Source: Pirellulales bacterium
Lineage (GTDB): Bacteria; Planctomycetota; Planctomycetia; Pirellulales; Lacipirellulaceae
Reading direction: 5' to 3'
DNA: 64,000 nucleotides
Assembly (NCBI GenBank): GCA_019636345.1
Contig: JAHBXQ010000006.1
Span: 186,001 to 250,000 of the forward strand
Part shown: positions 1-64,000 of the stretch, piece after piece
Layout: the number at the start of each line of letters is the position of its first letter
How positions within the stretch are numbered: position 1 is the first letter of the stretch
Notes under the pieces: model-generated
The model's database searches: none
What the model was told of the DNA's origin: nothing
The model's input: only the letters and a program-made list of their open reading frames with translations
Program-made: the position numbers and the translations under genes

Positions 1-1542
1 CGCCTCGTCGGCCCAAGCCGGGATCCGCAGCCGCACCGCGAACGGCTCGGCGGTGCATTCGTCGACGGAAATCCGGATCGCGCCGTCCCAGGGATACCCG
101 GTCGTCATGGTCCACCGCAGCGGCTGGCTCCGCAGCGTGGTCGTCAACCGATGACTGCCGTAAAGGTTCACCGTGATCGCGTCCTCGCTTGCGGCAAGTG
201 CATACCCGCCGACCTGGGCGATGATTCGCAGCAGATTCGGCGGACAACAGAACGACGTGAAGAAGGGCTGCCGAGTGCGCGGGAACCGTAACTCGGTCGG
301 CAGCGGATCGACGACCCGCAGCGGGTTCGAGTAGAAGTAGTTCGTTCCCGCGAGGTCGACTCCGGCCAGAACGCTGTTGTAGAGGGCGGTCTCGACGGCG
401 TCGGCGTACTTCGCTTCGCCGGTCAGCAGCATCATTCGCCAACTCCACATCATGCCGGCGATATTGGCGCAGGTTTCGTTGTGGGCCGTCGTCTGCGGCA
501 ATTGATAATTGCGACCGTAGGCCTGATGGATGCGCGTGATTTGCTCCTGGGCCGCCGCCCCGTCGGGCGAGGCGCCGTCGTAGAGCGCCCCGCATCCCCC
601 GGTCACGTACTGCTTCTTCGTCGCCAGACTGTGCCACAACGTCGGCAGCGGCGCAAACATGGATTCTCGCCCGGTGGCCGCGAACAGGTCCGCGGCTCCG
701 CAATAGAGATAATTGGCCCGCACGGCATGGCCGACAACTTCGTCTTGGCGATTCCAAGGGACGCGATCCTGATTGTCGTCTCCTCCGGCTGAAACGAGGT
801 CGCGCATCGCGAACAGCCGCTCCGCCAGTTCCAGGTGGGCCGGATCGCCCGTTTCGCGAGCGAGGTCGACCAGCCCGATGTAGTGAGCCGGGCAGACCGA
901 ATTGCGGGCCAGTTCCGGAGTCGGGTTCTGGAACGCGACGTTGAGGAATTCCGCGGCCTTCTCGGCGACCGTCAGCAGTTCGGTCCTCCCCGTCGTCCGG
1001 TGATCGAGGCAGGCGGTCGTCATGAGATGGCCCATGTTGTACATCTCAAACGCGAACCGATCGCCGAACGGCTGGGCCGATCGATCGCCGTTTCGTTGGC
1101 GGATAAGGATCGGCGTGTGGAGATAGCCGTCCTCCCGTTGTGCAGCCGCGATCGCCGCGATCGATCGGTCTATGAGGCGCCCGAGCGCCGGATCGGGCTT
1201 CATCGCGTGGCTTGCCAGCGCCGCTTCCAGCCACTTGTAGAAGTCGCCGTCATTCCACTGGGCGCCGTGATACGCGCCCCGCTTCATCCCGGCGGCGATT
1301 TCGAAGTGTTCCAGAAACGGCTTGTAGGTCCCCTGCTCCATGAGGCGCCCCATTGCAGGGATTGACGCTTCGCGACACACCGCGACTCGCTCCGCGAGAA
1401 ATCCGTCGGTCCACGCAACGCTGCGAAAATCAATCGGCCGCAGCACCGCATAGGGTCCGTACGCGGAAGTCGTCTCCGAAGCACTGGCGGAACGAGCTGC
1501 AACCGCCAGCGCGAGGAGCAGAAGTACGCCGCTTCTCTTCAC
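1..1542 (-). CDS. GH127-like beta-L-arabinofuranosidase, C-terminus beyond window
   Basis: The reading frame is open from a GTG at 1542 to the window edge (514 codons seen), so the C-terminus is missing. The N-terminus (VKRSGVLLLLALAVAARSAS) is a clear signal peptide, so the enzyme should be exported. The body matches the alpha/alpha-barrel of GH127: a YVTGG motif, a HNETCANIAG stretch and an FCCPPNLLR stretch. In the characterised GH127 enzyme the Glu and Cys of the ETC motif and the Cys-Cys pair hold the active-site zinc, and all are present here. GH127 enzymes release beta-L-arabinofuranose. GH146 and other DUF1680 relatives are alternatives. The gene is divergent from the MGH1-like gene across about 470 bp. 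The start is chosen because it places the signal peptide at the terminus; the ribosome site is weak. Confidence 0.85.
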   Translation of the reverse strand, partial: MKRSGVLLLLALAVAARSASASETTSAYGPYAVLRPIDFRSVAWTDGFLAERVAVCREASIPAMGRLMEQGTYKPFLEHFEIAAGMKRGAYHGAQWNDGDFYKWLEAALASHAMKPDPALGRLIDRSIAAIAAAQREDGYLHTPILIRQRNGDRSAQPFGDRFAFEMYNMGHLMTTACLDHRTTGRTELLTVAEKAAEFLNVAFQNPTPELARNSVCPAHYIGLVDLARETGDPAHLELAERLFAMRDLVSAGGDDNQDRVPWNRQDEVVGHAVRANYLYCGAADLFAATGRESMFAPLPTLWHSLATKKQYVTGGCGALYDGASPDGAAAQEQITRIHQAYGRNYQLPQTTAHNETCANIAGMMWSWRMMLLTGEAKYADAVETALYNSVLAGVDLAGTNYFYSNPLRVVDPLPTELRFPRTRQPFFTSFCCPPNLLRIIAQVGGYALAASEDAITVNLYGSHRLTTTLRSQPLRWTMTTGYPWDGAIRISVDECTAEPFAVRLRIPAWADEA

Positions 1543-2008
1543 AAGTCCAAAAAGAAGTCCCGTGCACGTGCGCGAAGGCGCAAAGCGTCGCGGCAGGCGC
1601 CCCTTACTAGGGGGTCTTGCTGGGACAAACAGCAAGTGCCTTGGAATTGCCATCAATACGCTAGCGCGTCCTGGACCTAGCGGTTCACAGCGTGAAATCA
1701 GCGCCGACGAGCCGCGATGCCTCATCGAACTTCGTTCGGTGCTCCAGTCAGATTTGCGCCTGAGCGTCTCTGCGCGAACGTCATGGACAGAACGCAACTC
1801 GGAATCGCTCGGACAGCGCCGCGAAGGCAGTCCGGCGGCGATCGACGCCGGGGCGAGGATTTGCGACGACGCACTGGTAAAATACATAAAATGGCTGTTG
1901 AGACCGAGACCGTGACAAGGCATAGTTCAAGCGGCCCTTTGCCGCCGACCGCCGCTGCGACTAGCATGACGGGCGTTGGTTGCAGGACAAGTCTCGGCGA
2001 GCGAAACC
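1543..2008. other. Divergent intergenic region, GH127 / MGH1-like
   Basis: This 466-bp gap separates two genes transcribed outward. It holds the perfect inverted repeat listed at 1616-1636. Short reading frames across it have no recognisable family or convincing start, so I call no gene. Confidence 0.6.
1616..1636. promoter_or_regulatory. Inverted repeat CTTGCTG-N7-CAGCAAG
   Basis: A perfect 7-bp inverted repeat with a 7-bp centre lies in the divergent promoter region. Its inner geometry, TTGC-N11-GCAA, recurs at 18112-18130 in another divergent promoter region. It may be an operator. It has no T-run, which argues against a terminator. Confidence 0.35.
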
Positions 2009-3604
2009 ATGTGGCGGAATCTACGCAAGCGACGACTTCGTCCGGCGCTTGGCACGGCGCTCGCGCCGTTGTTCCTCGTCGCCGCCGGCCCCGTCGCGGC
2101 GGGCGATTTTGCCGTCCTGCAACCGGACGACTACCGCCATTATACCGAGCGGTTCGCCGCCAGCGACGACGAAAGCGTCGTCAACCTCGTCCCGAACGCC
2201 ACGGCCTGGGAGTGGATGGAAGCCGGGGCGCCGTTGTTCGCGTGTCCGTCCGCGCGGTTCGAGGAAACCTACTACTTTCGCTGGTGGAGCTACCGCAAAC
2301 ATCTCAAGCAGACTCCTCAGGGCGTTCTGTTGACTGAGTTCCTCACGCCCGTCAGCCACGGGGGGCCGTACAACACGATCTCCTGCGCCGCGGGGCACCA
2401 CGTGGCCGAGGGTCGTTGGCTGCGCGAGCAGGAGTTTCTTGACGACTACGCCCGGTATTGGTTCCGCGGCGGTCCGTCGGGAGGGCCGGCGCCGCACTTC
2501 CGCAACTTCAGCAGTTGGCTCACCGTGGCGCTGTGGGAACGACGACTGGCCGTTGGCGACGACCTGCTCGTGCGCGACCTGCTTGACGACATGGTCGACG
2601 ACTACCGCGCGTGGGAATCCGAGCGGCAAGTGCGCGGCGGCCTGTTCTGGCAATTCGACGTCCGCGACGGGATGGAGGAGTCGATCAGCGGCGGCCGCCG
2701 CGAGCGGAACCTCCGCCCCACGATCAACAGTTACATGGCGGCCAACGCCAGCGCCATTGCTGACATTGCCGACGCGGCGGGACGATCCGATCTGGCCGAG
2801 GAGTTCGCCGCCAAAGCGAACCGATTGCGTGAACTGCTCAACGCTCGCTTGTGGGACGTGCAGGCCCAGTTCTACAAAGTTCGTCGCCCTAACGGTGCAT
2901 TTTCCGATGCCCGCGAAGCGATCGGCTTTCTCCCCTGGCGATTCGGTCTGGCGCCCGCCGAGTATGCGCCGGCCTGGAAGCAGTTGACCGACTCGGACGG
3001 GTTTCGCGCTCCGCGCGGGCTCACGACCGCCGAACGCCGCCATCCCCAATTTCGCACCCACGGCACGGGGACCTGCGAGTGGGACGGCGCCGTCTGGCCG
3101 TTCGCCTCCAGTCAGACGCTCGACGCGCTGCAGAACTTCCTTCGCAGCGACGATGTGCCGAAAGCATCTCGGCCGGTCTCGAAGCGGGACTTCTTCGAGC
3201 AATTGCTCGTCTATGCGGAAGCTCATCAGCGGGACGGCGTCGCCTATCTCGGCGAGTACTACGACGAGACGACCGGCAAGTGGCTCATCACCGGGCCCAA
3301 GGAACGGCGGAGCCGATACTACAATCACTCGACCTTCGCCGACCTTGTGATCCGCGGGCTGACGGGAATCGTACCGCGGGCGGACGACGTGTTGGTCGTC
3401 GATCCGCTGTTGCCGGAGGATGGTTGGGACTGGTTTTGTCTCGATGGCGTTCCCTACCACGGCCGGCTGGTGACGATCGTGTGGGATAGGGACGGCCGGC
3501 GGTTTGATCGAGGCGCAGGGTTGTCCGTGCTGGTCGACGGTCGCGAGGCGGCCCGCGCGCCGAGGCTGTCACGTCTGGAGATCGACTTGACCCGCATTCG
3601 CTAA
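2009..3604 (+). CDS. MGH1/GH63-like alpha/alpha-toroid glycoside hydrolase
   Basis: This is an exported protein of 531 residues. I chose ATG 2009 over an in-frame TTG at 1976 because it starts a basic, hydrophobic signal peptide (MWRNLRKRRLRPALGTALAP) ending near VAAG. The mature part looks like the mannosylglycerate-hydrolase-like (MGH1) and GH63 clan fold: an FRWWSYRKH motif, SCAAGHH, FWQFDVRDGMEESISGG, NSYMAAN and a late GTCEWDGAVWPFASSQT motif. Substrate cannot be read from sequence. The family includes enzymes found in rhamnogalacturonan loci, and the neighbours GH127 and GH95 agree with side-chain trimming. The GH95 gene follows 80 bp downstream on the same strand, so co-transcription is likely. 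Confidence 0.75.
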   Translation: MWRNLRKRRLRPALGTALAPLFLVAAGPVAAGDFAVLQPDDYRHYTERFAASDDESVVNLVPNATAWEWMEAGAPLFACPSARFEETYYFRWWSYRKHLKQTPQGVLLTEFLTPVSHGGPYNTISCAAGHHVAEGRWLREQEFLDDYARYWFRGGPSGGPAPHFRNFSSWLTVALWERRLAVGDDLLVRDLLDDMVDDYRAWESERQVRGGLFWQFDVRDGMEESISGGRRERNLRPTINSYMAANASAIADIADAAGRSDLAEEFAAKANRLRELLNARLWDVQAQFYKVRRPNGAFSDAREAIGFLPWRFGLAPAEYAPAWKQLTDSDGFRAPRGLTTAERRHPQFRTHGTGTCEWDGAVWPFASSQTLDALQNFLRSDDVPKASRPVSKRDFFEQLLVYAEAHQRDGVAYLGEYYDETTGKWLITGPKERRSRYYNHSTFADLVIRGLTGIVPRADDVLVVDPLLPEDGWDWFCLDGVPYHGRLVTIVWDRDGRRFDRGAGLSVLVDGREAARAPRLSRLEIDLTRIR

Positions 3605-3684
3605 GCTGTTGCTTCTCACTGAGACTGACCCTGCTAGGCGCAAGCGGCCCTCGCTTACGCACTTTTCATAGGAACGAAGTCAAT

Positions 3685-6081
<2,397 letters not shown>

Positions 6082-6194
6082 CGGCTGGGCCATGGGGCAT
6101 GGGGCATGGGGCGATAGTACGATCGCACGCGAGCCGATTAAGACATGATCCCCCTGTCCCAAGGCCCGATCGTCCCCCAGTTTTCTGGCCGCCC
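6082..6194. repeat. Short tandem repeat in convergent gap
   Basis: This gap lies between the convergent GH95 and TIM-barrel genes. Positions 6091-6111 are three exact tandem copies of the heptamer CATGGGG. No clear terminator hairpin was found. Confidence 0.6.
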
Positions 6195-7136
6195 CTATTC
6201 CGTCCCCCCCTCCCCAAACACGGCCTTCAAATAGCGCGCGTTCGCCCCGAAATTGCCGACGACGTCGCGAGTCCGCGTCGCGTCGCGCGACCGTTCCATG
6301 ACGAGCCAGCCGTACCATTGCAGTTCGTCGAGCGTCGCCTTGACGGCGTGCAGGTCGAGCCGCCGGTTGTGCTCCAACAGCACGCCGTCCTCGTCGGTGC
6401 AGTGGATCTGGCATACGTATTCGCGGCCGAGCGTCCGAAGTTCCTGGCACACGTCGCGGCCCGCTTGCAGGGCGTTTGCGAAGTTGAAATAACTGCGGAT
6501 CGTCGGCGAGTCGATCTCCTCGAGCAGCCGGCGTTCCTCCGCCGCGTCTAACGCCGTTTCGATCCCCACAATCACCCCCGCCTCAGCGGCGCGGGCGCCG
6601 ACCTTCTGCAGCCGCTCGACGATTACGGGCCGCAACTCGGGACGCTTTTGCAAGTCTCCCTGGACCCCCAGCGGCAAGAATGCGATGCGGACCCCCAGGG
6701 CCGTCATCGTGGCGAGACAATCGCCGACCATTCGCTGGTAAGTCGGCCGCTCGGCGAACGACTGTGCGTAGAACCCCGACATCGCGACGCTGCAGATTTG
6801 CACGCCGGTCGTCTGCGACTCGTCGAGAAACTGTCGCTGCACGTCGGGGTCGGCCAGAGCGTTCTCGAACGTCTCCCGCGCCCCGAGCGAGCCCATGTCG
6901 AGCTCGATCCCGTCGGCGCCAATTTCCTGCGCGCGGCCGAACGCCCCCAGTTTCTGGCGTTTAAGGATCATCCAGTCGCACACGCCAATGGGGCGTCGGC
7001 CTTTCTCATCCCCAGGCTTGGCCGCCTCGGCCAAGGCGCCAGTCTGCGACGTCAAGATCCCTGCGGCAACAGCGCCCAAAGTGCGACGAAGAAACAATCG
7101 TCGATCGACGGAGGCGAACGATTCTCGTAACGGCAT
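6195..7136 (-). CDS. Tat-exported sugar phosphate isomerase/epimerase-like TIM-barrel protein
   Basis: The 313-residue protein carries a twin-arginine signal (DRRLFLRRTLGAVAAGILTS) followed by an AP-endonuclease-2/xylose-isomerase-like TIM barrel (GVCDWMILKR, GADGIELDMGS, VGIETALDAAEERRLLEEI, FNFANALQAGRD). This family covers sugar isomerases and epimerases. Tat-exported versions are common in planctomycetes and mostly uncharacterised. It is the last gene of a minus-strand unit, 6 bp after the LacZ-type GH2. An exported isomerase-like protein could act on a free sugar or lactone made by the neighbouring hydrolases; that is inference. The substrate is unknown. Confidence 0.75.
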   Translation of the reverse strand: MPLRESFASVDRRLFLRRTLGAVAAGILTSQTGALAEAAKPGDEKGRRPIGVCDWMILKRQKLGAFGRAQEIGADGIELDMGSLGARETFENALADPDVQRQFLDESQTTGVQICSVAMSGFYAQSFAERPTYQRMVGDCLATMTALGVRIAFLPLGVQGDLQKRPELRPVIVERLQKVGARAAEAGVIVGIETALDAAEERRLLEEIDSPTIRSYFNFANALQAGRDVCQELRTLGREYVCQIHCTDEDGVLLEHNRRLDLHAVKATLDELQWYGWLVMERSRDATRTRDVVGNFGANARYLKAVFGEGGTE

Positions 7137-7142
7137 GGTGCA

Positions 7143-13036
<5,894 letters not shown>

Positions 13037-13447
13037 GGCTTCAACGTGGTGAGAGACAAATCGCCCGCGAATCTTGCGGATCAGCGCGAAACGTGTTGCC
13101 TGGCCCTTCCGCGGCTCGGCGAGGAAGCGTCTCAGCGTCGCCGACGAGTTGGCTTCCGCTCAATCGCTGCAACTCAAACTGGTTTCAGTTCCTGCCCCAG
13201 TTTACCTATGCCGCGTCGCACCGTGTAGGAGCGGAAGATGAACGCGTAAGAACGCAGATGTGCTGCAAGTTGTAGTTGGGGAACAGGCCGGAACTTGACT
13301 TGCGGAGGAGGCAGCCTGCTTGCGTCCGAAACTCTGTCGCGAGTTGTCCGCGATCCTCTGCGGTCTCTTTTGCGAGATGCTGCGCAAGTCAACCAAGAGA
13401 TTTCATTTGCGTGATTCGCGGGCTGTGGCCCCCCTGGAAGTGCGTAC
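13037..13447. other. Intergenic region upstream of the GH95-GH2 unit
   Basis: This gap probably carries the promoter of the minus-strand GH95 unit and the end of the GH106 unit. It contains several TTGC/GCAA elements: the direct repeat at 13300-13325 and an inverted pair TTGCG/CGCAA at 13370-13387. No gene was recognised. Confidence 0.5.
13300..13325. promoter_or_regulatory. TTGC direct repeat, 20-bp period
   Basis: TTGCGG at 13300 and TTGCGT at 13320 are exactly 20 bp apart. The same period occurs in the triple repeats at 36868-36914 and 42351-42397. It is about 265-290 bp upstream of the GH95 start. It may be a weaker copy of the same operator. Confidence 0.35.
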
Positions 13448-14581
13448 TCAATCGCGAAGCGGCCGCGACGTCGCCAACGCGATCGCCCGCCCTTCGGATC
13501 CCACCGCGCAGTAGAAGTGGTACACGATCCCGTCGTGCTTAAGCACCCACGGCTTGTGGGCGAACGTCTTGTCCCACGGTTCGGTCGGCCGGATCAGCGC
13601 CGGGCCGTCCCACTGGGTCCAGTGGACGAGGTCCCGCGACACGGCGAACGAATCAAAGGCCCCCGGACCCCATTGCAGCCCGAAGTAGAACATGACCCAC
13701 AGGTCGCCGATTCGTACGATTTGCGGATCGCCGGAGATCCCGCGACCGTTGTCGACAACAGGCCCGTCGCCGTATCTCCGCCAACGGAGCATGTCGTCGG
13801 AAACCGCCATGCCGATCCGCTCGATCCCCTCGCCTTGTTGCTTGCCGTTGTAGAACATGACGAACGGCGCCCCGAGCGACTCGTCCTTGTCCCACACCAC
13901 GTGGCTCTTGTAGAGCGTGGCCTGTTCGAACGGCCGCGCGTCGTCGTCCCCGGGGCCGAGCACCGGGTTGCCTTCGTATCGTCGCCAGGGCTTTGCTTCC
14001 TGCGGTGCGTTCGTCCACGCGACCCCAAGGGACAACGGGTCCGGCTCGTACCCCTGCTTGTTCCCGCCGAAGTACGTCAGCCAGTACTTGTCGTCGAACG
14101 GCTGCAGGGCATGGGTCCCCTCCCAGCGATGGTCCACCAGCGCAATGCTGCCGTCCGCTTGCCACGCGTCCCAAGTTCCTGTTCGGAACTCCAAGATTGT
14201 TCCGAGCGGCTCCCATCTTACGAGGTCGGCGCTCTTGGCGAGAAAGGTCTGGTAGCCGATCTTGTCGGCGATCGCTACGTAGACCATGTACCAGGCATCC
14301 GTGCCGCGAAAAACATTCGGGCAGTCGATGAGCTGGCCCGCGCCCGGTTGCAGCACAATACCGACCTTGAAGGGCGTCTTCGCTTCCTCGTACACGGCTT
14401 GCATGCTTTCCGCGTCAACGCGATGCTCGTCGGGCACGGCGTTAAGCGGGTCGACATGTCCTGGCTCGCGGGCTGCGGTCGGGGCGGAGTCGATCGTCAG
14501 CGTCATTCCGATTGCAACCGCACACAGCCATCGGCGAGATCGTTGAACGGGCGCCGACCTCGCGGGGGTGAACCTATTCAT
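13448..14581 (-). CDS. Exported five-bladed beta-propeller glycosidase-like protein
   Basis: The product is 377 residues. ATG 14581 is preceded by a strong AGGAGGAG ribosome site seven bases upstream, lying inside the end of the GH106 gene, which it overlaps by 8 bp. A basic N-terminus and hydrophobic stretch form a signal peptide. The rest alternates propeller blades typical of GH43/GH117/GH130-like proteins: LIDCPNVFRG, WDAWQADGSIALVDHRWEG, VMFYNGKQQGEGIERIGMAVSDD, GISGDPQIVRIGDLWVMFYFG and KTFAHKPWVLKHDG. I cannot assign a GH family or substrate. Overlap with GH106 and the embedded ribosome site indicate one transcript and coupled translation. Confidence 0.7.
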   Translation of the reverse strand: MNRFTPARSAPVQRSRRWLCAVAIGMTLTIDSAPTAAREPGHVDPLNAVPDEHRVDAESMQAVYEEAKTPFKVGIVLQPGAGQLIDCPNVFRGTDAWYMVYVAIADKIGYQTFLAKSADLVRWEPLGTILEFRTGTWDAWQADGSIALVDHRWEGTHALQPFDDKYWLTYFGGNKQGYEPDPLSLGVAWTNAPQEAKPWRRYEGNPVLGPGDDDARPFEQATLYKSHVVWDKDESLGAPFVMFYNGKQQGEGIERIGMAVSDDMLRWRRYGDGPVVDNGRGISGDPQIVRIGDLWVMFYFGLQWGPGAFDSFAVSRDLVHWTQWDGPALIRPTEPWDKTFAHKPWVLKHDGIVYHFYCAVGSEGRAIALATSRPLRD

Positions 14582-17500
14582 TCCGAGACTCCTCCTCGAT
14601 TTCTCTCCACACGGTGACGGGCCCCAGCAGGCCCGCCGGCAGCAGTCGGGCATCTGCGGCCGGCCGGCGAGCTGTCATCCACGCTCGCGCGGGGCCGACC
14701 CCGTTCGCGTCGCCGACGAGCCGGTTGGCCCAGGTATTGTAGACTTCGACGACAAGCTCGTTCTCCCCGCCGCGCAGCTTCCCGGTTGCCTCGACAAGGA
14801 AGGGCGACTTCCATGCGACGCCGCAATCGGCGCCGTTGAGCGTCACCCGCGCCAGGTTCTCGACCCGGCCCAGTTCAATCCACGTTCGCCCCGAGCCAAT
14901 GACCTCCCCGTCAGCGCGGAACGACTTCGAATATGCGGCGTTGCCCGAGTAATGCCTCACTCCCGGGTCGGCGTGGGTCGTCCAATCGATCAACTCCGTG
15001 AACTCGACCGCTTCGACAGGGCCCCCCAGCGACGGATCGAATCGCACTTGCCACGGCCCGGCGAGCGTCCTCGCCAAGCTGCGATTCTGCCGTTGCGGCA
15101 AGTTCGACGGCTTTTGCGGGAACACGAGGAAGCGGCTTTCGTGAGGCCCCAAGCGGAACGTCGTCGTCGTCCGCAGATCGTCGGTGAGCTCCACGCGCCG
15201 TCCGGGAAAGGCGATCCGCGCGCCTGTCGCCGGGTCCCACAGTTCCGCCGTCGCGGCCGCGACGCGGAAGGTTCCGCGCACCCCCGTCGTGCGCGCGCCC
15301 TGGTTCGCGATGAAGTACGCGTCGGCGTCCGCGGTGCGGCGGTGGGTCCATGCAAGCTCGCCGGGCTGGCCATCGAACTCGGCGTCCGGGACGAGTCCCA
15401 ACTCCGCGCGAAGATTAAGGCCCTTCGTCCCGCAAACGACCACGCCGTCCCCGAGCCGGCGAATCTCTCCTCTCGCGTTGCGGGAGGGGAGTTCAGTCGG
15501 CCAAAGCTCCTCCAATCGTGCCTCGTAAGCTCGTCGCATGTCGGAGTCGGACGCCCCGACTCTCGCCATCGGCAGCGGCCGCTCGCACAGGACCACCGTC
15601 CCCCCCCCGCGGATTAACTCGAGCAACTTGGCCGCGACGGCCGGCGACATCCGCGCTCCGTCGGGTTGCAGCGGATGCCGCCCTGGCACGACGAGCAACC
15701 GATAGCTCGCCCCGCCGGGGAGCACGATCCGCCCCCCCTCGACGCGGCACAACTGCAGCAAGGCGTCCGGCCCCAGCGAGTCAAAGGCGAACCCGTTCAG
15801 CGGATCGACCCACGCGGCTGGATCGACGATGTTCGCCGCGTGTCGCACCCCGGGCGGGCCCTCGGCCACTGGCGTGTCGCGATTCATTCGCCGCAGTTGC
15901 TCCGCTCGCTGTCGTCCCAGATCCGACAACCCCGGCAAGAACGGGAGTCGTTCGGGGAGTACCGCCCGGCTGGGGATTTCCTCCCCCGTGAATACCGCCA
16001 CGTCGACGACCGGGGCGCCGCATTGCAACACCCCCTGGCACCGCCTGACGTAGTCGATCCATCCCCCTACTGCCGGCCACCACGTTTGGCCGCGCTGGAA
16101 CAGCAGTCCGACGTTGTCGAGCGTCATCCCTGGCCGTCGCTCGAGCCACGGATTGTGCGCGAACACGTGAAACACCAGCCGATTCGCTCCGGCCGCAAAC
16201 TGGCGATCGGCCAGCGGCTTAAGCAACGCCGGGTGTTCGTCCCACTCCATCCGCAATTGAGTGAAGGCCTCGGCCTGCACGATCGGCTTGCCGTAGACGT
16301 GCGCCGCCGAGATCGCATCCAGCATGTCGTTGGGCTTGTCGTGCGTCGGGCTTCGCAGCCAGAACTCGCCCATCGGCACGTCGACGGCGCGAAAGTGCTC
16401 CATTCCCCGGGCCGACATCGTCGGCGCCACGCACTCGGCCGAGAACTGGCAGCGGTGTTTGTCGGCTAACTCGGCGAGCGTGCCGAAGAATCGCTCCTGC
16501 AACAGTTCGTTGAGCGTCACGCGCCAGTCGTGCAGAAACTGCTCCGAGGAGTTGGCGTCGCCGACGGGACGCCCCGCAAGCGTCGGCAGATACGGCAGCG
16601 GCTCGTATCCGCGGCGGCGGCGAAACTCTTCCAACATCCCCGGCGTCCAGTTCTGGCTGCCGCATTCCCAACTGTCGACGTGCAGCGTGGTCAGCGTACG
16701 ACTCGCCGCGGGGCCGACGTCCTTGAGCACTTCCGCGAACCATCGTTCGAACTGAAGTCGAACCGCGACCGGGTTGAGCTTGTCGCACTCGAGCCCCTTG
16801 CCCCCGCCGGCCGTATCGTTGTGGGCGCCAGTTGAGGTGTGGCCAAGCCGCAGCACGCGCCACCGCCCCGCGGGGGGATTCCAGTCGAGCGTGCCGTCCG
16901 CGCCGAGCTTGTCGGTGAGATCAAGCACCGCCTTCGGCTGAATCGCCAAGTCGGTCGGGCACTGTTTGTCGGTCGACCACGGACTCACGCTCCATGACGA
17001 ACCGTTCTTCCCTTCCCATTGGTGGATTCGCGGTTCCGCCGAGAGTTCGAGGGTGCGCACCTTGAGCACCGGCGACCATTTGGCCGAGTCGAGATCCTCG
17101 GCGCCTGGCTCGGTCCCAACCTTGTTCCAGGTGAAGCGAAACCGCCTGGCGGCCGTCGCGGGGATCGCGTGCGTGACGGTCTTGTCGCCGTTGTGCCAAC
17201 CGTGACGCGGCGGGGCAAGTTGCGTCACGGGGACGAACGAACGGCCGTCAGGACTCGCCTCGACGACGAACCGGTGGGCCTGCGAGTTGGCGCCATCGGG
17301 AGTGATTGTGATTGAACGGCAGGTGAACGGCTCAGCGAATTCGTACAACACCCATCCGCGGTCCTCGAGGCGCAACCGGGGCTGTTCCGAGCGGTCGGCG
17401 TTCCCTGCCAGAAATGTCGCGTCGACGTCTTCCCGACTTGTCGTCACGCTCGGTCGCACGGTGCGCGACGTGATCCCGGCGCTTGGACCCGCCGGAAACG

Positions 17501-18056
17501 CCAGCACCGCGACGTCGCGGTAATGCCCTTCCTTTGCAGGCGGTTGATCCAAGGCGAGCGGACCGGCACTGGAGCGTTCGGTTTCGTCGCCGACGATCGC
17601 TTCCGACCACGTCAATTGCTGCATCGACAGCTCAGGAGTAATCCACGGCCCCCCTGCTGTGGCGAACCCGTCGCACACGTGCAGGGCCAGTTTCAGCCCG
17701 CGACGTTCTGCACCTGAGACAGCGTGCCGAACATAGTCGCGCCACTCAGGCGACAGCTGCACGACCGGCGTCGGCCAGGGGGATTCGGCCAGCGGGCCCT
17801 TGATCGGCATCAGGTACGCCCCGCCGAGCCCGGCCTGCTGCATCGCGTGCAAGTCCGCGTCGATCCCCTCGCGCGACACGCAGCCGTGCATCCAGTACCA
17901 AAACGCCCATGGCTTGGCCTCGGCTGGAGGGTTCTCGAATGCCGCGAGAAACTCGTTCGCTCGCGCAGTGCGGAGACCCCTGACGCCGTTGATCGCAAGG
18001 ATCGCACAGGCGCCCCACACTACGATCCTGCGCCGCATGAGACAGGCAAACGACAT
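14574..18056 (-). CDS. GH106-like alpha-L-rhamnosidase
   Basis: This 1160-residue exported protein matches the GH106 architecture. After a signal peptide (RRRIVVWGACAILAINGV), the mature protein begins with the family hallmark FENPPAEAKPWAFWYWMHG, followed by the TIM barrel (GGAYLMPIKGP, CDGFATAGGPW, LHVDSWECGSQNWTPGMLEEF) and C-terminal beta domains (TWIELGRVENLARVTLNG, NELVVEVYNTWANRL). GH106 enzymes remove alpha-L-rhamnose; the characterised gut enzyme acts on rhamnogalacturonan-II. ATG 18056 is preferred over an in-frame TTG at 18083; a third option is ATG 18038. The gene is divergent from the GH2 at 18226, across about 170 bp. Confidence 0.88.
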   Translation of the reverse strand: MSFACLMRRRIVVWGACAILAINGVRGLRTARANEFLAAFENPPAEAKPWAFWYWMHGCVSREGIDADLHAMQQAGLGGAYLMPIKGPLAESPWPTPVVQLSPEWRDYVRHAVSGAERRGLKLALHVCDGFATAGGPWITPELSMQQLTWSEAIVGDETERSSAGPLALDQPPAKEGHYRDVAVLAFPAGPSAGITSRTVRPSVTTSREDVDATFLAGNADRSEQPRLRLEDRGWVLYEFAEPFTCRSITITPDGANSQAHRFVVEASPDGRSFVPVTQLAPPRHGWHNGDKTVTHAIPATAARRFRFTWNKVGTEPGAEDLDSAKWSPVLKVRTLELSAEPRIHQWEGKNGSSWSVSPWSTDKQCPTDLAIQPKAVLDLTDKLGADGTLDWNPPAGRWRVLRLGHTSTGAHNDTAGGGKGLECDKLNPVAVRLQFERWFAEVLKDVGPAASRTLTTLHVDSWECGSQNWTPGMLEEFRRRRGYEPLPYLPTLAGRPVGDANSSEQFLHDWRVTLNELLQERFFGTLAELADKHRCQFSAECVAPTMSARGMEHFRAVDVPMGEFWLRSPTHDKPNDMLDAISAAHVYGKPIVQAEAFTQLRMEWDEHPALLKPLADRQFAAGANRLVFHVFAHNPWLERRPGMTLDNVGLLFQRGQTWWPAVGGWIDYVRRCQGVLQCGAPVVDVAVFTGEEIPSRAVLPERLPFLPGLSDLGRQRAEQLRRMNRDTPVAEGPPGVRHAANIVDPAAWVDPLNGFAFDSLGPDALLQLCRVEGGRIVLPGGASYRLLVVPGRHPLQPDGARMSPAVAAKLLELIRGGGTVVLCERPLPMARVGASDSDMRRAYEARLEELWPTELPSRNARGEIRRLGDGVVVCGTKGLNLRAELGLVPDAEFDGQPGELAWTHRRTADADAYFIANQGARTTGVRGTFRVAAATAELWDPATGARIAFPGRRVELTDDLRTTTTFRLGPHESRFLVFPQKPSNLPQRQNRSLARTLAGPWQVRFDPSLGGPVEAVEFTELIDWTTHADPGVRHYSGNAAYSKSFRADGEVIGSGRTWIELGRVENLARVTLNGADCGVAWKSPFLVEATGKLRGGENELVVEVYNTWANRLVGDANGVGPARAWMTARRPAADARLLPAGLLGPVTVWREIEEESRNE

Positions 18057-18111
18057 TTCGCACAGCCGACCGAGCCAAGACAAGTGATGTGCCAGCGGAG
18101 CTTGTGTAGGA

Positions 18112-18130
18112 TTGCCTGTCGGAACGGCAA
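18112..18130. promoter_or_regulatory. Inverted repeat TTGCC-N9-GGCAA
   Basis: A perfect 5-bp inverted repeat sits between the divergent GH106 and GH2 genes. TTGC and GCAA are separated by 11 bp, as at 1616-1636. It lies about 25 bp upstream of a promoter-like sequence and may be an operator. Confidence 0.35.
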
Positions 18131-18153
18131 GTCGCCGCGTCGATGGGCCAACA

Positions 18154-18182
18154 TTGGACTCCGCCCCGACTGTCTGTTATAG
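18154..18182 (+). promoter_or_regulatory. Candidate sigma70-type promoter for the GH2 gene
   Basis: TTGGAC at 18154-18159 and TTATAG at 18177-18182 are separated by exactly 17 bp. This would place a start near 18190, about 36 bases before the GH2 ATG. Prediction by eye only. Confidence 0.35.
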
Positions 18183-18225
18183 CTGGTCGGCAGAGCGACT
18201 GACTAGCAATGCCAGGATACGAACC

Positions 18226-20634
18226 ATGCTTTGCCCCATGCCTGCAAAGGCACTCTCCGCCCTTGCAATCTCTGCCTTCTGGGCCTGCTCGGCTTGTGCG
18301 GGCGAACAGTTGCTCCTTGACGCTGGTTGGCGTTTCTGCCAGGGGGACGACGCAACTTGGGCGGCCGCCGACGTCGACGCTGCCGACTGGTCGTCGATCG
18401 ACCTGCCCCATGATTGGAGCATCCGCGGGGAGCGCCTCGCCGCCGCCCCTGCCGAGGGGCATGGCGGATACTTCCCGGGGGGCGTCGGTTGGTATCGCCG
18501 CACGTTTCGCATTCCCGCCAGTTGGAAGTCGAAGCGGATCGCCGTTGAGTTCGAGGGCGCGTACCGTCGCACCGAGGTGTGGTGCAACGGGCGACTGCTT
18601 GGAAATAACACGAATGGGTACCTGCCGTTTCGCTTCGACCTGACGCCGCATCTTAAACCCGAGGGCGACAACGTCCTGGCGGTCCGCGTCGAGAACGACG
18701 ACCTCCCCAACTCACGGTGGTACACCGGCTCGGGGATCTATCGACACGTCCGGCTTGCCGCGAGGAATCCCGTGTTCGCTGATCCTGCTTCTTGGAGCGT
18801 GACGACTCTCAAGACCGATCCCGATGCGGCAGTAATCCAATGTGCTGCGCAAATCCGGAACGAGTCGCCGGCGTCCGCCATGGTGCACGTCGAGTTCGCG
18901 CTGGTCGATCCTGCCGGCCGTTACGCGGCGGCGAAGTCGGAACCGAGCACCGTCGCCGCGGGGGAAGCCGCAGATTTCACGACGTTGGTGCGAGTTCCCG
19001 CGCCGCAGCTGTGGTCTCTCGATCATCCGCACCTCTACGACGCCGTTGTCCGGACATACGTCGACGGGCGGCTCGTCGACGACCTTCGCGACAACGTCGG
19101 CATTCGCACCGTGGCTCTTTCGAGCGAGCGCGGATTCCTCCTCAACGGGCAGCCGCTCAAGCTCGTCGGCGGAAATCTGCACCACGACCACGGCCCCCTC
19201 GGCGCTGCGTCGTTCAACATGGCCGAGGAGCGCCGCGTGCGGCTCCTCAAGGCCGCGGGGTTCAATGCAATTCGCACCTCTCACAATCCGCAGGCCCCGG
19301 CGTTTCTGGCCGCATGCGACCGGCTAGGCATGTTGGTCGTCGCAGAAGGGTTCGACCACTGGGAAGCCTCGAAGACCAAGCATGACGACGGCCCTCAGTT
19401 CGCCGAGCGCGGCCCAGACGAGATCGAACGGATGGTCCGCCGCGATCGGCGCCATCCGTCGATCGTCATGTGGAGCATCGGCAACGAGGTCTACGAACGG
19501 GGCAAGCAGCGGGGCGTGGAGCTCGCGCGTGAGCTTGATCAACGAGTCCGCGAGATCGATCCCTCGCGTCCGGCGACAATCGGACTCAACGGATTGGGGC
19601 CGAACCAAGAATGGGCCGAACTCGACCCGCTGTTCGCCCTGGTCGACGCGACGGGATACAACTACGAGCTCCACCGGGCCGAGGAAGACCGCCGCCGCGT
19701 TCCGGGCCGGCTGATCTACGGCTCCGAAACCTATCCTCGCGACGTCTTCGCCGACTGGCACGCTGTCCAGCAACATCACTACGTCTTCGGCGCTTTTGTA
19801 TGGAGTGCGGTCGATTACCTGGGCGAAGCGGGGATCGGGCGAGTCTTTCCTCCCGGCGAGGAGGCGCGACCGCACTGGGTGGGGAATCACTTCCCCAGCC
19901 ACGGCGCGGATTGCGGCGATCTCGACCTCCTCGGACGCCGTCGGCCCCACTCGCACTACCGCAACATTGTCTGGAACCGCGGGGAACGGTTGTTCGCGGC
20001 CGTTCAGGTCCCGGAGCCTGACGGAGGCCGCTGGCAACCGACGCTGTGGTCTCCGCCAATGCTTGCCGACCACTGGACCTGGCCGGGGCTTGAGGGCCGG
20101 CCGCTCCAGGTCGAAGTCTTCAGCCGCTGCGAGACTATCCTCGTCCTGCTCAATGATTCGCTCGTCGCCGAGCAATCCATGAGCGAAGAGACCGAGTTTC
20201 GCGCCGTGGTCGAAGTCCCGTACGAGCCGGGCCGACTGACGGTCGTTGGCCTCGAAGGGGGTCGCGAGACCGAACGGTGCGAACTTGCCGCCGCCGGAGA
20301 GCCCGTGGCCGTGCGACTTGTCGCCGAGTCGCCCGCCGTCCCCGCGCGTCGACAGTCGATCGCCTTCGTCACGGTCGAGGTGGTCGACGCTGCGGGCGAG
20401 GTCTGCCCCCATGCTGATCATAGGGTCGAGTTCGCCGTCACTGGCCCGGCGACAATCGCGGCGGTCGGCAGCGCGGACCTTGCGACGACCGAGTCCTATC
20501 TGGCGAATCCCCGCAAAGTCTACCAGGGGCGGGGCCAAGTCATCCTGCGCGCGAACGGGACCCCGGGGACGATCCGCCTGCGGGCCTCCGCTCCGGGGCT
20601 CCTCCAGGCCGAAGCGACGATTCTCGCCGAATGA
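18226..20634 (+). CDS. GH2 glycoside hydrolase, beta-galactosidase type, exported
   Basis: The longer open frame contains 38 residues of non-family sequence, so I start at ATG 18226, which follows CAGGAT by about 8 bases. The 802-residue product has a signal peptide (ALSALAISAFWACSACAG) and the GH2 domains: sugar-binding jelly roll (WSSIDLPHDWSIRGE, GVGWYRRTFRIP, NSRWYTGSGIYRHVRL), Ig domain, TIM barrel (GGNLHHDHGPLG, IRTSHNPQAPAFL) and a C-terminal Ig-like domain. The acid/base Glu is near residue 421 in WSIGNEVYERG; the nucleophile Glu is near residue 501 in YGSETYPRD. This is the short GH2 subtype with DUF4982-like C-terminal domains, distinct from the LacZ-type copy at 7143-10565. The precise beta-linked sugar is not determined. 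Confidence 0.9.
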   Translation: MLCPMPAKALSALAISAFWACSACAGEQLLLDAGWRFCQGDDATWAAADVDAADWSSIDLPHDWSIRGERLAAAPAEGHGGYFPGGVGWYRRTFRIPASWKSKRIAVEFEGAYRRTEVWCNGRLLGNNTNGYLPFRFDLTPHLKPEGDNVLAVRVENDDLPNSRWYTGSGIYRHVRLAARNPVFADPASWSVTTLKTDPDAAVIQCAAQIRNESPASAMVHVEFALVDPAGRYAAAKSEPSTVAAGEAADFTTLVRVPAPQLWSLDHPHLYDAVVRTYVDGRLVDDLRDNVGIRTVALSSERGFLLNGQPLKLVGGNLHHDHGPLGAASFNMAEERRVRLLKAAGFNAIRTSHNPQAPAFLAACDRLGMLVVAEGFDHWEASKTKHDDGPQFAERGPDEIERMVRRDRRHPSIVMWSIGNEVYERGKQRGVELARELDQRVREIDPSRPATIGLNGLGPNQEWAELDPLFALVDATGYNYELHRAEEDRRRVPGRLIYGSETYPRDVFADWHAVQQHHYVFGAFVWSAVDYLGEAGIGRVFPPGEEARPHWVGNHFPSHGADCGDLDLLGRRRPHSHYRNIVWNRGERLFAAVQVPEPDGGRWQPTLWSPPMLADHWTWPGLEGRPLQVEVFSRCETILVLLNDSLVAEQSMSEETEFRAVVEVPYEPGRLTVVGLEGGRETERCELAAAGEPVAVRLVAESPAVPARRQSIAFVTVEVVDAAGEVCPHADHRVEFAVTGPATIAAVGSADLATTESYLANPRKVYQGRGQVILRANGTPGTIRLRASAPGLLQAEATILAE

Positions 20635-20878
20635 GCGCTTGGGGGCGTCCGTGGTTCAAACCAACCTCAATCTCCCCGGGAGCCGCACAGGCCTCTAGGG
20701 GCAAGCCCCCGGATTGCAATGAGTTGCGGGATCCGGGGCGTAGGCTGCAACCCCCTGCCCTGCACTCGCTTCCTGGCGCGGGTAGGATAAAGGGGAGCCC
20801 TTTTCCTGGCGTTCGGCCTCGGCATTTCGCCTTGGGAGCCGTCTCCTCCCCCTGGAATCTCCCGTGCGAATTTGCGAC
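20635..20878. other. Intergenic region with nested inverted repeats
   Basis: GGGGC-AA-GCCCC at 20698-20709 is followed by CCGGAT (20709-20714) paired with ATCCGG (20731-20736), whose loop includes TTGC twice, 10 bp apart. There is no T-run, so a Rho-independent terminator is doubtful. The region may mark the boundary between the GH2 gene and the next plus-strand group. Confidence 0.35.
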
Positions 20879-21982
20879 ATGCCCACCGTCCTGCGAGTCC
20901 TGCTGCTTGCCCTCGCGACGTTCGCGACAGCCGTCGCCGCGACGGCCGACGAGGCCGAATTGCTCGCCCAGCCAGGGCTCCTTAGCAGCGAGTTCATCTA
21001 CGACGAGGCGCCATTTCCGTCGTGCCATGCCGCGACGATCGTCGACACCCCTGCGGGGCTGGTCGCCGCTTGGTTCGGCGGCACGCACGAACGCCATCCC
21101 GACGTGGGAATCTGGGTCTCCCGCCACGACGGTCGGCGGTGGTCGACGCCGGTCGAAGTTGCCAACGGGCTCGTTCCGGACGACAAGCAGCGTTACCCGA
21201 CCTGGAACCCCGTGCTCTTCCAGCCGACTCGCGGCCCCCTGATGCTGTATTACAAGGTTGGCCCGACGCCGCAGAATTGGTGGGGCATGGTCATGTCCTC
21301 CGCCGATCACGGCGCCAGTTGGTCGGAGCCCCGACGACTGCCAGAGGGGATTCTCGGCCCAATCAAGAACAAGCCGATCGAACTGCCCGATGGCACGATC
21401 CTCTCTCCTTCCAGCAGCGAGGACCAAGGCTGGCGGGTCCATTTCGAACGCTCGACCGACGGCGGCCAGACCTGGACTTCGACCGGCCCGGTCAACGATG
21501 GCAAAGCGATCGGCGCCATTCAACCCAGCATTCTTCGCCACGCCGATGGCCGCTTGCAGGCTCTGGGACGGACCCGCTCGCACGGAATTTTTCAGGTCTG
21601 GTCGAGCGACCAGGGCCGCACTTGGGGCGAGTTGACCACCTTGCCGCTCCCCAACCCCAGTGCGGGAACCGACGCAGTCACGCTGGCCGATGGCCGGCAT
21701 TTGCTCGTCTACAACCATAGCGGCGTCTATAAGGTCCGCACGCCGTTGAACCTCGCCGTCTCGCGCGACGGGATGGCGTGGGAGTCGGTGCTCGTGCTTG
21801 AGGACGAACCGGGGCAGGAGTTCTCCTACCCGGCGATCATCCAGGCCAACGACGGGCACGTTCACATCGTCTACACCTGGCATCGGACGCGGATCAAGCA
21901 CGCGGTCGTCGACCCCGCGCTGCTCGTCGCCAAACCGCTGCCCGCCGAACCGGTCGCGGACGCGCCGCCAGCCGAAAACTGA
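20879..21982 (+). CDS. BNR-repeat sialidase-like protein, exported
   Basis: The product is 367 residues from ATG 20879 (an alternative GTG lies at 20864) with a signal peptide (VLRVLLLALATFATAVAATA). It is a beta-propeller with Asp-box repeats: SSADHGASW, STDGGQTW and SSDQGRTW. This places it in the BNR_2 group often called exo-alpha-sialidase. The canonical FRIP arginine motif of true sialidases is not visible, so sialic acid is not a safe substrate call. It sits 60 bp before a NanA/DapA-type aldolase, a pairing expected for release and cleavage of 2-keto-3-deoxy sugar acids. Some sialidase-like (GH33) domains act on Dha or Kdo in rhamnogalacturonan-II, which would fit here. That last step is inference. 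Confidence 0.7.
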   Translation: MPTVLRVLLLALATFATAVAATADEAELLAQPGLLSSEFIYDEAPFPSCHAATIVDTPAGLVAAWFGGTHERHPDVGIWVSRHDGRRWSTPVEVANGLVPDDKQRYPTWNPVLFQPTRGPLMLYYKVGPTPQNWWGMVMSSADHGASWSEPRRLPEGILGPIKNKPIELPDGTILSPSSSEDQGWRVHFERSTDGGQTWTSTGPVNDGKAIGAIQPSILRHADGRLQALGRTRSHGIFQVWSSDQGRTWGELTTLPLPNPSAGTDAVTLADGRHLLVYNHSGVYKVRTPLNLAVSRDGMAWESVLVLEDEPGQEFSYPAIIQANDGHVHIVYTWHRTRIKHAVVDPALLVAKPLPAEPVADAPPAEN

Positions 21983-22042
21983 CCCCGAGGCGCCGGTTGT
22001 ACCGGCGGCCGCGCCAACCACTCACTCCGCTCTAGCTGCAAT

Positions 22043-23011
22043 ATGACGCACGACATGGCCCAACCCATGCGAGGCATTATCCCCCCGCTGGCGACCCCGC
22101 TCACGCCGCAGGGCGAGTTGGACGAAGCTGGTTTGGCACGGCTCATTGAGCATGTCATCGGCGGCGGGGTGCATGGGGTCTTCATCCTCGGCACGACGGG
22201 CGAAGGTCCCTCGCTCAGCGTTGCGCTTCGCCGGCAGGTGATCGACGCGACGGCAAAACACGTCGACCGCCGCATCCCCGTGCTGGTCGGGGTCACCGAT
22301 CCGTCGCTGGCCGAGTCGCTCGCCCTGGCCGAGGCTGCGGCCGCCGCCGGTTGCGACGCGATCGTGGCGGCCCCGCCGTATTACTTTCCCGTGGACCAAC
22401 CGGCGCTGCTCGGCTACTTCCAAACGCTCGCCCGCTCGGCACCGCTGCCGACGGTGCTGTACAACATGCCGGCGGTGACGGGATTGTCGATCGCCCCCGA
22501 GACGGTCGAATGCCTCGTCGACGAGCCGGCGATCGTCGGGCTCAAAGACAGCTCGGGGGACCGAGACTACTTCCAGGCGGTCCGGATCGCCACGCGGCGG
22601 AGGGTCGATTTCCCGCTGTTTGTGGGGCCAGAGCACCTGCTTGCCGAGTCGCTGCGGGCTGGGGGCGACGGCGGGGTAAGCGGCGGGGCGAACGTGTTCC
22701 CCGAGTTCTTCACCGAGTTGTACGACGCCCATTTCTGCGGCGACGCGGCCCAGGTCGCAGCGGCCGAGGAGCGGGTCCAGCGGCTCGGCGCCATCTACCG
22801 CGTCGGCCCCGTGACGATCCCCGCGATCATCGCACGCACCAAGGCGGCCCTCGCTGCTCGCGGCTTGTGCGGCCCAACGACGGCCCCGCCGCTCGCGCCG
22901 GCAAGTGCCGAGGAAGCGAAGGCAGTCGGCGTGATCGTAGAGCAACTGATCCAACGAACTCCGCTGGCGGCTTCGGCTCCAAGCCCAGTCTCCACGGGAC
23001 TCATCGGTTAG
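22043..23011 (+). CDS. DapA/NanA-family class I aldolase or synthase
   Basis: The 322-residue cytoplasmic protein has the dihydrodipicolinate synthase/N-acetylneuraminate lyase TIM barrel: GVFILGTTGEGPSL, VLVGVTDPS, AAPPYYFPVDQP, the YNMP motif (Tyr near residue 140) and the Schiff-base Lys near residue 168 in VGLKDSSGD. Family members cleave or form 2-keto-3-deoxy acids through pyruvate. Lying in a sugar locus next to a sialidase-like gene rather than with lysine genes, it is more likely a catabolic aldolase for a keto-deoxy acid (Kdo, Dha, sialic acid or a deoxy aldonate) than a biosynthetic DapA. No strong ribosome site precedes ATG 22043; an internal Met five codons in is possible. Confidence 0.85.
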   Translation: MTHDMAQPMRGIIPPLATPLTPQGELDEAGLARLIEHVIGGGVHGVFILGTTGEGPSLSVALRRQVIDATAKHVDRRIPVLVGVTDPSLAESLALAEAAAAAGCDAIVAAPPYYFPVDQPALLGYFQTLARSAPLPTVLYNMPAVTGLSIAPETVECLVDEPAIVGLKDSSGDRDYFQAVRIATRRRVDFPLFVGPEHLLAESLRAGGDGGVSGGANVFPEFFTELYDAHFCGDAAQVAAAEERVQRLGAIYRVGPVTIPAIIARTKAALAARGLCGPTTAPPLAPASAEEAKAVGVIVEQLIQRTPLAASAPSPVSTGLIG

Positions 23012-23123
23012 AATCAAGGTCAGCAACTCCCCGATTGTCCGCCGCTGCTGAGCCGATCCGGACGGTTGGGCGTCGCCCCCTCCTGCACCTCTTGTCCTGC
23101 CCCCGCGTCGGGCGCGTCGTGGC

Positions 23124-26100
23124 ATGAACCTCGCAAACCAATCACGCATCGGACGGTTGCCGACGATCACCGCCGTTGCGGCAATCGCGGCGATGCTGGG
23201 AACGGCGGTGCGAACCGCCATCGCTGAGGACCGGCCGATCAGCTTCTCGCACCAAGTCCGCCCGATCCTGGCCGAGAATTGCTTCCACTGCCACGGGCCC
23301 GATCCGTCGACCCGCGAGGCCGATCTGCGGCTCGACCTGTGGGACGCCTCCCCTGACGACGCCTTGACCGCCGAATCAGTCGTCACGCCGGGGGAGCCGG
23401 ATGCGAGCGAGCTCGTTGCTCGGATCACGAGCCGCGACCCCGATTTGCGGATGCCCCCGGCCGACTCGGACAAGTCGCTGAGCCTGGCCGAGACGGCGAC
23501 CCTGGTCGAGTGGGTGCGTCAGGGAGGCCGCTACGAGCAACACTGGGCCTTCACGGCGCCCGAGCGGCCGGCGCTTCCCCAGGTCAAGCAGACCGATTGG
23601 GTGCGGAATCCGATTGACGCCTTCGTGCTCGCGCGGCTCGAGGCGGAGGGGCTCCGCCCCTCGCCCCCTGCGACGCCCGGGACGCTGCTCCGCCGGGTAA
23701 GCCTCGACCTGACCGGGTTGCCGCCGACGCTTGAGGAGATCGACGACTTTGCTCGCCGGGCGGAGGACGACGCGTACCGCGCGCTCGTTGATCGGTTGCT
23801 CGTCTCTCCTCGCCATGCCGAACACTGGGCCCGGGCTTGGCTCGATGCGGCCCGCTATGCCGACTCCGACGGCTACGAGAAGGACCATCCGCGCAGCGTG
23901 TGGATGTACCGCGACTGGGTCGTCGACGCCCTGGACCGTGACATGCCCTACGACGAGTTCGTCGTTCGCCAGATCGCCGGGGACCTGCTCCCCGACGCGA
24001 CCCAGGCCGATCGCGTGGCAACGGGGTTCTTGCGGAATTCGATGGTCAACAAGGAAGGAGGAATCGACCCCGAGCAGTTCCGCATGGAGGCGATGTTCGA
24101 CCGGATGGACGCGATCGGCAAGTCAATCCTCGGGCTCACGCTGCAGTGCGCCCAGTGCCACTCGCACAAGTACGACCCGCTGTCGCACACGGAGTACTAC
24201 CGGCTGTTCGCGTTTTTGAATCATTTCCACGAAGCGGAAATGGCCACGTACTCGCCGGCGGAACTCGCGCAAATCGAACAGATCCGTCGCCAGACGGCGG
24301 TACTCGAGGATGAGTTGAAGCGGACCGCTCCCGCGTGGGAGTCCCAGGTCTCCGCATGGGCCGACGATTTGGCCGCCAGTCAGCCCGAGTGGGCCGTGCT
24401 CCGCCCCGAGTTGGACGGCAGCGGCGGGCAGAAGCAATACCTGCAGGAGGACGGCTCGATTCTCGCCCAGGGGTACGCCCCGCCGCAGGTGACGTCGACG
24501 TTCGAGGCGGTGGTCGAGTTGCCGTCGATCTCGGCGATTCGCGTCGAACTGCTCAACGATCCCAACCTGCCGCTGGGGGGGCCGGGCCGGGGCCGCCGCG
24601 GGTTGTGCTATCTGTCGGAGATTCGCGTCTTCGCAGCCCCGGTCGACGCCCCGGACCAGAAGACCGAGTTGAAGCTTGCCGCCGCGTACGCCGACGTCAA
24701 CCCGCCGCCAGCAACGCTTCCCCGCACGGACGAAGACGGCGAGAAACCGGATCGCCTCGTCGGACCGGTCAAGCTGGCCGTCGACGGGGACGATCTCACG
24801 GCTTGGTCGATCGACATCGGCCCCGGGCGGAGCAACGTCCCCCGACAAGCGGTCTTCGTGCTCGACAAGCCGCTGGCATGCGCCAAGCCGACGCGGGTTA
24901 CGGTGACCTTGGCTCAATTGCATGGCGGACGATCGCTCTTCTCGCTGATGACTGACATTTTCGGCCGATTCCGCCTGTCGGCGACCGCCGCTTCGTACGA
25001 CGGCTCGGCCATGGCGCCCGCTCGTGTCGCCGAAGCGCTGGCGACTCCTGCCGCCAGCCGTACGCCGGCGCAGCTCGCCGAGTTGTTCACCGCGTGGCGG
25101 ACCACTCGTCCCGAGTGGCAGGCGACCAATTCCGCGATCGACGCTCTCTGGGCCGCGCATCCGCGGGGGGCTACGCAACTGGTCGTCGAGGAGCGGACCA
25201 CGCCCCGCCGGACCTGCCGGCTCGACCGCGGCGACTTCCTCGCTCCGGCCGAGGAGACCCCGCCCGGCACGCCGGCGTTTCTCCACCTCTTCGAGTCGGA
25301 ACGCCCCGATCGTCTGGCGCTCGCCCGCTGGTTGGTCGATCGCAACTCGCCGACCGCCGCCCGGGCGATCGTCAACCGCGTCTGGCAGGGATACTTCGGC
25401 ACAGGGCTGGTCGCCACGTCCGACGATTTCGGGTTGCAGGGGGAGCCCCCTTCTCATCCTGAGTTGCTCGATTGGCTGGCGGTCGAGTTCATGGAGCATC
25501 ATTGGAGCTTGAAGCATCTTCACCGGTTGATTGTGACGTCCGCCGCGTACCGACAAGAGTCGCGGGGGACGCCGGAACTGCTCGCCCGCGATCCGCAGAA
25601 CCGGTTGCTCGCACGCGGACCGCGCGGCCGTCTGCCGGCCGAAGGGGTGCAAGATCTCGCGCTCGCGGCCAGTGGGTTGCTCAACCCGCAGCGCGGCGGC
25701 CCTGCCGTGCATCCGCCGGCCCCGCAGTTCCTGTTCGAGGTCCCCGCCAGTTACGAACCGAAGATCTGGGCCGAGAGCCCCGCGCCCGACCGCTATCGCC
25801 GGGCCCTGTATGTGTTCCGGTTCCGCTCGGCGCCGTTCCCCGTGCTGGAGAACTTCGACGCCCCGGCCGGCAACGTGGCCTGCGTGCGGCGGTCCAGTTC
25901 AAACACGCCGATGCAGGCCCTGACGCTGCTCAACGAGACGCTGCTCGCCGAGTGCGCGCAATCGCTGGCCGATCACGCCCTGGCCGTACCGGGCGATGAT
26001 CTGCGGCGAATCGACGCGGCGTTTCGCCGCTGCACGTCTCGCTCGCCCGGAGCCGAGGAATCGGCCGTGCTGGTCGAGTTCCTGGATCGCCAGCGACAGC

Positions 26101-26240
26101 GGTTTGCGTCAGGGGACGCCGACCCCGCGGCAATCGTCGGATCCGACTCCCCGGGCGCCGTTCCCCCCGCGGAGCGCGCGGCTTGGTTCGCACTCGCCCG
26201 AGTGCTGCTCAATCTCGACGAAACGATCTCGAAGAACTGA
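23124..26240 (+). CDS. PSCyt1-DUF1549-DUF1553 planctomycete cytochrome protein
   Basis: At 1038 residues with an N-terminal signal segment, this protein has the domain order typical of planctomycetes. First comes a PSCyt1 cytochrome-like domain with a CFHCH haem motif (HQVRPILAENCFHCHGPDP). Next comes DUF1549 (NPIDAFVLARLEAEGL, RRVSLDLTGLPPT) including a second CAQCH motif. A long beta-rich insert follows, then DUF1553 (RLALARWLVDRNSPTAARAIVNRVWQGYFG, FGLQGEPPSHPELLDWLA, NTPMQALTLLNE). The family is very abundant in this phylum and its function is not established; periplasmic redox or sugar oxidation has been suggested. The DUF1501 partner starts 9 bp after its stop, so the two form a unit. 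Confidence 0.9.
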   Translation: MNLANQSRIGRLPTITAVAAIAAMLGTAVRTAIAEDRPISFSHQVRPILAENCFHCHGPDPSTREADLRLDLWDASPDDALTAESVVTPGEPDASELVARITSRDPDLRMPPADSDKSLSLAETATLVEWVRQGGRYEQHWAFTAPERPALPQVKQTDWVRNPIDAFVLARLEAEGLRPSPPATPGTLLRRVSLDLTGLPPTLEEIDDFARRAEDDAYRALVDRLLVSPRHAEHWARAWLDAARYADSDGYEKDHPRSVWMYRDWVVDALDRDMPYDEFVVRQIAGDLLPDATQADRVATGFLRNSMVNKEGGIDPEQFRMEAMFDRMDAIGKSILGLTLQCAQCHSHKYDPLSHTEYYRLFAFLNHFHEAEMATYSPAELAQIEQIRRQTAVLEDELKRTAPAWESQVSAWADDLAASQPEWAVLRPELDGSGGQKQYLQEDGSILAQGYAPPQVTSTFEAVVELPSISAIRVELLNDPNLPLGGPGRGRRGLCYLSEIRVFAAPVDAPDQKTELKLAAAYADVNPPPATLPRTDEDGEKPDRLVGPVKLAVDGDDLTAWSIDIGPGRSNVPRQAVFVLDKPLACAKPTRVTVTLAQLHGGRSLFSLMTDIFGRFRLSATAASYDGSAMAPARVAEALATPAASRTPAQLAELFTAWRTTRPEWQATNSAIDALWAAHPRGATQLVVEERTTPRRTCRLDRGDFLAPAEETPPGTPAFLHLFESERPDRLALARWLVDRNSPTAARAIVNRVWQGYFGTGLVATSDDFGLQGEPPSHPELLDWLAVEFMEHHWSLKHLHRLIVTSAAYRQESRGTPELLARDPQNRLLARGPRGRLPAEGVQDLALAASGLLNPQRGGPAVHPPAPQFLFEVPASYEPKIWAESPAPDRYRRALYVFRFRSAPFPVLENFDAPAGNVACVRRSSSNTPMQALTLLNETLLAECAQSLADHALAVPGDDLRRIDAAFRRCTSRSPGAEESAVLVEFLDRQRQRFASGDADPAAIVGSDSPGAVPPAERAAWFALARVLLNLDETISKN

Positions 26241-26249
26241 GTCGCCGTC

Positions 26250-27680
26250 ATGAACTTGCCTCCCGAACACGACAGAACTTCCGTCGCCCGACAGGTCTCG
26301 CGCCGTTGGTTCTTACGCGAGTGCGGCGTCGGTCTGGGGGCCGTGGCGCTCAGCCGACTGGCTGCCCAGGGCGCCGTCGCCGCGGCCGATCCGCTCGCCC
26401 CGAAGCTGCCGCCGTTCGCCCCGCGGGCCAAGCGGGTCATCTTTCTGTTCATGGCGGGCGCCCCCAGCCAGCTTGAATTGTTCGACTACAAGCCGCTGCT
26501 GGCGAAGCATCATGGCGAGCTCCCTCCCGCGGAGCTGCTCAAGGGATATCGTGCCGCGTTCATTAACCCCAACTCGAAGCTCATGGGCCCGCGGTTCCAA
26601 TTCGCCAAACACGGCGCCAGCGGGACCGAGGTTTCCGAGTTGCTTCCCGAGTTCGCGAAGATCGTCGACGAGACGACCATCGTCAAATCGATGACGACCG
26701 ACGCCTTCAACCACGCCCCGGCCCAATTGCTGATGAGCACCGGCTCGATGCAGTTCGGCAAGCCGAGTCTCGGGTCGTGGGCCCTGTACGGACTGGGGTC
26801 GGAGTGCGACAACCTGCCCGGATTCGTCGTTTTCAGCACCGGCCAGAAGGGCCCCAGCGCCGGCAACGCGAACTGGGGCAGCGGTTTTCTCCCTCCCGTG
26901 TACCAAGGGGCCCAGTTCCGCTCCGTGGGGGACCCCGTGCTGTATCTGTCGAACCCGCCAGGAGTCGATCGACGGCTCCAGCGCGAGTCGATCGACGCGA
27001 TCAACGCTCTCAACGAGCGGCAGCTTGCCGTGCTCGGCGACCCGGAGATCGCCGCCCGCATCCGCTCCTACGAGATGGCGTTCGAGATGCAAGCCAGCGC
27101 CCCCGAGGTGATGGACCTTTCGCAGGAGCCGCAGCACGTGCTCGAGATGTACGGCGCCAAGCCGGGCGAGCGGTCGTTTGCCAACTGCTGCCTGTTGGCT
27201 CGACGAATGGTTGAGCAGGGGGTCCGCTTCGTCGAAATCTTTCACGAGGCGTGGGACCAGCACGGCAGCCTCGTGAAGGACATTCAGAAGAATTGTCTCG
27301 ACACCGATCGAGCGAGCGCCGCGCTCGTGGCCGATCTCAAGCAGCGCGGGCTGCTGGACGACACGCTGGTGATTTGGGGGGGCGAGTTCGGCCGCACCCC
27401 CATGGTCGAGGGGGGCGGGTTCGACGGCCGCGACCATCACCCCAACGCCTTTACCATGTGGCTCGCCGGCGGCGGCGTCCGGGCCGGGACCGTACACGGC
27501 GAAACCGACGACCTGGGATTCAACGTCGCTCGCGATCCGGTCCATCTCCGCGACCTGCATGCGACAATCCTCCATCTGCTCGGCTTCGACCACGCCCGAT
27601 TGAGCGTCAAGCACCAGGGCCTCGCCCAACGCCTCACCGGGGTGGAACCGGCGCGGGTCGTTCGTGAGATCTTGGCGTAG
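26250..27680 (+). CDS. Tat-exported DUF1501 protein
   Basis: This 476-residue protein has a twin-arginine signal (VSRRWFLRECGVGLGAVAL) and the DUF1501 fold, a sulfatase/phosphatase-like alpha/beta domain: VIFLFMAGAPSQLELFDYKP, GLGSECDNLPGFVVF, LVIWGGEFGRTPM, RDHHPNAFTMWLAGGGVRAG and ILHLLGFDH. It is the standard partner of PSCyt1/DUF1553 proteins and directly follows one here with a 9-bp gap. The conserved DHHP-type stretch suggests metal binding. The reaction is unknown. Its position between the keto-deoxy-acid aldolase and GH78 suggests a role tied to sugar use, not shown by the sequence itself. Confidence 0.9.
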   Translation: MNLPPEHDRTSVARQVSRRWFLRECGVGLGAVALSRLAAQGAVAAADPLAPKLPPFAPRAKRVIFLFMAGAPSQLELFDYKPLLAKHHGELPPAELLKGYRAAFINPNSKLMGPRFQFAKHGASGTEVSELLPEFAKIVDETTIVKSMTTDAFNHAPAQLLMSTGSMQFGKPSLGSWALYGLGSECDNLPGFVVFSTGQKGPSAGNANWGSGFLPPVYQGAQFRSVGDPVLYLSNPPGVDRRLQRESIDAINALNERQLAVLGDPEIAARIRSYEMAFEMQASAPEVMDLSQEPQHVLEMYGAKPGERSFANCCLLARRMVEQGVRFVEIFHEAWDQHGSLVKDIQKNCLDTDRASAALVADLKQRGLLDDTLVIWGGEFGRTPMVEGGGFDGRDHHPNAFTMWLAGGGVRAGTVHGETDDLGFNVARDPVHLRDLHATILHLLGFDHARLSVKHQGLAQRLTGVEPARVVREILA

Positions 27681-27737
27681 CCGCATCGCGCCGCTCTCCT
27701 TGGCCGTTGGTCCCTAGCTTCACTCTCAGGCAATCGC

Positions 27738-30470
27738 ATGACTCACTCACTGCTCAGCGGCGTCTGCCGCTTGGGGCTCGCCCTGTCGCTCGCAGTCGCC
27801 GCCGTTCCGGCCGCCGCTTACGAGGTCGCCCGGCTTCGCTGCGAAGACTCCGCCGACCCGCTCGGGGTCGACGTCCCCCAGCCGCGGCTCTCCTGGCAGG
27901 TTGCCAGCGACGAACGGGGTCAGCGGCAAACTGCCTATCGGGTCCTCGTTGCGTCGTCCCCGGAACAGCTCGCCGCCGAGCGGGGCGACCTGTGGGATTC
28001 CGGACGGGTCGAGTCTGACGCGACGACGGTCGTCCGCTACGCCGGCGCCGAACTCTCCTCGTCGCAACGCGTCCACTGGAAGGTCCAATCATGGGATGCC
28101 CGAGGCCAAGCGTCCGCGTGGAGCCAACCCGCCGCCTGGACCATGGGGATTGTCGACCCGGCCGACTGGCGGGCCGTATGGATCGTGGCGCCCTGGTCGT
28201 CGGAGGCGCTGCTGGTTCGGAAGGAGTTTCTCGTCCGCCCGGGGCTGCGGCGGGCGACCGCCCACCTGACCGGGCTGGGGCATTTCGAGTTCTTCCTCAA
28301 CGGCCGCCGGGGATCGGCCAACCTGCTCTCCCCTGGTTGGACCAAATACGACCGCACGTGTCTCTACGAGACCCACGACGTGACCAACCTGCTGCAGCCC
28401 GGCGCCAACGCCATCGGCATGGCCCTGGGCGACGGGATGTATCATTCGGAACGTCGCAACCGGTTCAGCAAGTTCCAGGGGAGCTTCGGCCCGCTGCGGG
28501 CGTTCGGGCAAATCGAGCTTGAGTACGAGGACGGTTTGCGCGAAGTCGTCGCCACGGCCACGGACTGGCGCGTCGCCCGCGGACCAGTGACCTACAACGA
28601 CGTCTACGGCGGCGAGGACTACGACGCCCGACTGGAAGAGCCCGGCTGGAACGCCCCCGGGTTCGACGACGCCCATTGGACCGAGGCGGTCGAGTTGGTG
28701 CGCGGGCAGAAGGACCTCCGCGGCCTGTCGGCCAGCGCCCCGCCGCTGGGAGCCATCGAGACGATCGCGCCCGTCACGACGATCACGGTCGGAGAATCCG
28801 AGGTCGTCGACCTCGGCCAGAACGCCTCGTTCATGCCGCGGATTACGGTGTCGGGTCCCGCGGGGAGCACGGTGCGGTTGACCCACGCCGAGGTGCTCGA
28901 CCCCGAGGGACGCATCGACCGAGGCACCTGCGGAGGCAACCGCGGCCCCGCATATTGGCAATACACGAAGCGATCCGACGAACCGGAGACGTGGTTCCCG
29001 CAATTTTTTTACGCGGGGTGCCGGTATCTGCAGGTCGATCGATTGCCGGCGACGCCGGGCGGTCGACGGCCTCGGCTCGACCGCTGCGCGGGGGTCGTCG
29101 TCCACTCGACTGCCGCCCCAACGGGCGAGTTTGCCTGTTCCAGCGAGTTGCTCAATCGCATTCGCACGCTCGTGCGCTGGGCCCAACGATCGAACATGGT
29201 GTCGGTCCTCACCGACTGTCCCCACCGCGAAAAGCTGGGGTGGCTCGAGCAGTACCACCTCAACGGACCTTCGATCCGGTACGAATTCGACGTGGCGAAC
29301 ATCTTCGCAAAGGGGATGCGGGACATGGCCGACTCGCAACTTCCCAGCGGACTGGTGCCGAACATCGCTCCCGAATACACGGTTTTTCCGGGGACGTTCC
29401 GCGCCGCGGCAGAGTGGGGTTCGGCCGTGATCCTCGTCCCCTGGCAGCAGTACCTGTTCACCGGCGATCCGACGTTGCTCGTGAACTATTACCCGCAGAT
29501 GAAGCGATACATGGGATACCTCGACTCAATCGCCGAGGACGGCGTCGTGAGCGAGGGGCTAGGGGACTGGTACGACATCGGCCCCGCGGATCGCCCTGGT
29601 CACGCCCAGCTCACTCCGCCGTCGGTTACCGCGACGGCGTTCTACTTTCACGACGCCCAGCTGATGACCCGGATCGCCGAGCTCGTGGGCCGAGCCGACG
29701 ATGCGGCTCGCTATGCCGCTCAGGCCGACGCGATTCGCGCCGCGTGGCTCCGCGCGTTTCGCAGCGAGGAGGGAGTTTACGCCACGAATTCGCAGTGCAG
29801 CAACGCATTGGCCCTGGAACTGGGGCTCGTGGAACCCGCCGACCGCGAACGGGTCCTGGCGGCCCTGGTCGCGGATCTTGAATCGCACGGTTTCGCCCCA
29901 ACCGCCGGCGACGTGGGGCACCGATACTTGCTGCAGGCCCTCGCCCGCGGCGGACGATCGGACCTCGTCGACCGGATGGTCAACCAGGACGAGCGGCCCG
30001 GCTACGGCTACCAACTCAAGCAGGGGGCGACCAGCCTCACCGAGGCGTGGGACGCCAACCATCACTCGTCGCACAACCACTTCATGTTGGGGCACGTCAC
30101 CGAGTGGTTCTACGGCGACCTGCTTGGGATCCGTCCCGATCCCGCGGCGCCCGGATTCAAGCGGGCGATCGTCGCCCCCGCACCGGTCGGCGAACTCGCC
30201 TGGGCCGAGGGAGCGTACGATGGTCCCCACGGTCGCATTTGCGTTCGTTGGACGCATGCCGAACGAAAGTTCACGCTGCGGGTCGCGATTCCCGCCAATT
30301 CGACGGCGATCGTACGCCTGCCGACCGACGATCCCGGTTCCGTCCGCGAAGGGGGCCGGCCGCTGGCCGATGTCGAGGGAGTTTCCGCCGGGAAGGCCGA
30401 CGGCGATCGCTTGATCGTGGAGATCGAATCCGGGACGTACGAGTTCACAAGCGACTGGGCGGGGAACTGA
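27738..30470 (+). CDS. GH78 alpha-L-rhamnosidase, exported
   Basis: The 910-residue product has a signal peptide (LSLAVAAVPAAA) and the full GH78 order: N-terminal Ig-like domain (LRCEDSADPLGVDVPQPRLSWQV), two beta domains (FFLNGRRGSANLLSPGWTKYDR), the (alpha/alpha)6 catalytic barrel and a C-terminal beta domain. The catalytic region near residue 493 reads DCPHREKLGWLEQYHLNG. This is the variant form of the more common DCPxRDERxGWxGD motif, keeping the acidic residue after Arg. These enzymes invert and release terminal alpha-L-rhamnose. It lies 57 bp after the DUF1501 gene. A second GH78 at 55470 has the canonical motif and no signal peptide, so the two probably act in different compartments. 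Confidence 0.92.
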   Translation: MTHSLLSGVCRLGLALSLAVAAVPAAAYEVARLRCEDSADPLGVDVPQPRLSWQVASDERGQRQTAYRVLVASSPEQLAAERGDLWDSGRVESDATTVVRYAGAELSSSQRVHWKVQSWDARGQASAWSQPAAWTMGIVDPADWRAVWIVAPWSSEALLVRKEFLVRPGLRRATAHLTGLGHFEFFLNGRRGSANLLSPGWTKYDRTCLYETHDVTNLLQPGANAIGMALGDGMYHSERRNRFSKFQGSFGPLRAFGQIELEYEDGLREVVATATDWRVARGPVTYNDVYGGEDYDARLEEPGWNAPGFDDAHWTEAVELVRGQKDLRGLSASAPPLGAIETIAPVTTITVGESEVVDLGQNASFMPRITVSGPAGSTVRLTHAEVLDPEGRIDRGTCGGNRGPAYWQYTKRSDEPETWFPQFFYAGCRYLQVDRLPATPGGRRPRLDRCAGVVVHSTAAPTGEFACSSELLNRIRTLVRWAQRSNMVSVLTDCPHREKLGWLEQYHLNGPSIRYEFDVANIFAKGMRDMADSQLPSGLVPNIAPEYTVFPGTFRAAAEWGSAVILVPWQQYLFTGDPTLLVNYYPQMKRYMGYLDSIAEDGVVSEGLGDWYDIGPADRPGHAQLTPPSVTATAFYFHDAQLMTRIAELVGRADDAARYAAQADAIRAAWLRAFRSEEGVYATNSQCSNALALELGLVEPADRERVLAALVADLESHGFAPTAGDVGHRYLLQALARGGRSDLVDRMVNQDERPGYGYQLKQGATSLTEAWDANHHSSHNHFMLGHVTEWFYGDLLGIRPDPAAPGFKRAIVAPAPVGELAWAEGAYDGPHGRICVRWTHAERKFTLRVAIPANSTAIVRLPTDDPGSVREGGRPLADVEGVSAGKADGDRLIVEIESGTYEFTSDWAGN

Positions 30471-30830
30471 ACGCGAACATCCCTTGCACGTGCGGTTCGC
30501 GTCGTCCTCCAATTCAATGCTTGTCTAACGGTGCGCAGGAGCGGAGGGCATCCGTCAGCTCTCTGCGCTTGCGGCGCGCGATGACCGCATGTCGAGCTTT
30601 CGTGCGGTGCTGCGATTGTGCGTGAGCAGACACCCGTTTCGAAGGGCGCCACGACCAGTTCCCGCTTCGCGTTAGGATTGGAACATGCGCGAGGATTCCA
30701 TTACGCCGTAGCGCCTTTGCGCGCATATTGAGTTGGAATACGACCGCTCCCATGGAACGCGCAACAAAAAAGCTCGCAGGTCGCCCAGCGACCTGCGAGC
30801 TTCGCAAGGTTGGAATCGTACGTGTCGAAC
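30471..30830. other. Convergent intergenic region
   Basis: The gap lies between GH78 (plus) and the large PEP-CTERM gene (minus). Apart from the terminator at 30764-30802 I recognise nothing in it; short open frames look non-coding. Confidence 0.6.
30764..30802 (-). terminator. Rho-independent terminator of the PEP-CTERM gene
   Basis: A perfect 15-bp stem (30770-30784 with 30788-30802) closes a 3-base loop. Read on the minus strand, it is followed by a run of T residues (complement of 30765-30769). It starts 28 bp after the stop of the large surface protein. Confidence 0.9.
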
Positions 30831-33785
30831 TCAGCCGTTCGCACGCCGCCGCCGCGATTGGAGGAGGCCCAAGACCGCTAGGGCGGCGAGGCCCAAGGCA
30901 GCCGGCTCCGGCACCGCGGCGATGGCTTCGAGGGCCATCCCGCCGACGTTCAAAAGACCCGTGCCCGACAACAGCGGCGTGGTGAACGCCGCCCCCGACC
31001 CGGGCGCCCCCCAGATGCCGGTTTGCATCGTCGTGCCGTTGATGATCAGGCCGCCGACGATGTCGGTCCCGGCGAAGTTGAGGTTGAGCACCCCGCCGGT
31101 CAGAAGCTCCACGACCGACGAATCCGTGAGAACCGGGTTGGTGACGCTCAGGATCCCTTCCCGCACGATCGTCCGGCCGGTGTAGGTGTTGGCGCCAGAG
31201 AGGACCCACTTGCCCGAGCCGGTCTTCTCGACTGTCACGACGCTGCCGGCCGCCGAGTTGCCGATCGCCGAGGCGATCGTGTTGTCGGCCGTGTTCGTGC
31301 CAGACAACGTGAACGTGCGTGGGACGGCGCCATAGACGATCGTGGCGGGTTTGTAGATCCCCAGGACGGTATTCTGGCTGAGTCCCACCTGGGTCCCGTC
31401 GATCCCGGTAACGGTCGTCCCGGCCACGATGCAGTTCGTGCCGCCGGGACCGCAGCCAGTGGTCAAGCCGGCGCTGGTCGGCGGGCCCGGATCGCTTACT
31501 GGCATGCCGATAATGATGTCGGTCGTGTCGGCGACGTCGTAAATGACGTTCGGGTTCTGCTGGAGATCGTTCAACAGCCCATAGCGGCTGGCCGCATCGG
31601 CGGCGCCGACCAGACCCGTGTTTGAGAACACGACGGCCCCGGTCCCGGAGGAATCGATCGTTCCGCCCCCGGTGCCGATCGTAAATAGGCGATTCGTCGT
31701 GTCGCCCGTACCGACGTATTTGAGCGTCCCCCCCTGGATGTACAGGTTGGCCGCATCGCTGCTGGCGGCGCCGATGCTGCTTGCCGCGCCGCCGTTGGCC
31801 AGATCGTCGACCACCAGCGTCGGAGCGACCTGCTTGTAATACAGCGAACTGATGTTGCCCGCGTTGTCCGCGGCGGCACGATCCTGATTCGTCGAGGCGT
31901 ACTTCGTCATGATCCGGGTGGCCCCGGTGTAGGTGTTGTCGCCCAAGAGTTCGACGGTTCCGCCGTTACGAATCTCGACGGCGTTGTTGCCGCTGAGCTG
32001 GGCGTTCGGCAACGTCAGCTTGCCGGTCCCGCCGCCCAAGCCGTACGTCGAATTGGCCGGAACGATCGTGCCCGTAAAGGTCATTCCGGCGGCAGGCGCT
32101 GCGGCGGTCATCTTGCCGGCGTTATTGAGCGTGGTCGTGAAGTCGATCGTTGCCGCGGCGTCGCTCGGAGCCAACATCAGGCCGCCCGTACTCGTCGGGG
32201 CAATCTTGGCGTTTAGTGCCGAGTTGTTGGCCACCCCGGTGTCGACGCCGACGGCGCCGCCAGTGGACCGGATGAGACCGCCCCCGACGTTCAGCGAGTC
32301 ATTGGTCGCGTAGTGGACCTGACCCATGTTGACAACCATGGCTCCGCCATGATTCACGCCGTTAGCGGCCGTGTTGAATCGTAGCGTCCCGGTCCCCGTC
32401 TTGACAATCGAGCGAGGCTCGCCCGTTCCTAGACTCGGATCGGCGTCCTGAATCGTTCCCGAGATGACGGTCGTGCCTGTCCCGTCAAACACCAATCGAC
32501 GATCTAATGCGTCAAACGGGTCCTCCCAAATATTCACTGTCCCGGAGAATTCAAGCGACTTGTCGGGAGCGATAAGATTGACGATGCCGCGATTGTTCGT
32601 CTGGGTGATCGTACCGGTCATCTTGACGGAGTGCTCGCCCTTGAACGTCTGAAACTGGGCGATGACCATATTGTTGGCAATGACCAACTGTCCCTGCTCG
32701 TTCAGACCTCCGCCGCCGGCGACGAGGTTGTAACCGAATTGGTTGGCCGGGCCGACCTGCCGGATTGTGCCTGTGCCGAGTGCAGCGCCATTGTTCAAAA
32801 CGATGTTGGATCGGCTGAATCGCACGCTGCCGGACAAAGTGTTCGCTTGGTTGATAATCACGGTGTTAAGCGGCAGCGGAACCCCGTTGCCGGGGATGCC
32901 GATCTGGATGCCGCTCCCGGCGCCCTCGTCGCTCATGACGCCGTCCACGATCAAGGTTCCGGTCGCGGCGCCAGACGTGTTCAGGCCGAGCAGTCCCGCC
33001 GTGTTCATGTCCTGATTGCGGAGATTGATCGGGCCCGACAGGGTCGTCGTAATCCCGGCGGAAGTGTTGCTGATCGACGAGTCAAGGACGTTGGTCTGCG
33101 GATTGACGTTCTGAAAAGAGATGGCCCCGGAGATGGTTAGGTTCGATTGCCCCAAGACGTCGACCAGTTCGTTGACAAGCCGAACAGGGGCGCTGATTTG
33201 ATTGATCGACCCCGCGACATTGCTCGTAATAATCTGCCCGCGACCGCTGTTGAGGCCGTTGGCGCTGAGCCCGTAGTTGTCCTTCCAGATCACCAGATCG
33301 GCTGCTTCGACGACCGTGTTAAGGTCGGCGTCGCCGCCGAAAGAATTCTCTTGATTCGTGGCGCCGAGGTTGCGCTGCCAGATCAGAAAATCGGCCCCGT
33401 CGACGATGCCGTTGTTGCTGAAGTCGGCATTGGCGAGCGCCTGCACGAAGTCGTTCTGAATCCGGAGCATCGCCCCGCTGCTCGTGATGTTGGTCGTCAC
33501 CGCGCCCGACGTGCCGCCGATTTTGATCCCCGCAACGGTCACGTCGTTGCCGGTCGAGCCGACGTCGATCGACAGGCTGCCTCCCAGCGCCGTTGACAAA
33601 TTGGCGACATGGTTCGGATCGTTCGGGAATCCTGAGCCTCCCCAATTTGCGGCTGACTGCCACGCTTGGGCGCCCGTTCCGCCGCTGTAGGTGAATTCCG
33701 TAAGTTGCGCCGACGCCGTCGGGAGCAATGCCCCCAATGCGATCGCGAACGACGACCAGCCTGCGACTCCTGCTGCTTTACGCAT
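30831..33785 (-). CDS. Large PEP-CTERM surface protein with autotransporter-type repeats and dockerin-like motifs
   Basis: ATG 33785 follows an AGAGGTGG ribosome site and begins a signal peptide (GWSSFAIALGALLPTASA). The 984-residue protein starts with an SGGTGAQAWQSAANWGG segment. Around residues 150-190 are two dockerin-like calcium loops (DFSNNGIVDGADFLIWQRN and DADLNTVVEAADLVIWKDN). A long stretch of autotransporter-associated beta-strand repeats follows (TGTGTLRFNT, GSGKWVLSGANTYTGRTIV). It ends with a PEP-CTERM sorting signal (VPEPAALGLAALAVLGLL then RRRR). It is expected to be exported and anchored or processed at the surface. A role in attaching enzymes or substrate is possible but unproven. 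It has its own terminator. Confidence 0.85.
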   Translation of the reverse strand: MRKAAGVAGWSSFAIALGALLPTASAQLTEFTYSGGTGAQAWQSAANWGGSGFPNDPNHVANLSTALGGSLSIDVGSTGNDVTVAGIKIGGTSGAVTTNITSSGAMLRIQNDFVQALANADFSNNGIVDGADFLIWQRNLGATNQENSFGGDADLNTVVEAADLVIWKDNYGLSANGLNSGRGQIITSNVAGSINQISAPVRLVNELVDVLGQSNLTISGAISFQNVNPQTNVLDSSISNTSAGITTTLSGPINLRNQDMNTAGLLGLNTSGAATGTLIVDGVMSDEGAGSGIQIGIPGNGVPLPLNTVIINQANTLSGSVRFSRSNIVLNNGAALGTGTIRQVGPANQFGYNLVAGGGGLNEQGQLVIANNMVIAQFQTFKGEHSVKMTGTITQTNNRGIVNLIAPDKSLEFSGTVNIWEDPFDALDRRLVFDGTGTTVISGTIQDADPSLGTGEPRSIVKTGTGTLRFNTAANGVNHGGAMVVNMGQVHYATNDSLNVGGGLIRSTGGAVGVDTGVANNSALNAKIAPTSTGGLMLAPSDAAATIDFTTTLNNAGKMTAAAPAAGMTFTGTIVPANSTYGLGGGTGKLTLPNAQLSGNNAVEIRNGGTVELLGDNTYTGATRIMTKYASTNQDRAAADNAGNISSLYYKQVAPTLVVDDLANGGAASSIGAASSDAANLYIQGGTLKYVGTGDTTNRLFTIGTGGGTIDSSGTGAVVFSNTGLVGAADAASRYGLLNDLQQNPNVIYDVADTTDIIIGMPVSDPGPPTSAGLTTGCGPGGTNCIVAGTTVTGIDGTQVGLSQNTVLGIYKPATIVYGAVPRTFTLSGTNTADNTIASAIGNSAAGSVVTVEKTGSGKWVLSGANTYTGRTIVREGILSVTNPVLTDSSVVELLTGGVLNLNFAGTDIVGGLIINGTTMQTGIWGAPGSGAAFTTPLLSGTGLLNVGGMALEAIAAVPEPAALGLAALAVLGLLQSRRRRANG

Positions 33786-33940
33786 GGCGCGAACCACCTC
33801 TGTTTCGGTCAATCGGGAACGGACGAATCGGGGCGACGGCGCGGCTGCTTCGCGAATGAGCGGCAGCCCACGCCGGTCGACGTTCGGTCCTGAACGCCGC
33901 CGGCCCCGGTTGAATCGTGTGAGGATGAAACATCAAAGAG

Positions 33941-33983
33941 AATAACCAAAGCGTGCCCGCGAACCACCCGTCCGCGGGCACGC
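33941..33983 (-). terminator. Terminator of the smaller PEP-CTERM gene
   Basis: An 11-bp perfect stem (33951-33961 with 33973-33983) with an 11-base loop is followed on the minus strand by a T-rich tract (complement of 33941-33950). It lies about 28 bp after the stop of the gene at 34011-35003. Confidence 0.75.
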
Positions 33984-34010
33984 CCGTTCGAATTGCTCTG
34001 AGCGTCGAGT

Positions 34011-35003
34011 TTACCGGCGACGAACTGCCAGCAGACCGAGCCCAGCCAGGACCGACAACGCAATCGAGGTCGGCTCGGGCACCGGGAAGTTCAGACGCAG
34101 TTGCGGCGAGAACTCGCCGTTGGCGTTGCTGGCCCCCGAGAACGGACCTCCCGTCGGGTTGTTCGGGTCCGTCGTGTCGGCGTCATACGTCGGATTAGTG
34201 TTCAGGGTCGTCATTTCCTTGGGATTGAACAGATAGTTAAAGTTGACCCAGTTGCCGGGATCACCGGGGGTCATTGCCGTTGCGATCGCGTTGGCCTCGT
34301 TGCGAACGTGGACGGCAAACACGGCGACCGGGTTGCCGGCCTGGATTTCGCCCAGCAAGAACGCGTCGAGGGCGCTGCTGCGGAAGTCGATCGGAGAGCC
34401 GACGGCCAAGCCGTTTTGGGTGCCCAAAGCGGGGAAGTCGCGATCGCCTAGCGGCACGGCGGACGAATTGAAGTCGCGAGTTCCGACGTTTCCGTCCGGG
34501 GTCAGACCCGGGGCGCCGACGACGTCAATGACGCCGGGAATGAACGCGGTCGTGTAGGCAATCTTTGATTCGTCAAACGAAGAGTTCGGAATACCCCAGT
34601 AAACGAGCCCGTTCATGCCGAGGTCGGGGTCGAAGGTGTCGGTATCCTGAATCCGGCCGATGGTCAGTTGATTATTGTTCCGCACCGTCAACCGTAGGAC
34701 CGAGTCGGTGACGTCGGCGGCGGTGATCCCGCTCAGGTCGAACTGCAAGTACATGATGCGATTGCGGTCGCCCAGGTCGGCCGGGTCGGTGTAGTCAAAC
34801 GTCGGCGGGGTCACGAGATTCCGGACGTTGCTGGCCAACTCGTTGCTCGCCCCCCGATTTGCCGTGGGGGTTTCCTCCCGGATTTCCGCGTCGGCCCCGA
34901 GGCCGAAGTTCGTCGGCCGGACGATCTGGCTCGCCTGGGCGACGCCCAAGCCGGCCATCGCCGCGGCGATGGTGAGGTGAATTGACAGTCGTTGCAACTT
35001 CAT
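34011..35003 (-). CDS. PEP-CTERM protein with DNRLRE-like beta domain
   Basis: ATG 35003 follows a GGGAG ribosome site by about 8 bases. The 330-residue protein has a signal peptide (LSIHLTIAAAMAGLGVAQAS). Its body resembles the DNRLRE/CBM96-like beta-sandwich often found on planctomycete surface proteins: GADAEIREETPTANRGAS, YLQFDLSGITAADVTDSVLRL and VFAVHVRNEAN. The C-terminus is a PEP-CTERM signal (VPEPTSIALSVLAGLGLLAVRRR). It is probably a surface or secreted structural or carbohydrate-contacting protein. Function beyond sorting is not known. It and the larger PEP-CTERM gene downstream are separated by a terminator, so they may be transcribed independently. Confidence 0.8.
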   Translation of the reverse strand: MKLQRLSIHLTIAAAMAGLGVAQASQIVRPTNFGLGADAEIREETPTANRGASNELASNVRNLVTPPTFDYTDPADLGDRNRIMYLQFDLSGITAADVTDSVLRLTVRNNNQLTIGRIQDTDTFDPDLGMNGLVYWGIPNSSFDESKIAYTTAFIPGVIDVVGAPGLTPDGNVGTRDFNSSAVPLGDRDFPALGTQNGLAVGSPIDFRSSALDAFLLGEIQAGNPVAVFAVHVRNEANAIATAMTPGDPGNWVNFNYLFNPKEMTTLNTNPTYDADTTDPNNPTGGPFSGASNANGEFSPQLRLNFPVPEPTSIALSVLAGLGLLAVRRR

Positions 35004-35568
35004 GAGACAGCTCCCAAACAAATGGTGTGAAGACAGACCGCGGACTGTCCTGTCGAGGACGTTGTGCCGTGACGAGATCCCCCGACACTGGGGCTAGCTG
35101 TTCCAGGTCCAGACGCGTTGGCGCCCGGCTGAAACCATCGTTGGCGCCGGCCACGCGCCTCGATTCATGGCCCGTTAGTGACGAGAATTTGACAAGCTGG
35201 GTCGCCCGAACGGACGAAGCGCCCGCAAGCACGCCTGCAACCCTTGCATCCGACAGATTCATCCTAGTCGCAGGCGAATATCCGTAAACGAGCCCTCTTT
35301 GCAATAATCGTCCGGGAAAGCGAAACATCGCCAGGATGATTGCAGGGGCCTTTCCGGTCTCTGCCGGGTCAGGCTGATCCAGGTGCCAAATCCGCCCGGA
35401 GAACTAGGCTCTTTCGTATCGGGATCATCCGTTCGGGGGCTTCGATCCGGTTCCGCTCTCGAGCAAACAAGCGGCCCAGGACGTTCCCAATCCTTGCAGA
35501 AAAATTTCGCCGATTCTCACGGTATCGACTCCCGTTGGCAGTCGAACTCCGCATTCGAACATGCCGCG
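35004..35568. other. Intergenic region rich in TTGCA elements
   Basis: This 565-bp gap lies upstream of the minus-strand PEP-CTERM gene and downstream of the regulator gene. TTGCA-type hexamers occur at 35244, 35299, 35340 and 35494, and a TGCAA-CCC-TTGCA palindrome occupies 35236-35248. No coding sequence was recognised. Confidence 0.5.
35299..35345. promoter_or_regulatory. TTGCAA / TTGCAG pair, 41-bp spacing
   Basis: TTGCAA at 35299 and TTGCAG at 35340 are 41 bp apart, equal to the outer spacing (21+20) of the triple repeats at 36868-36914 and 42351-42397, but the middle element is absent. It may be an operator for the PEP-CTERM gene about 300 bp away. Confidence 0.3.
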
Positions 35569-36726
35569 TCAGGACAACACCTTCCGGCGGTATTCCCGGG
35601 GGCTCATCCCCAACTCCTGCTGAAACAGAATCGCCAACTGCTTGGCCGACGAGAAGCCGCTGATCCGAGCGATGCGGTGGATCTTTTCGTTCGGCTCGTC
35701 CATGAGCAGTCGTCGAGCCCGGGCCAGCCGCTGCCGACGCAGGTACTGGTACGGAGTCTCCTCGAGCGCCTCGCGAAACGCATATTCCAGCCACCGCCGC
35801 GAGACCGTTGCATGCCGGGCGACGTCGTCGATCGTGAACAAAGGCTCGTGCAAGTGGTCGTGCAGGAACTGCATGGCCGAGCGCAATCTCGGGTCCGTCA
35901 CGGCGAACGTCTGCGTCGACTCGCGCTCGACGACCTCCAACGGCGGAATCGGCGGCTGGATGGTGTCCACCTGCTCACCTCGCATCAACAGGTCAAGCAA
36001 TTCCGCGGCCCGATAGCCTTGCAACCGGTTGTTGCGGGCCACGCTGCTGAGGGTCGGCCGCACGTGCGAGCAGACCAGGTCCTCGTTCCCCGTGCCGACG
36101 ATTGCAACGTCCTCAGGAACCTTGAGCCCCAACTCTCGGCAGGCTTCCAGGGCCGACCGCGCCCGATAGTCCGAGACGGCGAACACGCCCGCCGGCTTGG
36201 GGAGCCCCTGCAGCCAATCGGACAGCGCGGTGCTTTGTTGCAGCCAGTTGCCGCGCTGGTGGTAGGTGGGATACGCCAAGAACGCCGTGGAGGAATATCC
36301 CGCCTGGGCGAGCGTCTGCTCGAAGCCCTGTTGCCGCTCGTCGGAGTACGTGACGTCCCGCACGCCGTAGTAACCGAACGACCGAAATCCCCGCCCGATC
36401 AGGTGCTCGCCTGCCAGTCGCCCCATGGCGGCGTTGTCGATGATGCAGGCCGGCACGGGAGAGACGGGCAGTGCGCTGGAGACATTGACGATCGGCGTCT
36501 TCATCGCCGCGGCGCAGGCGGCCTCTTCCTTGGTGTTGATCGCCGACAAGATGCCGTCTCCCGGCCAGTCGACCAAGTCGACCACCGAGAGGACAGGCGT
36601 CTCGAGGGCCGCGACGTAACTCCAGTCGCGCCCTTTCTCGCCGGCGTAACTCAGGACCCCTTCGATCAGCACTTCGAGGTGCCCGCCGCGGGGAAAGGCC
36701 AGGGCGATCACGCGAGATTTGTTCAT
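35569..36726 (-). CDS. XylR/AraC-type transcriptional regulator with LacI-like sensor domain
   Basis: The product is 385 residues from ATG 36726; the longer frame adds residues unlike the family. The N-terminal part (residues 1-270) is a periplasmic-binding-protein-like sugar sensor of the LacI/XylR type (VIALAFPRGGHLEVLIEGVLSYA, GRLAGEHLIGRGFRSFGYYG, AIVGTGNEDLVCSHVRPTLSSV). The last 100 residues are an AraC double helix-turn-helix domain (LFTIDDVARHATVSRRWLEYAF, IHRIARISGFSSAKQLAILFQQELGMSPREYRR). XylR of enterics senses xylose and activates from direct-repeat sites. As the only regulator in the window, it is the best candidate to control the locus. A triple TTGC direct repeat just upstream of it suggests autoregulation. 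The inducer is unknown. Confidence 0.92.
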   Translation of the reverse strand: MNKSRVIALAFPRGGHLEVLIEGVLSYAGEKGRDWSYVAALETPVLSVVDLVDWPGDGILSAINTKEEAACAAAMKTPIVNVSSALPVSPVPACIIDNAAMGRLAGEHLIGRGFRSFGYYGVRDVTYSDERQQGFEQTLAQAGYSSTAFLAYPTYHQRGNWLQQSTALSDWLQGLPKPAGVFAVSDYRARSALEACRELGLKVPEDVAIVGTGNEDLVCSHVRPTLSSVARNNRLQGYRAAELLDLLMRGEQVDTIQPPIPPLEVVERESTQTFAVTDPRLRSAMQFLHDHLHEPLFTIDDVARHATVSRRWLEYAFREALEETPYQYLRRQRLARARRLLMDEPNEKIHRIARISGFSSAKQLAILFQQELGMSPREYRRKVLS

Positions 36727-37107
36727 TCGATTGCAGGATGAGCGGGAAGAGGCGGGGAAACGCTCGACCACGGCAAGCAGCGACCAACCAATCTCCGCAG
36801 TCGGCATTGGGTCGTGCCCGGCGGTCACATTGTGGCCCAACGGGTCCGAGAAGTCGCCGGCGATACTTTGCAGCCTACAGGTGAATTATTGCAAGAACCG
36901 GCACTGGGTTGCAAATGACTCTCGGCGTAAATTGGAGGGAGTGACGGGCATCGTCGGCTCCCGCTGCGGGTGGCGACGCCCACGCTTTTCCCGATCAGGT
37001 ATTCACTCAATCTTTTCGTGTTCGCGAATCCTCGCCCGCGTCGGCTGCCGAAGTCGGCTTGACGCGCGTGACATCGCGAACGACTTGAATTCGAGGAGGC
37101 ATCTCGG
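36727..37107. other. Divergent intergenic region, regulator / DUF1559
   Basis: This 381-bp gap between the regulator (minus) and the DUF1559 gene (plus) contains the triple repeat at 36868-36914 and the strong ribosome site of the DUF1559 gene (AGGAGG, 36 94-99 of the 37-kb block, i.e. 37094-37099). No further gene was recognised. Confidence 0.55.
36868..36914. promoter_or_regulatory. Triple TTGCA direct repeat (candidate regulator operator)
   Basis: TTGCAG at 36868, TTGCAA at 36889 and TTGCAA at 36909 are spaced 21 and 20 bp, about two helical turns each. The same triple with the same 21/20 spacing occurs at 42351-42397. AraC-family regulators bind direct repeats on one helix face, so this is a good candidate autoregulatory site for the adjacent XylR-like gene. 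Confidence 0.6.
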
Positions 37108-38157
37108 ATGAATGCGATTCTGCAGACTCGTTGTGCACGGAGCCGCCGGGCCTTCACGCTCGTAGAACTATTGGTGGTGATCGCCATCATCGGGGTTTTG
37201 GTCGCGCTGTTGCTCCCTGCGATTCAAGCAGCGCGTGAAGCAGCCCGCAACGCCCAGTGCAAGAACAATCTGCGGCAGATCGCGCTGGCGATGCTGAACT
37301 TCGAAAGCACCCACAAGTCGTTTCCGTCGGGCGGTTGGGGTTTTCGATGGATGGGCGACCCCGACCGGGGCGTCGGCCCGGGACAGCCGGGGGGATGGAC
37401 GTTCCAGGTCGCTCCGATGCTCGAGCAGGGCAATGTCACATTCGTCGGCAAAGGACTCACGGGCACTGCGAAAAAAGCGGCGCTGGCTGAACAGCGCGCT
37501 ACGGTCGTGGGAACATTTTATTGCCCGTCTCGGCGAGCGCCGGTCGGCATGCAGGGAGTAGAAACGACGCACAATGCCGATATTCCGGCAACGGAGGGAA
37601 AGACGGATTACGCGGCGAACGGCGGCAACAACTCGTTGTCGATCGGAGGCGGACCGGCTCCCAACTTCACAACGTTGAGCGATTGTCTCGGAAGCTTTCC
37701 CAACTGCGATTGGGCTTCGGGCAGAGCCCCCTCGGACGTGCAAATCGCCAATCTGTTCCGCGGGATCGTGACGTCTCGCACAGGCGCCAAGATTCGGCAG
37801 GTTAGCGACGGGACCTCGAACACGTTGATGCTCGGCGAAAAGAGCATGGATCAACGCTTCTACTCCAATGTCACCGAGCGTGATCTCTCGATGGAAGGGA
37901 ACGACAACCCCGGCGACAACAGTTCCGCTTGGCAAGGGTACGACCAAGACACCGTCCGTTGGCCGGCAGAGTCCCGCCCGCCGATTCGCGACCAATTGGG
38001 AACGGAAGTTGTCATGGCTATGGGCGGACCGCACGCTTCGGCCATCAACGGCGCCATGTGCGACGGGTCGGTTCACGCCTTTGCATATGATATCGACCCC
38101 GTGACCTGGAATAACATTGCCATTCGCGATGACGGACAGACTGTCGACTTGCCGTAG
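37108..38157 (+). CDS. DUF1559 protein with prepilin-type N-terminus
   Basis: The 349-residue protein has an AGGAGG ribosome site 8 bases before ATG 37108. Its N-terminus is a type IV pilin-like cleavage/methylation signal ([49 protein letters not shown]). The DUF1559 domain follows, with [12 protein letters not shown] and a C-terminal H-X9-DG-like segment ([20 protein letters not shown]). This family is hugely expanded in planctomycetes and is thought to form pilin- or pseudopilin-like surface components; roles are largely unproven. Divergence from the sugar regulator suggests it is induced with the locus. A second, truncated member lies at the right edge of the window. Confidence 0.92.
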
Positions 38158-38314
38158 TAGAGATCTTGTGGAGCGGTCGGGAGTTACTGCGTCGAGATTG
38201 AAGGTCCAAGCTTGCGCTGCGGCCGATACTCGGACCAGCGCCGAGATTTGCAGGCTCGCTTCTCTTCTCCGCCTCATTGGCTACGTGATCGCGGCGGGGC
38301 GTGTTCCAGTCGGG
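38158..38314. other. Convergent gap DUF1559 / GH28
   Basis: This is 157 bp between the two convergent stops. No clear terminator hairpin with a T-run was found on either strand. Confidence 0.5.
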
Positions 38315-39883
38315 TTAGTCGCTCTGCCAAGCATCCAGCGGCGGGGTACTGCCTATCCATTCGATCTCAGCAGCGCCGGCTATCTCGTCCTCGTCTTTGA
38401 CCAGCCGCGGTCGTGCCGTCGCTTCCACGGCGACCTCCTCGCCTGCAAATCCTCGAACGGCGTTCAACGTGATCGTCGGGTCGCGCGAGACGATCCGCGA
38501 GCGGCGGATGGCAAACTGCCGGACGTCCGTGAGGTTCAGCAACCCCCGACTCGCAACGGTCGCGTCTTCCACCGTGAACCGCGTCAGCGGGCTCTCGGGG
38601 ATTCCCTTCACCTTCACGAATTCGCCCTGGCACGAACCGGCGAGCCCGCGGATCGTGACGTCGCGGTAGTACGGCGTCGACGGCGTCAGGGGGCGAGGAG
38701 GGAGGCGTTCGGCCAATTCGCCCACGAACATCGGGGCTCCCAGCATGTCGCAGAACACGGCGTGGTCCTGAGTCGTGAAGCGAATTCGCTCGAAGGAGAG
38801 CTGCTCGCCCCCGCCGCCGCGCGGGCGACGCGTTTTCAGATAGATCGCGTGCTTGACCCCTTCGAACACGCAATCGTGAACGTGAACGCGCCGGATCCCC
38901 CCCGCGGTCTCGCTGCCGCAGGTGACACCGCCGATGCCTCCCGCGGCGTAGTTGCGGCGGAACACGACGTTCTCGACCGGACGAGCGGTCCGCAGTCCGT
39001 CGGCGTTGCGGCCCGCTTTGAGGACGTAGCAGTCGTCCCCCGTGTCGACCGAACAGTACTCGACGAGCACGTTGCGACTCGACTCGACGTCGATTCCGTC
39101 GCCGTTGACCACGCCGCGACTGTCGATCGTGACGCCGCGCACCAGCACGCCGTCGCAGGCGATGGGAACGATGTTCCACATCGGGCCGCGGCGGAGGGCG
39201 ACGCCCTCGACGAGCACGTCGCGGCATTCCACCAGCGTGATGAAATAGGGGCGAAAGTAATGCCGCCCCTGCCGGCCGTCGAACACGCGATCTTCGACCG
39301 GCGATTGCGGATCGACCAGCTCGTCGGAGAGCCCCGGGCGCGCTTCGCGGAGCGGTCCTGACTTGGGCCCCAGCAATTCGCCGGAGCCGGTGACGGCGCA
39401 CCCTTCGGCCCCGCGGGCGTAGATCAGCCCGCCGGCGCTCATCAGCTCAATCCCCTCGTACCGCGTGAAGACCGGGGGGAGGTAATCTTCGATCCTGTCG
39501 CTGAATTCGAGCACGGCCCCGGCGGCCAGATGCAAATTTACGCGCGAGCGGAGCACGATCCGTCCGGTCTGCCACCGGCCGGCCGGGACCAGCGCCGTGC
39601 CCCCTCCCGCCGCCGCGACCCGGTCGATCGCCTGTTGGATTGCCGTGGTCGCGAGCTTGCCGCGATCTGCGATTGCCCCGCAGTCGACGATCGACACGGT
39701 TCGCGGCGGGAACTTGGGCCGCCGTGGCGTCGGCATTTCAAACGGCGCCACGATCGGCGCCACGTCGCGAGGCATCGCCGCGGGGCCAGTTTGGTCGCGA
39801 GTCGGGATCGCCTCGTCGGCGCGAACTACGGCGCCGATCGCCAGCAGGACGAGCGTCAAGGATGCGCTCAAGCGTAATGGCAT
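38315..39883 (-). CDS. GH28 polygalacturonase/rhamnogalacturonidase-type enzyme
   Basis: The 522-residue exported protein (signal LSASLTLVLLAIGAVVRA) is a right-handed beta-helix of the GH28 type. After the usual opening (IVDCGAIADRGKLATTAIQQAID, LVPAGRWQTGRIVLRSRVNLHL), it shows the catalytic block: NGDGIDVESSRNV, then DTGDDCYVLKAG with the paired Asp. GGIGGVTCGSET stands where classical enzymes have GHG, and YLKTRR where they have RIK. These variants are common in bacterial GH28s acting on decorated galacturonans. Predicted reaction: hydrolysis of alpha-galacturonide (or galacturonate-rhamnose) linkages. A 116-bp gap separates it from the esterase gene upstream on the same strand. Confidence 0.88.
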   Translation of the reverse strand: MPLRLSASLTLVLLAIGAVVRADEAIPTRDQTGPAAMPRDVAPIVAPFEMPTPRRPKFPPRTVSIVDCGAIADRGKLATTAIQQAIDRVAAAGGGTALVPAGRWQTGRIVLRSRVNLHLAAGAVLEFSDRIEDYLPPVFTRYEGIELMSAGGLIYARGAEGCAVTGSGELLGPKSGPLREARPGLSDELVDPQSPVEDRVFDGRQGRHYFRPYFITLVECRDVLVEGVALRRGPMWNIVPIACDGVLVRGVTIDSRGVVNGDGIDVESSRNVLVEYCSVDTGDDCYVLKAGRNADGLRTARPVENVVFRRNYAAGGIGGVTCGSETAGGIRRVHVHDCVFEGVKHAIYLKTRRPRGGGGEQLSFERIRFTTQDHAVFCDMLGAPMFVGELAERLPPRPLTPSTPYYRDVTIRGLAGSCQGEFVKVKGIPESPLTRFTVEDATVASRGLLNLTDVRQFAIRRSRIVSRDPTITLNAVRGFAGEEVAVEATARPRLVKDEDEIAGAAEIEWIGSTPPLDAWQSD

Positions 39884-39999
39884 GCCGATTCTCGTGGGGA
39901 GTTGTTCCGAATTGGGGATGCGGCCTCCGTCGAGCGCAAGCGGCGCCTACGCGGCGGATTCTGGCACCTCCTCGTCAGTGGGCTGTGCACGTCAAACGA

Positions 40000-42264
40000 C
40001 TACTGGCGCGCGCCGCTCTCCAGCATAGCTTTCGAGAGTTCAAGCCTGTCGCCAACCGTCAGCAATTGCTCCTCCGCATTTGCCGCCGCATAGGCCGCTT
40101 TTGCCAACTCAAGATCGCCCTCGCGAACGCCTTTGACGACGATCGGCAGCGGAGCGGCCAGCGAGAGCAAACCGGGCAAGTCGCCGTACTTCACGATCCC
40201 GGGCAGAAAGGCTCCGTCGCGCCAATCGCCAAGGCTTGCGAACCGGAAACCGGCGACGTCGATCGCGGCTCGCGAGAACGCCGAGGGCGCCAGGGCAATC
40301 GCGGTCGCACTCCACGGCGCAGCGTCCGCTGGCGCAACAAGGGCCGGCTTGTCGCCAGTCGGAAAAGCCAAAGCGAGGGCCTGAGCCGTTGAAACCAGAT
40401 CAGCGGCCCGTTGGGACACGAGGGTCCGATTGTAGCCGTAGGTGTAAGCGGCCAGATCGCGATCGCCTTCCACCGTGCGGTTCGCGTCAATCGGACGACC
40501 GTCCAGCGTGCAGTCCCCCTGCCCCAGCACGTCGACGCCGACGACTGCGTAGCCCGCGTCCAACAGCCGCCGGACTTCCCCCCGCAAGTCGCCGCTTGTC
40601 TCGGCCAAACCGGCCTTGCCGCGGGGATCGGTCCACAGGACCCATCCGGTCGGCTCTTGCGAAGGCCGAAGGATCGTCACCGGCAGCACCGCCCCGCGTC
40701 GGCGCTCGCGCACCACCCCATGCTCGCGAGTCTCCCCGTCGGAACCGGTTTCCCGGGCCATTGATGCAAACACGGCGTCCCCTGCCTCAGGCGGAGGCCC
40801 GACGAGCACACGCAGCGCCGCGCGCATTACTTCGCGGAACTGCTCCAGCGACGCCGCGTCGGTCGGCGTCAGCTTGGCGAGCTGCCGCTCGTCGCGGGCG
40901 GTCAGCTCCCGCACCAAGGCTCGCTCGTGCTCGTCCCCGCTCGGCGGCGCCGGGTGCGATGCGTCCCACACTGACATCTCCGCAATGCTCAGCGGCACGT
41001 AATCCCGCTCGACGACCGGGCCTTCGAGACCCAACTGCAGGTGCTCGTTGAACCACTCGTACATCGCCTCCCGCGTCACGGCGTTGTAGTTGTGCGGAAA
41101 CTGCGTCAGCTTGGCCAGCTTCACTCGATCCGCCGCACCGACGAGCCGGTAGAGCTGCTGCAACTCGGGATACCCCAACTCGTGGAACTGGGCCGTCCAA
41201 TCGTTCGCGCTGGCCAGCCCCAACGGTTTGGGCGCCATCAGGGCGGCGATCTCCACATTGCCCGAGTCGACGCGCAGGCAACAAGCGTTCTCGCACGGGC
41301 AGCCACCCTGCATTGCGGTCGAGACCATGACCGCCTCGAAGGCCGCGGCAGGGCGGTCGTCGACTCCGCAGATCATCATCGTCTGGGTGGCGCCGCCGCT
41401 TCCGCCGGTGACCCCGATTCGCGCCGGGTCAACGTCAGGCAGCGACGCCAGCCAATCAAGCGCACAGAGCCCGTTATAAACTTGCACCCCGAACACGCTT
41501 TGCATCCGCAATTCAGCTTGCGTGCTGAAGAATCCCCAATGCTCGGGCCCCTCGAATTCGGGGCGAGAAGAGGCGAGTCGATGCGATACGCTCTCGGGCA
41601 ATTGCCGGCTGTCGGCGTAACCTTCCAGGTCGTAGATGAACGCGATGCAGCCCATGCGCGCCAACTGCACGCAGCGGGCTTGCAGGGGATGGCGCCCGCC
41701 GGTCGGAAACGTCTCGGCCCCCATGGCGATTTGCGCTTCGACCGTCTCGGCGCCCAAGTCGCCGAACCGCCCGCCAGGCCAGTGGCCGTAGGGGCTAAGC
41801 ACTGCCGGACGTCTCTCTCCTGCAGGCGCAGGGGCCTTGGGGCGGTACAGATTGCCGGTTACGAAATGCCCCGGGTAACTCTCCAGAATGACTTTCTCAA
41901 CCGTATACTCGTCGCGATCGACACGTCCATAGACGACTGCGCGGGGTTTGGGACGTTCCGGCTCGGGCCACAATCCGGCTGCGACGAGGATCTGCGTGCG
42001 GACCTCGCGGGAGCGCACTTCCCAGGCAGCGCGGGTCGCCGGCGGGGTGAACGGGAAATAGCTCTCGCGGAGCGTCTTCAGCGGTTTCAGCCTTGCGTCG
42101 CCGCTGGGGGCTGCACTTGCCGGAGGTGCGTCGGATGCTGCCGCTCGCTGATTTTCGCCGCCTGCGACGAGGGCCCAGGTTGTCATGGCCGCGACTGCAG
42201 ACCGCTGAATCTTGCAAGACCGTTGCACTCGAGACGGCTTCACAAAACGAGTATCCATGACCAT
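40000..42264 (-). CDS. Two-part alpha/beta-hydrolase (acetyl-xylan-esterase-like)
   Basis: The frame extends to 42861 but the first 199 codons overlap the pectate lyase on the other strand and look like shadow. ATG 42264 (or 42258) gives 754 residues. The first half is an alpha/beta-hydrolase related to acetyl-xylan esterases and dienelactone hydrolases: VILESYPGHFVTGNLYRP, AVLSPYGHWPGG, LDWLASLPDVDPARIGVTGGSGGATQT with a GGSGG nucleophile elbow, and KLTQFPHNYN with a possible catalytic His. The second half resembles another hydrolase domain (GYAVVGVDVLGQGDC) but has no visible GxSxG, so it may be inactive. The N-terminus may be a weak signal peptide. Removal of acetyl or methyl esters from pectin is plausible from context. 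The exact substrate is unknown. Confidence 0.75.
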   Translation of the reverse strand: MVMDTRFVKPSRVQRSCKIQRSAVAAMTTWALVAGGENQRAAASDAPPASAAPSGDARLKPLKTLRESYFPFTPPATRAAWEVRSREVRTQILVAAGLWPEPERPKPRAVVYGRVDRDEYTVEKVILESYPGHFVTGNLYRPKAPAPAGERRPAVLSPYGHWPGGRFGDLGAETVEAQIAMGAETFPTGGRHPLQARCVQLARMGCIAFIYDLEGYADSRQLPESVSHRLASSRPEFEGPEHWGFFSTQAELRMQSVFGVQVYNGLCALDWLASLPDVDPARIGVTGGSGGATQTMMICGVDDRPAAAFEAVMVSTAMQGGCPCENACCLRVDSGNVEIAALMAPKPLGLASANDWTAQFHELGYPELQQLYRLVGAADRVKLAKLTQFPHNYNAVTREAMYEWFNEHLQLGLEGPVVERDYVPLSIAEMSVWDASHPAPPSGDEHERALVRELTARDERQLAKLTPTDAASLEQFREVMRAALRVLVGPPPEAGDAVFASMARETGSDGETREHGVVRERRRGAVLPVTILRPSQEPTGWVLWTDPRGKAGLAETSGDLRGEVRRLLDAGYAVVGVDVLGQGDCTLDGRPIDANRTVEGDRDLAAYTYGYNRTLVSQRAADLVSTAQALALAFPTGDKPALVAPADAAPWSATAIALAPSAFSRAAIDVAGFRFASLGDWRDGAFLPGIVKYGDLPGLLSLAAPLPIVVKGVREGDLELAKAAYAAANAEEQLLTVGDRLELSKAMLESGARQ

Positions 42265-42344
42265 CGACTCGCAGAATGCGGGAAAAGCAGCGGCCGCGAC
42301 GCCGCAGGCGGGGCGGCTGGCGCCTGCAACCACCTTCGCGTTTG

Positions 42345-42366
42345 GGCCGCTTGCGTGCAAGCGGCC
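42345..42366. promoter_or_regulatory. Perfect 10-bp palindrome with 2-bp centre
   Basis: GGCCGCTTGC, then GT, then GCAAGCGGCC. The right end abuts the second TTGC element of the triple repeat. It could be a dyad operator or a hairpin; the following TTTTGC is too short a T-run for confidence in a terminator. Confidence 0.45.
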
Positions 42367-42397
42367 GTCTTTTGCAAAATACGCTCGCTGTTTGCAG
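42351..42397. promoter_or_regulatory. Triple TTGC direct repeat (candidate regulator operator)
   Basis: TTGCGT at 42351, TTGCAA at 42372 and TTGCAG at 42392 are spaced 21 and 20 bp, the same as the site upstream of the XylR-like gene at 36868-36914. It sits between the divergent esterase and pectate lyase genes and would link both to that regulator. Confidence 0.6.
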
Positions 42398-42598
42398 TTC
42401 ACGAGGTCGCGTACAGTCGATAAAGCAGGCCGCAGTCTGTCGGGCCTCGCCGAGGCAGCGCTCCTCAACTCATTGAACCGACAATTCGCTCGGCTCCGCT
42501 CATTGCGCGGAACGCAGCAACCAGAATTGTCGACAGCTTGTCCCGAGTCGTCGTTCAGCCGCGGCGAGCACGCTGGACCTTTCACCCCCAGAGACTTC

Positions 42599-44842
42599 AT
42601 GCGCGGCGCTCTGCAATTCCTCGCTCTCTTTGCGACTGCCCTGTTCTGCCCGCTCGCTGCGGCCGAGCAGGTGCGGATTGACTTCAGCCCGGCCACTGGC
42701 CGACGAGACCATGCCGCCCCTGGTTGGGAGGAGTGGCAAGTCCCCAACGGTCCCGCGGCCGTGCGCGAGTTTGGCGGCGTACGAGTCGAGCTTGCCTCGG
42801 GAGCGGAGAGTACGCTCAAGGGCGATTGGTTCAAGGCGGGGCTCGTCACCGGCGCCAACATGGCGACCGACGGCGTACTTGCGGTCGACGGCCCGTCGCC
42901 GCGGACGCTGCTGGTGAGAATCTCGGGGCTTGCTCCGGGGCGCCATTCGGCGACAACCTACCACAACTCGTTCGGCAAGGAGCCGCTGCCGCCCGTTCGA
43001 GTTCAGCTCGACAAACGAGAGCCGGCCGGTAGCTTGGTCGTGACTCCCTCGGTTCGCGCTTCGGACAACGAGGGAGCCGCTCACGCTCACTTGGAGTTCG
43101 ACGTCGCCGACGACCAGCCGGTCGTGTTGCGGATCGAGTCGACCGGCGCCGATGACGCGGCCGCGGTTGTGCTCAACGGTCTTGAGATCGACGTCGCGGC
43201 CCCGGAACTCCGTGCCCGTCGACCACGTCCGGCCGACCGAGATTGGCACGCCGACGGCGATGCCGGATCGGTTGCGCTCGTTTGGGAGCCGGCTCCCAAA
43301 GCGACCAAGCAGCGGCTGCTGGTCGTCGCAGCGAAGACGCCCGAAGAGGCCGAGGCCCTGCTGGAGGATTCGACCTCCGCCGTCGCGGTCGCGGAACTCG
43401 ACGCCGCTCAGGCGACGCACCTGTTGCCGCTCAACGGCAACGCGAGCTCGCATCTCCACTACCGCTGGCGGGTTGATGCGATCGAGGCCGAGGGCCAAGT
43501 CGTGCGCGGCGACGTGTGGAGTTTTCGCGTCCGGCAACTCGCCTTTCCAGGAGCGGAGGGGTACGGCCGGTTCGCCGTCGGGGGACGCGGCGGGCGAGTC
43601 GTGCACGTCACCAACCTGGACGACAGCGGCCCCGGCAGCCTTCGCGCGGCGGTCGAGGCCGAAGGACCCCGTACGGTCGTGTTCGACGTGAGCGGGCGGA
43701 TCGTCCTCAACGACAAGCTTGTCATCCGCAATCCGTTTCTCACGATTGCCGGGCAGACGGCCCCGGGCAAAGGGATCTGCATCTCGAACTACAATCTGGG
43801 AATGTTGGGGGCTCGCGACTGCATTGTCCGCTATATACGGGTCCGCCCCGGCGACACCGCGGGGGTCACGCTCGACGGCATGGGCATGGCCAGCGCCGAT
43901 CATGCCATCATCGATCACTGTTCCATCAGTTGGAGTCAGGACGAGGCGTTCAGTTCCCGCGGCGCGAAGAACATTACGCTGCAGCGAACGCTGATCTCCG
44001 AGGCCCTCAATGTCGCCGGGCACGCCAAGTACAAGCCGGGAACGCAGCATGGTTACGCGGCGAGCATCGGCGGCGACGTCGGCAGCTTTCACCACAACCT
44101 GCTCGCCCACTGCGCGGGTCGCAATTGGAGCCTTGCCGGCGGGGTCGATCAGGCCGGGGTCCACGCCGGGCGACTCGATATTCGCAACAACGTCGTATAC
44201 AACTGGAGCCATCGCACCACCGACGGCGGCGCGAAAGAGGTGAACTTCGTCAACAACTACTACAAGCCGGGGCCGGCGTCGCGGGTGTTCCACGTTCTCA
44301 AACCGGAACACCAACTCCCCTTCGGACCGCAGGAGTACTTTGTGCTGGGGAACGTCATGGAAGGACGATACGGCGCCAACCAGCGCTACGCCGGCGTGCA
44401 GGAGTCGCCGAACAAGCCGATGAGCGAGTACGTCGTCGAGCGTCCGTTTTTCGAGTCGTTCGTGACCACGACGTCGGCTAAGAAGGCGTATGCCGACGTC
44501 CTCGCCGATGTTGGCTGCAATCGGCCGAGCCTCGACGACCATGACAAACGAGTCGTCGCCGAGGTCCGTCGCGGCACGGCCAAGTACAAAGGAAGCAAGA
44601 GCGGGCTGCCGGGGCTTCCCGACTCGCAGGAGGACGTCGGCGGTTGGGAGGACTATCCTGAGATTCGTCGCCCGGCCGACTGGGACTCCGACGGCGACGG
44701 CCTGCCCGACGCCTGGGAATTAGCCCGCGGGCTCGTTCCCCGTTCGCCGGACGGCGATTTTTCAGACGCCAACGCCGATCCCGAGGAAGACGGATACACC
44801 AATCTGGAGAAGTACCTCAACGAACTTGCGGCCGGACGTTGA
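42599..44842 (+). CDS. Pectate lyase (PL1-like) with N-terminal beta domains
   Basis: ATG 42599 opens a signal peptide (ALQFLALFATALFCPLAAA); the longer frame from 42212 lacks family sequence. The 747-residue product has an N-terminal carbohydrate-binding-like or fibronectin-like region to about residue 310. The beta-helix lyase domain begins AFPGAEGYGRFAVGGRGGRVVHVTNL and continues with DSGPGSLRAAVE, VFDVSGRIVL, AGQTAPGKGICI, VRYIRVRPGD and DHCSISWSQDEAFSS. The C-terminus has a calcium-loop motif (DSDGDGLPDAWELARGL). Proteins of this form cleave polygalacturonate by beta-elimination. It is divergent from the esterase, and the shared region carries a candidate operator. Homogalacturonan or the rhamnogalacturonan-II backbone is the likely target. 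Confidence 0.88.
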   Translation: MRGALQFLALFATALFCPLAAAEQVRIDFSPATGRRDHAAPGWEEWQVPNGPAAVREFGGVRVELASGAESTLKGDWFKAGLVTGANMATDGVLAVDGPSPRTLLVRISGLAPGRHSATTYHNSFGKEPLPPVRVQLDKREPAGSLVVTPSVRASDNEGAAHAHLEFDVADDQPVVLRIESTGADDAAAVVLNGLEIDVAAPELRARRPRPADRDWHADGDAGSVALVWEPAPKATKQRLLVVAAKTPEEAEALLEDSTSAVAVAELDAAQATHLLPLNGNASSHLHYRWRVDAIEAEGQVVRGDVWSFRVRQLAFPGAEGYGRFAVGGRGGRVVHVTNLDDSGPGSLRAAVEAEGPRTVVFDVSGRIVLNDKLVIRNPFLTIAGQTAPGKGICISNYNLGMLGARDCIVRYIRVRPGDTAGVTLDGMGMASADHAIIDHCSISWSQDEAFSSRGAKNITLQRTLISEALNVAGHAKYKPGTQHGYAASIGGDVGSFHHNLLAHCAGRNWSLAGGVDQAGVHAGRLDIRNNVVYNWSHRTTDGGAKEVNFVNNYYKPGPASRVFHVLKPEHQLPFGPQEYFVLGNVMEGRYGANQRYAGVQESPNKPMSEYVVERPFFESFVTTTSAKKAYADVLADVGCNRPSLDDHDKRVVAEVRRGTAKYKGSKSGLPGLPDSQEDVGGWEDYPEIRRPADWDSDGDGLPDAWELARGLVPRSPDGDFSDANADPEEDGYTNLEKYLNELAAGR

Positions 44843-45095
44843 GCCGCGTTCGAATCTTCGAGGCGCAACGCAACCACGAGCCTTATGGAGCCCGCGAATG
44901 ACGGCGAATCGCCGTTGCCGCAATCCGCTCGGAAAGGCCGAGACACGCAATGGCATCCCCGGCATACTGATTCCCTTTGGTCGAACGTTGCCGCAAGCGA
45001 CTCGGCTGGTCTGAGAGCGATTTGCGCCCTTTCACGTCCTTGGCGGGCCCCTTGACCGCCGCATACGAACGCCGAACCGCCGCCGCCGATTTGAC
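44843..45095. other. Intergenic region before the GH43-GH29 cassette
   Basis: This 253-bp gap presumably holds the promoter of the plus-strand cassette. Its notable content is the direct repeat listed at 44914-45005. Confidence 0.5.
44914..45005. repeat. Direct repeat, 19 bp, 73 bp apart
   Basis: Copies at 44914-44932 and 44987-45005 share 16 of 19 bases, beginning GTTGCCGCAA and ending CTCGG. Each has the TTGC-C-GCAA dyad at its head. They lie about 180 and 110 bp upstream of the GH43-GH29 start and may be paired operators. Confidence 0.45.
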
Positions 45096-47576
45096 ATGAA
45101 TAAGCTTCGCAGCCTGTGCATTCTCGCTCTGACGGCAGGATCGTGCGCACCGCTCGCTCGCGCCGCGGACGACGACCCCGTCTATCTCTTCACGACCTTT
45201 CACGGCAACGGCGAAGACGGCCTGCGGTTCGCCTACAGCTTCGACGGCTACCGCTGGGCGAACGTCCCGGGAACGTTCCTCAAGCCGAGGGTCGGCAGCG
45301 GGTTGATGCGCGACCCGAGTCTGCTGCGGGGCCCCGACGGACGGTATCGCCTCGTGTGGACGACCGCCTGGAAGGAGGACCAAGGCTTCGGCTACTCGTC
45401 GAGCGCCGACCTCGTTCACTGGAGCGAGCAGAAGTTCGTCTCCGCGATGATGCACGAGCCGACCACCGTGAACGTCTGGGCGCCTGAGCTGTTCTACGAC
45501 GCCAAGCGCGAGCAGTACGTCATTCTGTGGGCGTCGACGATCCCAGGGCGGTTCCCCGACGGTCAGGAGGAATCGACGAACAACCACCGGATGTACTGCA
45601 CGACGACCAAAGACTTTGTCGACTTCGCTCCGACGAAACTCTATCTCGACCCCGGGTTCAGCGTCATCGACTGCGTCATTGTCGCCCACGACGAGCGCTT
45701 TGTCCTCGTTCTCAAGGACAACACTCGACCTGAGCGGAACATCAGCGTCGCGTTCGCCGACGATCCGCTTGGCCCGTGGGAGGACCGCTCGACGCCGCTG
45801 ACGGCCCATCTCACCGAGGGGCCGACGGTGCTCCGGACCGGCGACGACTGGCTGATCTACTATGACAGCTACGGCGACAAGTCCTACGGCGCCCTCCGCA
45901 CGCGCGACTTTCGCACATTCGAGGACGTCAGTTCGCAGGTTTCGGTTCCCCGTGGACATACGCACGGCACGATCTGTCAGGTCACTCGCAAGGAACTGGC
46001 GTATCTGATTCGCGTCGGGAGCGAGCAAGTTCCCCAGACGCGTCTGCCCGTCGATCCGGCGCTTCCCGTCGAGGAACTCCAATCGCGACTTGCAGAAATC
46101 GACAACGTCGTCGCCCGCGGACCGTATCGTCCCGACTGGGATTCGCTCCGCGAGTTTCAAACCCCCGCGTGGTATCAAGACGCCAAGTTCGGCATCTTCA
46201 TCCACTGGGGGCCCTACGCCGTCCCCGCGTTCGGGAGCGAGTGGTATCCCCGCACGATGTACACGTCGGGAACGCCCGAATTCGCGCATCATCTGAAGAC
46301 CTACGGCCCGCACGCCCGGTTCGGGTACAAGGACTTCATCCCGCAGTTCAAGGCGGAGAAGTTCGACCCGTCCGCGTGGGCCGAGTTGTTCGCCGCCGCG
46401 GGGGCCAAGTACGTCGTTCCCGTGGCCGAGCATCACGACGGCTTCCCAATGTACGCCAGCGATTATACCGACTGGTCGGCCGCGAAGCGCGGTCCGGGCC
46501 GCGACGTTCTTGGCGAGCTGGCCGCCGCCTTGCGCGAGAAGGGGCTCGTCGTCGGCGCTTCGTCCCACCGTGCCGAGCATTGGTTCTACTTCGATCCCGG
46601 CCTGCGGATCGATTCCGACGTTCTCGATCCGGCGAACGCGGACCTCTACGGACCGGCCGTCAACAAACGGGTCGCCGAAAACCAGTCCGAGCCCCCCGAC
46701 GAGCAGTTCCTGGACGACTGGCTGCTGCGAAGTTGTGAGATCGTCGACAAGTACCGCCCCCAGGTCATGTACTTCGACTGGTGGATCTGCCAGCCAGTGT
46801 TCCAACCGTACTTGAAGCGGTTCGGCGCCTACTACTACAACCGGTGTGCCGAGTGGGGCCAACCGGGGGCGATCAACTTCAAGGACTGGGAGGGGCGCAG
46901 TTTTCCCGACGGCACGGGGGTGTTTGACATCGAACGGGGCTCCGCCCCGGCGATTCGCGCCGACTTCTGGCAAACCTGCACGTCGGTCTCCAAGTCGTCG
47001 TGGGGCTACGTGACGAACCACGAGTACAAGCAGGCCGGCGAGATCGTCGACGACCTGATCGACGTCGTCAGCAAAAACGGCACGATGCTGCTGAACATCG
47101 GCCCCCAGGCCGACGGGACGATCCCCGCGGAGGAAGCCGCAATGCTCCGCGACATCGGCGCCTGGCTGGCGATCAACGGGGAGGCGATCTATGGTTCGCG
47201 TCCCTGGACGCGATTCGGCGAGGGCCCGACCGAAGCGGTCGCCGGTTCGTTTGCCGACACGAAGCGCGACCCCTTTACCAGTCGCGACGTCCGCTTCACG
47301 ACCAAGGGGAACGTGCTGTACGCGATCGCACTGGCGGCGCCCGCCGACGGCAAGCTGTTGGTGACGTCGCTGGCGGGATACGGCGACGGATCGGCAGAGG
47401 ATGCAACGCCGCACATCGAGAACGTCGAACTGCTGGGCGCCGACGGCCCGGTCGACTGGGAGCACACTCCCGCGGGCCTCGCCGCAAAGATTCCCCTGCC
47501 TGCCCCGTCGGAATATGCCGTGACGCTGAAAATTACGCTGCGCGGCGCGGTTCCGGCGCCCACGGGAACTGACTAA
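45096..47576 (+). CDS. Bimodular GH43-like / GH29 alpha-L-fucosidase
   Basis: The 826-residue exported protein (signal LCILALTAGSCAPLARA) joins two enzyme folds. Residues about 25-330 form a five-bladed GH43-like propeller with a plausible acidic triad: RDPSLL, SVIDCVIV and LTEGPTVL. From about residue 350 a GH29 TIM barrel follows: FGIFIHWGPYAVPAFGSEWYPR, YVVPVAEHHDGFPMY, the nucleophile Asp near residue 561 in MYFDWW, and SKNGTMLLNIGPQADGTI. GH29 enzymes release alpha-L-fucose with retention; GH43 enzymes usually release arabinose, xylose or galactose. One polypeptide may therefore remove two adjacent sugars. It heads the isomerase-transketolase-kinase cassette, 112 bp before the isomerase. 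Confidence 0.88.
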   Translation: MNKLRSLCILALTAGSCAPLARAADDDPVYLFTTFHGNGEDGLRFAYSFDGYRWANVPGTFLKPRVGSGLMRDPSLLRGPDGRYRLVWTTAWKEDQGFGYSSSADLVHWSEQKFVSAMMHEPTTVNVWAPELFYDAKREQYVILWASTIPGRFPDGQEESTNNHRMYCTTTKDFVDFAPTKLYLDPGFSVIDCVIVAHDERFVLVLKDNTRPERNISVAFADDPLGPWEDRSTPLTAHLTEGPTVLRTGDDWLIYYDSYGDKSYGALRTRDFRTFEDVSSQVSVPRGHTHGTICQVTRKELAYLIRVGSEQVPQTRLPVDPALPVEELQSRLAEIDNVVARGPYRPDWDSLREFQTPAWYQDAKFGIFIHWGPYAVPAFGSEWYPRTMYTSGTPEFAHHLKTYGPHARFGYKDFIPQFKAEKFDPSAWAELFAAAGAKYVVPVAEHHDGFPMYASDYTDWSAAKRGPGRDVLGELAAALREKGLVVGASSHRAEHWFYFDPGLRIDSDVLDPANADLYGPAVNKRVAENQSEPPDEQFLDDWLLRSCEIVDKYRPQVMYFDWWICQPVFQPYLKRFGAYYYNRCAEWGQPGAINFKDWEGRSFPDGTGVFDIERGSAPAIRADFWQTCTSVSKSSWGYVTNHEYKQAGEIVDDLIDVVSKNGTMLLNIGPQADGTIPAEEAAMLRDIGAWLAINGEAIYGSRPWTRFGEGPTEAVAGSFADTKRDPFTSRDVRFTTKGNVLYAIALAAPADGKLLVTSLAGYGDGSAEDATPHIENVELLGADGPVDWEHTPAGLAAKIPLPAPSEYAVTLKITLRGAVPAPTGTD

Positions 47577-47688
47577 CCACGGGGCGCCACGGCGGGGGAG
47601 GGAGCAGGAACTGCGCACTCCACGCCCTCAGCGTCGCCGTGGTCGATGACATCGTAATTAAGTCCAACGACACTTTCCCGAACGCATC

Positions 47689-49110
47689 ATGCCCTCACGC
47701 ACTGCTCATCCTCCGACGCTCGGCGTCATCGTCGGCAATCGCGACTTCTTCCCCGATCAACTTGTCACCGAGGCCCGCTCCGACATTGAGCGGCTCTTCG
47801 GCGAGACGGGGATCACGCCCGTCTGGGTCGGCGTCGACGAGACCAAGCTCGGCGGCATCGAGACCCACGCCGACGCCCGCAGGTGCGCCGACCTGTTCCG
47901 CCGCCGCCGGGACGACATCGACGGGGTACTCGTCGTGCTCCCCAATTTCGGCGACGAGAAAGGCGTGGCCGACGTCCTGAAGCTCGCCGGGCTCGACGTC
48001 CCCGTCCTGGTGCAGGCGTACCCCGACGATCTCAACCAACTCGGGGTCTCGCGTCGTCGCGACGGGTTCTGCGGCAAGATCTCTGTCTGCAACAACTTGG
48101 TGCAGGCGGGAATCAAGTTCACGCTCACCGAGCGGCACGTCGTGGCGCCGCTTGCCGACGACTTTCGCCGCGAGCTCGATCAGTTCCTGCGCGTGTGCCG
48201 GGTCGTCAATGGGGTGCGCGGCGTGCGGCTGGGAGCCGTCGGCGCCCGGCCCGGGGCTTTCAACACCGTCCGCTACAGCGAGAAACTCCTCGAACGCCAC
48301 GGCGTGAGCGTCACCACGGTTGATCTGTCGGAGTTCATCGCCCAGGTCGACAAGCTTGTCGCCGACGATCCGGCGGTTGCGGCGAAGCTCGACGACATCC
48401 GCGGCTACGCCCCCGCTCCCGGCGTGCCGCCGGAAAAACTCGTGCAAATGGCCAAGCTGGGCGTCGTGCTCGGTCGCTGGATGGAGGCCAACGCGCTCGA
48501 TGCGACCGCGATCCAGTGTTGGACCAGCGTTCAGCAAAACCTTGGTTGCAACGTCTGCACGCTGATGAGCATGATGAGCGAGCGGTTCATGCCGAGCGCC
48601 TGCGAGGTCGACGTCACCGGCGTGCTGACGATGTACGCGATGCAACTCGCTGCGGGGTCTCCGGCCGCGTTGGTGGATTGGAACAACAACTACGGCGACG
48701 ATCCCGACAAGTGCACGCTGTTTCATTGCGGCAACTGGGCGAAGAGCTTCCTCCCCGACATCAAGATCGCCAACGCCCCGATCTTGGGGAGCACCCTCGG
48801 CGTGGAGAACACCTACGGCGCCCTCGAGGGTCGCACTCCCGCCGGCCCGTTGACTTACGGCCGCGTCACTACGGCCGACGCCGAGGGACGAATCCGCGCC
48901 TACGTCGGCCAGGGCGAACTGACCGCCGACGAACTCAACACGTTCGGCACCCGTGCGGTCGCCAAGGTGTCCGACCTACAGCGGTTGTTGCGTTACGTTT
49001 GCCGCGAGGGGTTCGAGCACCACGTCGTGATGACCGGCTCGACTAGCGCCGCCGCCCTGGCCGAGGCGTTTTCCAACTACCTCGGCTGGGAGACGTACTC
49101 GCATTCGTGA
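47689..49110 (+). CDS. L-fucose isomerase-like aldose-ketose isomerase
   Basis: The 473-residue cytoplasmic protein belongs to the L-fucose/L-arabinose isomerase superfamily (the COG2407-type 'FucI-related' group). Likely metal ligands are Glu 306 in ACEVDVTG, Asp 330 in LVDWNNNYGDD and His near 444-445 in FEHHVVMTG, the E/D/H pattern of fucose isomerase. Members interconvert aldose and ketose with a manganese-type metal. Related proteins include an isomerase for sulfoquinovose, so family alone does not fix the sugar. The next genes encode a split transketolase and an FGGY kinase. That makes an isomerise-phosphorylate-ketol transfer pathway likely, with apiose, fucose or a related pectic sugar as substrate (inference). 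Confidence 0.82.
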   Translation: MPSRTAHPPTLGVIVGNRDFFPDQLVTEARSDIERLFGETGITPVWVGVDETKLGGIETHADARRCADLFRRRRDDIDGVLVVLPNFGDEKGVADVLKLAGLDVPVLVQAYPDDLNQLGVSRRRDGFCGKISVCNNLVQAGIKFTLTERHVVAPLADDFRRELDQFLRVCRVVNGVRGVRLGAVGARPGAFNTVRYSEKLLERHGVSVTTVDLSEFIAQVDKLVADDPAVAAKLDDIRGYAPAPGVPPEKLVQMAKLGVVLGRWMEANALDATAIQCWTSVQQNLGCNVCTLMSMMSERFMPSACEVDVTGVLTMYAMQLAAGSPAALVDWNNNYGDDPDKCTLFHCGNWAKSFLPDIKIANAPILGSTLGVENTYGALEGRTPAGPLTYGRVTTADAEGRIRAYVGQGELTADELNTFGTRAVAKVSDLQRLLRYVCREGFEHHVVMTGSTSAAALAEAFSNYLGWETYSHS

Positions 49111-49159
49111 GTCAAGCTGGAATCCGAATCGTTCTCGCCCCCTCGCCCGCCCTTTCCCC

Positions 49160-50017
49160 ATGTCCGCCCCGCTTTCCACCCTCGACATGCAGCGCAAGGC
49201 AATCCGCCTGCGGCGTTCGCTCCTGACGGCGATCGCCGGCGCCGGCGCCGGGCACACGGGGGGAAGCCTCTCGTGCGTCGATATCCTCAGCGTCCTCTAC
49301 AACCGCGTGCTTAACGTTTCGCCGGCGACCGCCGGCGATCCGCTTCGCGACCGCTACGTGCAGAGCAAGGGGCACTCGGTCGAGGCGCTCTACGCCGTGC
49401 TTGCCGACCGGGGATTCTTTCCCGAGGCGGAATTGGCGACGCTGTGCCAGTACCGCTCCCCGTTCGTCGGGCATCCCACGCGCAAGATCCCTGGCATCGA
49501 GATGAACACCGGCGCACTCGGGCACGGCCTGCCGATCTGCGTCGGGATGGCGATCGCCGGCAAGCTCGACGACGCCCCCTACCGCGTCTTCACCTTGTTG
49601 GGGGACGGCGAGTTGGCCGAGGGCTCCAATTGGGAGGCCGCGATGTGCGCCGCACATTACCGGCTCGACAATCTCACGGCGATCCTCGACCGCAACACGC
49701 TGCAGATCACCGGTCCGACCCGCGAGGTGTGCGGCAGCGAGCCGGTCGGCGACAAGTTTCGTGCATTCGGCTGGCGGGTGAGCGTCGTCGACGGCCACGA
49801 TTTCGACGCCCTGACCGACGTGTTTCAATCCGCCGGAGTCGGGCCCGATGCGGACCGGCCCCACTTTGTCATTGCCGACACGATCAAGGGCCGGGGGGTG
49901 AGCTACATGGAGCGGGTCCTCAAGTGGCACCACGGCGTTCCCAGCGAGGAGGAACTGGCTGCGGCGCTCGCCGAGTTCGATTCGGCCGAGGCCGCTTTGG
50001 AGGCCGCAACCCGATGA
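49160..50017 (+). CDS. Split transketolase, N-terminal (ThDP-binding) subunit
   Basis: The 285-residue protein is the pyrophosphate-binding half of transketolase. GAGHTGGSLSCVDILSVLY supplies the glycine-rich start, KGHSVEALYAVL and NTGALGHGLPICVGMAIAG follow, and the ThDP/metal motif GDGELAEGSNWEAA begins near residue 148 and ends with the usual Asn-containing segment. The pyrimidine half is the next gene, overlapping by four bases (ATGA). Two-gene transketolases occur in archaeal pentose synthesis and in dedicated catabolic pathways. In D-apiose catabolism a two-subunit enzyme uses apulose 4-phosphate; in a sulfoquinovose pathway a two-subunit enzyme uses a sulfo-ketose. Placement between an isomerase and a sugar kinase argues for a catabolic role. 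Confidence 0.92.
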   Translation: MSAPLSTLDMQRKAIRLRRSLLTAIAGAGAGHTGGSLSCVDILSVLYNRVLNVSPATAGDPLRDRYVQSKGHSVEALYAVLADRGFFPEAELATLCQYRSPFVGHPTRKIPGIEMNTGALGHGLPICVGMAIAGKLDDAPYRVFTLLGDGELAEGSNWEAAMCAAHYRLDNLTAILDRNTLQITGPTREVCGSEPVGDKFRAFGWRVSVVDGHDFDALTDVFQSAGVGPDADRPHFVIADTIKGRGVSYMERVLKWHHGVPSEEELAAALAEFDSAEAALEAATR

Positions 50018-51024
50018 GCGCCCCCGCCCCGTCGATGTTCACCCCCGCCGCGACTGAGCTGATTCAGCAGCTCGGCCTCCGCAAAGGCCGTGCGAATCTG
50101 GAGGAGTTCGCCGCGACGCTCGAAGAACTCGCCGCCGCCGATCGCGACGTCGTCGTGGTCACCAGCGACTCGCGCGGATCAGGGAAGCTCGGCCCGTTCG
50201 GCCAGAGATTCCCCCGCCAGATCGTCGAGGTAGGGATCGCCGAGCAGAATCTTGTGGGCGTGACTGCCGGCTTGGCCGCGTGCGGCAAGCGGGCGTTCGG
50301 CGTCTCGCCTGCCTGCTTCTTGACGATCCGAGCGCTTGAGCAGATCAAGAACGACGTGTGCTACTCGAACGTCCCTGCGACCGTCGTGGGGATCAGCGCG
50401 GGGGTCAGCTACGGCGCCCTGGGGAGCACTCACCATTCGCTTCACGATTTCGCCGCTTTGCGAGCGATTCACAACATCTCGGTCGTCGCCCCGGCGGACA
50501 ACGCCGAGGCCCGCGCAGCGGTGCGCGCCGCCGCTGCGAGCGATCGGCCCGTCTACTTGCGGTTCGGCAAAGCGGCGATGTACGACTTGCCCGTGACGGG
50601 CGCATTCGAACTGGGCCGTGCGCGCGTGTTGCGTCCCGGCAACGACATGGCGTTCATCGCCACGGGAGAGACGGTGATTCACTGCCTGCTCGCCGCCGCC
50701 AAGCTCGCCGAGAACGGCGTGCAAGCCCGCGTCGTGAGCATGCACGCCGTGAAGCCGCTCGACGTCGATGCGGTCCTCGCCGCGGGCCGTGAGTGCGGCG
50801 CCATCGTTACGGCCGAGGAACACTCAGTGCACGGCGGTCTTGGCGAAGCGGTTGCCGCGGTCCTGATGCAGGCCGGCGTGCACTCGAAGCTTTCGATTCG
50901 CGGCATCCCCGACGAAGACACCGTCACGGGCTCCCAGGCCGACATCTTTCGCCATTACGGTCTCACAATGGAAGGTCTCGCCGAAACGGCGTCACGACTG
51001 CTCGATGGTGCGCTTACGGCGTGA
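50014..51024 (+). CDS. Split transketolase, C-terminal subunit
   Basis: The start is ATG 50014, inside the ATGA overlap with the N-terminal subunit and about 10 bases after GGAGG; the frame to its left is shadow. The 336-residue protein holds the pyrimidine-binding domain, with catalytic Glu near residue 77 in VEVGIAEQNLVGVTAGL, SYGALGSTHHSLHDFAALR, and VVAPADNAEARAAV. The C-terminal transketolase domain follows (RVVSMHAVKPLDVDAVL, TAEEHSVHGGLGEAVAAVL). Together with the N-terminal subunit it forms a complete active site at the subunit interface. A separate housekeeping transketolase is expected elsewhere in the genome, so this pair is likely specific for the locus. Confidence 0.92.
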   Translation: MSAPAPSMFTPAATELIQQLGLRKGRANLEEFAATLEELAAADRDVVVVTSDSRGSGKLGPFGQRFPRQIVEVGIAEQNLVGVTAGLAACGKRAFGVSPACFLTIRALEQIKNDVCYSNVPATVVGISAGVSYGALGSTHHSLHDFAALRAIHNISVVAPADNAEARAAVRAAAASDRPVYLRFGKAAMYDLPVTGAFELGRARVLRPGNDMAFIATGETVIHCLLAAAKLAENGVQARVVSMHAVKPLDVDAVLAAGRECGAIVTAEEHSVHGGLGEAVAAVLMQAGVHSKLSIRGIPDEDTVTGSQADIFRHYGLTMEGLAETASRLLDGALTA

Positions 51025-51086
51025 CAGGCCAGCAGGATCGATCGTCTGCAAATCCGGTCGTCCTGCTTATCTTGAAGAAACCTGCG

Positions 51087-52562
51087 ATGAAGCTTCTCGC
51101 CCTCGATCAAAGCACCTCGGCCACCAAGGCGGTGCTCGTCGATCTCGACGGGCGGGTCGTCGACCGCGCGTCTTGCGATCATCGGCAGCTCTACCCGCAG
51201 CCGGGGCGGGTCGAGCATGATGCGGAGGAGATTTGGCAGAACGTGCAGGCCGTCGTGCGGGAATTGGCCGATCGCCGTCCCGACGCGATGGCCGAGTTGG
51301 CCGGGTTGTGCGTCGCCAACCAACGCGAGACGGTCGTTGTGTTCGATCGCGCTACGGGTGCGCCGCTTCACAACGCGATCGTGTGGCAGTGCCGCCGCGG
51401 GGCGCCGATCTGTCAGGAACTGGCCGAGGCCGGGCATGAGCCGTTTGTACAGGATCGCACGGGGCTGAAACTCGACACCTACTTCCCCGCCGCCAAGCTC
51501 GTGCACTTGATGCGCGAGCGCCCCGACCTCGCCTCGCGACTCAATGCGGGGGACGCGGTCGTGGGGACGATCGACGCCTACCTCGTCCACCGCCTGACCG
51601 GCGGCGCCGTCTTCGCCACCGACCATACGAACGCCAGCCGCACGCTGTTGTACGACGTCCGCCGGCTCTCCTGGGACCAACAGCTCTGCGATCTGTTCGG
51701 CGTGCCGCAAGCGGCGCTCCCCGAGATTCGCGAAAGCGCCGCCATGTTCGGCGTCACGGACGTTGGCGGAGCGCTGCCGCGAGCGGCGCCGATTTGCGGC
51801 GTCATGGGCGATTCGCAAGCCTCGCTCTTCGCCCAGCGCCGCTTCCAGCCGGGCGAAGGCAAGGCCACGTTCGGTACGGGGACCAGCGTCCTGCTGAACA
51901 TCGGCCACGAGCCGCGTCCCGCGACGGCCAGCGCCGTGCTCGCACTCGCCTGGGTGCTCGACGCTCGACCGACCTATGCCTACGAAGGGCTGATCAACTG
52001 CTCGGCCGCCACGATTGCCTGGATCCGCGATCAACTGGGGCTCATCGCCGATGCGGCCGAGTCGGAACGGCTCGCCCAGACGGTCGACGACAACGGCGGC
52101 GTGTACTTCGTCCCCGCGTTCGCCGGGCTAAGCGCTCCCCATTGGAGCCCCGACGCCCGCGCCGCGATCGTCGGCATGTCGGGCCACACGAACAAAGCTC
52201 ACGTCGTTCGCGCCGCGCTAGAGTCGATTGCGTACCAACTCCGTGACGTGCTCGACGCCTTGCGTGCCGAAAGCGGCGTCGCCCCGCGCGTGTTGTCCGT
52301 CGACGGCGGCCCGACGCGGAACGCCTTTCTCATGCAACTGGTCGCCGACGTGACGCGGGTCGACCTGCAGGTCGCCGACGTCCCCGAATCCTCCGCCTGC
52401 GGCGCTGCGCAGGCCGGTTGGATCGGCCTGGGACGACGCACGCTGGCCGATCTCGCCGCTGAATCGCAAGGCGGCGCGACCTATCGTCCCCAACTGCCCG
52501 CGGCGGAAGCCGACCGCCTCTACGCCGGCTGGCAACAAGCGGTCCGGCGGGTGCTGCTGTAG
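51087..52562 (+). CDS. FGGY-family sugar kinase, glycerol-kinase-like
   Basis: The start is ATG 51087, just before MKLLALDQSTSATKAVLVD, the ATP-fold opening; the longer frame is shadow. The 491-residue product is an actin-fold FGGY kinase closest in motifs to glycerol kinase: VANQRETVVVFDRATG, IVWQCRRG, TDHTNASRTLLYD, FGTGTSVLLNIG, FAGLSAPHWSPDARAAIVGMSGHTNKAHVVRAALESIA and VDGGPTRNAFLMQ. The substrate-determining GlpK stretch at TGLKLDTYFPAAK is altered, so glycerol itself is not assured. Placed after an isomerase and a split transketolase, it should phosphorylate the ketose that the transketolase uses. In the known apiose route an FGGY kinase phosphorylates apulose, which resembles a branched glycerol/dihydroxyacetone. 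This is inference. Confidence 0.88.
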   Translation: MKLLALDQSTSATKAVLVDLDGRVVDRASCDHRQLYPQPGRVEHDAEEIWQNVQAVVRELADRRPDAMAELAGLCVANQRETVVVFDRATGAPLHNAIVWQCRRGAPICQELAEAGHEPFVQDRTGLKLDTYFPAAKLVHLMRERPDLASRLNAGDAVVGTIDAYLVHRLTGGAVFATDHTNASRTLLYDVRRLSWDQQLCDLFGVPQAALPEIRESAAMFGVTDVGGALPRAAPICGVMGDSQASLFAQRRFQPGEGKATFGTGTSVLLNIGHEPRPATASAVLALAWVLDARPTYAYEGLINCSAATIAWIRDQLGLIADAAESERLAQTVDDNGGVYFVPAFAGLSAPHWSPDARAAIVGMSGHTNKAHVVRAALESIAYQLRDVLDALRAESGVAPRVLSVDGGPTRNAFLMQLVADVTRVDLQVADVPESSACGAAQAGWIGLGRRTLADLAAESQGGATYRPQLPAAEADRLYAGWQQAVRRVLL

Positions 52563-52611
52563 GTCAAGGGATAACGAGGCTCCGCCGAGACGGGGAATTG
52601 CATTTCGATCG

Positions 52612-53187
52612 TCAGTGTGGCTCACCATACAAGAGGATGCGACCGCAAGAACAGCACATGAGTGCGACGACCTTGCCCGCTTCTTCAAAGCGTCCGAAGA
52701 ACCAACCGCGCTCGGCATCTCCTTGAGCGTACGTGAGTTCTTGGTGCGAATGATTCTGGCCGCTGTGGTCGATCAAGCGGATCGTCCGGAGTTCTCCCTG
52801 GCAGTCGGGACACGACTTCGACGGCGAAAGAGCCGGGTCTGGTGTTGATTCTCCGGCGACGTCGACTCCTCTTTGCGTTCCGGAGAGACCGTCGGTCGCT
52901 ATGTCGTCAACACGGCGGAAATCGGGATCCGGCGTTCCGTCACGATGTGTGCCGCAGTTCCAGCAGAGATCAAACGACGGCTCGACTTCCTCGCGACACG
53001 TAGCGCAAACCCAGCGGTCGAGTTTCGTAGCCGCAGGATCGAGTGCGTCCCCTTCCGGCGTCGGGAAGTCGATTTCAGTTGCCGCAGTCGGCGCCGAATC
53101 GATCGGATCGTCGACGATCGCCCCGCAGACGCGGCAGATGCGGGCCCCGTCTCGGACGTCGCTCTTGCACTTCTGGCATGTCTGCAT
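52612..53187 (-). CDS. Small zinc-ribbon protein
   Basis: ATG 53187, with CGGAG about 8 bases upstream, gives 191 residues; the longer frame adds non-family sequence. It has three CxxC-CxxC zinc-ribbon units: CQKC/CRVC, CATC/CWNC and CPDC/CCSC. They are separated by acidic low-complexity linkers, and there is no signal or membrane segment. The first unit resembles the zinc-ribbon domains of general planctomycete hypothetical proteins. Function is unknown; protein or nucleic-acid contact is possible. It faces the kinase gene in a convergent arrangement and does not obviously belong to the sugar pathway. Confidence 0.75.
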   Translation of the reverse strand: MQTCQKCKSDVRDGARICRVCGAIVDDPIDSAPTAATEIDFPTPEGDALDPAATKLDRWVCATCREEVEPSFDLCWNCGTHRDGTPDPDFRRVDDIATDGLSGTQRGVDVAGESTPDPALSPSKSCPDCQGELRTIRLIDHSGQNHSHQELTYAQGDAERGWFFGRFEEAGKVVALMCCSCGRILLYGEPH

Positions 53188-53325
53188 TGTCGCAACTCCG
53201 TTTCGATAGCAGTCTCGAGCGTGACGTGTTGTAAGCGGGGGCAATCTCAGTTGCCCGGGAGATTTCGATTGCACCTCGTCGTAAATAGAGACCGTGTCAG
53301 ATTGGCGTCGGCCGAATCGGGGACT

Positions 53326-55050
53326 CTAATTCCGCCGCTTCAGCACCAACACCCAATCGGTCTCGCGATCCGGCGGCGCGAACCGTTTCGCTCCCGTCCC
53401 GTTGCGGCGTTCGTCCGGCTCGGTCAAGCGGACGTCTTCGGCCGCATACTCGACCTCGCCCGCAGGCGTCGCCGCGCCTGTTTTCGCGTCGAGCCACTTG
53501 GCAACGTACGTCCCCGGCAGGGCGTGCAGCGTGAAGGGCTCCCCCTGCGCTGTGAACGCCAGGGCCTGCTTCCCAGGCTCCGCCAGGCACCACGTGCGGT
53601 AGGGATCGTGCTCTGCGAGCCAATGATCGCTCGGTTCCATGCGATAGAACACGACCTCGCGCTCCATCACCTCGAACAGGACGTCGATCTGCTTGGCGAC
53701 GAGAACGTACGGGTTGTCGTCGCCGTGGAACGGCATCCCCTCGGGGCCGAACACGGTCATGCCGTACTCTTTGGCGTGGCCGTTCCAGCAGAACGACGCC
53801 CCCGCGGTGACGCATCCCCAAGCCGCTTGCCGCAGGTCGTCCTGCGTGGCGCCGGTTCGTTCGGCCCAGTATCGCCGCCACAGGGCGTTCCCCTCGGACA
53901 TGTACACCGGCTTGCCCGGCACGTAGGCCACGAGGCACGCCATGTGATGGGTCCAGGCGGTCTGGTGATAGTTGCGGTCGATCGGCTTTTCCGGCGCGGC
54001 GATCCGGTGGTTCTCGATCGCCGCGAAGTTGTACTCCGGCCGTTGGTATTCGTTGTCGCGAGGGTGCTCGTCCTGGTAGGTCCGCAGGTGGTCGAACGCG
54101 TCGTACTTGGCCAGCCGCCGCGCGAGTCCCAGTTCGTGGCTCTCGCGATGGCCTGGGTCCTCCCACACGAAGTTCCATCCCGCGATGTTCGCGTACGGCG
54201 CCAGTCGGGCGACGACGTACTCGACGAACAGGTCCTTTTCGTTTTCGCTCATGGCGCCCCACTCGGGGCCGTCGTTCTTGCCGCCCTGAAAGCCCAGGAA
54301 CATGTGAACGCCGACGTTGCGATCGTTGAGCCACCCGAGCCGTCGCTCCATGAGCCGCCACACCTCCAGCCGCATCGAGGTCGGTTCTCCCTCGTCGTAC
54401 AGCGCCAGTTCGAGCGTCTCCGGCGGCGGTCCGTCTTCGTAGTACTGGCCGAAGCAGCAGAGCGACAGCAGCCAGTTGACTTGCAGGTGGTTGTACCCCC
54501 GGTCGAGAAGCGGTTGGTAGACGTTCTCGCTGACCCAGTCAAACGGCTGAGCGATCGAGCCGTGCCCCGTTTCGTAGTACGATTTCACGAGCACCGGTTC
54601 GTCGCCGTTGTACGCGAGCCACCGGGGGTTCTTCGCATAGGGACGCAGCACGCCCTTGCCGGCGCCGTCGGCGACGCAGCGAAATCGCCCCGCTCCGCCC
54701 TGCGTACCGTCGCTCCAGCGATATTCGTAGCTCCACTCGCCGAGTTCGTCGGGCAGGAAACGCAGCTTCCAGACGTCGCCGGTCGTCGCGTCCCCGCCGC
54801 CGCAACCGTCGCCGTCGAAGAACCCCGAAAAATCGATCGCTCTGCCGCTCGGGGCCGTGTAGGTGCACGTCAGCCGCACGTCGGCGAACTTGTTCGCGTA
54901 CGGCTTGGGGTTCGTCACGGCCGCCTCGAACACGCGGTATCGCCCCACGCTCGGCACGTCCAGGGATTCAGCCCCCGCAGCGCCGAGGCCTGCCAGGAGG
55001 GCGACGAACCCTGACGCCGCTCGCAACGCTTGTCGACCCCGCCTGTTCAC
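53326..55050 (-). CDS. DUF5060 / apiosidase-like (GH140-like) glycoside hydrolase
   Basis: The proposed start is GTG 55050, which opens a signal peptide (VNRRGRQALRAASGFVALLA) and gives 574 residues; an upstream start at 55128 is possible. An N-terminal DUF5060 beta domain (RVFEAAVTNPKPYANKFADVRLT, DGDGCGGGDATTGDVWKLRFLP) is followed by a TIM barrel of the DUF4038/apiosidase-like type (GVLRPYAKNPRWLAYNGDEPVLVKSYY). Candidate catalytic Glu residues are near 297 in GWNFVWEDPGH and near 386 in PVYMSEGN. GH140 is the apiosidase family of rhamnogalacturonan-II degradation. This protein is a relative, not proven to belong to GH140. Proximity to the isomerase-split-transketolase-kinase cassette is the main reason to propose apiose. 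Confidence 0.7.
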   Translation of the reverse strand: MNRRGRQALRAASGFVALLAGLGAAGAESLDVPSVGRYRVFEAAVTNPKPYANKFADVRLTCTYTAPSGRAIDFSGFFDGDGCGGGDATTGDVWKLRFLPDELGEWSYEYRWSDGTQGGAGRFRCVADGAGKGVLRPYAKNPRWLAYNGDEPVLVKSYYETGHGSIAQPFDWVSENVYQPLLDRGYNHLQVNWLLSLCCFGQYYEDGPPPETLELALYDEGEPTSMRLEVWRLMERRLGWLNDRNVGVHMFLGFQGGKNDGPEWGAMSENEKDLFVEYVVARLAPYANIAGWNFVWEDPGHRESHELGLARRLAKYDAFDHLRTYQDEHPRDNEYQRPEYNFAAIENHRIAAPEKPIDRNYHQTAWTHHMACLVAYVPGKPVYMSEGNALWRRYWAERTGATQDDLRQAAWGCVTAGASFCWNGHAKEYGMTVFGPEGMPFHGDDNPYVLVAKQIDVLFEVMEREVVFYRMEPSDHWLAEHDPYRTWCLAEPGKQALAFTAQGEPFTLHALPGTYVAKWLDAKTGAATPAGEVEYAAEDVRLTEPDERRNGTGAKRFAPPDRETDWVLVLKRRN

Positions 55051-55469
55051 GTCGTCGTCTCGCTGACCTGGAAGCCCGATTGGAGAGAACCGAACCTGTA
55101 GAATACGCCCCGTGGAACCCCCCAGCAACGCGACGCCCCCGCGGCGGCAGATTCTGCGAACATCAGCCGTTGCGGTTCGCTTTTCGAGGGATGACGAGCC
55201 GCCGTCGCAGGGCTACATTCGACTGCCGAGCACGCCGGCGTCGCCGACACCGTGAGTCGCTGAATCGCCGCAAGAATGCCCAGACGGCACGAGGCGGAGA
55301 TCGCGGAGTCATCGAACGAGAAGCGGTCCCGAGGGCGCGTCGTTCGGGACGGATTGAGCGGAATTTCTCGTGCGACTCTTTGTGCCGGATTGCAGTCAAT
55401 TCGCCCTGGGCCCGGTCCGCGTCAACTGTGGCTCCTGACCGCCAATCCACTGCGGACCGAGACCATGCC
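55051..55469. other. Divergent intergenic region, apiosidase-like / GH78
   Basis: This 419-bp gap lies between outward-facing genes. Isolated TTGC elements occur at 55170 and 55390 but not in the spaced arrays seen elsewhere. No gene is called. Confidence 0.5.
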
Positions 55470-58388
55470 ATGAGCCGCTCCGCAACAATCGACCGCCTGC
55501 GTTGCGAGTATCTCGTCGACCCGCTCGGGATCGACGAGCTCTGTCCGCGGTTTTCCTGGGTCATGCGCAGCGATCGCCGCGGCGCCCGGCAGGCGGCGTT
55601 CGAGGTGCAAGTCGCCAGTGCGCCGGAGATCCTCGCCGCCGGCCGCCCCGACGTTTGGACGAGCGGTCGCGTCGCGTCGGATCAGTCGCTCCACGTCGAG
55701 TACGCCGGTCCCGCACTGCTATCGCGGCAACGCTGCTGGTGGCGCGTGCTGGTCGAGGATGAAACAGGCGCGACGCTCGTCAGTCCCGTCGCTTCGTGGT
55801 CGATGGGACTCCTGCACGCGGCCGATTGGCAGGCACATTGGATTACGCACGACCCCGAGGTCGTCCGCCGCGACCCCGCCGCCAGATCGCCGACCGCGAC
55901 CGAGCCGGGGACGGTCCCCTTGTTCCGCAAGTCGTTCCGCGTCCCCGGCCCCGTGAAACGGGCCGCCCTGTACGCCTCGGCTCGGGGGCTCGTCGACCTG
56001 TCGCTCAACGGCCGCCGCGTCACGGCCGACGAGTTCGTCCCCGAATGGACCGACTACCACCGCCGGCTCCATTACCGCACGTTCGACGTCGCCGCGCTCG
56101 TCGAGCCCGGGCCGAACGCCCTTGGCGCCATGCTCGGCGACGGCTGGTGGAGCGGCTTCATCGGCTGGCAGGAGCGCCGCGGCCAGTACGGAACGCTTGA
56201 GAACAGTCTGCTCGTGCAACTGGAGATCGAGACCGACGCCGGCGAGACGGTCGTCGTGACGAGCGATCGCACTTGGACCTGCGACGCGGGGCCGATCCTG
56301 GCAGGCGACTTCATGCTGGGCGAGACCTACGACGCCCGGCGCGAGCAGCCGGGCTGGGATCGCCGGGGGTTCGACGATGCTCGCTGGCTGCCGGCGATCG
56401 AAGTTGCGCCCCCCACGACGCAAAACCCGCACTATGTAGCGCCTCATGATGATCTCATGCCTAAGGAAGTGCCTGAGACGAAGGCCTGGGTCGCAGGGGG
56501 CGAGTGCAGCGATCCCCCCGTGACCGTTCTGGAAGCCAGGTCTGGGGGCTCCGTTTTGCTGCGCCCCCAGATACTCGCAGGAGAGCCGCTGCTGCTTGCG
56601 GCCCAGCGCAGCGAGCCGGTCCGTACGGTTCAGCGGATGACCCCCGTGTCCTTCGACGAGCCGGCGCCCGGCGTCGCCGTCTACGACCTGGGGCAGAATA
56701 TCGCCGGCTGCGTCGAGCTGCGCGTCAGCGGTCCCCCGGGGACCCGCGTCCAACTCCGCCACGGCGAGCGGCTCAATCCCGATGGCACGCTCTACACCGA
56801 GAATCTCCGCCGCGCGACCGCGACCGACGTCTACGTGCTGCGCGGCAGCACGCCCGACGCCCCGGAGGTCTGGCGTCCGCGGTTCGCCTTTCACGGGTTC
56901 CAGTACGTCGAGGCGACGGGTCTCCCCGAGCCGCTGCCGGTCGACGCGGTGACGGCCTGCGTGCTCATGTCGGCCACGCCCGAGGCGGGCCGCTTCGAGT
57001 GTTCCGACCGGCTTGTGAATCGACTCGCCGAAAACATCGCCTGGGGCCAGCGCGGCAACTTCCTCAGCGTTCCCACCGACTGCCCGCAGCGCGACGAGCG
57101 ACTCGGCTGGATGGGGGACGCCCAGGTGTTCCTCCGCACGGCGACCTGCCAGTCCGACGTGGCGGCGTTCTTCACCAAGTGGATGACGGACGTTTGTGAT
57201 TCCCAGGACGCCGACGGCGTGTTCCCCGACGTGGCCCCGCGAATCTCCGAAGGCGCGAATTTCGTCGGCCTCGACGGTCTGGCTGGCGCGGCGGGGTGGG
57301 CCGACGCGGGGGTGATCGTCCCCTGGACCCTGTGGCGAGTTTACGACGACTTGCGCCTGGCCGAGCGGCATTGGAAGGCGATGGTCGCCTGGATCGAATG
57401 GCTGGAATGCACCAATCCCGACGGAATTCGCTCCCGCCGGCTGGGAAACAACTACGGCGACTGGCTCTGCATCCCCAGCGACACGACCTTCCGCACCCAT
57501 TCGCCGATGAAGACGTTGCTCGCCACGGCGTATTGGGCCGACGACGCGGCGAAATTGGCGCAACTCGCCCGCGCGCTCGACAAACCCGCCGAGGCCGATC
57601 GGTTCGACGCAATGTTCCGCCGCGTTCGCGATGCATTCCGACGCGAGTGGCTCGGCGACGATGGCCGGCTAACGGTCGACACGCAGACCGCGTATTTGCT
57701 TGCCCTGGAGTTCGACCTGCTGCCCGAGCAGGTCCGTCCGCGGGCGGTCGAGCATTTGGTGGAGAACATTGCCCAGCTTGACTGGCGGCTCAGCACCGGG
57801 TTCATCGGCGTGGGTCGACTCAATCCCCGGCTCACGCTTGCCGGCAGAGCCGACGTTGCGTATCGGCTGCTGCTCAGCCGCGAGTATCCGTCGTGGCTCT
57901 ACCCGGTCTTGCACGGCGCCACGACGATCTGGGAACGCTGGAACGGTTGGACCGCCGAGGACGGGTTCTTCAACCCGCAGATGAACTCGTTCAATCACTA
58001 CTCGCTGGGATCGGTCGGCGAGTGGCTCTACCGGCATGTCGCGGGAATCGAACTGGCGCCGACGGTCAATGCTTTCAAGGATTTCGTGATTCGGCCGTAC
58101 CTCGGCGCCGGGCTCGCTCATGCCGCAGCCCGATACGACGGGCCGCATGGCGAGATTGCCGTGCGGTGGGAGCGGACCGACTCCGGCGAGTTGCTGCTCG
58201 AGGCCGTGGTTCCTGCCAATACGACGGCGACGATCAGCGTTCCGGCGTCTCGCGCGGCGACGATCTTCGAGGGCGACCTCCCCGCCGCCGCGTCTCCGGG
58301 ACTCGTCGAAGCGGAGCGCGAAGACGACTACGCCAACTTCCGCGCAACGGCCGGTCGCTATCGCTTTCGGGTCGTAGGCTGCGCGTGA
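55470..58388 (+). CDS. GH78 alpha-L-rhamnosidase without signal peptide
   Basis: The start is ATG 55470, immediately before the family opening IDRLRCEYLVDPLGIDELCPRFSW; the extension to 55080 is not family-like. The 972-residue protein has the full GH78 domain order and the canonical catalytic motif near residue 537 (DCPQRDERLGWMGD). It also has FHGFQYVEATGLP, GNNYGDWL and the late ATTIWERWNGWTAEDGF. There is no N-terminal hydrophobic segment, so it is predicted to act in the cytoplasm on imported rhamnosyl oligosaccharides, unlike the exported GH78 at 27738-30470. It is divergent from the apiosidase-like gene. Confidence 0.92.
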   Translation: MSRSATIDRLRCEYLVDPLGIDELCPRFSWVMRSDRRGARQAAFEVQVASAPEILAAGRPDVWTSGRVASDQSLHVEYAGPALLSRQRCWWRVLVEDETGATLVSPVASWSMGLLHAADWQAHWITHDPEVVRRDPAARSPTATEPGTVPLFRKSFRVPGPVKRAALYASARGLVDLSLNGRRVTADEFVPEWTDYHRRLHYRTFDVAALVEPGPNALGAMLGDGWWSGFIGWQERRGQYGTLENSLLVQLEIETDAGETVVVTSDRTWTCDAGPILAGDFMLGETYDARREQPGWDRRGFDDARWLPAIEVAPPTTQNPHYVAPHDDLMPKEVPETKAWVAGGECSDPPVTVLEARSGGSVLLRPQILAGEPLLLAAQRSEPVRTVQRMTPVSFDEPAPGVAVYDLGQNIAGCVELRVSGPPGTRVQLRHGERLNPDGTLYTENLRRATATDVYVLRGSTPDAPEVWRPRFAFHGFQYVEATGLPEPLPVDAVTACVLMSATPEAGRFECSDRLVNRLAENIAWGQRGNFLSVPTDCPQRDERLGWMGDAQVFLRTATCQSDVAAFFTKWMTDVCDSQDADGVFPDVAPRISEGANFVGLDGLAGAAGWADAGVIVPWTLWRVYDDLRLAERHWKAMVAWIEWLECTNPDGIRSRRLGNNYGDWLCIPSDTTFRTHSPMKTLLATAYWADDAAKLAQLARALDKPAEADRFDAMFRRVRDAFRREWLGDDGRLTVDTQTAYLLALEFDLLPEQVRPRAVEHLVENIAQLDWRLSTGFIGVGRLNPRLTLAGRADVAYRLLLSREYPSWLYPVLHGATTIWERWNGWTAEDGFFNPQMNSFNHYSLGSVGEWLYRHVAGIELAPTVNAFKDFVIRPYLGAGLAHAAARYDGPHGEIAVRWERTDSGELLLEAVVPANTTATISVPASRAATIFEGDLPAAASPGLVEAEREDDYANFRATAGRYRFRVVGCA

Positions 58389-59106
58389 CGGATGCAGGTT
58401 GGACGGGCCCGCGAACAGGACGCCCGGATTGGTTCAGCCGCTACGAGGCGGTATCCCCAGACCATGAGCGGACGGCGCTAGCCGCCGGTGACTCGCCGCC
58501 AAGGCCTTAATCGCGCTTCACCGGGGGGCTCATTTCGTTTTGCGCTAATGCCGCGTCCCATGATGCGAATCGGGAAGGCTGTTGGGTTGGCGCTATGCGG
58601 CGGTTCCGTCGAGCAAAAACACACGCGTCCTTTGTGCAAAACCCCGCCGGCGGCGCTGCCGATCGTGGCCCTAACCGCCGACATGTCAGCGACTTAGGCG
58701 TGCGCTCGCCGCGTGCCGCCGCCGAGTTTTGCTCGCAATACTCCGACCGAGCGAGCAAAATGGCGATCTTCCGTCGTCGAATTGGCGCTCGTCGAACGTC
58801 TGCACTTGTCCAGATCGAAGCCCTGGGAGCCAATGCCCCCTGCGGCGCCCCCGGCTCGGCGCGCCTTGGAGCGCGCATCTTGGTTGTGTCCTGGTTCAGC
58901 GTGAAACGGAATTTCCGGTCGAGGGGGACAAGGAGTGGACGACGATCGCCGCGGAACGTCCTGTGCGTTCCCGACGAACCGGTAACTTGTCGTACTTGGC
59001 GAAAGGTCATTGCGGCATGACGAGTGCCGACGCGACAATGCCGAGCAGATCGCGGCTTTCGTGCTGACGGTTTGCCTGCTCGTCGACTCCGGACAAGCGA
59101 CCTCCT
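58389..59106. other. Long intergenic region before DUF4432 gene
   Basis: This is 718 bp without a convincing gene; open frames here have no family features. It holds the inverted repeat at 58727-58760 and several nearby TTTTGC / GCAAAA pieces. A regulatory RNA or decayed gene cannot be excluded. Confidence 0.45.
58727..58760. promoter_or_regulatory. Inverted repeat TTTTGCTCGC-N14-GCGAGCAAAA
   Basis: A perfect 10-bp inverted repeat (58727-58736 with 58751-58760) has a 14-base centre. It contains TTGC/GCAA half-sites at its ends. There is no T-run after the right arm, so an operator or weak bidirectional hairpin is as likely as a terminator. Confidence 0.4.
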
Positions 59107-60255
59107 ATGTCTTTTCCCAACACGGTTCTCATCGCGGACGATCACCCCTGTCGCGAGACGATTCGCGTCTCGGCGGAGCACTATCCCGGCACGCCGCCGG
59201 GGTGGCATGTCGAGAAACGCCGGCTGCAGGCGGGGTTGTCTCAGGGGGTCGACGTCGTCGAGGTCGATACGGGCCAGGTGCGCGTCGTGATCGTCCCGAC
59301 GCGCGGGATGGGCTTGTGGCGAGCCTGGTTCGACGAGTTCGAACTCGGCTGGCAGTCCCCCGTGCGCGGGCCCGTCCATCCGGCGTTCGTCCCGCTGAGC
59401 GAGACGAGCGGTTGGGGCTGGCTCGACGGATTCGACGAGCTCATGTGCCGGTGCGGGTTGGAGAGCCTGGGCGCCCCCGACCACGACGAGCAGGGCCAGC
59501 TGCGCTTCGGCCTCCACGGTCGGATCGCCAACCGGCCGGCCCATCGAGTCGAGCTTGCCGTCGACGCCGAGGCGGGGACGCTCGCCGTCACGGGGATCGT
59601 CGAGGAGACGCGGTTTCATCACCACAAGCTGAGATTGAGCGTTACGTATACCTTGCGGTTCGACGCGACGGAGATCGCCTGGCGCGACGAGGTCGAGAAC
59701 TACGGCGGAACGCCGACCAAGATGCAGATGATGTATCACGTGAACGTCGGACTGCCGCTGTTGGGAGCAGGGTCGCAACTGTCGGCGCCGGTCAAGCGCG
59801 TGCGGCCCGGCAGTTGCGCCTCCGCCGGGGAGGCGGCTCGGAACTGGGCCACGTACGAAGCCCCCACTCCGCGGTACGCGCAGCAGGTGTTCTACGACAC
59901 CCTGCAGGGAGACGACGCGGGGGACACGCTCGTGCTGCTGACGAGCTCGACCGGTTCGCATGCGGTGCGGCTCGACTACAACGTGCGGCAGCTTCCGTGC
60001 TTTACGCAATGGAAAAATTCGGTCGCCGAGGCGGACGGCTACGTTACGGGGCTCGAGCCGGGAACCAGCTTTCCCAACCCGCGCTCGGTCGAGGAGAAGG
60101 CGGGGCGGGTTCTCACGCTGCATCCCGGCGAGCGGTGGCAGGCCGAGTTGAAGCTCGACCTGCTCAGCGACCCTGCGGCCATCGCCGCCGCGGAGCGCCG
60201 CATCGCCGAGCTGCAAACCGGCTGCGACCCGATCGTGGACCTGGAAACCAGTTGA
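59107..60255 (+). CDS. DUF4432 mutarotase-like protein
   Basis: The 382-residue protein has the galactose-mutarotase-like beta-supersandwich of the DUF4432 group: VVIVPTRGMGLWRAWFDEFELGWQSP, GFDELMCRCGLESLGAPDHDE, FGLHGRIANRPAH, YHVNVGLPLLGAGSQL and NPRSVEEKAGRVLTL. It has no signal peptide, so it should act in the cytoplasm. Family members bind free aldoses and are presumed anomerases or related; the catalytic residues are not established here. A mutarotase would supply the anomer needed by the local isomerase or kinase. A GACCTCCT-type sequence immediately before ATG 59107 is not a ribosome site in the right orientation, so initiation may be weak. Confidence 0.75.
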   Translation: MSFPNTVLIADDHPCRETIRVSAEHYPGTPPGWHVEKRRLQAGLSQGVDVVEVDTGQVRVVIVPTRGMGLWRAWFDEFELGWQSPVRGPVHPAFVPLSETSGWGWLDGFDELMCRCGLESLGAPDHDEQGQLRFGLHGRIANRPAHRVELAVDAEAGTLAVTGIVEETRFHHHKLRLSVTYTLRFDATEIAWRDEVENYGGTPTKMQMMYHVNVGLPLLGAGSQLSAPVKRVRPGSCASAGEAARNWATYEAPTPRYAQQVFYDTLQGDDAGDTLVLLTSSTGSHAVRLDYNVRQLPCFTQWKNSVAEADGYVTGLEPGTSFPNPRSVEEKAGRVLTLHPGERWQAELKLDLLSDPAAIAAAERRIAELQTGCDPIVDLETS

Positions 60256-60297
60256 CGAACGCGCGGTTTTTAAGCGGCGGCCCGTGCGAGGCGCCGC

Positions 60298-61329
60298 CTA
60301 CTTCGCGTCGTACGCGGCGGTCGATTCCGTGGCGGCCAGGTCGTCGGCCAAGGATCGTCGCGACGCGATGCCGAGCTTCGCCAATTCGCCATGATAGGCA
60401 CGGACCCCCTCGGCGGCTTCCACCTGCTCGTCGGCGATCGCGCGCAACAGCCGGACGAAGCTCGGCTGATGTTCGGCGTTGTTGATCTTTCGCCCGAACA
60501 GCGCGGCCCGGGCGCCGTATCGCTTCGCCTCGGCGACCATGCGGAAGGCGTCGAACGTCGTCCCGGCCGAGCCCCCCAGGATTCCGACCACGAGCGAGCT
60601 GTCGTACGAGGCGAGCGATTCCATCGCGCGCGGGCCGAAGTAGGGGATCTTGAGAAACGCGGGTCGCTCGCTCCGCGCCACCCCGGCCAGCAACCGGGCG
60701 ATGCTGTCGTTGACGAACGCGGGGATCTGCGCCGGCGTCAACGAGTCGCAGGCGTTGGGCGGAAAGACCTCCAGAAAGTGCCGGAACCCGTACGCCTCGG
60801 CCTCGACCCGGAAATCGGCGTACGCCTCGAGCATCGCGACGTCGCGCGGGGCGTCGTGGTTGAGCGTGATCGAGAACAGCCCCAAGTCGGCGCCGCATAC
60901 GGGGTCCTCGCCGTCGTAATCGGCGCGCCCGTACATGGCATGGGGGAGGCTCGCCGTGCGGAACGGCATTGCGGGCTGCGTGCCGTACGCCGCCGGCGTC
61001 CCGGCCAGCCAGATGTCGGTCGTGTCGTTCGCCCGCACCGCGGGCGTCACGGGGCTGTCGACGAACAACTGCTCGCGGACCGTGAGCTGGTCGCTGGTGC
61101 TGACGCTCATCAGCATGATGTCGACCAGCCGTTGGTCGGCGATTTCGCGAATGCACGCGCGGAATTCGTCGAGCGTGCGGGGCCGATCGCTTCCCGGGGC
61201 GCGCCCCAGGCCCGACGCCCCGAATCCCATATCGGCGTCTTTGGCGTCGGCCAGGATGAAGTCGCGACAGGAGGAATCCGCGGCAAGCCGGGCCAGTTTG
61301 ACGTCGAGGGTTTTTTCCATGGCGTCCAT
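60298..61329 (-). CDS. Class I aldolase-like TIM-barrel protein (LacD/DhnA/DeoC type)
   Basis: The product is 343 residues from ATG 61329 (a second Met at 61320 is possible). The barrel has RDFILADAKDADMGFG at the start, TSDQLTVREQLF, and SERPAFLKIPYFGPRAMESLASYDSSLVVGILGGSAGTT. It ends with FDAFRMVAEAKRYGARAALFGRKINNAEHQ, a pattern seen in class I aldolases of the tagatose-bisphosphate/DhnA/DeoC group. The Lys in FLKIPYFG is a plausible Schiff-base residue. No signal peptide is seen. A class I aldolase in a deoxysugar locus could split a phosphorylated ketose into dihydroxyacetone phosphate and an aldehyde. It is convergent with the DUF4432 gene across 42 bp. Substrate unknown. Confidence 0.7.
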   Translation of the reverse strand: MDAMEKTLDVKLARLAADSSCRDFILADAKDADMGFGASGLGRAPGSDRPRTLDEFRACIREIADQRLVDIMLMSVSTSDQLTVREQLFVDSPVTPAVRANDTTDIWLAGTPAAYGTQPAMPFRTASLPHAMYGRADYDGEDPVCGADLGLFSITLNHDAPRDVAMLEAYADFRVEAEAYGFRHFLEVFPPNACDSLTPAQIPAFVNDSIARLLAGVARSERPAFLKIPYFGPRAMESLASYDSSLVVGILGGSAGTTFDAFRMVAEAKRYGARAALFGRKINNAEHQPSFVRLLRAIADEQVEAAEGVRAYHGELAKLGIASRRSLADDLAATESTAAYDAK

Positions 61330-61445
61330 CTTCCCCGAGGAACGTCGATGCGCGAAGCGGTCGCGCCGCGGCGCTCACGATTTCGCCCTGACGGAGGGAC
61401 CGCAGAGCAGCGCGGATTCTCCGTCAGGACGGGGCGCGGAGCAAG

Positions 61446-61497
61446 AAAACCGAGGCTTGGATCCGTTGCCATACGGACGGCGAATCCAAGCCTCGGC
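61446..61497 (-). terminator. Rho-independent terminator of the Kelch gene
   Basis: A perfect 13-bp stem (61451-61463 with 61485-61497) with a 21-base loop is followed on the minus strand by TTTTCTT (complement of 61444-61450). It begins about 50 bp after the Kelch stop. Confidence 0.85.
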
Positions 61498-61548
61498 TGC
61501 GCTCCTCGGCGTGCCGCGACGGTTCAGCGGTTTTCGGCTCGAGAGGTC

Positions 61549-63153
61549 CTACGGCCGAATCGCTTCCACCGTCGCCACGTGCCCCTCCTCGGGCGAGGCC
61601 CCGGCGACCGCCAGCAACCCGCCGTCGCCGGTCGGCAACAACCGGTGGAAAAACCGCGGCGTCTCCAATTCGCCGGCTTTTACCCACTCGTTTGCGCCAG
61701 GGGACAAGCAGTACAGCACCCCGTCGGCGCTTGACGCGAACAATTGGTCCTCGATGGCCCAGGCCGAGACGCCGAAGCCGTCCATGCCGCTGCCGGGCAA
61801 GTCGGGGAGCCGCGTCCATTGGCCGCTGATCGGGTCGAACAGATCGCACCGTCGCGAGACCTTGCCGGCGTCGTCCATGCCGCCGATCGCCGCCAGCTTT
61901 CCGTCCCACGCCGCCGCGGCGAGGGCGCGCCGCTTGAACGGCGGGCTCGGGAGCGCCTCCCAAGCAGCGCCGGCGCGAGTCAGATGGTACGCCCAGGCGG
62001 TCGGCAGCCAATTGCCGGGCGAGGAGCCGCTCAGCGTCCACCCGCCGACCACGTACAGCGTGTCTCCCACGACCGCTGCGTCGTGCGACGAACGCGCCTC
62101 CGGGAGCGGCGGCAGTTCGGTCCAACTTTTGGCTCGCGGGTCGAACGCGGCGAACTCGTCGACCGAGTGCATGTCCTCCTCTTCCTCCGCCGCGTTGCGG
62201 AACGAGAGACCGCCGACCCGATACAGCTTGCCCCGATGCGCCACCAGCGGCAATCCTTGCAGCGGGGTCCCCATCGGCAGGTCTTCCCATGGCGAGTCGC
62301 CGTCCGAGGACAACTTGATCCGCAGGAACTTGCCGCTCAGATTGTCGCGCGAGTGGGCGTGCTCTTCGCCCGTGTGCCCGCTGTAGACGTACAGCCGGCC
62401 GCCGCTTACGGCTCCGCCGAAGCTAGCCACCGGGTTGGGGAGCGGCGTCACCTTCAAGTTCGGCTGCACTCCGGCGGGAATCTCGAACGACACGGTCGCG
62501 TAGTCGACCGCCGTACTGTAGGGGGCGTCGTTCGCACGGCCTTTGGCGTTCTTGTCGAGCCGTTCGACGATGCAGCCGGTCAGCCCTGACGCGGGGACGG
62601 AGAACTCAGCGATCCCGCGGTCGTCGGTCGTCGCGGAGGTCGACTCGCCGCTGGCCGGGAGCAGCGTCGCCTTGGCGCCGGCGAGCGGCTTGCCTTCCCA
62701 GACGGCCGTGACGAGCAGCTTGCCCGCGGCGATCTGCGGCGTTGCGTCGAGCTTCAACTCCGAGCAGGACGCCCACTTGGCGGGGTCGCTGCCCAGGCAC
62801 CCCTTCGCGTGATAGGTGAGCAGCATTCCGTTGTAATTGCCGTACGCCACCGGGCACGCCAGCACGCCCGCGGCGGCCCTTCCCTCGGCCGATTGCCGGC
62901 CCGTGAACTCGTCCGACTCGACGATCGTCAATTCCAGGGCCTGCGGTCCGCTGCCGTCAGCGGTCACGCTGACGGTCGCCTCCTTGAGGCAATCCGGCAC
63001 GCGATAATCTCGCTCCGACGGATGCTCGGAGAAAAAAAGCAGCGCTCGGCCCGCATCGTCGGCGGCGAGCCACGGGAAATGCGCTTGGGCCCGTCCCCCC
63101 GCCAGCCACGCCAACAGCACGGCGCCGATCATCCCGCTCTGCATAGTACGCAT
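61549..63153 (-). CDS. Exported Kelch-repeat protein with DUF4198-like N-terminal region
   Basis: ATG 63153 follows AAGGA by about 7 bases and gives 534 residues with a signal peptide (MIGAVLLAWLAGGRAQA). Residues 20-200 begin HFPWLAADDAGRALLFFSE and resemble DUF4198-type periplasmic beta domains, with cysteines that could pair. From about residue 230 Kelch blades repeat: FGGAVSGGRLYVYSG, GKLYRVGGLSFRN, SSHDAAVVGDTLYVVGGW, AAAAWDGKLAAIGGMDD. It is probably a periplasmic binding or assembly protein; no catalytic motif is recognised. It follows the truncated DUF1559 gene on the same strand (165 bp) and has its own terminator. A link to sugar degradation is not shown. Confidence 0.75.
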   Translation of the reverse strand: MRTMQSGMIGAVLLAWLAGGRAQAHFPWLAADDAGRALLFFSEHPSERDYRVPDCLKEATVSVTADGSGPQALELTIVESDEFTGRQSAEGRAAAGVLACPVAYGNYNGMLLTYHAKGCLGSDPAKWASCSELKLDATPQIAAGKLLVTAVWEGKPLAGAKATLLPASGESTSATTDDRGIAEFSVPASGLTGCIVERLDKNAKGRANDAPYSTAVDYATVSFEIPAGVQPNLKVTPLPNPVASFGGAVSGGRLYVYSGHTGEEHAHSRDNLSGKFLRIKLSSDGDSPWEDLPMGTPLQGLPLVAHRGKLYRVGGLSFRNAAEEEEDMHSVDEFAAFDPRAKSWTELPPLPEARSSHDAAVVGDTLYVVGGWTLSGSSPGNWLPTAWAYHLTRAGAAWEALPSPPFKRRALAAAAWDGKLAAIGGMDDAGKVSRRCDLFDPISGQWTRLPDLPGSGMDGFGVSAWAIEDQLFASSADGVLYCLSPGANEWVKAGELETPRFFHRLLPTGDGGLLAVAGASPEEGHVATVEAIRP

Positions 63154-63318
63154 CGATAGTCCTTGCTTGATCAAATCCAGAAAACGAGTCAGAAAGTGTC
63201 GTGATCCATGCGGCTCGCGAGTGACGCGAATGCGCGTAATGGTTTTCGTGACAACGTGAAACTTTATTGCCGGCGTGCGTTCCGCCGAACGGCGACGCGT
63301 TCGCCCGGCTTCGCTCGC

Positions 63319-64000
63319 TCAATCCCAGGCCGTGACGACTTCCTCCCCCGCACGGGTCACCAGCGCCGCCCGCACGTCAGGGTCCGCGCCGTCGGCCAGG
63401 AACTGAACCGACGCATCGCACATCACGAACTGGACCCCGCCGGGGTGATCGCTGCGGAACGCCAGCCGGCTGTTGGGCGCAACCCAGTTCGTCGAATTGT
63501 TGTACAGCTGCGGCGCCCTGGCGGACATGTGTCCCCACGCCAACGCCCAGTAGCCCTCGGCCCAGGCGACGTCGCCCCACCGCGACTCGATCTTCCCGTC
63601 GCAGTCGGCCCACAGGTAATCGGCGTGGCCGTAGTTGATCTCGCCCACCAGCAGCGTGTTCGACACGCCGTCGGTGAAATGCCGCCAATCGAGCCGGTAC
63701 GCGCCGTCTGCAGCGGGGTTGTCGAACGCGCCGTCGAGCGCCCCCTGGTTCTTGTAGTCGGTCCGCGAGGAAATGACGTAACTGCCGGGCGCCAATTGCT
63801 CGCCGCACGCCCGGTCGGGGACGTCGCGCGGCAATCCCATCGACGGGCACAAGTATCCCCCGATCGATTCCCCCGTAATCCTGAGATTGTCGGCGTCCGT
63901 CACCGACTTGGTCTCGTCATACGCGGCGTAGAGCGCCCCCTGCTCCAGAAACGGCAACAACGTCACCAGCGTGCCGCCAAGGTTGTTGTAGGTCGAGGTT
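63319..64000 (-). CDS. DUF1559 protein, N-terminus beyond window
   Basis: The frame is open to the window edge, so about 227 C-terminal codons are visible. TSTYNNLGGTLVTLLPFLEQGALYAAYDE is the typical DUF1559 early motif, followed by LCPSMGLPRDVPD, DYKNQGALDGAF, TDGVSNTLLVGEIN and the C-terminal RSDHPGGVQFVMCDASVQFLADGADPDV. The prepilin-type N-terminus expected for the family lies outside. It is unlike the DUF1559 at 37108-38157 in detail, so the two are paralogues rather than recent copies. The Kelch gene is next on the same strand. Confidence 0.88.
   Translation of the reverse strand, partial: TSTYNNLGGTLVTLLPFLEQGALYAAYDETKSVTDADNLRITGESIGGYLCPSMGLPRDVPDRACGEQLAPGSYVISSRTDYKNQGALDGAFDNPAADGAYRLDWRHFTDGVSNTLLVGEINYGHADYLWADCDGKIESRWGDVAWAEGYWALAWGHMSARAPQLYNNSTNWVAPNSRLAFRSDHPGGVQFVMCDASVQFLADGADPDVRAALVTRAGEEVVTAWD

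Follow-up and report, generated by a model that had tools for sequence, protein, structure and literature searches.

A sialidase-fold propeller gene beside a DHDPS-family aldolase gene in a Pirellulales pectin locus: possible use of Kdo- or Dha-type acids

The gene pair and its surroundings

The window analysed here is a stretch of 64,000 nucleotides from a Pirellulales bacterium (contig JAHBXQ010000006.1), and the genome around it measures 5.18 Mb. Two ORFs on the forward strand, separated by 60 bases, encode a protein of the Pfam family BNR_2 (PF13088, 313 bits) and one of the family DHDPS (PF00701, 215 bits), of which the genome holds three genes (Table 1). The sialidase-like propeller and the adjoining NanA/DapA-like aldolase described in an earlier, sequence-only reading are thus real, and the propeller start given there, 20879, is an ATG within the ORF. 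From this methionine (Met6) the N-terminus resembles a signal peptide, as judged by eye, which is how signal peptides were assessed throughout. A promoter scan gave nothing exceeding chance.

Table 1. Positions of the propeller and aldolase genes, of selected propeller codons and of glycoside hydrolase genes in the 64,000-nucleotide window
Feature	Position	Strand	Remarks
Second GH95	3685..6081	+	-
GH95	10562..13036	-	Pfam
GH137-like: N-terminal part of beta-glucuronidase/beta-L-arabinofuranosidase model	13448..14653	-	NF049877
GH106 alpha-L-rhamnosidase	14574..18083	-	Pfam
GH2, beta-galactosidase/glucuronidase type	18148..20634	+	Pfam, NCBIfam
Propeller ORF	20864-21982	+	Open from GTG 20864; ATG at 20879
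Sialidase-fold propeller, BNR_2, COG4692 type	20879..21982	+	Signal-peptide-like start; proposed ulosonic/ulosaric acid hydrolase
His55 codon, at FRIP Arg place of GH33	21026..21028	+	Invariant in 28/28; 125/126 rows (one gap); hhalign register
Glu76 codon, near acid/base Asp place of GH33	21089..21091	+	125/126 rows (one X)
Glu186 codon	21419..21421	+	Glu in 112/112 near and 5/14 far rows
Gln220 codon, at place of Glu pairing with Tyr nucleophile in GH33	21521..21523	+	PDB profile search and hhalign
Arg236 codon, second Arg of sialidase triad	21569..21571	+	126/126 rows; register from both profile alignments
Arg292 codon, third Arg of sialidase triad	21737..21739	+	126/126 rows; register from both profile alignments
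Tyr322 codon, proposed nucleophile, SYPA motif	21827..21829	+	126/126 rows
DHDPS-family class I aldolase	22043..23011	+	Schiff-base Lys168, Tyr140; neither DapA nor NanA by model cut-offs
GH78 alpha-L-rhamnosidase	27738..30470	+	Pfam
GH28, galacturonidase type	38315..39883	-	-
Alpha-L-fucosidase with GH43-like N-terminus	45096..47576	+	-
Second GH78	55080..58388	+	-

The window, which contains two GH2 genes, is a pectin locus. The GH137-like product matches NF049877 with 375 bits over model positions 14-351 of 1400, the cut-off of 1800 not being reached; its closest solved structures (5mt2/5mui, E 1e-85) are named beta-galactosidase in the PDB, and we take them to be the GH137 of BT0996. A kinase closest to OiaK of the apiose route lies 28 kb upstream of the propeller (398 bits, cut-off 700), and an apiosidase-family gene is found elsewhere in the genome. 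Kdo and Dha occur in side chains C and D of RG-II and are, within plants, so far exclusive to it (PMC12168206); these chains terminate in Rha and Araf (PMC12282258). RG-II fits as the source of the acid discussed below.

The two predicted proteins

No NCBIfam model matches the propeller at E 0.001, and its closest solved sequences are sialidases, weakly matched at E 6e-7. The AlphaFold2 model (input 28 sequences) has a pLDDT of 90.9, and sialidases rank at the top against it with both Foldseek and VIA-align, the best VIA-align row having Z 37.3 and 2.3 A over 307 residues. Profile-profile comparison with hhalign against four FRIP-bearing BNR_2 proteins, one of them from the same genome, gave E 1e-16. 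Foldseek ranks 5hx0, a Dyadobacter protein without known function, fourth. Another BNR_2/BNR_3 protein of the genome (L002) carries both a FRIP motif and a dockerin.

Sialidases employ an arginine triad that includes the FRIP Arg, a Tyr nucleophile with its Glu partner, and an acid/base Asp. The register of these residues in the propeller was taken entirely from alignments. The large alignment comprises 126 rows, 112 near and 14 far, the far set being split by locus number and taking in L160 (49% identical); the rows are not fully independent because some contigs, judging by their length, sit in two collections (L010/L073, L011/L079, L019/L107, L031/L087). That no FRIP motif is visible, as the sequence-only reading had remarked, is borne out by hhalign, in which His55 takes the place of the FRIP Arg of the four FRIP-bearing proteins. 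Glu76 stands opposite an Asp of sialidase B in the PDB profile search and is flanked by a loop gap in hhalign; Tyr322 falls on the sialidase Tyr in the former and is offset by one residue in the latter. Position 220 is Gln in all 112 near rows and either Gln (6) or His (8) in the 14 far rows, seven of which have Cys at position 186. The AlphaFold2 model places the listed residues at the ends of strands or next to them. A hand reading of the phmmer alignment with 2ber, a Micromonospora sialidase (Tyr = Gly268, Glu = Lys168), was dropped, the profile alignments giving a consistent register.

The propeller shares with GH33 sialidases such as those of Micromonospora (1eur/1w8o) the predicted fold, Asp-box-like repeats, the second and third Arg of the triad and a Tyr near the C-terminal blade, but has His for the FRIP Arg, Gln or His for the Glu and probably Glu for the acid Asp. 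With Glu changed to Gln or His in this family, the GH33 mechanism is not simply transferable. Since the fold matches catalytic sialidases and invariant residues of catalytic type are retained, the protein does not look like one of the non-enzymatic BNR proteins, a grouping with which the earlier reading had reckoned as a case against it. Judged from sequence and model, it is probably an enzyme related to GH33, yet outside that family by the residues tested. The GH143 of BT1020, which we take to be a Dha hydrolase represented by PF24067 in Pfam, resembles it in being a propeller and in the proposed product class, Dha. A GH143 identity was rejected: PF24067 matches neither the propeller, at E 0.001, nor anything else in the genome, and the propeller matches BNR_2 instead.

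Besides the Schiff-base Lys168 and Tyr140, the aldolase carries the motif GTTGE. Its nearest solved sequences, both of the DHDPS superfamily, are 4xky (255 bits), presumably from B. thetaiotaomicron, and E. coli YagE (157 bits); unlike the window gene, YagE is annotated as a 2-dehydro-3-deoxygluconate aldolase beside a xylonate dehydratase. Seven NCBIfam models match (dapA, nanA, KDG aldolase and others), all under their cut-offs, with 171.1 bits against 206.15 for dapA (TIGR00674) and 110.9 and 122.1 bits against 382 and 281 for two nanA models. The Arg of DHDPS is absent (YNMPAVTG, as against YNVPSRTG in E. coli DapA), and the DapA-type Arg motif is found in a separate DapA-like gene of the same genome (L003). 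With the motif lacking and the dapA cut-off missed, a DapA function was rejected; specificity for dihydrodipicolinate synthesis, which would have counted against the earlier reading, does not match what was found. In the tree, the aldolase belongs to an 18-row clade of Planctomycetota, Verrucomicrobiota and Bacteroidota genes (97/97), separate from E. coli NanA, DapA and YagE.

Propeller and aldolase genes in other genomes

The phylum was sampled with 294 genomes, using thresholds of >290 bits for the propeller and >218 bits for the aldolase and a capped number of candidates per genome. Among the matches listed, a close relative of the aldolase occurs in 20 other genomes, 12 of which also have one of the propeller, and the two genes lie near each other in only one of these 12 (G105), where the 2.2 kb between them include an FG-GAP gene. 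Such a frequency of adjacency speaks against a fixed operon.

A different picture of linkage comes from 80 propeller loci of other genomes, with flanks of at most 10 kb, many shorter, and with flank genes picked as the longest ORFs. A DHDPS-family gene is present in the flanks of 18 loci against 0.77 expected from gene density, several of the 18 being near copies, so that the effective number is below 18. Ten of these linked genes are 40-52% identical to the window aldolase, several lie directly upstream of the propeller, and an SSF transporter cluster is present in 11 of the 80 loci. Ten genomes were picked via propeller loci, four of these with a linked DHDPS gene, and in them 14 of 36 DHDPS genes lie no more than 5 kb from a BNR_2 gene (0.49 expected). 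This count is based on 69 BNR_2 places, excluding sub-cut-off rows and second fragments of one protein, and on all 36 DHDPS rows; after removal of the four contigs through which linked loci had been found, 10 linked genes are left.

The aldolase tree has a midpoint root, a backbone without resolution and a number of long branches, including those of Azospirillum, L055 and NanA. In it the linked aldolases form five separately supported clades, with the Azospirillum gene standing alone; identity between the clades is 24-36%, and the genes of Spirosoma and Aquirufa make up a clade of their own with their own motifs. The linked label, withheld from L043 despite a propeller 2.2 kb from its gene, undergoes nine changes, at least four of them forced by starred branches; since a count as low came up in 109 of 500 shuffles, a clustering of the label is not demonstrated. 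What these sequences suggest, from the separateness of the clades, is repeated recruitment of aldolases, which we infer here; given the backbone, a single old pairing is possible. The pairing itself looks functional, since 18 of 80 loci stand against about 0.8 expected and the aldolases come from several supported clades. The strongest indication that the propeller's product is a 2-keto-3-deoxy acid comes from this combination of a single propeller family with various aldolases from one superfamily.

Among 17 plasmid loci picked from 307 records (flanks of 6 to 12 kb), seven have a DHDPS-family gene, and in four (Paraburkholderia, Pandoraea and two haloarchaea) the propeller is adjoined by no gene of the DHDPS family, of pectin type, for YhcH or for four-carbon acids. 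Genes for pectin breakdown accompany the propeller in several organisms. A GH78-propeller fusion of Bacteroides finegoldii adjoins GH140 and GH28, GH106 adjoins the propeller in Monoglobus pectinilyticus, and a pectinesterase and a lyase are found at the Rufibacter locus. In Croceibacterium, GH28 and GH127 are nearby, together with OiaK- and OiaX-like genes scoring 435 and 453 bits (cut-off 700 for both). An apiosidase-family gene adjoins the propeller in a Streptomyces and lies in the flank of a Spirosoma pair (L071). Single-query BLAST against the flanks of these 80 propeller loci found few RG-II-type genes (GH137-like, GH106, GH28 and GH127 none, GH78 one, GH140-like two), absences that are weak because a single sequence was used for each search. 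The gene order in Spirosoma and Aquirufa is propeller, SSF transporter, DHDPS, the Spirosoma transporter being closest to 5nv9 (216 bits; next 127), presumably a sialic acid symporter. A YhcH/DUF386 gene adjoins the propeller gene of Pantoea.

Proposed function of the pair

We consider it somewhat probable that the propeller and the aldolase serve as hydrolase and aldolase for Kdo/Dha-type acids of pectin. The earlier reading had proposed Kdo/Dha use from the pairing and from the presence in RG-II of Kdo and Dha, residues on which sialidase-like enzymes are known to act, and this is supported at the sequence level, in that linkage to pectin and RG-II-type genes and to DHDPS-family genes recurs, in some loci though not in all. 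From the genes, predicted fold, conservation, linkage and context we infer an activity, a substrate, export, uptake and an aldolase reaction as follows. The propeller would be exported and, as a sialidase-fold glycoside hydrolase, would free a 2-keto-3-deoxy acid from pectin, likely Kdo (chain C, below rhamnose) or Dha (chain D, below arabinofuranose) of RG-II. After uptake into the cell, the cytosolic DHDPS-family enzyme would form a Schiff base on Lys168 and split the acid into pyruvate and an aldehyde, which would be D-arabinose in the case of Kdo and a four-carbon aldehyde acid in the case of Dha. The GH78 and GH106 neighbours of the window pair favour Kdo; no Kdo or Dha uptake gene was identified within the window.

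The pair is a variant of the sialidase-plus-aldolase scheme, and its logic is that of the nan system, namely an outside hydrolase, uptake and a Schiff-base aldolase yielding pyruvate. It differs from that system in the nanA scores of its aldolase, in its pectin setting and in the flanks of its relatives, where BLAST with E. coli genes, a weak single-sequence search, found no NanE, no NanQ, one NanK-like and one NanT-like gene among the 80 loci.

Another reading, which we regard as unlikely, is that the propeller is no hydrolase and handles free sugar acids, for example as a lactone or anomer enzyme in non-phosphorylating pathways, the DHDPS-family protein being a 2-keto-3-deoxy-aldonate aldolase comparable to YagE for xylonate. 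It would account for the Gln or His in place of Glu, for YagE as second-best solved relative of the aldolase, for the want of an obvious signal peptide in 10 of 11 far relatives (sequences inspected by eye) and for mandelate racemase family, xylose dehydrogenase or L-fuconate dehydratase genes nearby in haloarchaea and Paraburkholderia. Against this, near-set propellers have signal-peptide-like starts where inspected by eye, and fusions of propellers to GH78, sulfatase, esterase-type and FG-GAP domains suit a polymer-directed enzyme. It is improbable that the two genes are chance neighbours in a pectin island, with the propeller unrelated to an aldolase that acts on KDG or on deoxy-rhamnonate/fuconate from released rhamnose, fucose or galacturonate; the single adjacency among the 12 genomes with matches listed for both genes in the phylum sample and the abundance of rhamnose and fucose enzymes in the window agree with this, but linkage recurs elsewhere with different aldolase clades. 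Classical sialic acid use, in which a divergent sialidase would free Neu5Ac or Kdn for a neuraminate lyase, had been held less likely from the start and is a shade more improbable again: the sialidase fold, the Spirosoma transporter closest to 5nv9, the YhcH/DUF386 gene of Pantoea and the counting of COG4692 with COG4409 under GH33 sialidases in one paper (PMC9430343) are set against His for the FRIP Arg in each row with a letter there, an aldolase far under the nanA cut-offs, the sparse nan-type genes of the 80 flanks, the presence of a different, FRIP-bearing protein in the genome (L002) and the pectin locus itself.

For a hydrolase and aldolase acting on Kdo/Dha-type acids, a second line of evidence is a module in which the propeller gene is accompanied by a DHDPS-family gene, an Fe-ADH and PdxA. 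It is found in Rhizobium johnstonii, R. leguminosarum, Agrobacterium fabrum, Sinorhizobium medicae and Azospirillum, with a four-carbon acid sugar kinase in all but R. leguminosarum, whose stretch ends before it. The R. johnstonii kinase is closest to D-threonate kinase (141 bits, cut-off 450). The PdxA of that organism scores 341 bits with the general PdxA model (cut-off 290), 313 with another PdxA model and 304 with that of D-threonate 4-phosphate dehydrogenase (cut-off 583), scores from which the models do not tell the exact substrate. A D-threonate pathway with DtnK and PdxA2 was reportedly described by Zhang in 2016; the rhizobial locus resembles it in its kinase and PdxA, whereas no such genes were seen next to the two genes of the window.

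As far as sequence goes, the module fits Dha cleavage followed by reduction of the aldehyde acid to D-threonate. The hydrolase would free Dha, the aldolase would split it into pyruvate and D-threuronate, Fe-ADH would reduce the latter to D-threonate, and the DtnK-like kinase and PdxA2-like dehydrogenase would lead to dihydroxyacetone phosphate and CO2. A D-threonate route fits Dha and agrees neither with Kdo, which gives D-arabinose, nor with Neu5Ac; the module thus favours Dha, for another propeller branch than that of the window. Tentatively, the COG4692-type propellers may be a distinct family of RG-II 2-keto-3-deoxy-acid hydrolases with His for the FRIP Arg, the Gln220/Glu186 branch (the window and the Bacteroides GH78 fusion) possibly acting on Kdo and the rhizobial His220/Cys186 branch on Dha.

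Among the matches listed from the open-licence literature, we found none on Dha breakdown and, in the excerpts available, no description of a COG4692 propeller-aldolase scheme; likewise, the available portions of the RG-II literature name no bacterial route for the breakdown of freed Dha or Kdo. If the present interpretation is true, sialidase-like hydrolases repeatedly paired with different pyruvate-type aldolases would supply such a route, one testable in rhizobia, and the labels "exo-alpha-sialidase" and "dihydrodipicolinate synthase" at these loci would need correction. The set of the rhizobial module recurs in an E. coli strain, tabulated as CitT, NanQ-like, COG4692, DapA, Fe-ADH, OtnK and PdxA, with OtnK 40% identical to DtnK and PdxA 75% identical to PdxA2 (PMC12928451).

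Genes of the source genome

The row of kinase, symporter and DUF6298 genes upstream of the window suggests that the source genome uses apiose. Another sialidase-like protein, distinct from the window propeller, is encoded on the same contig at approximately 309.6 kb (G000:C6; locus L002); it possesses the FRIP motif, BNR_2/BNR_3 and a dockerin domain.

Features located in the window and in fetched loci L171 and L177
Feature	Coordinates	Strand	Remarks
OiaK-like kinase, sodium bile acid symporter family protein, DUF6298 protein	L177:12284-19467 (G000:C6 178.3-185.5 kb)		consecutive; upstream of window
Long secreted protein, repetitive	window 30831-33812	-	autotransporter-like repeat pattern and PEP-CTERM-like tail, judged by eye
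SSF transporter, propeller, YhcH/DUF386 (NanQ type), SDR	L171:4509-8237		consecutive; Pantoea

Propellers in other genomes

No DHDPS gene is found within the tabulated Pantoea stretch. One Larkinella genome (G294, reached through locus L059) contains 25 BNR_2 matches, and five of its eight DHDPS genes lie 2.5 kb or less from such a match. Propellers also occur fused within single ORFs, to a sulfatase in locus L028 and to an esterase-type alpha/beta hydrolase in locus L022.
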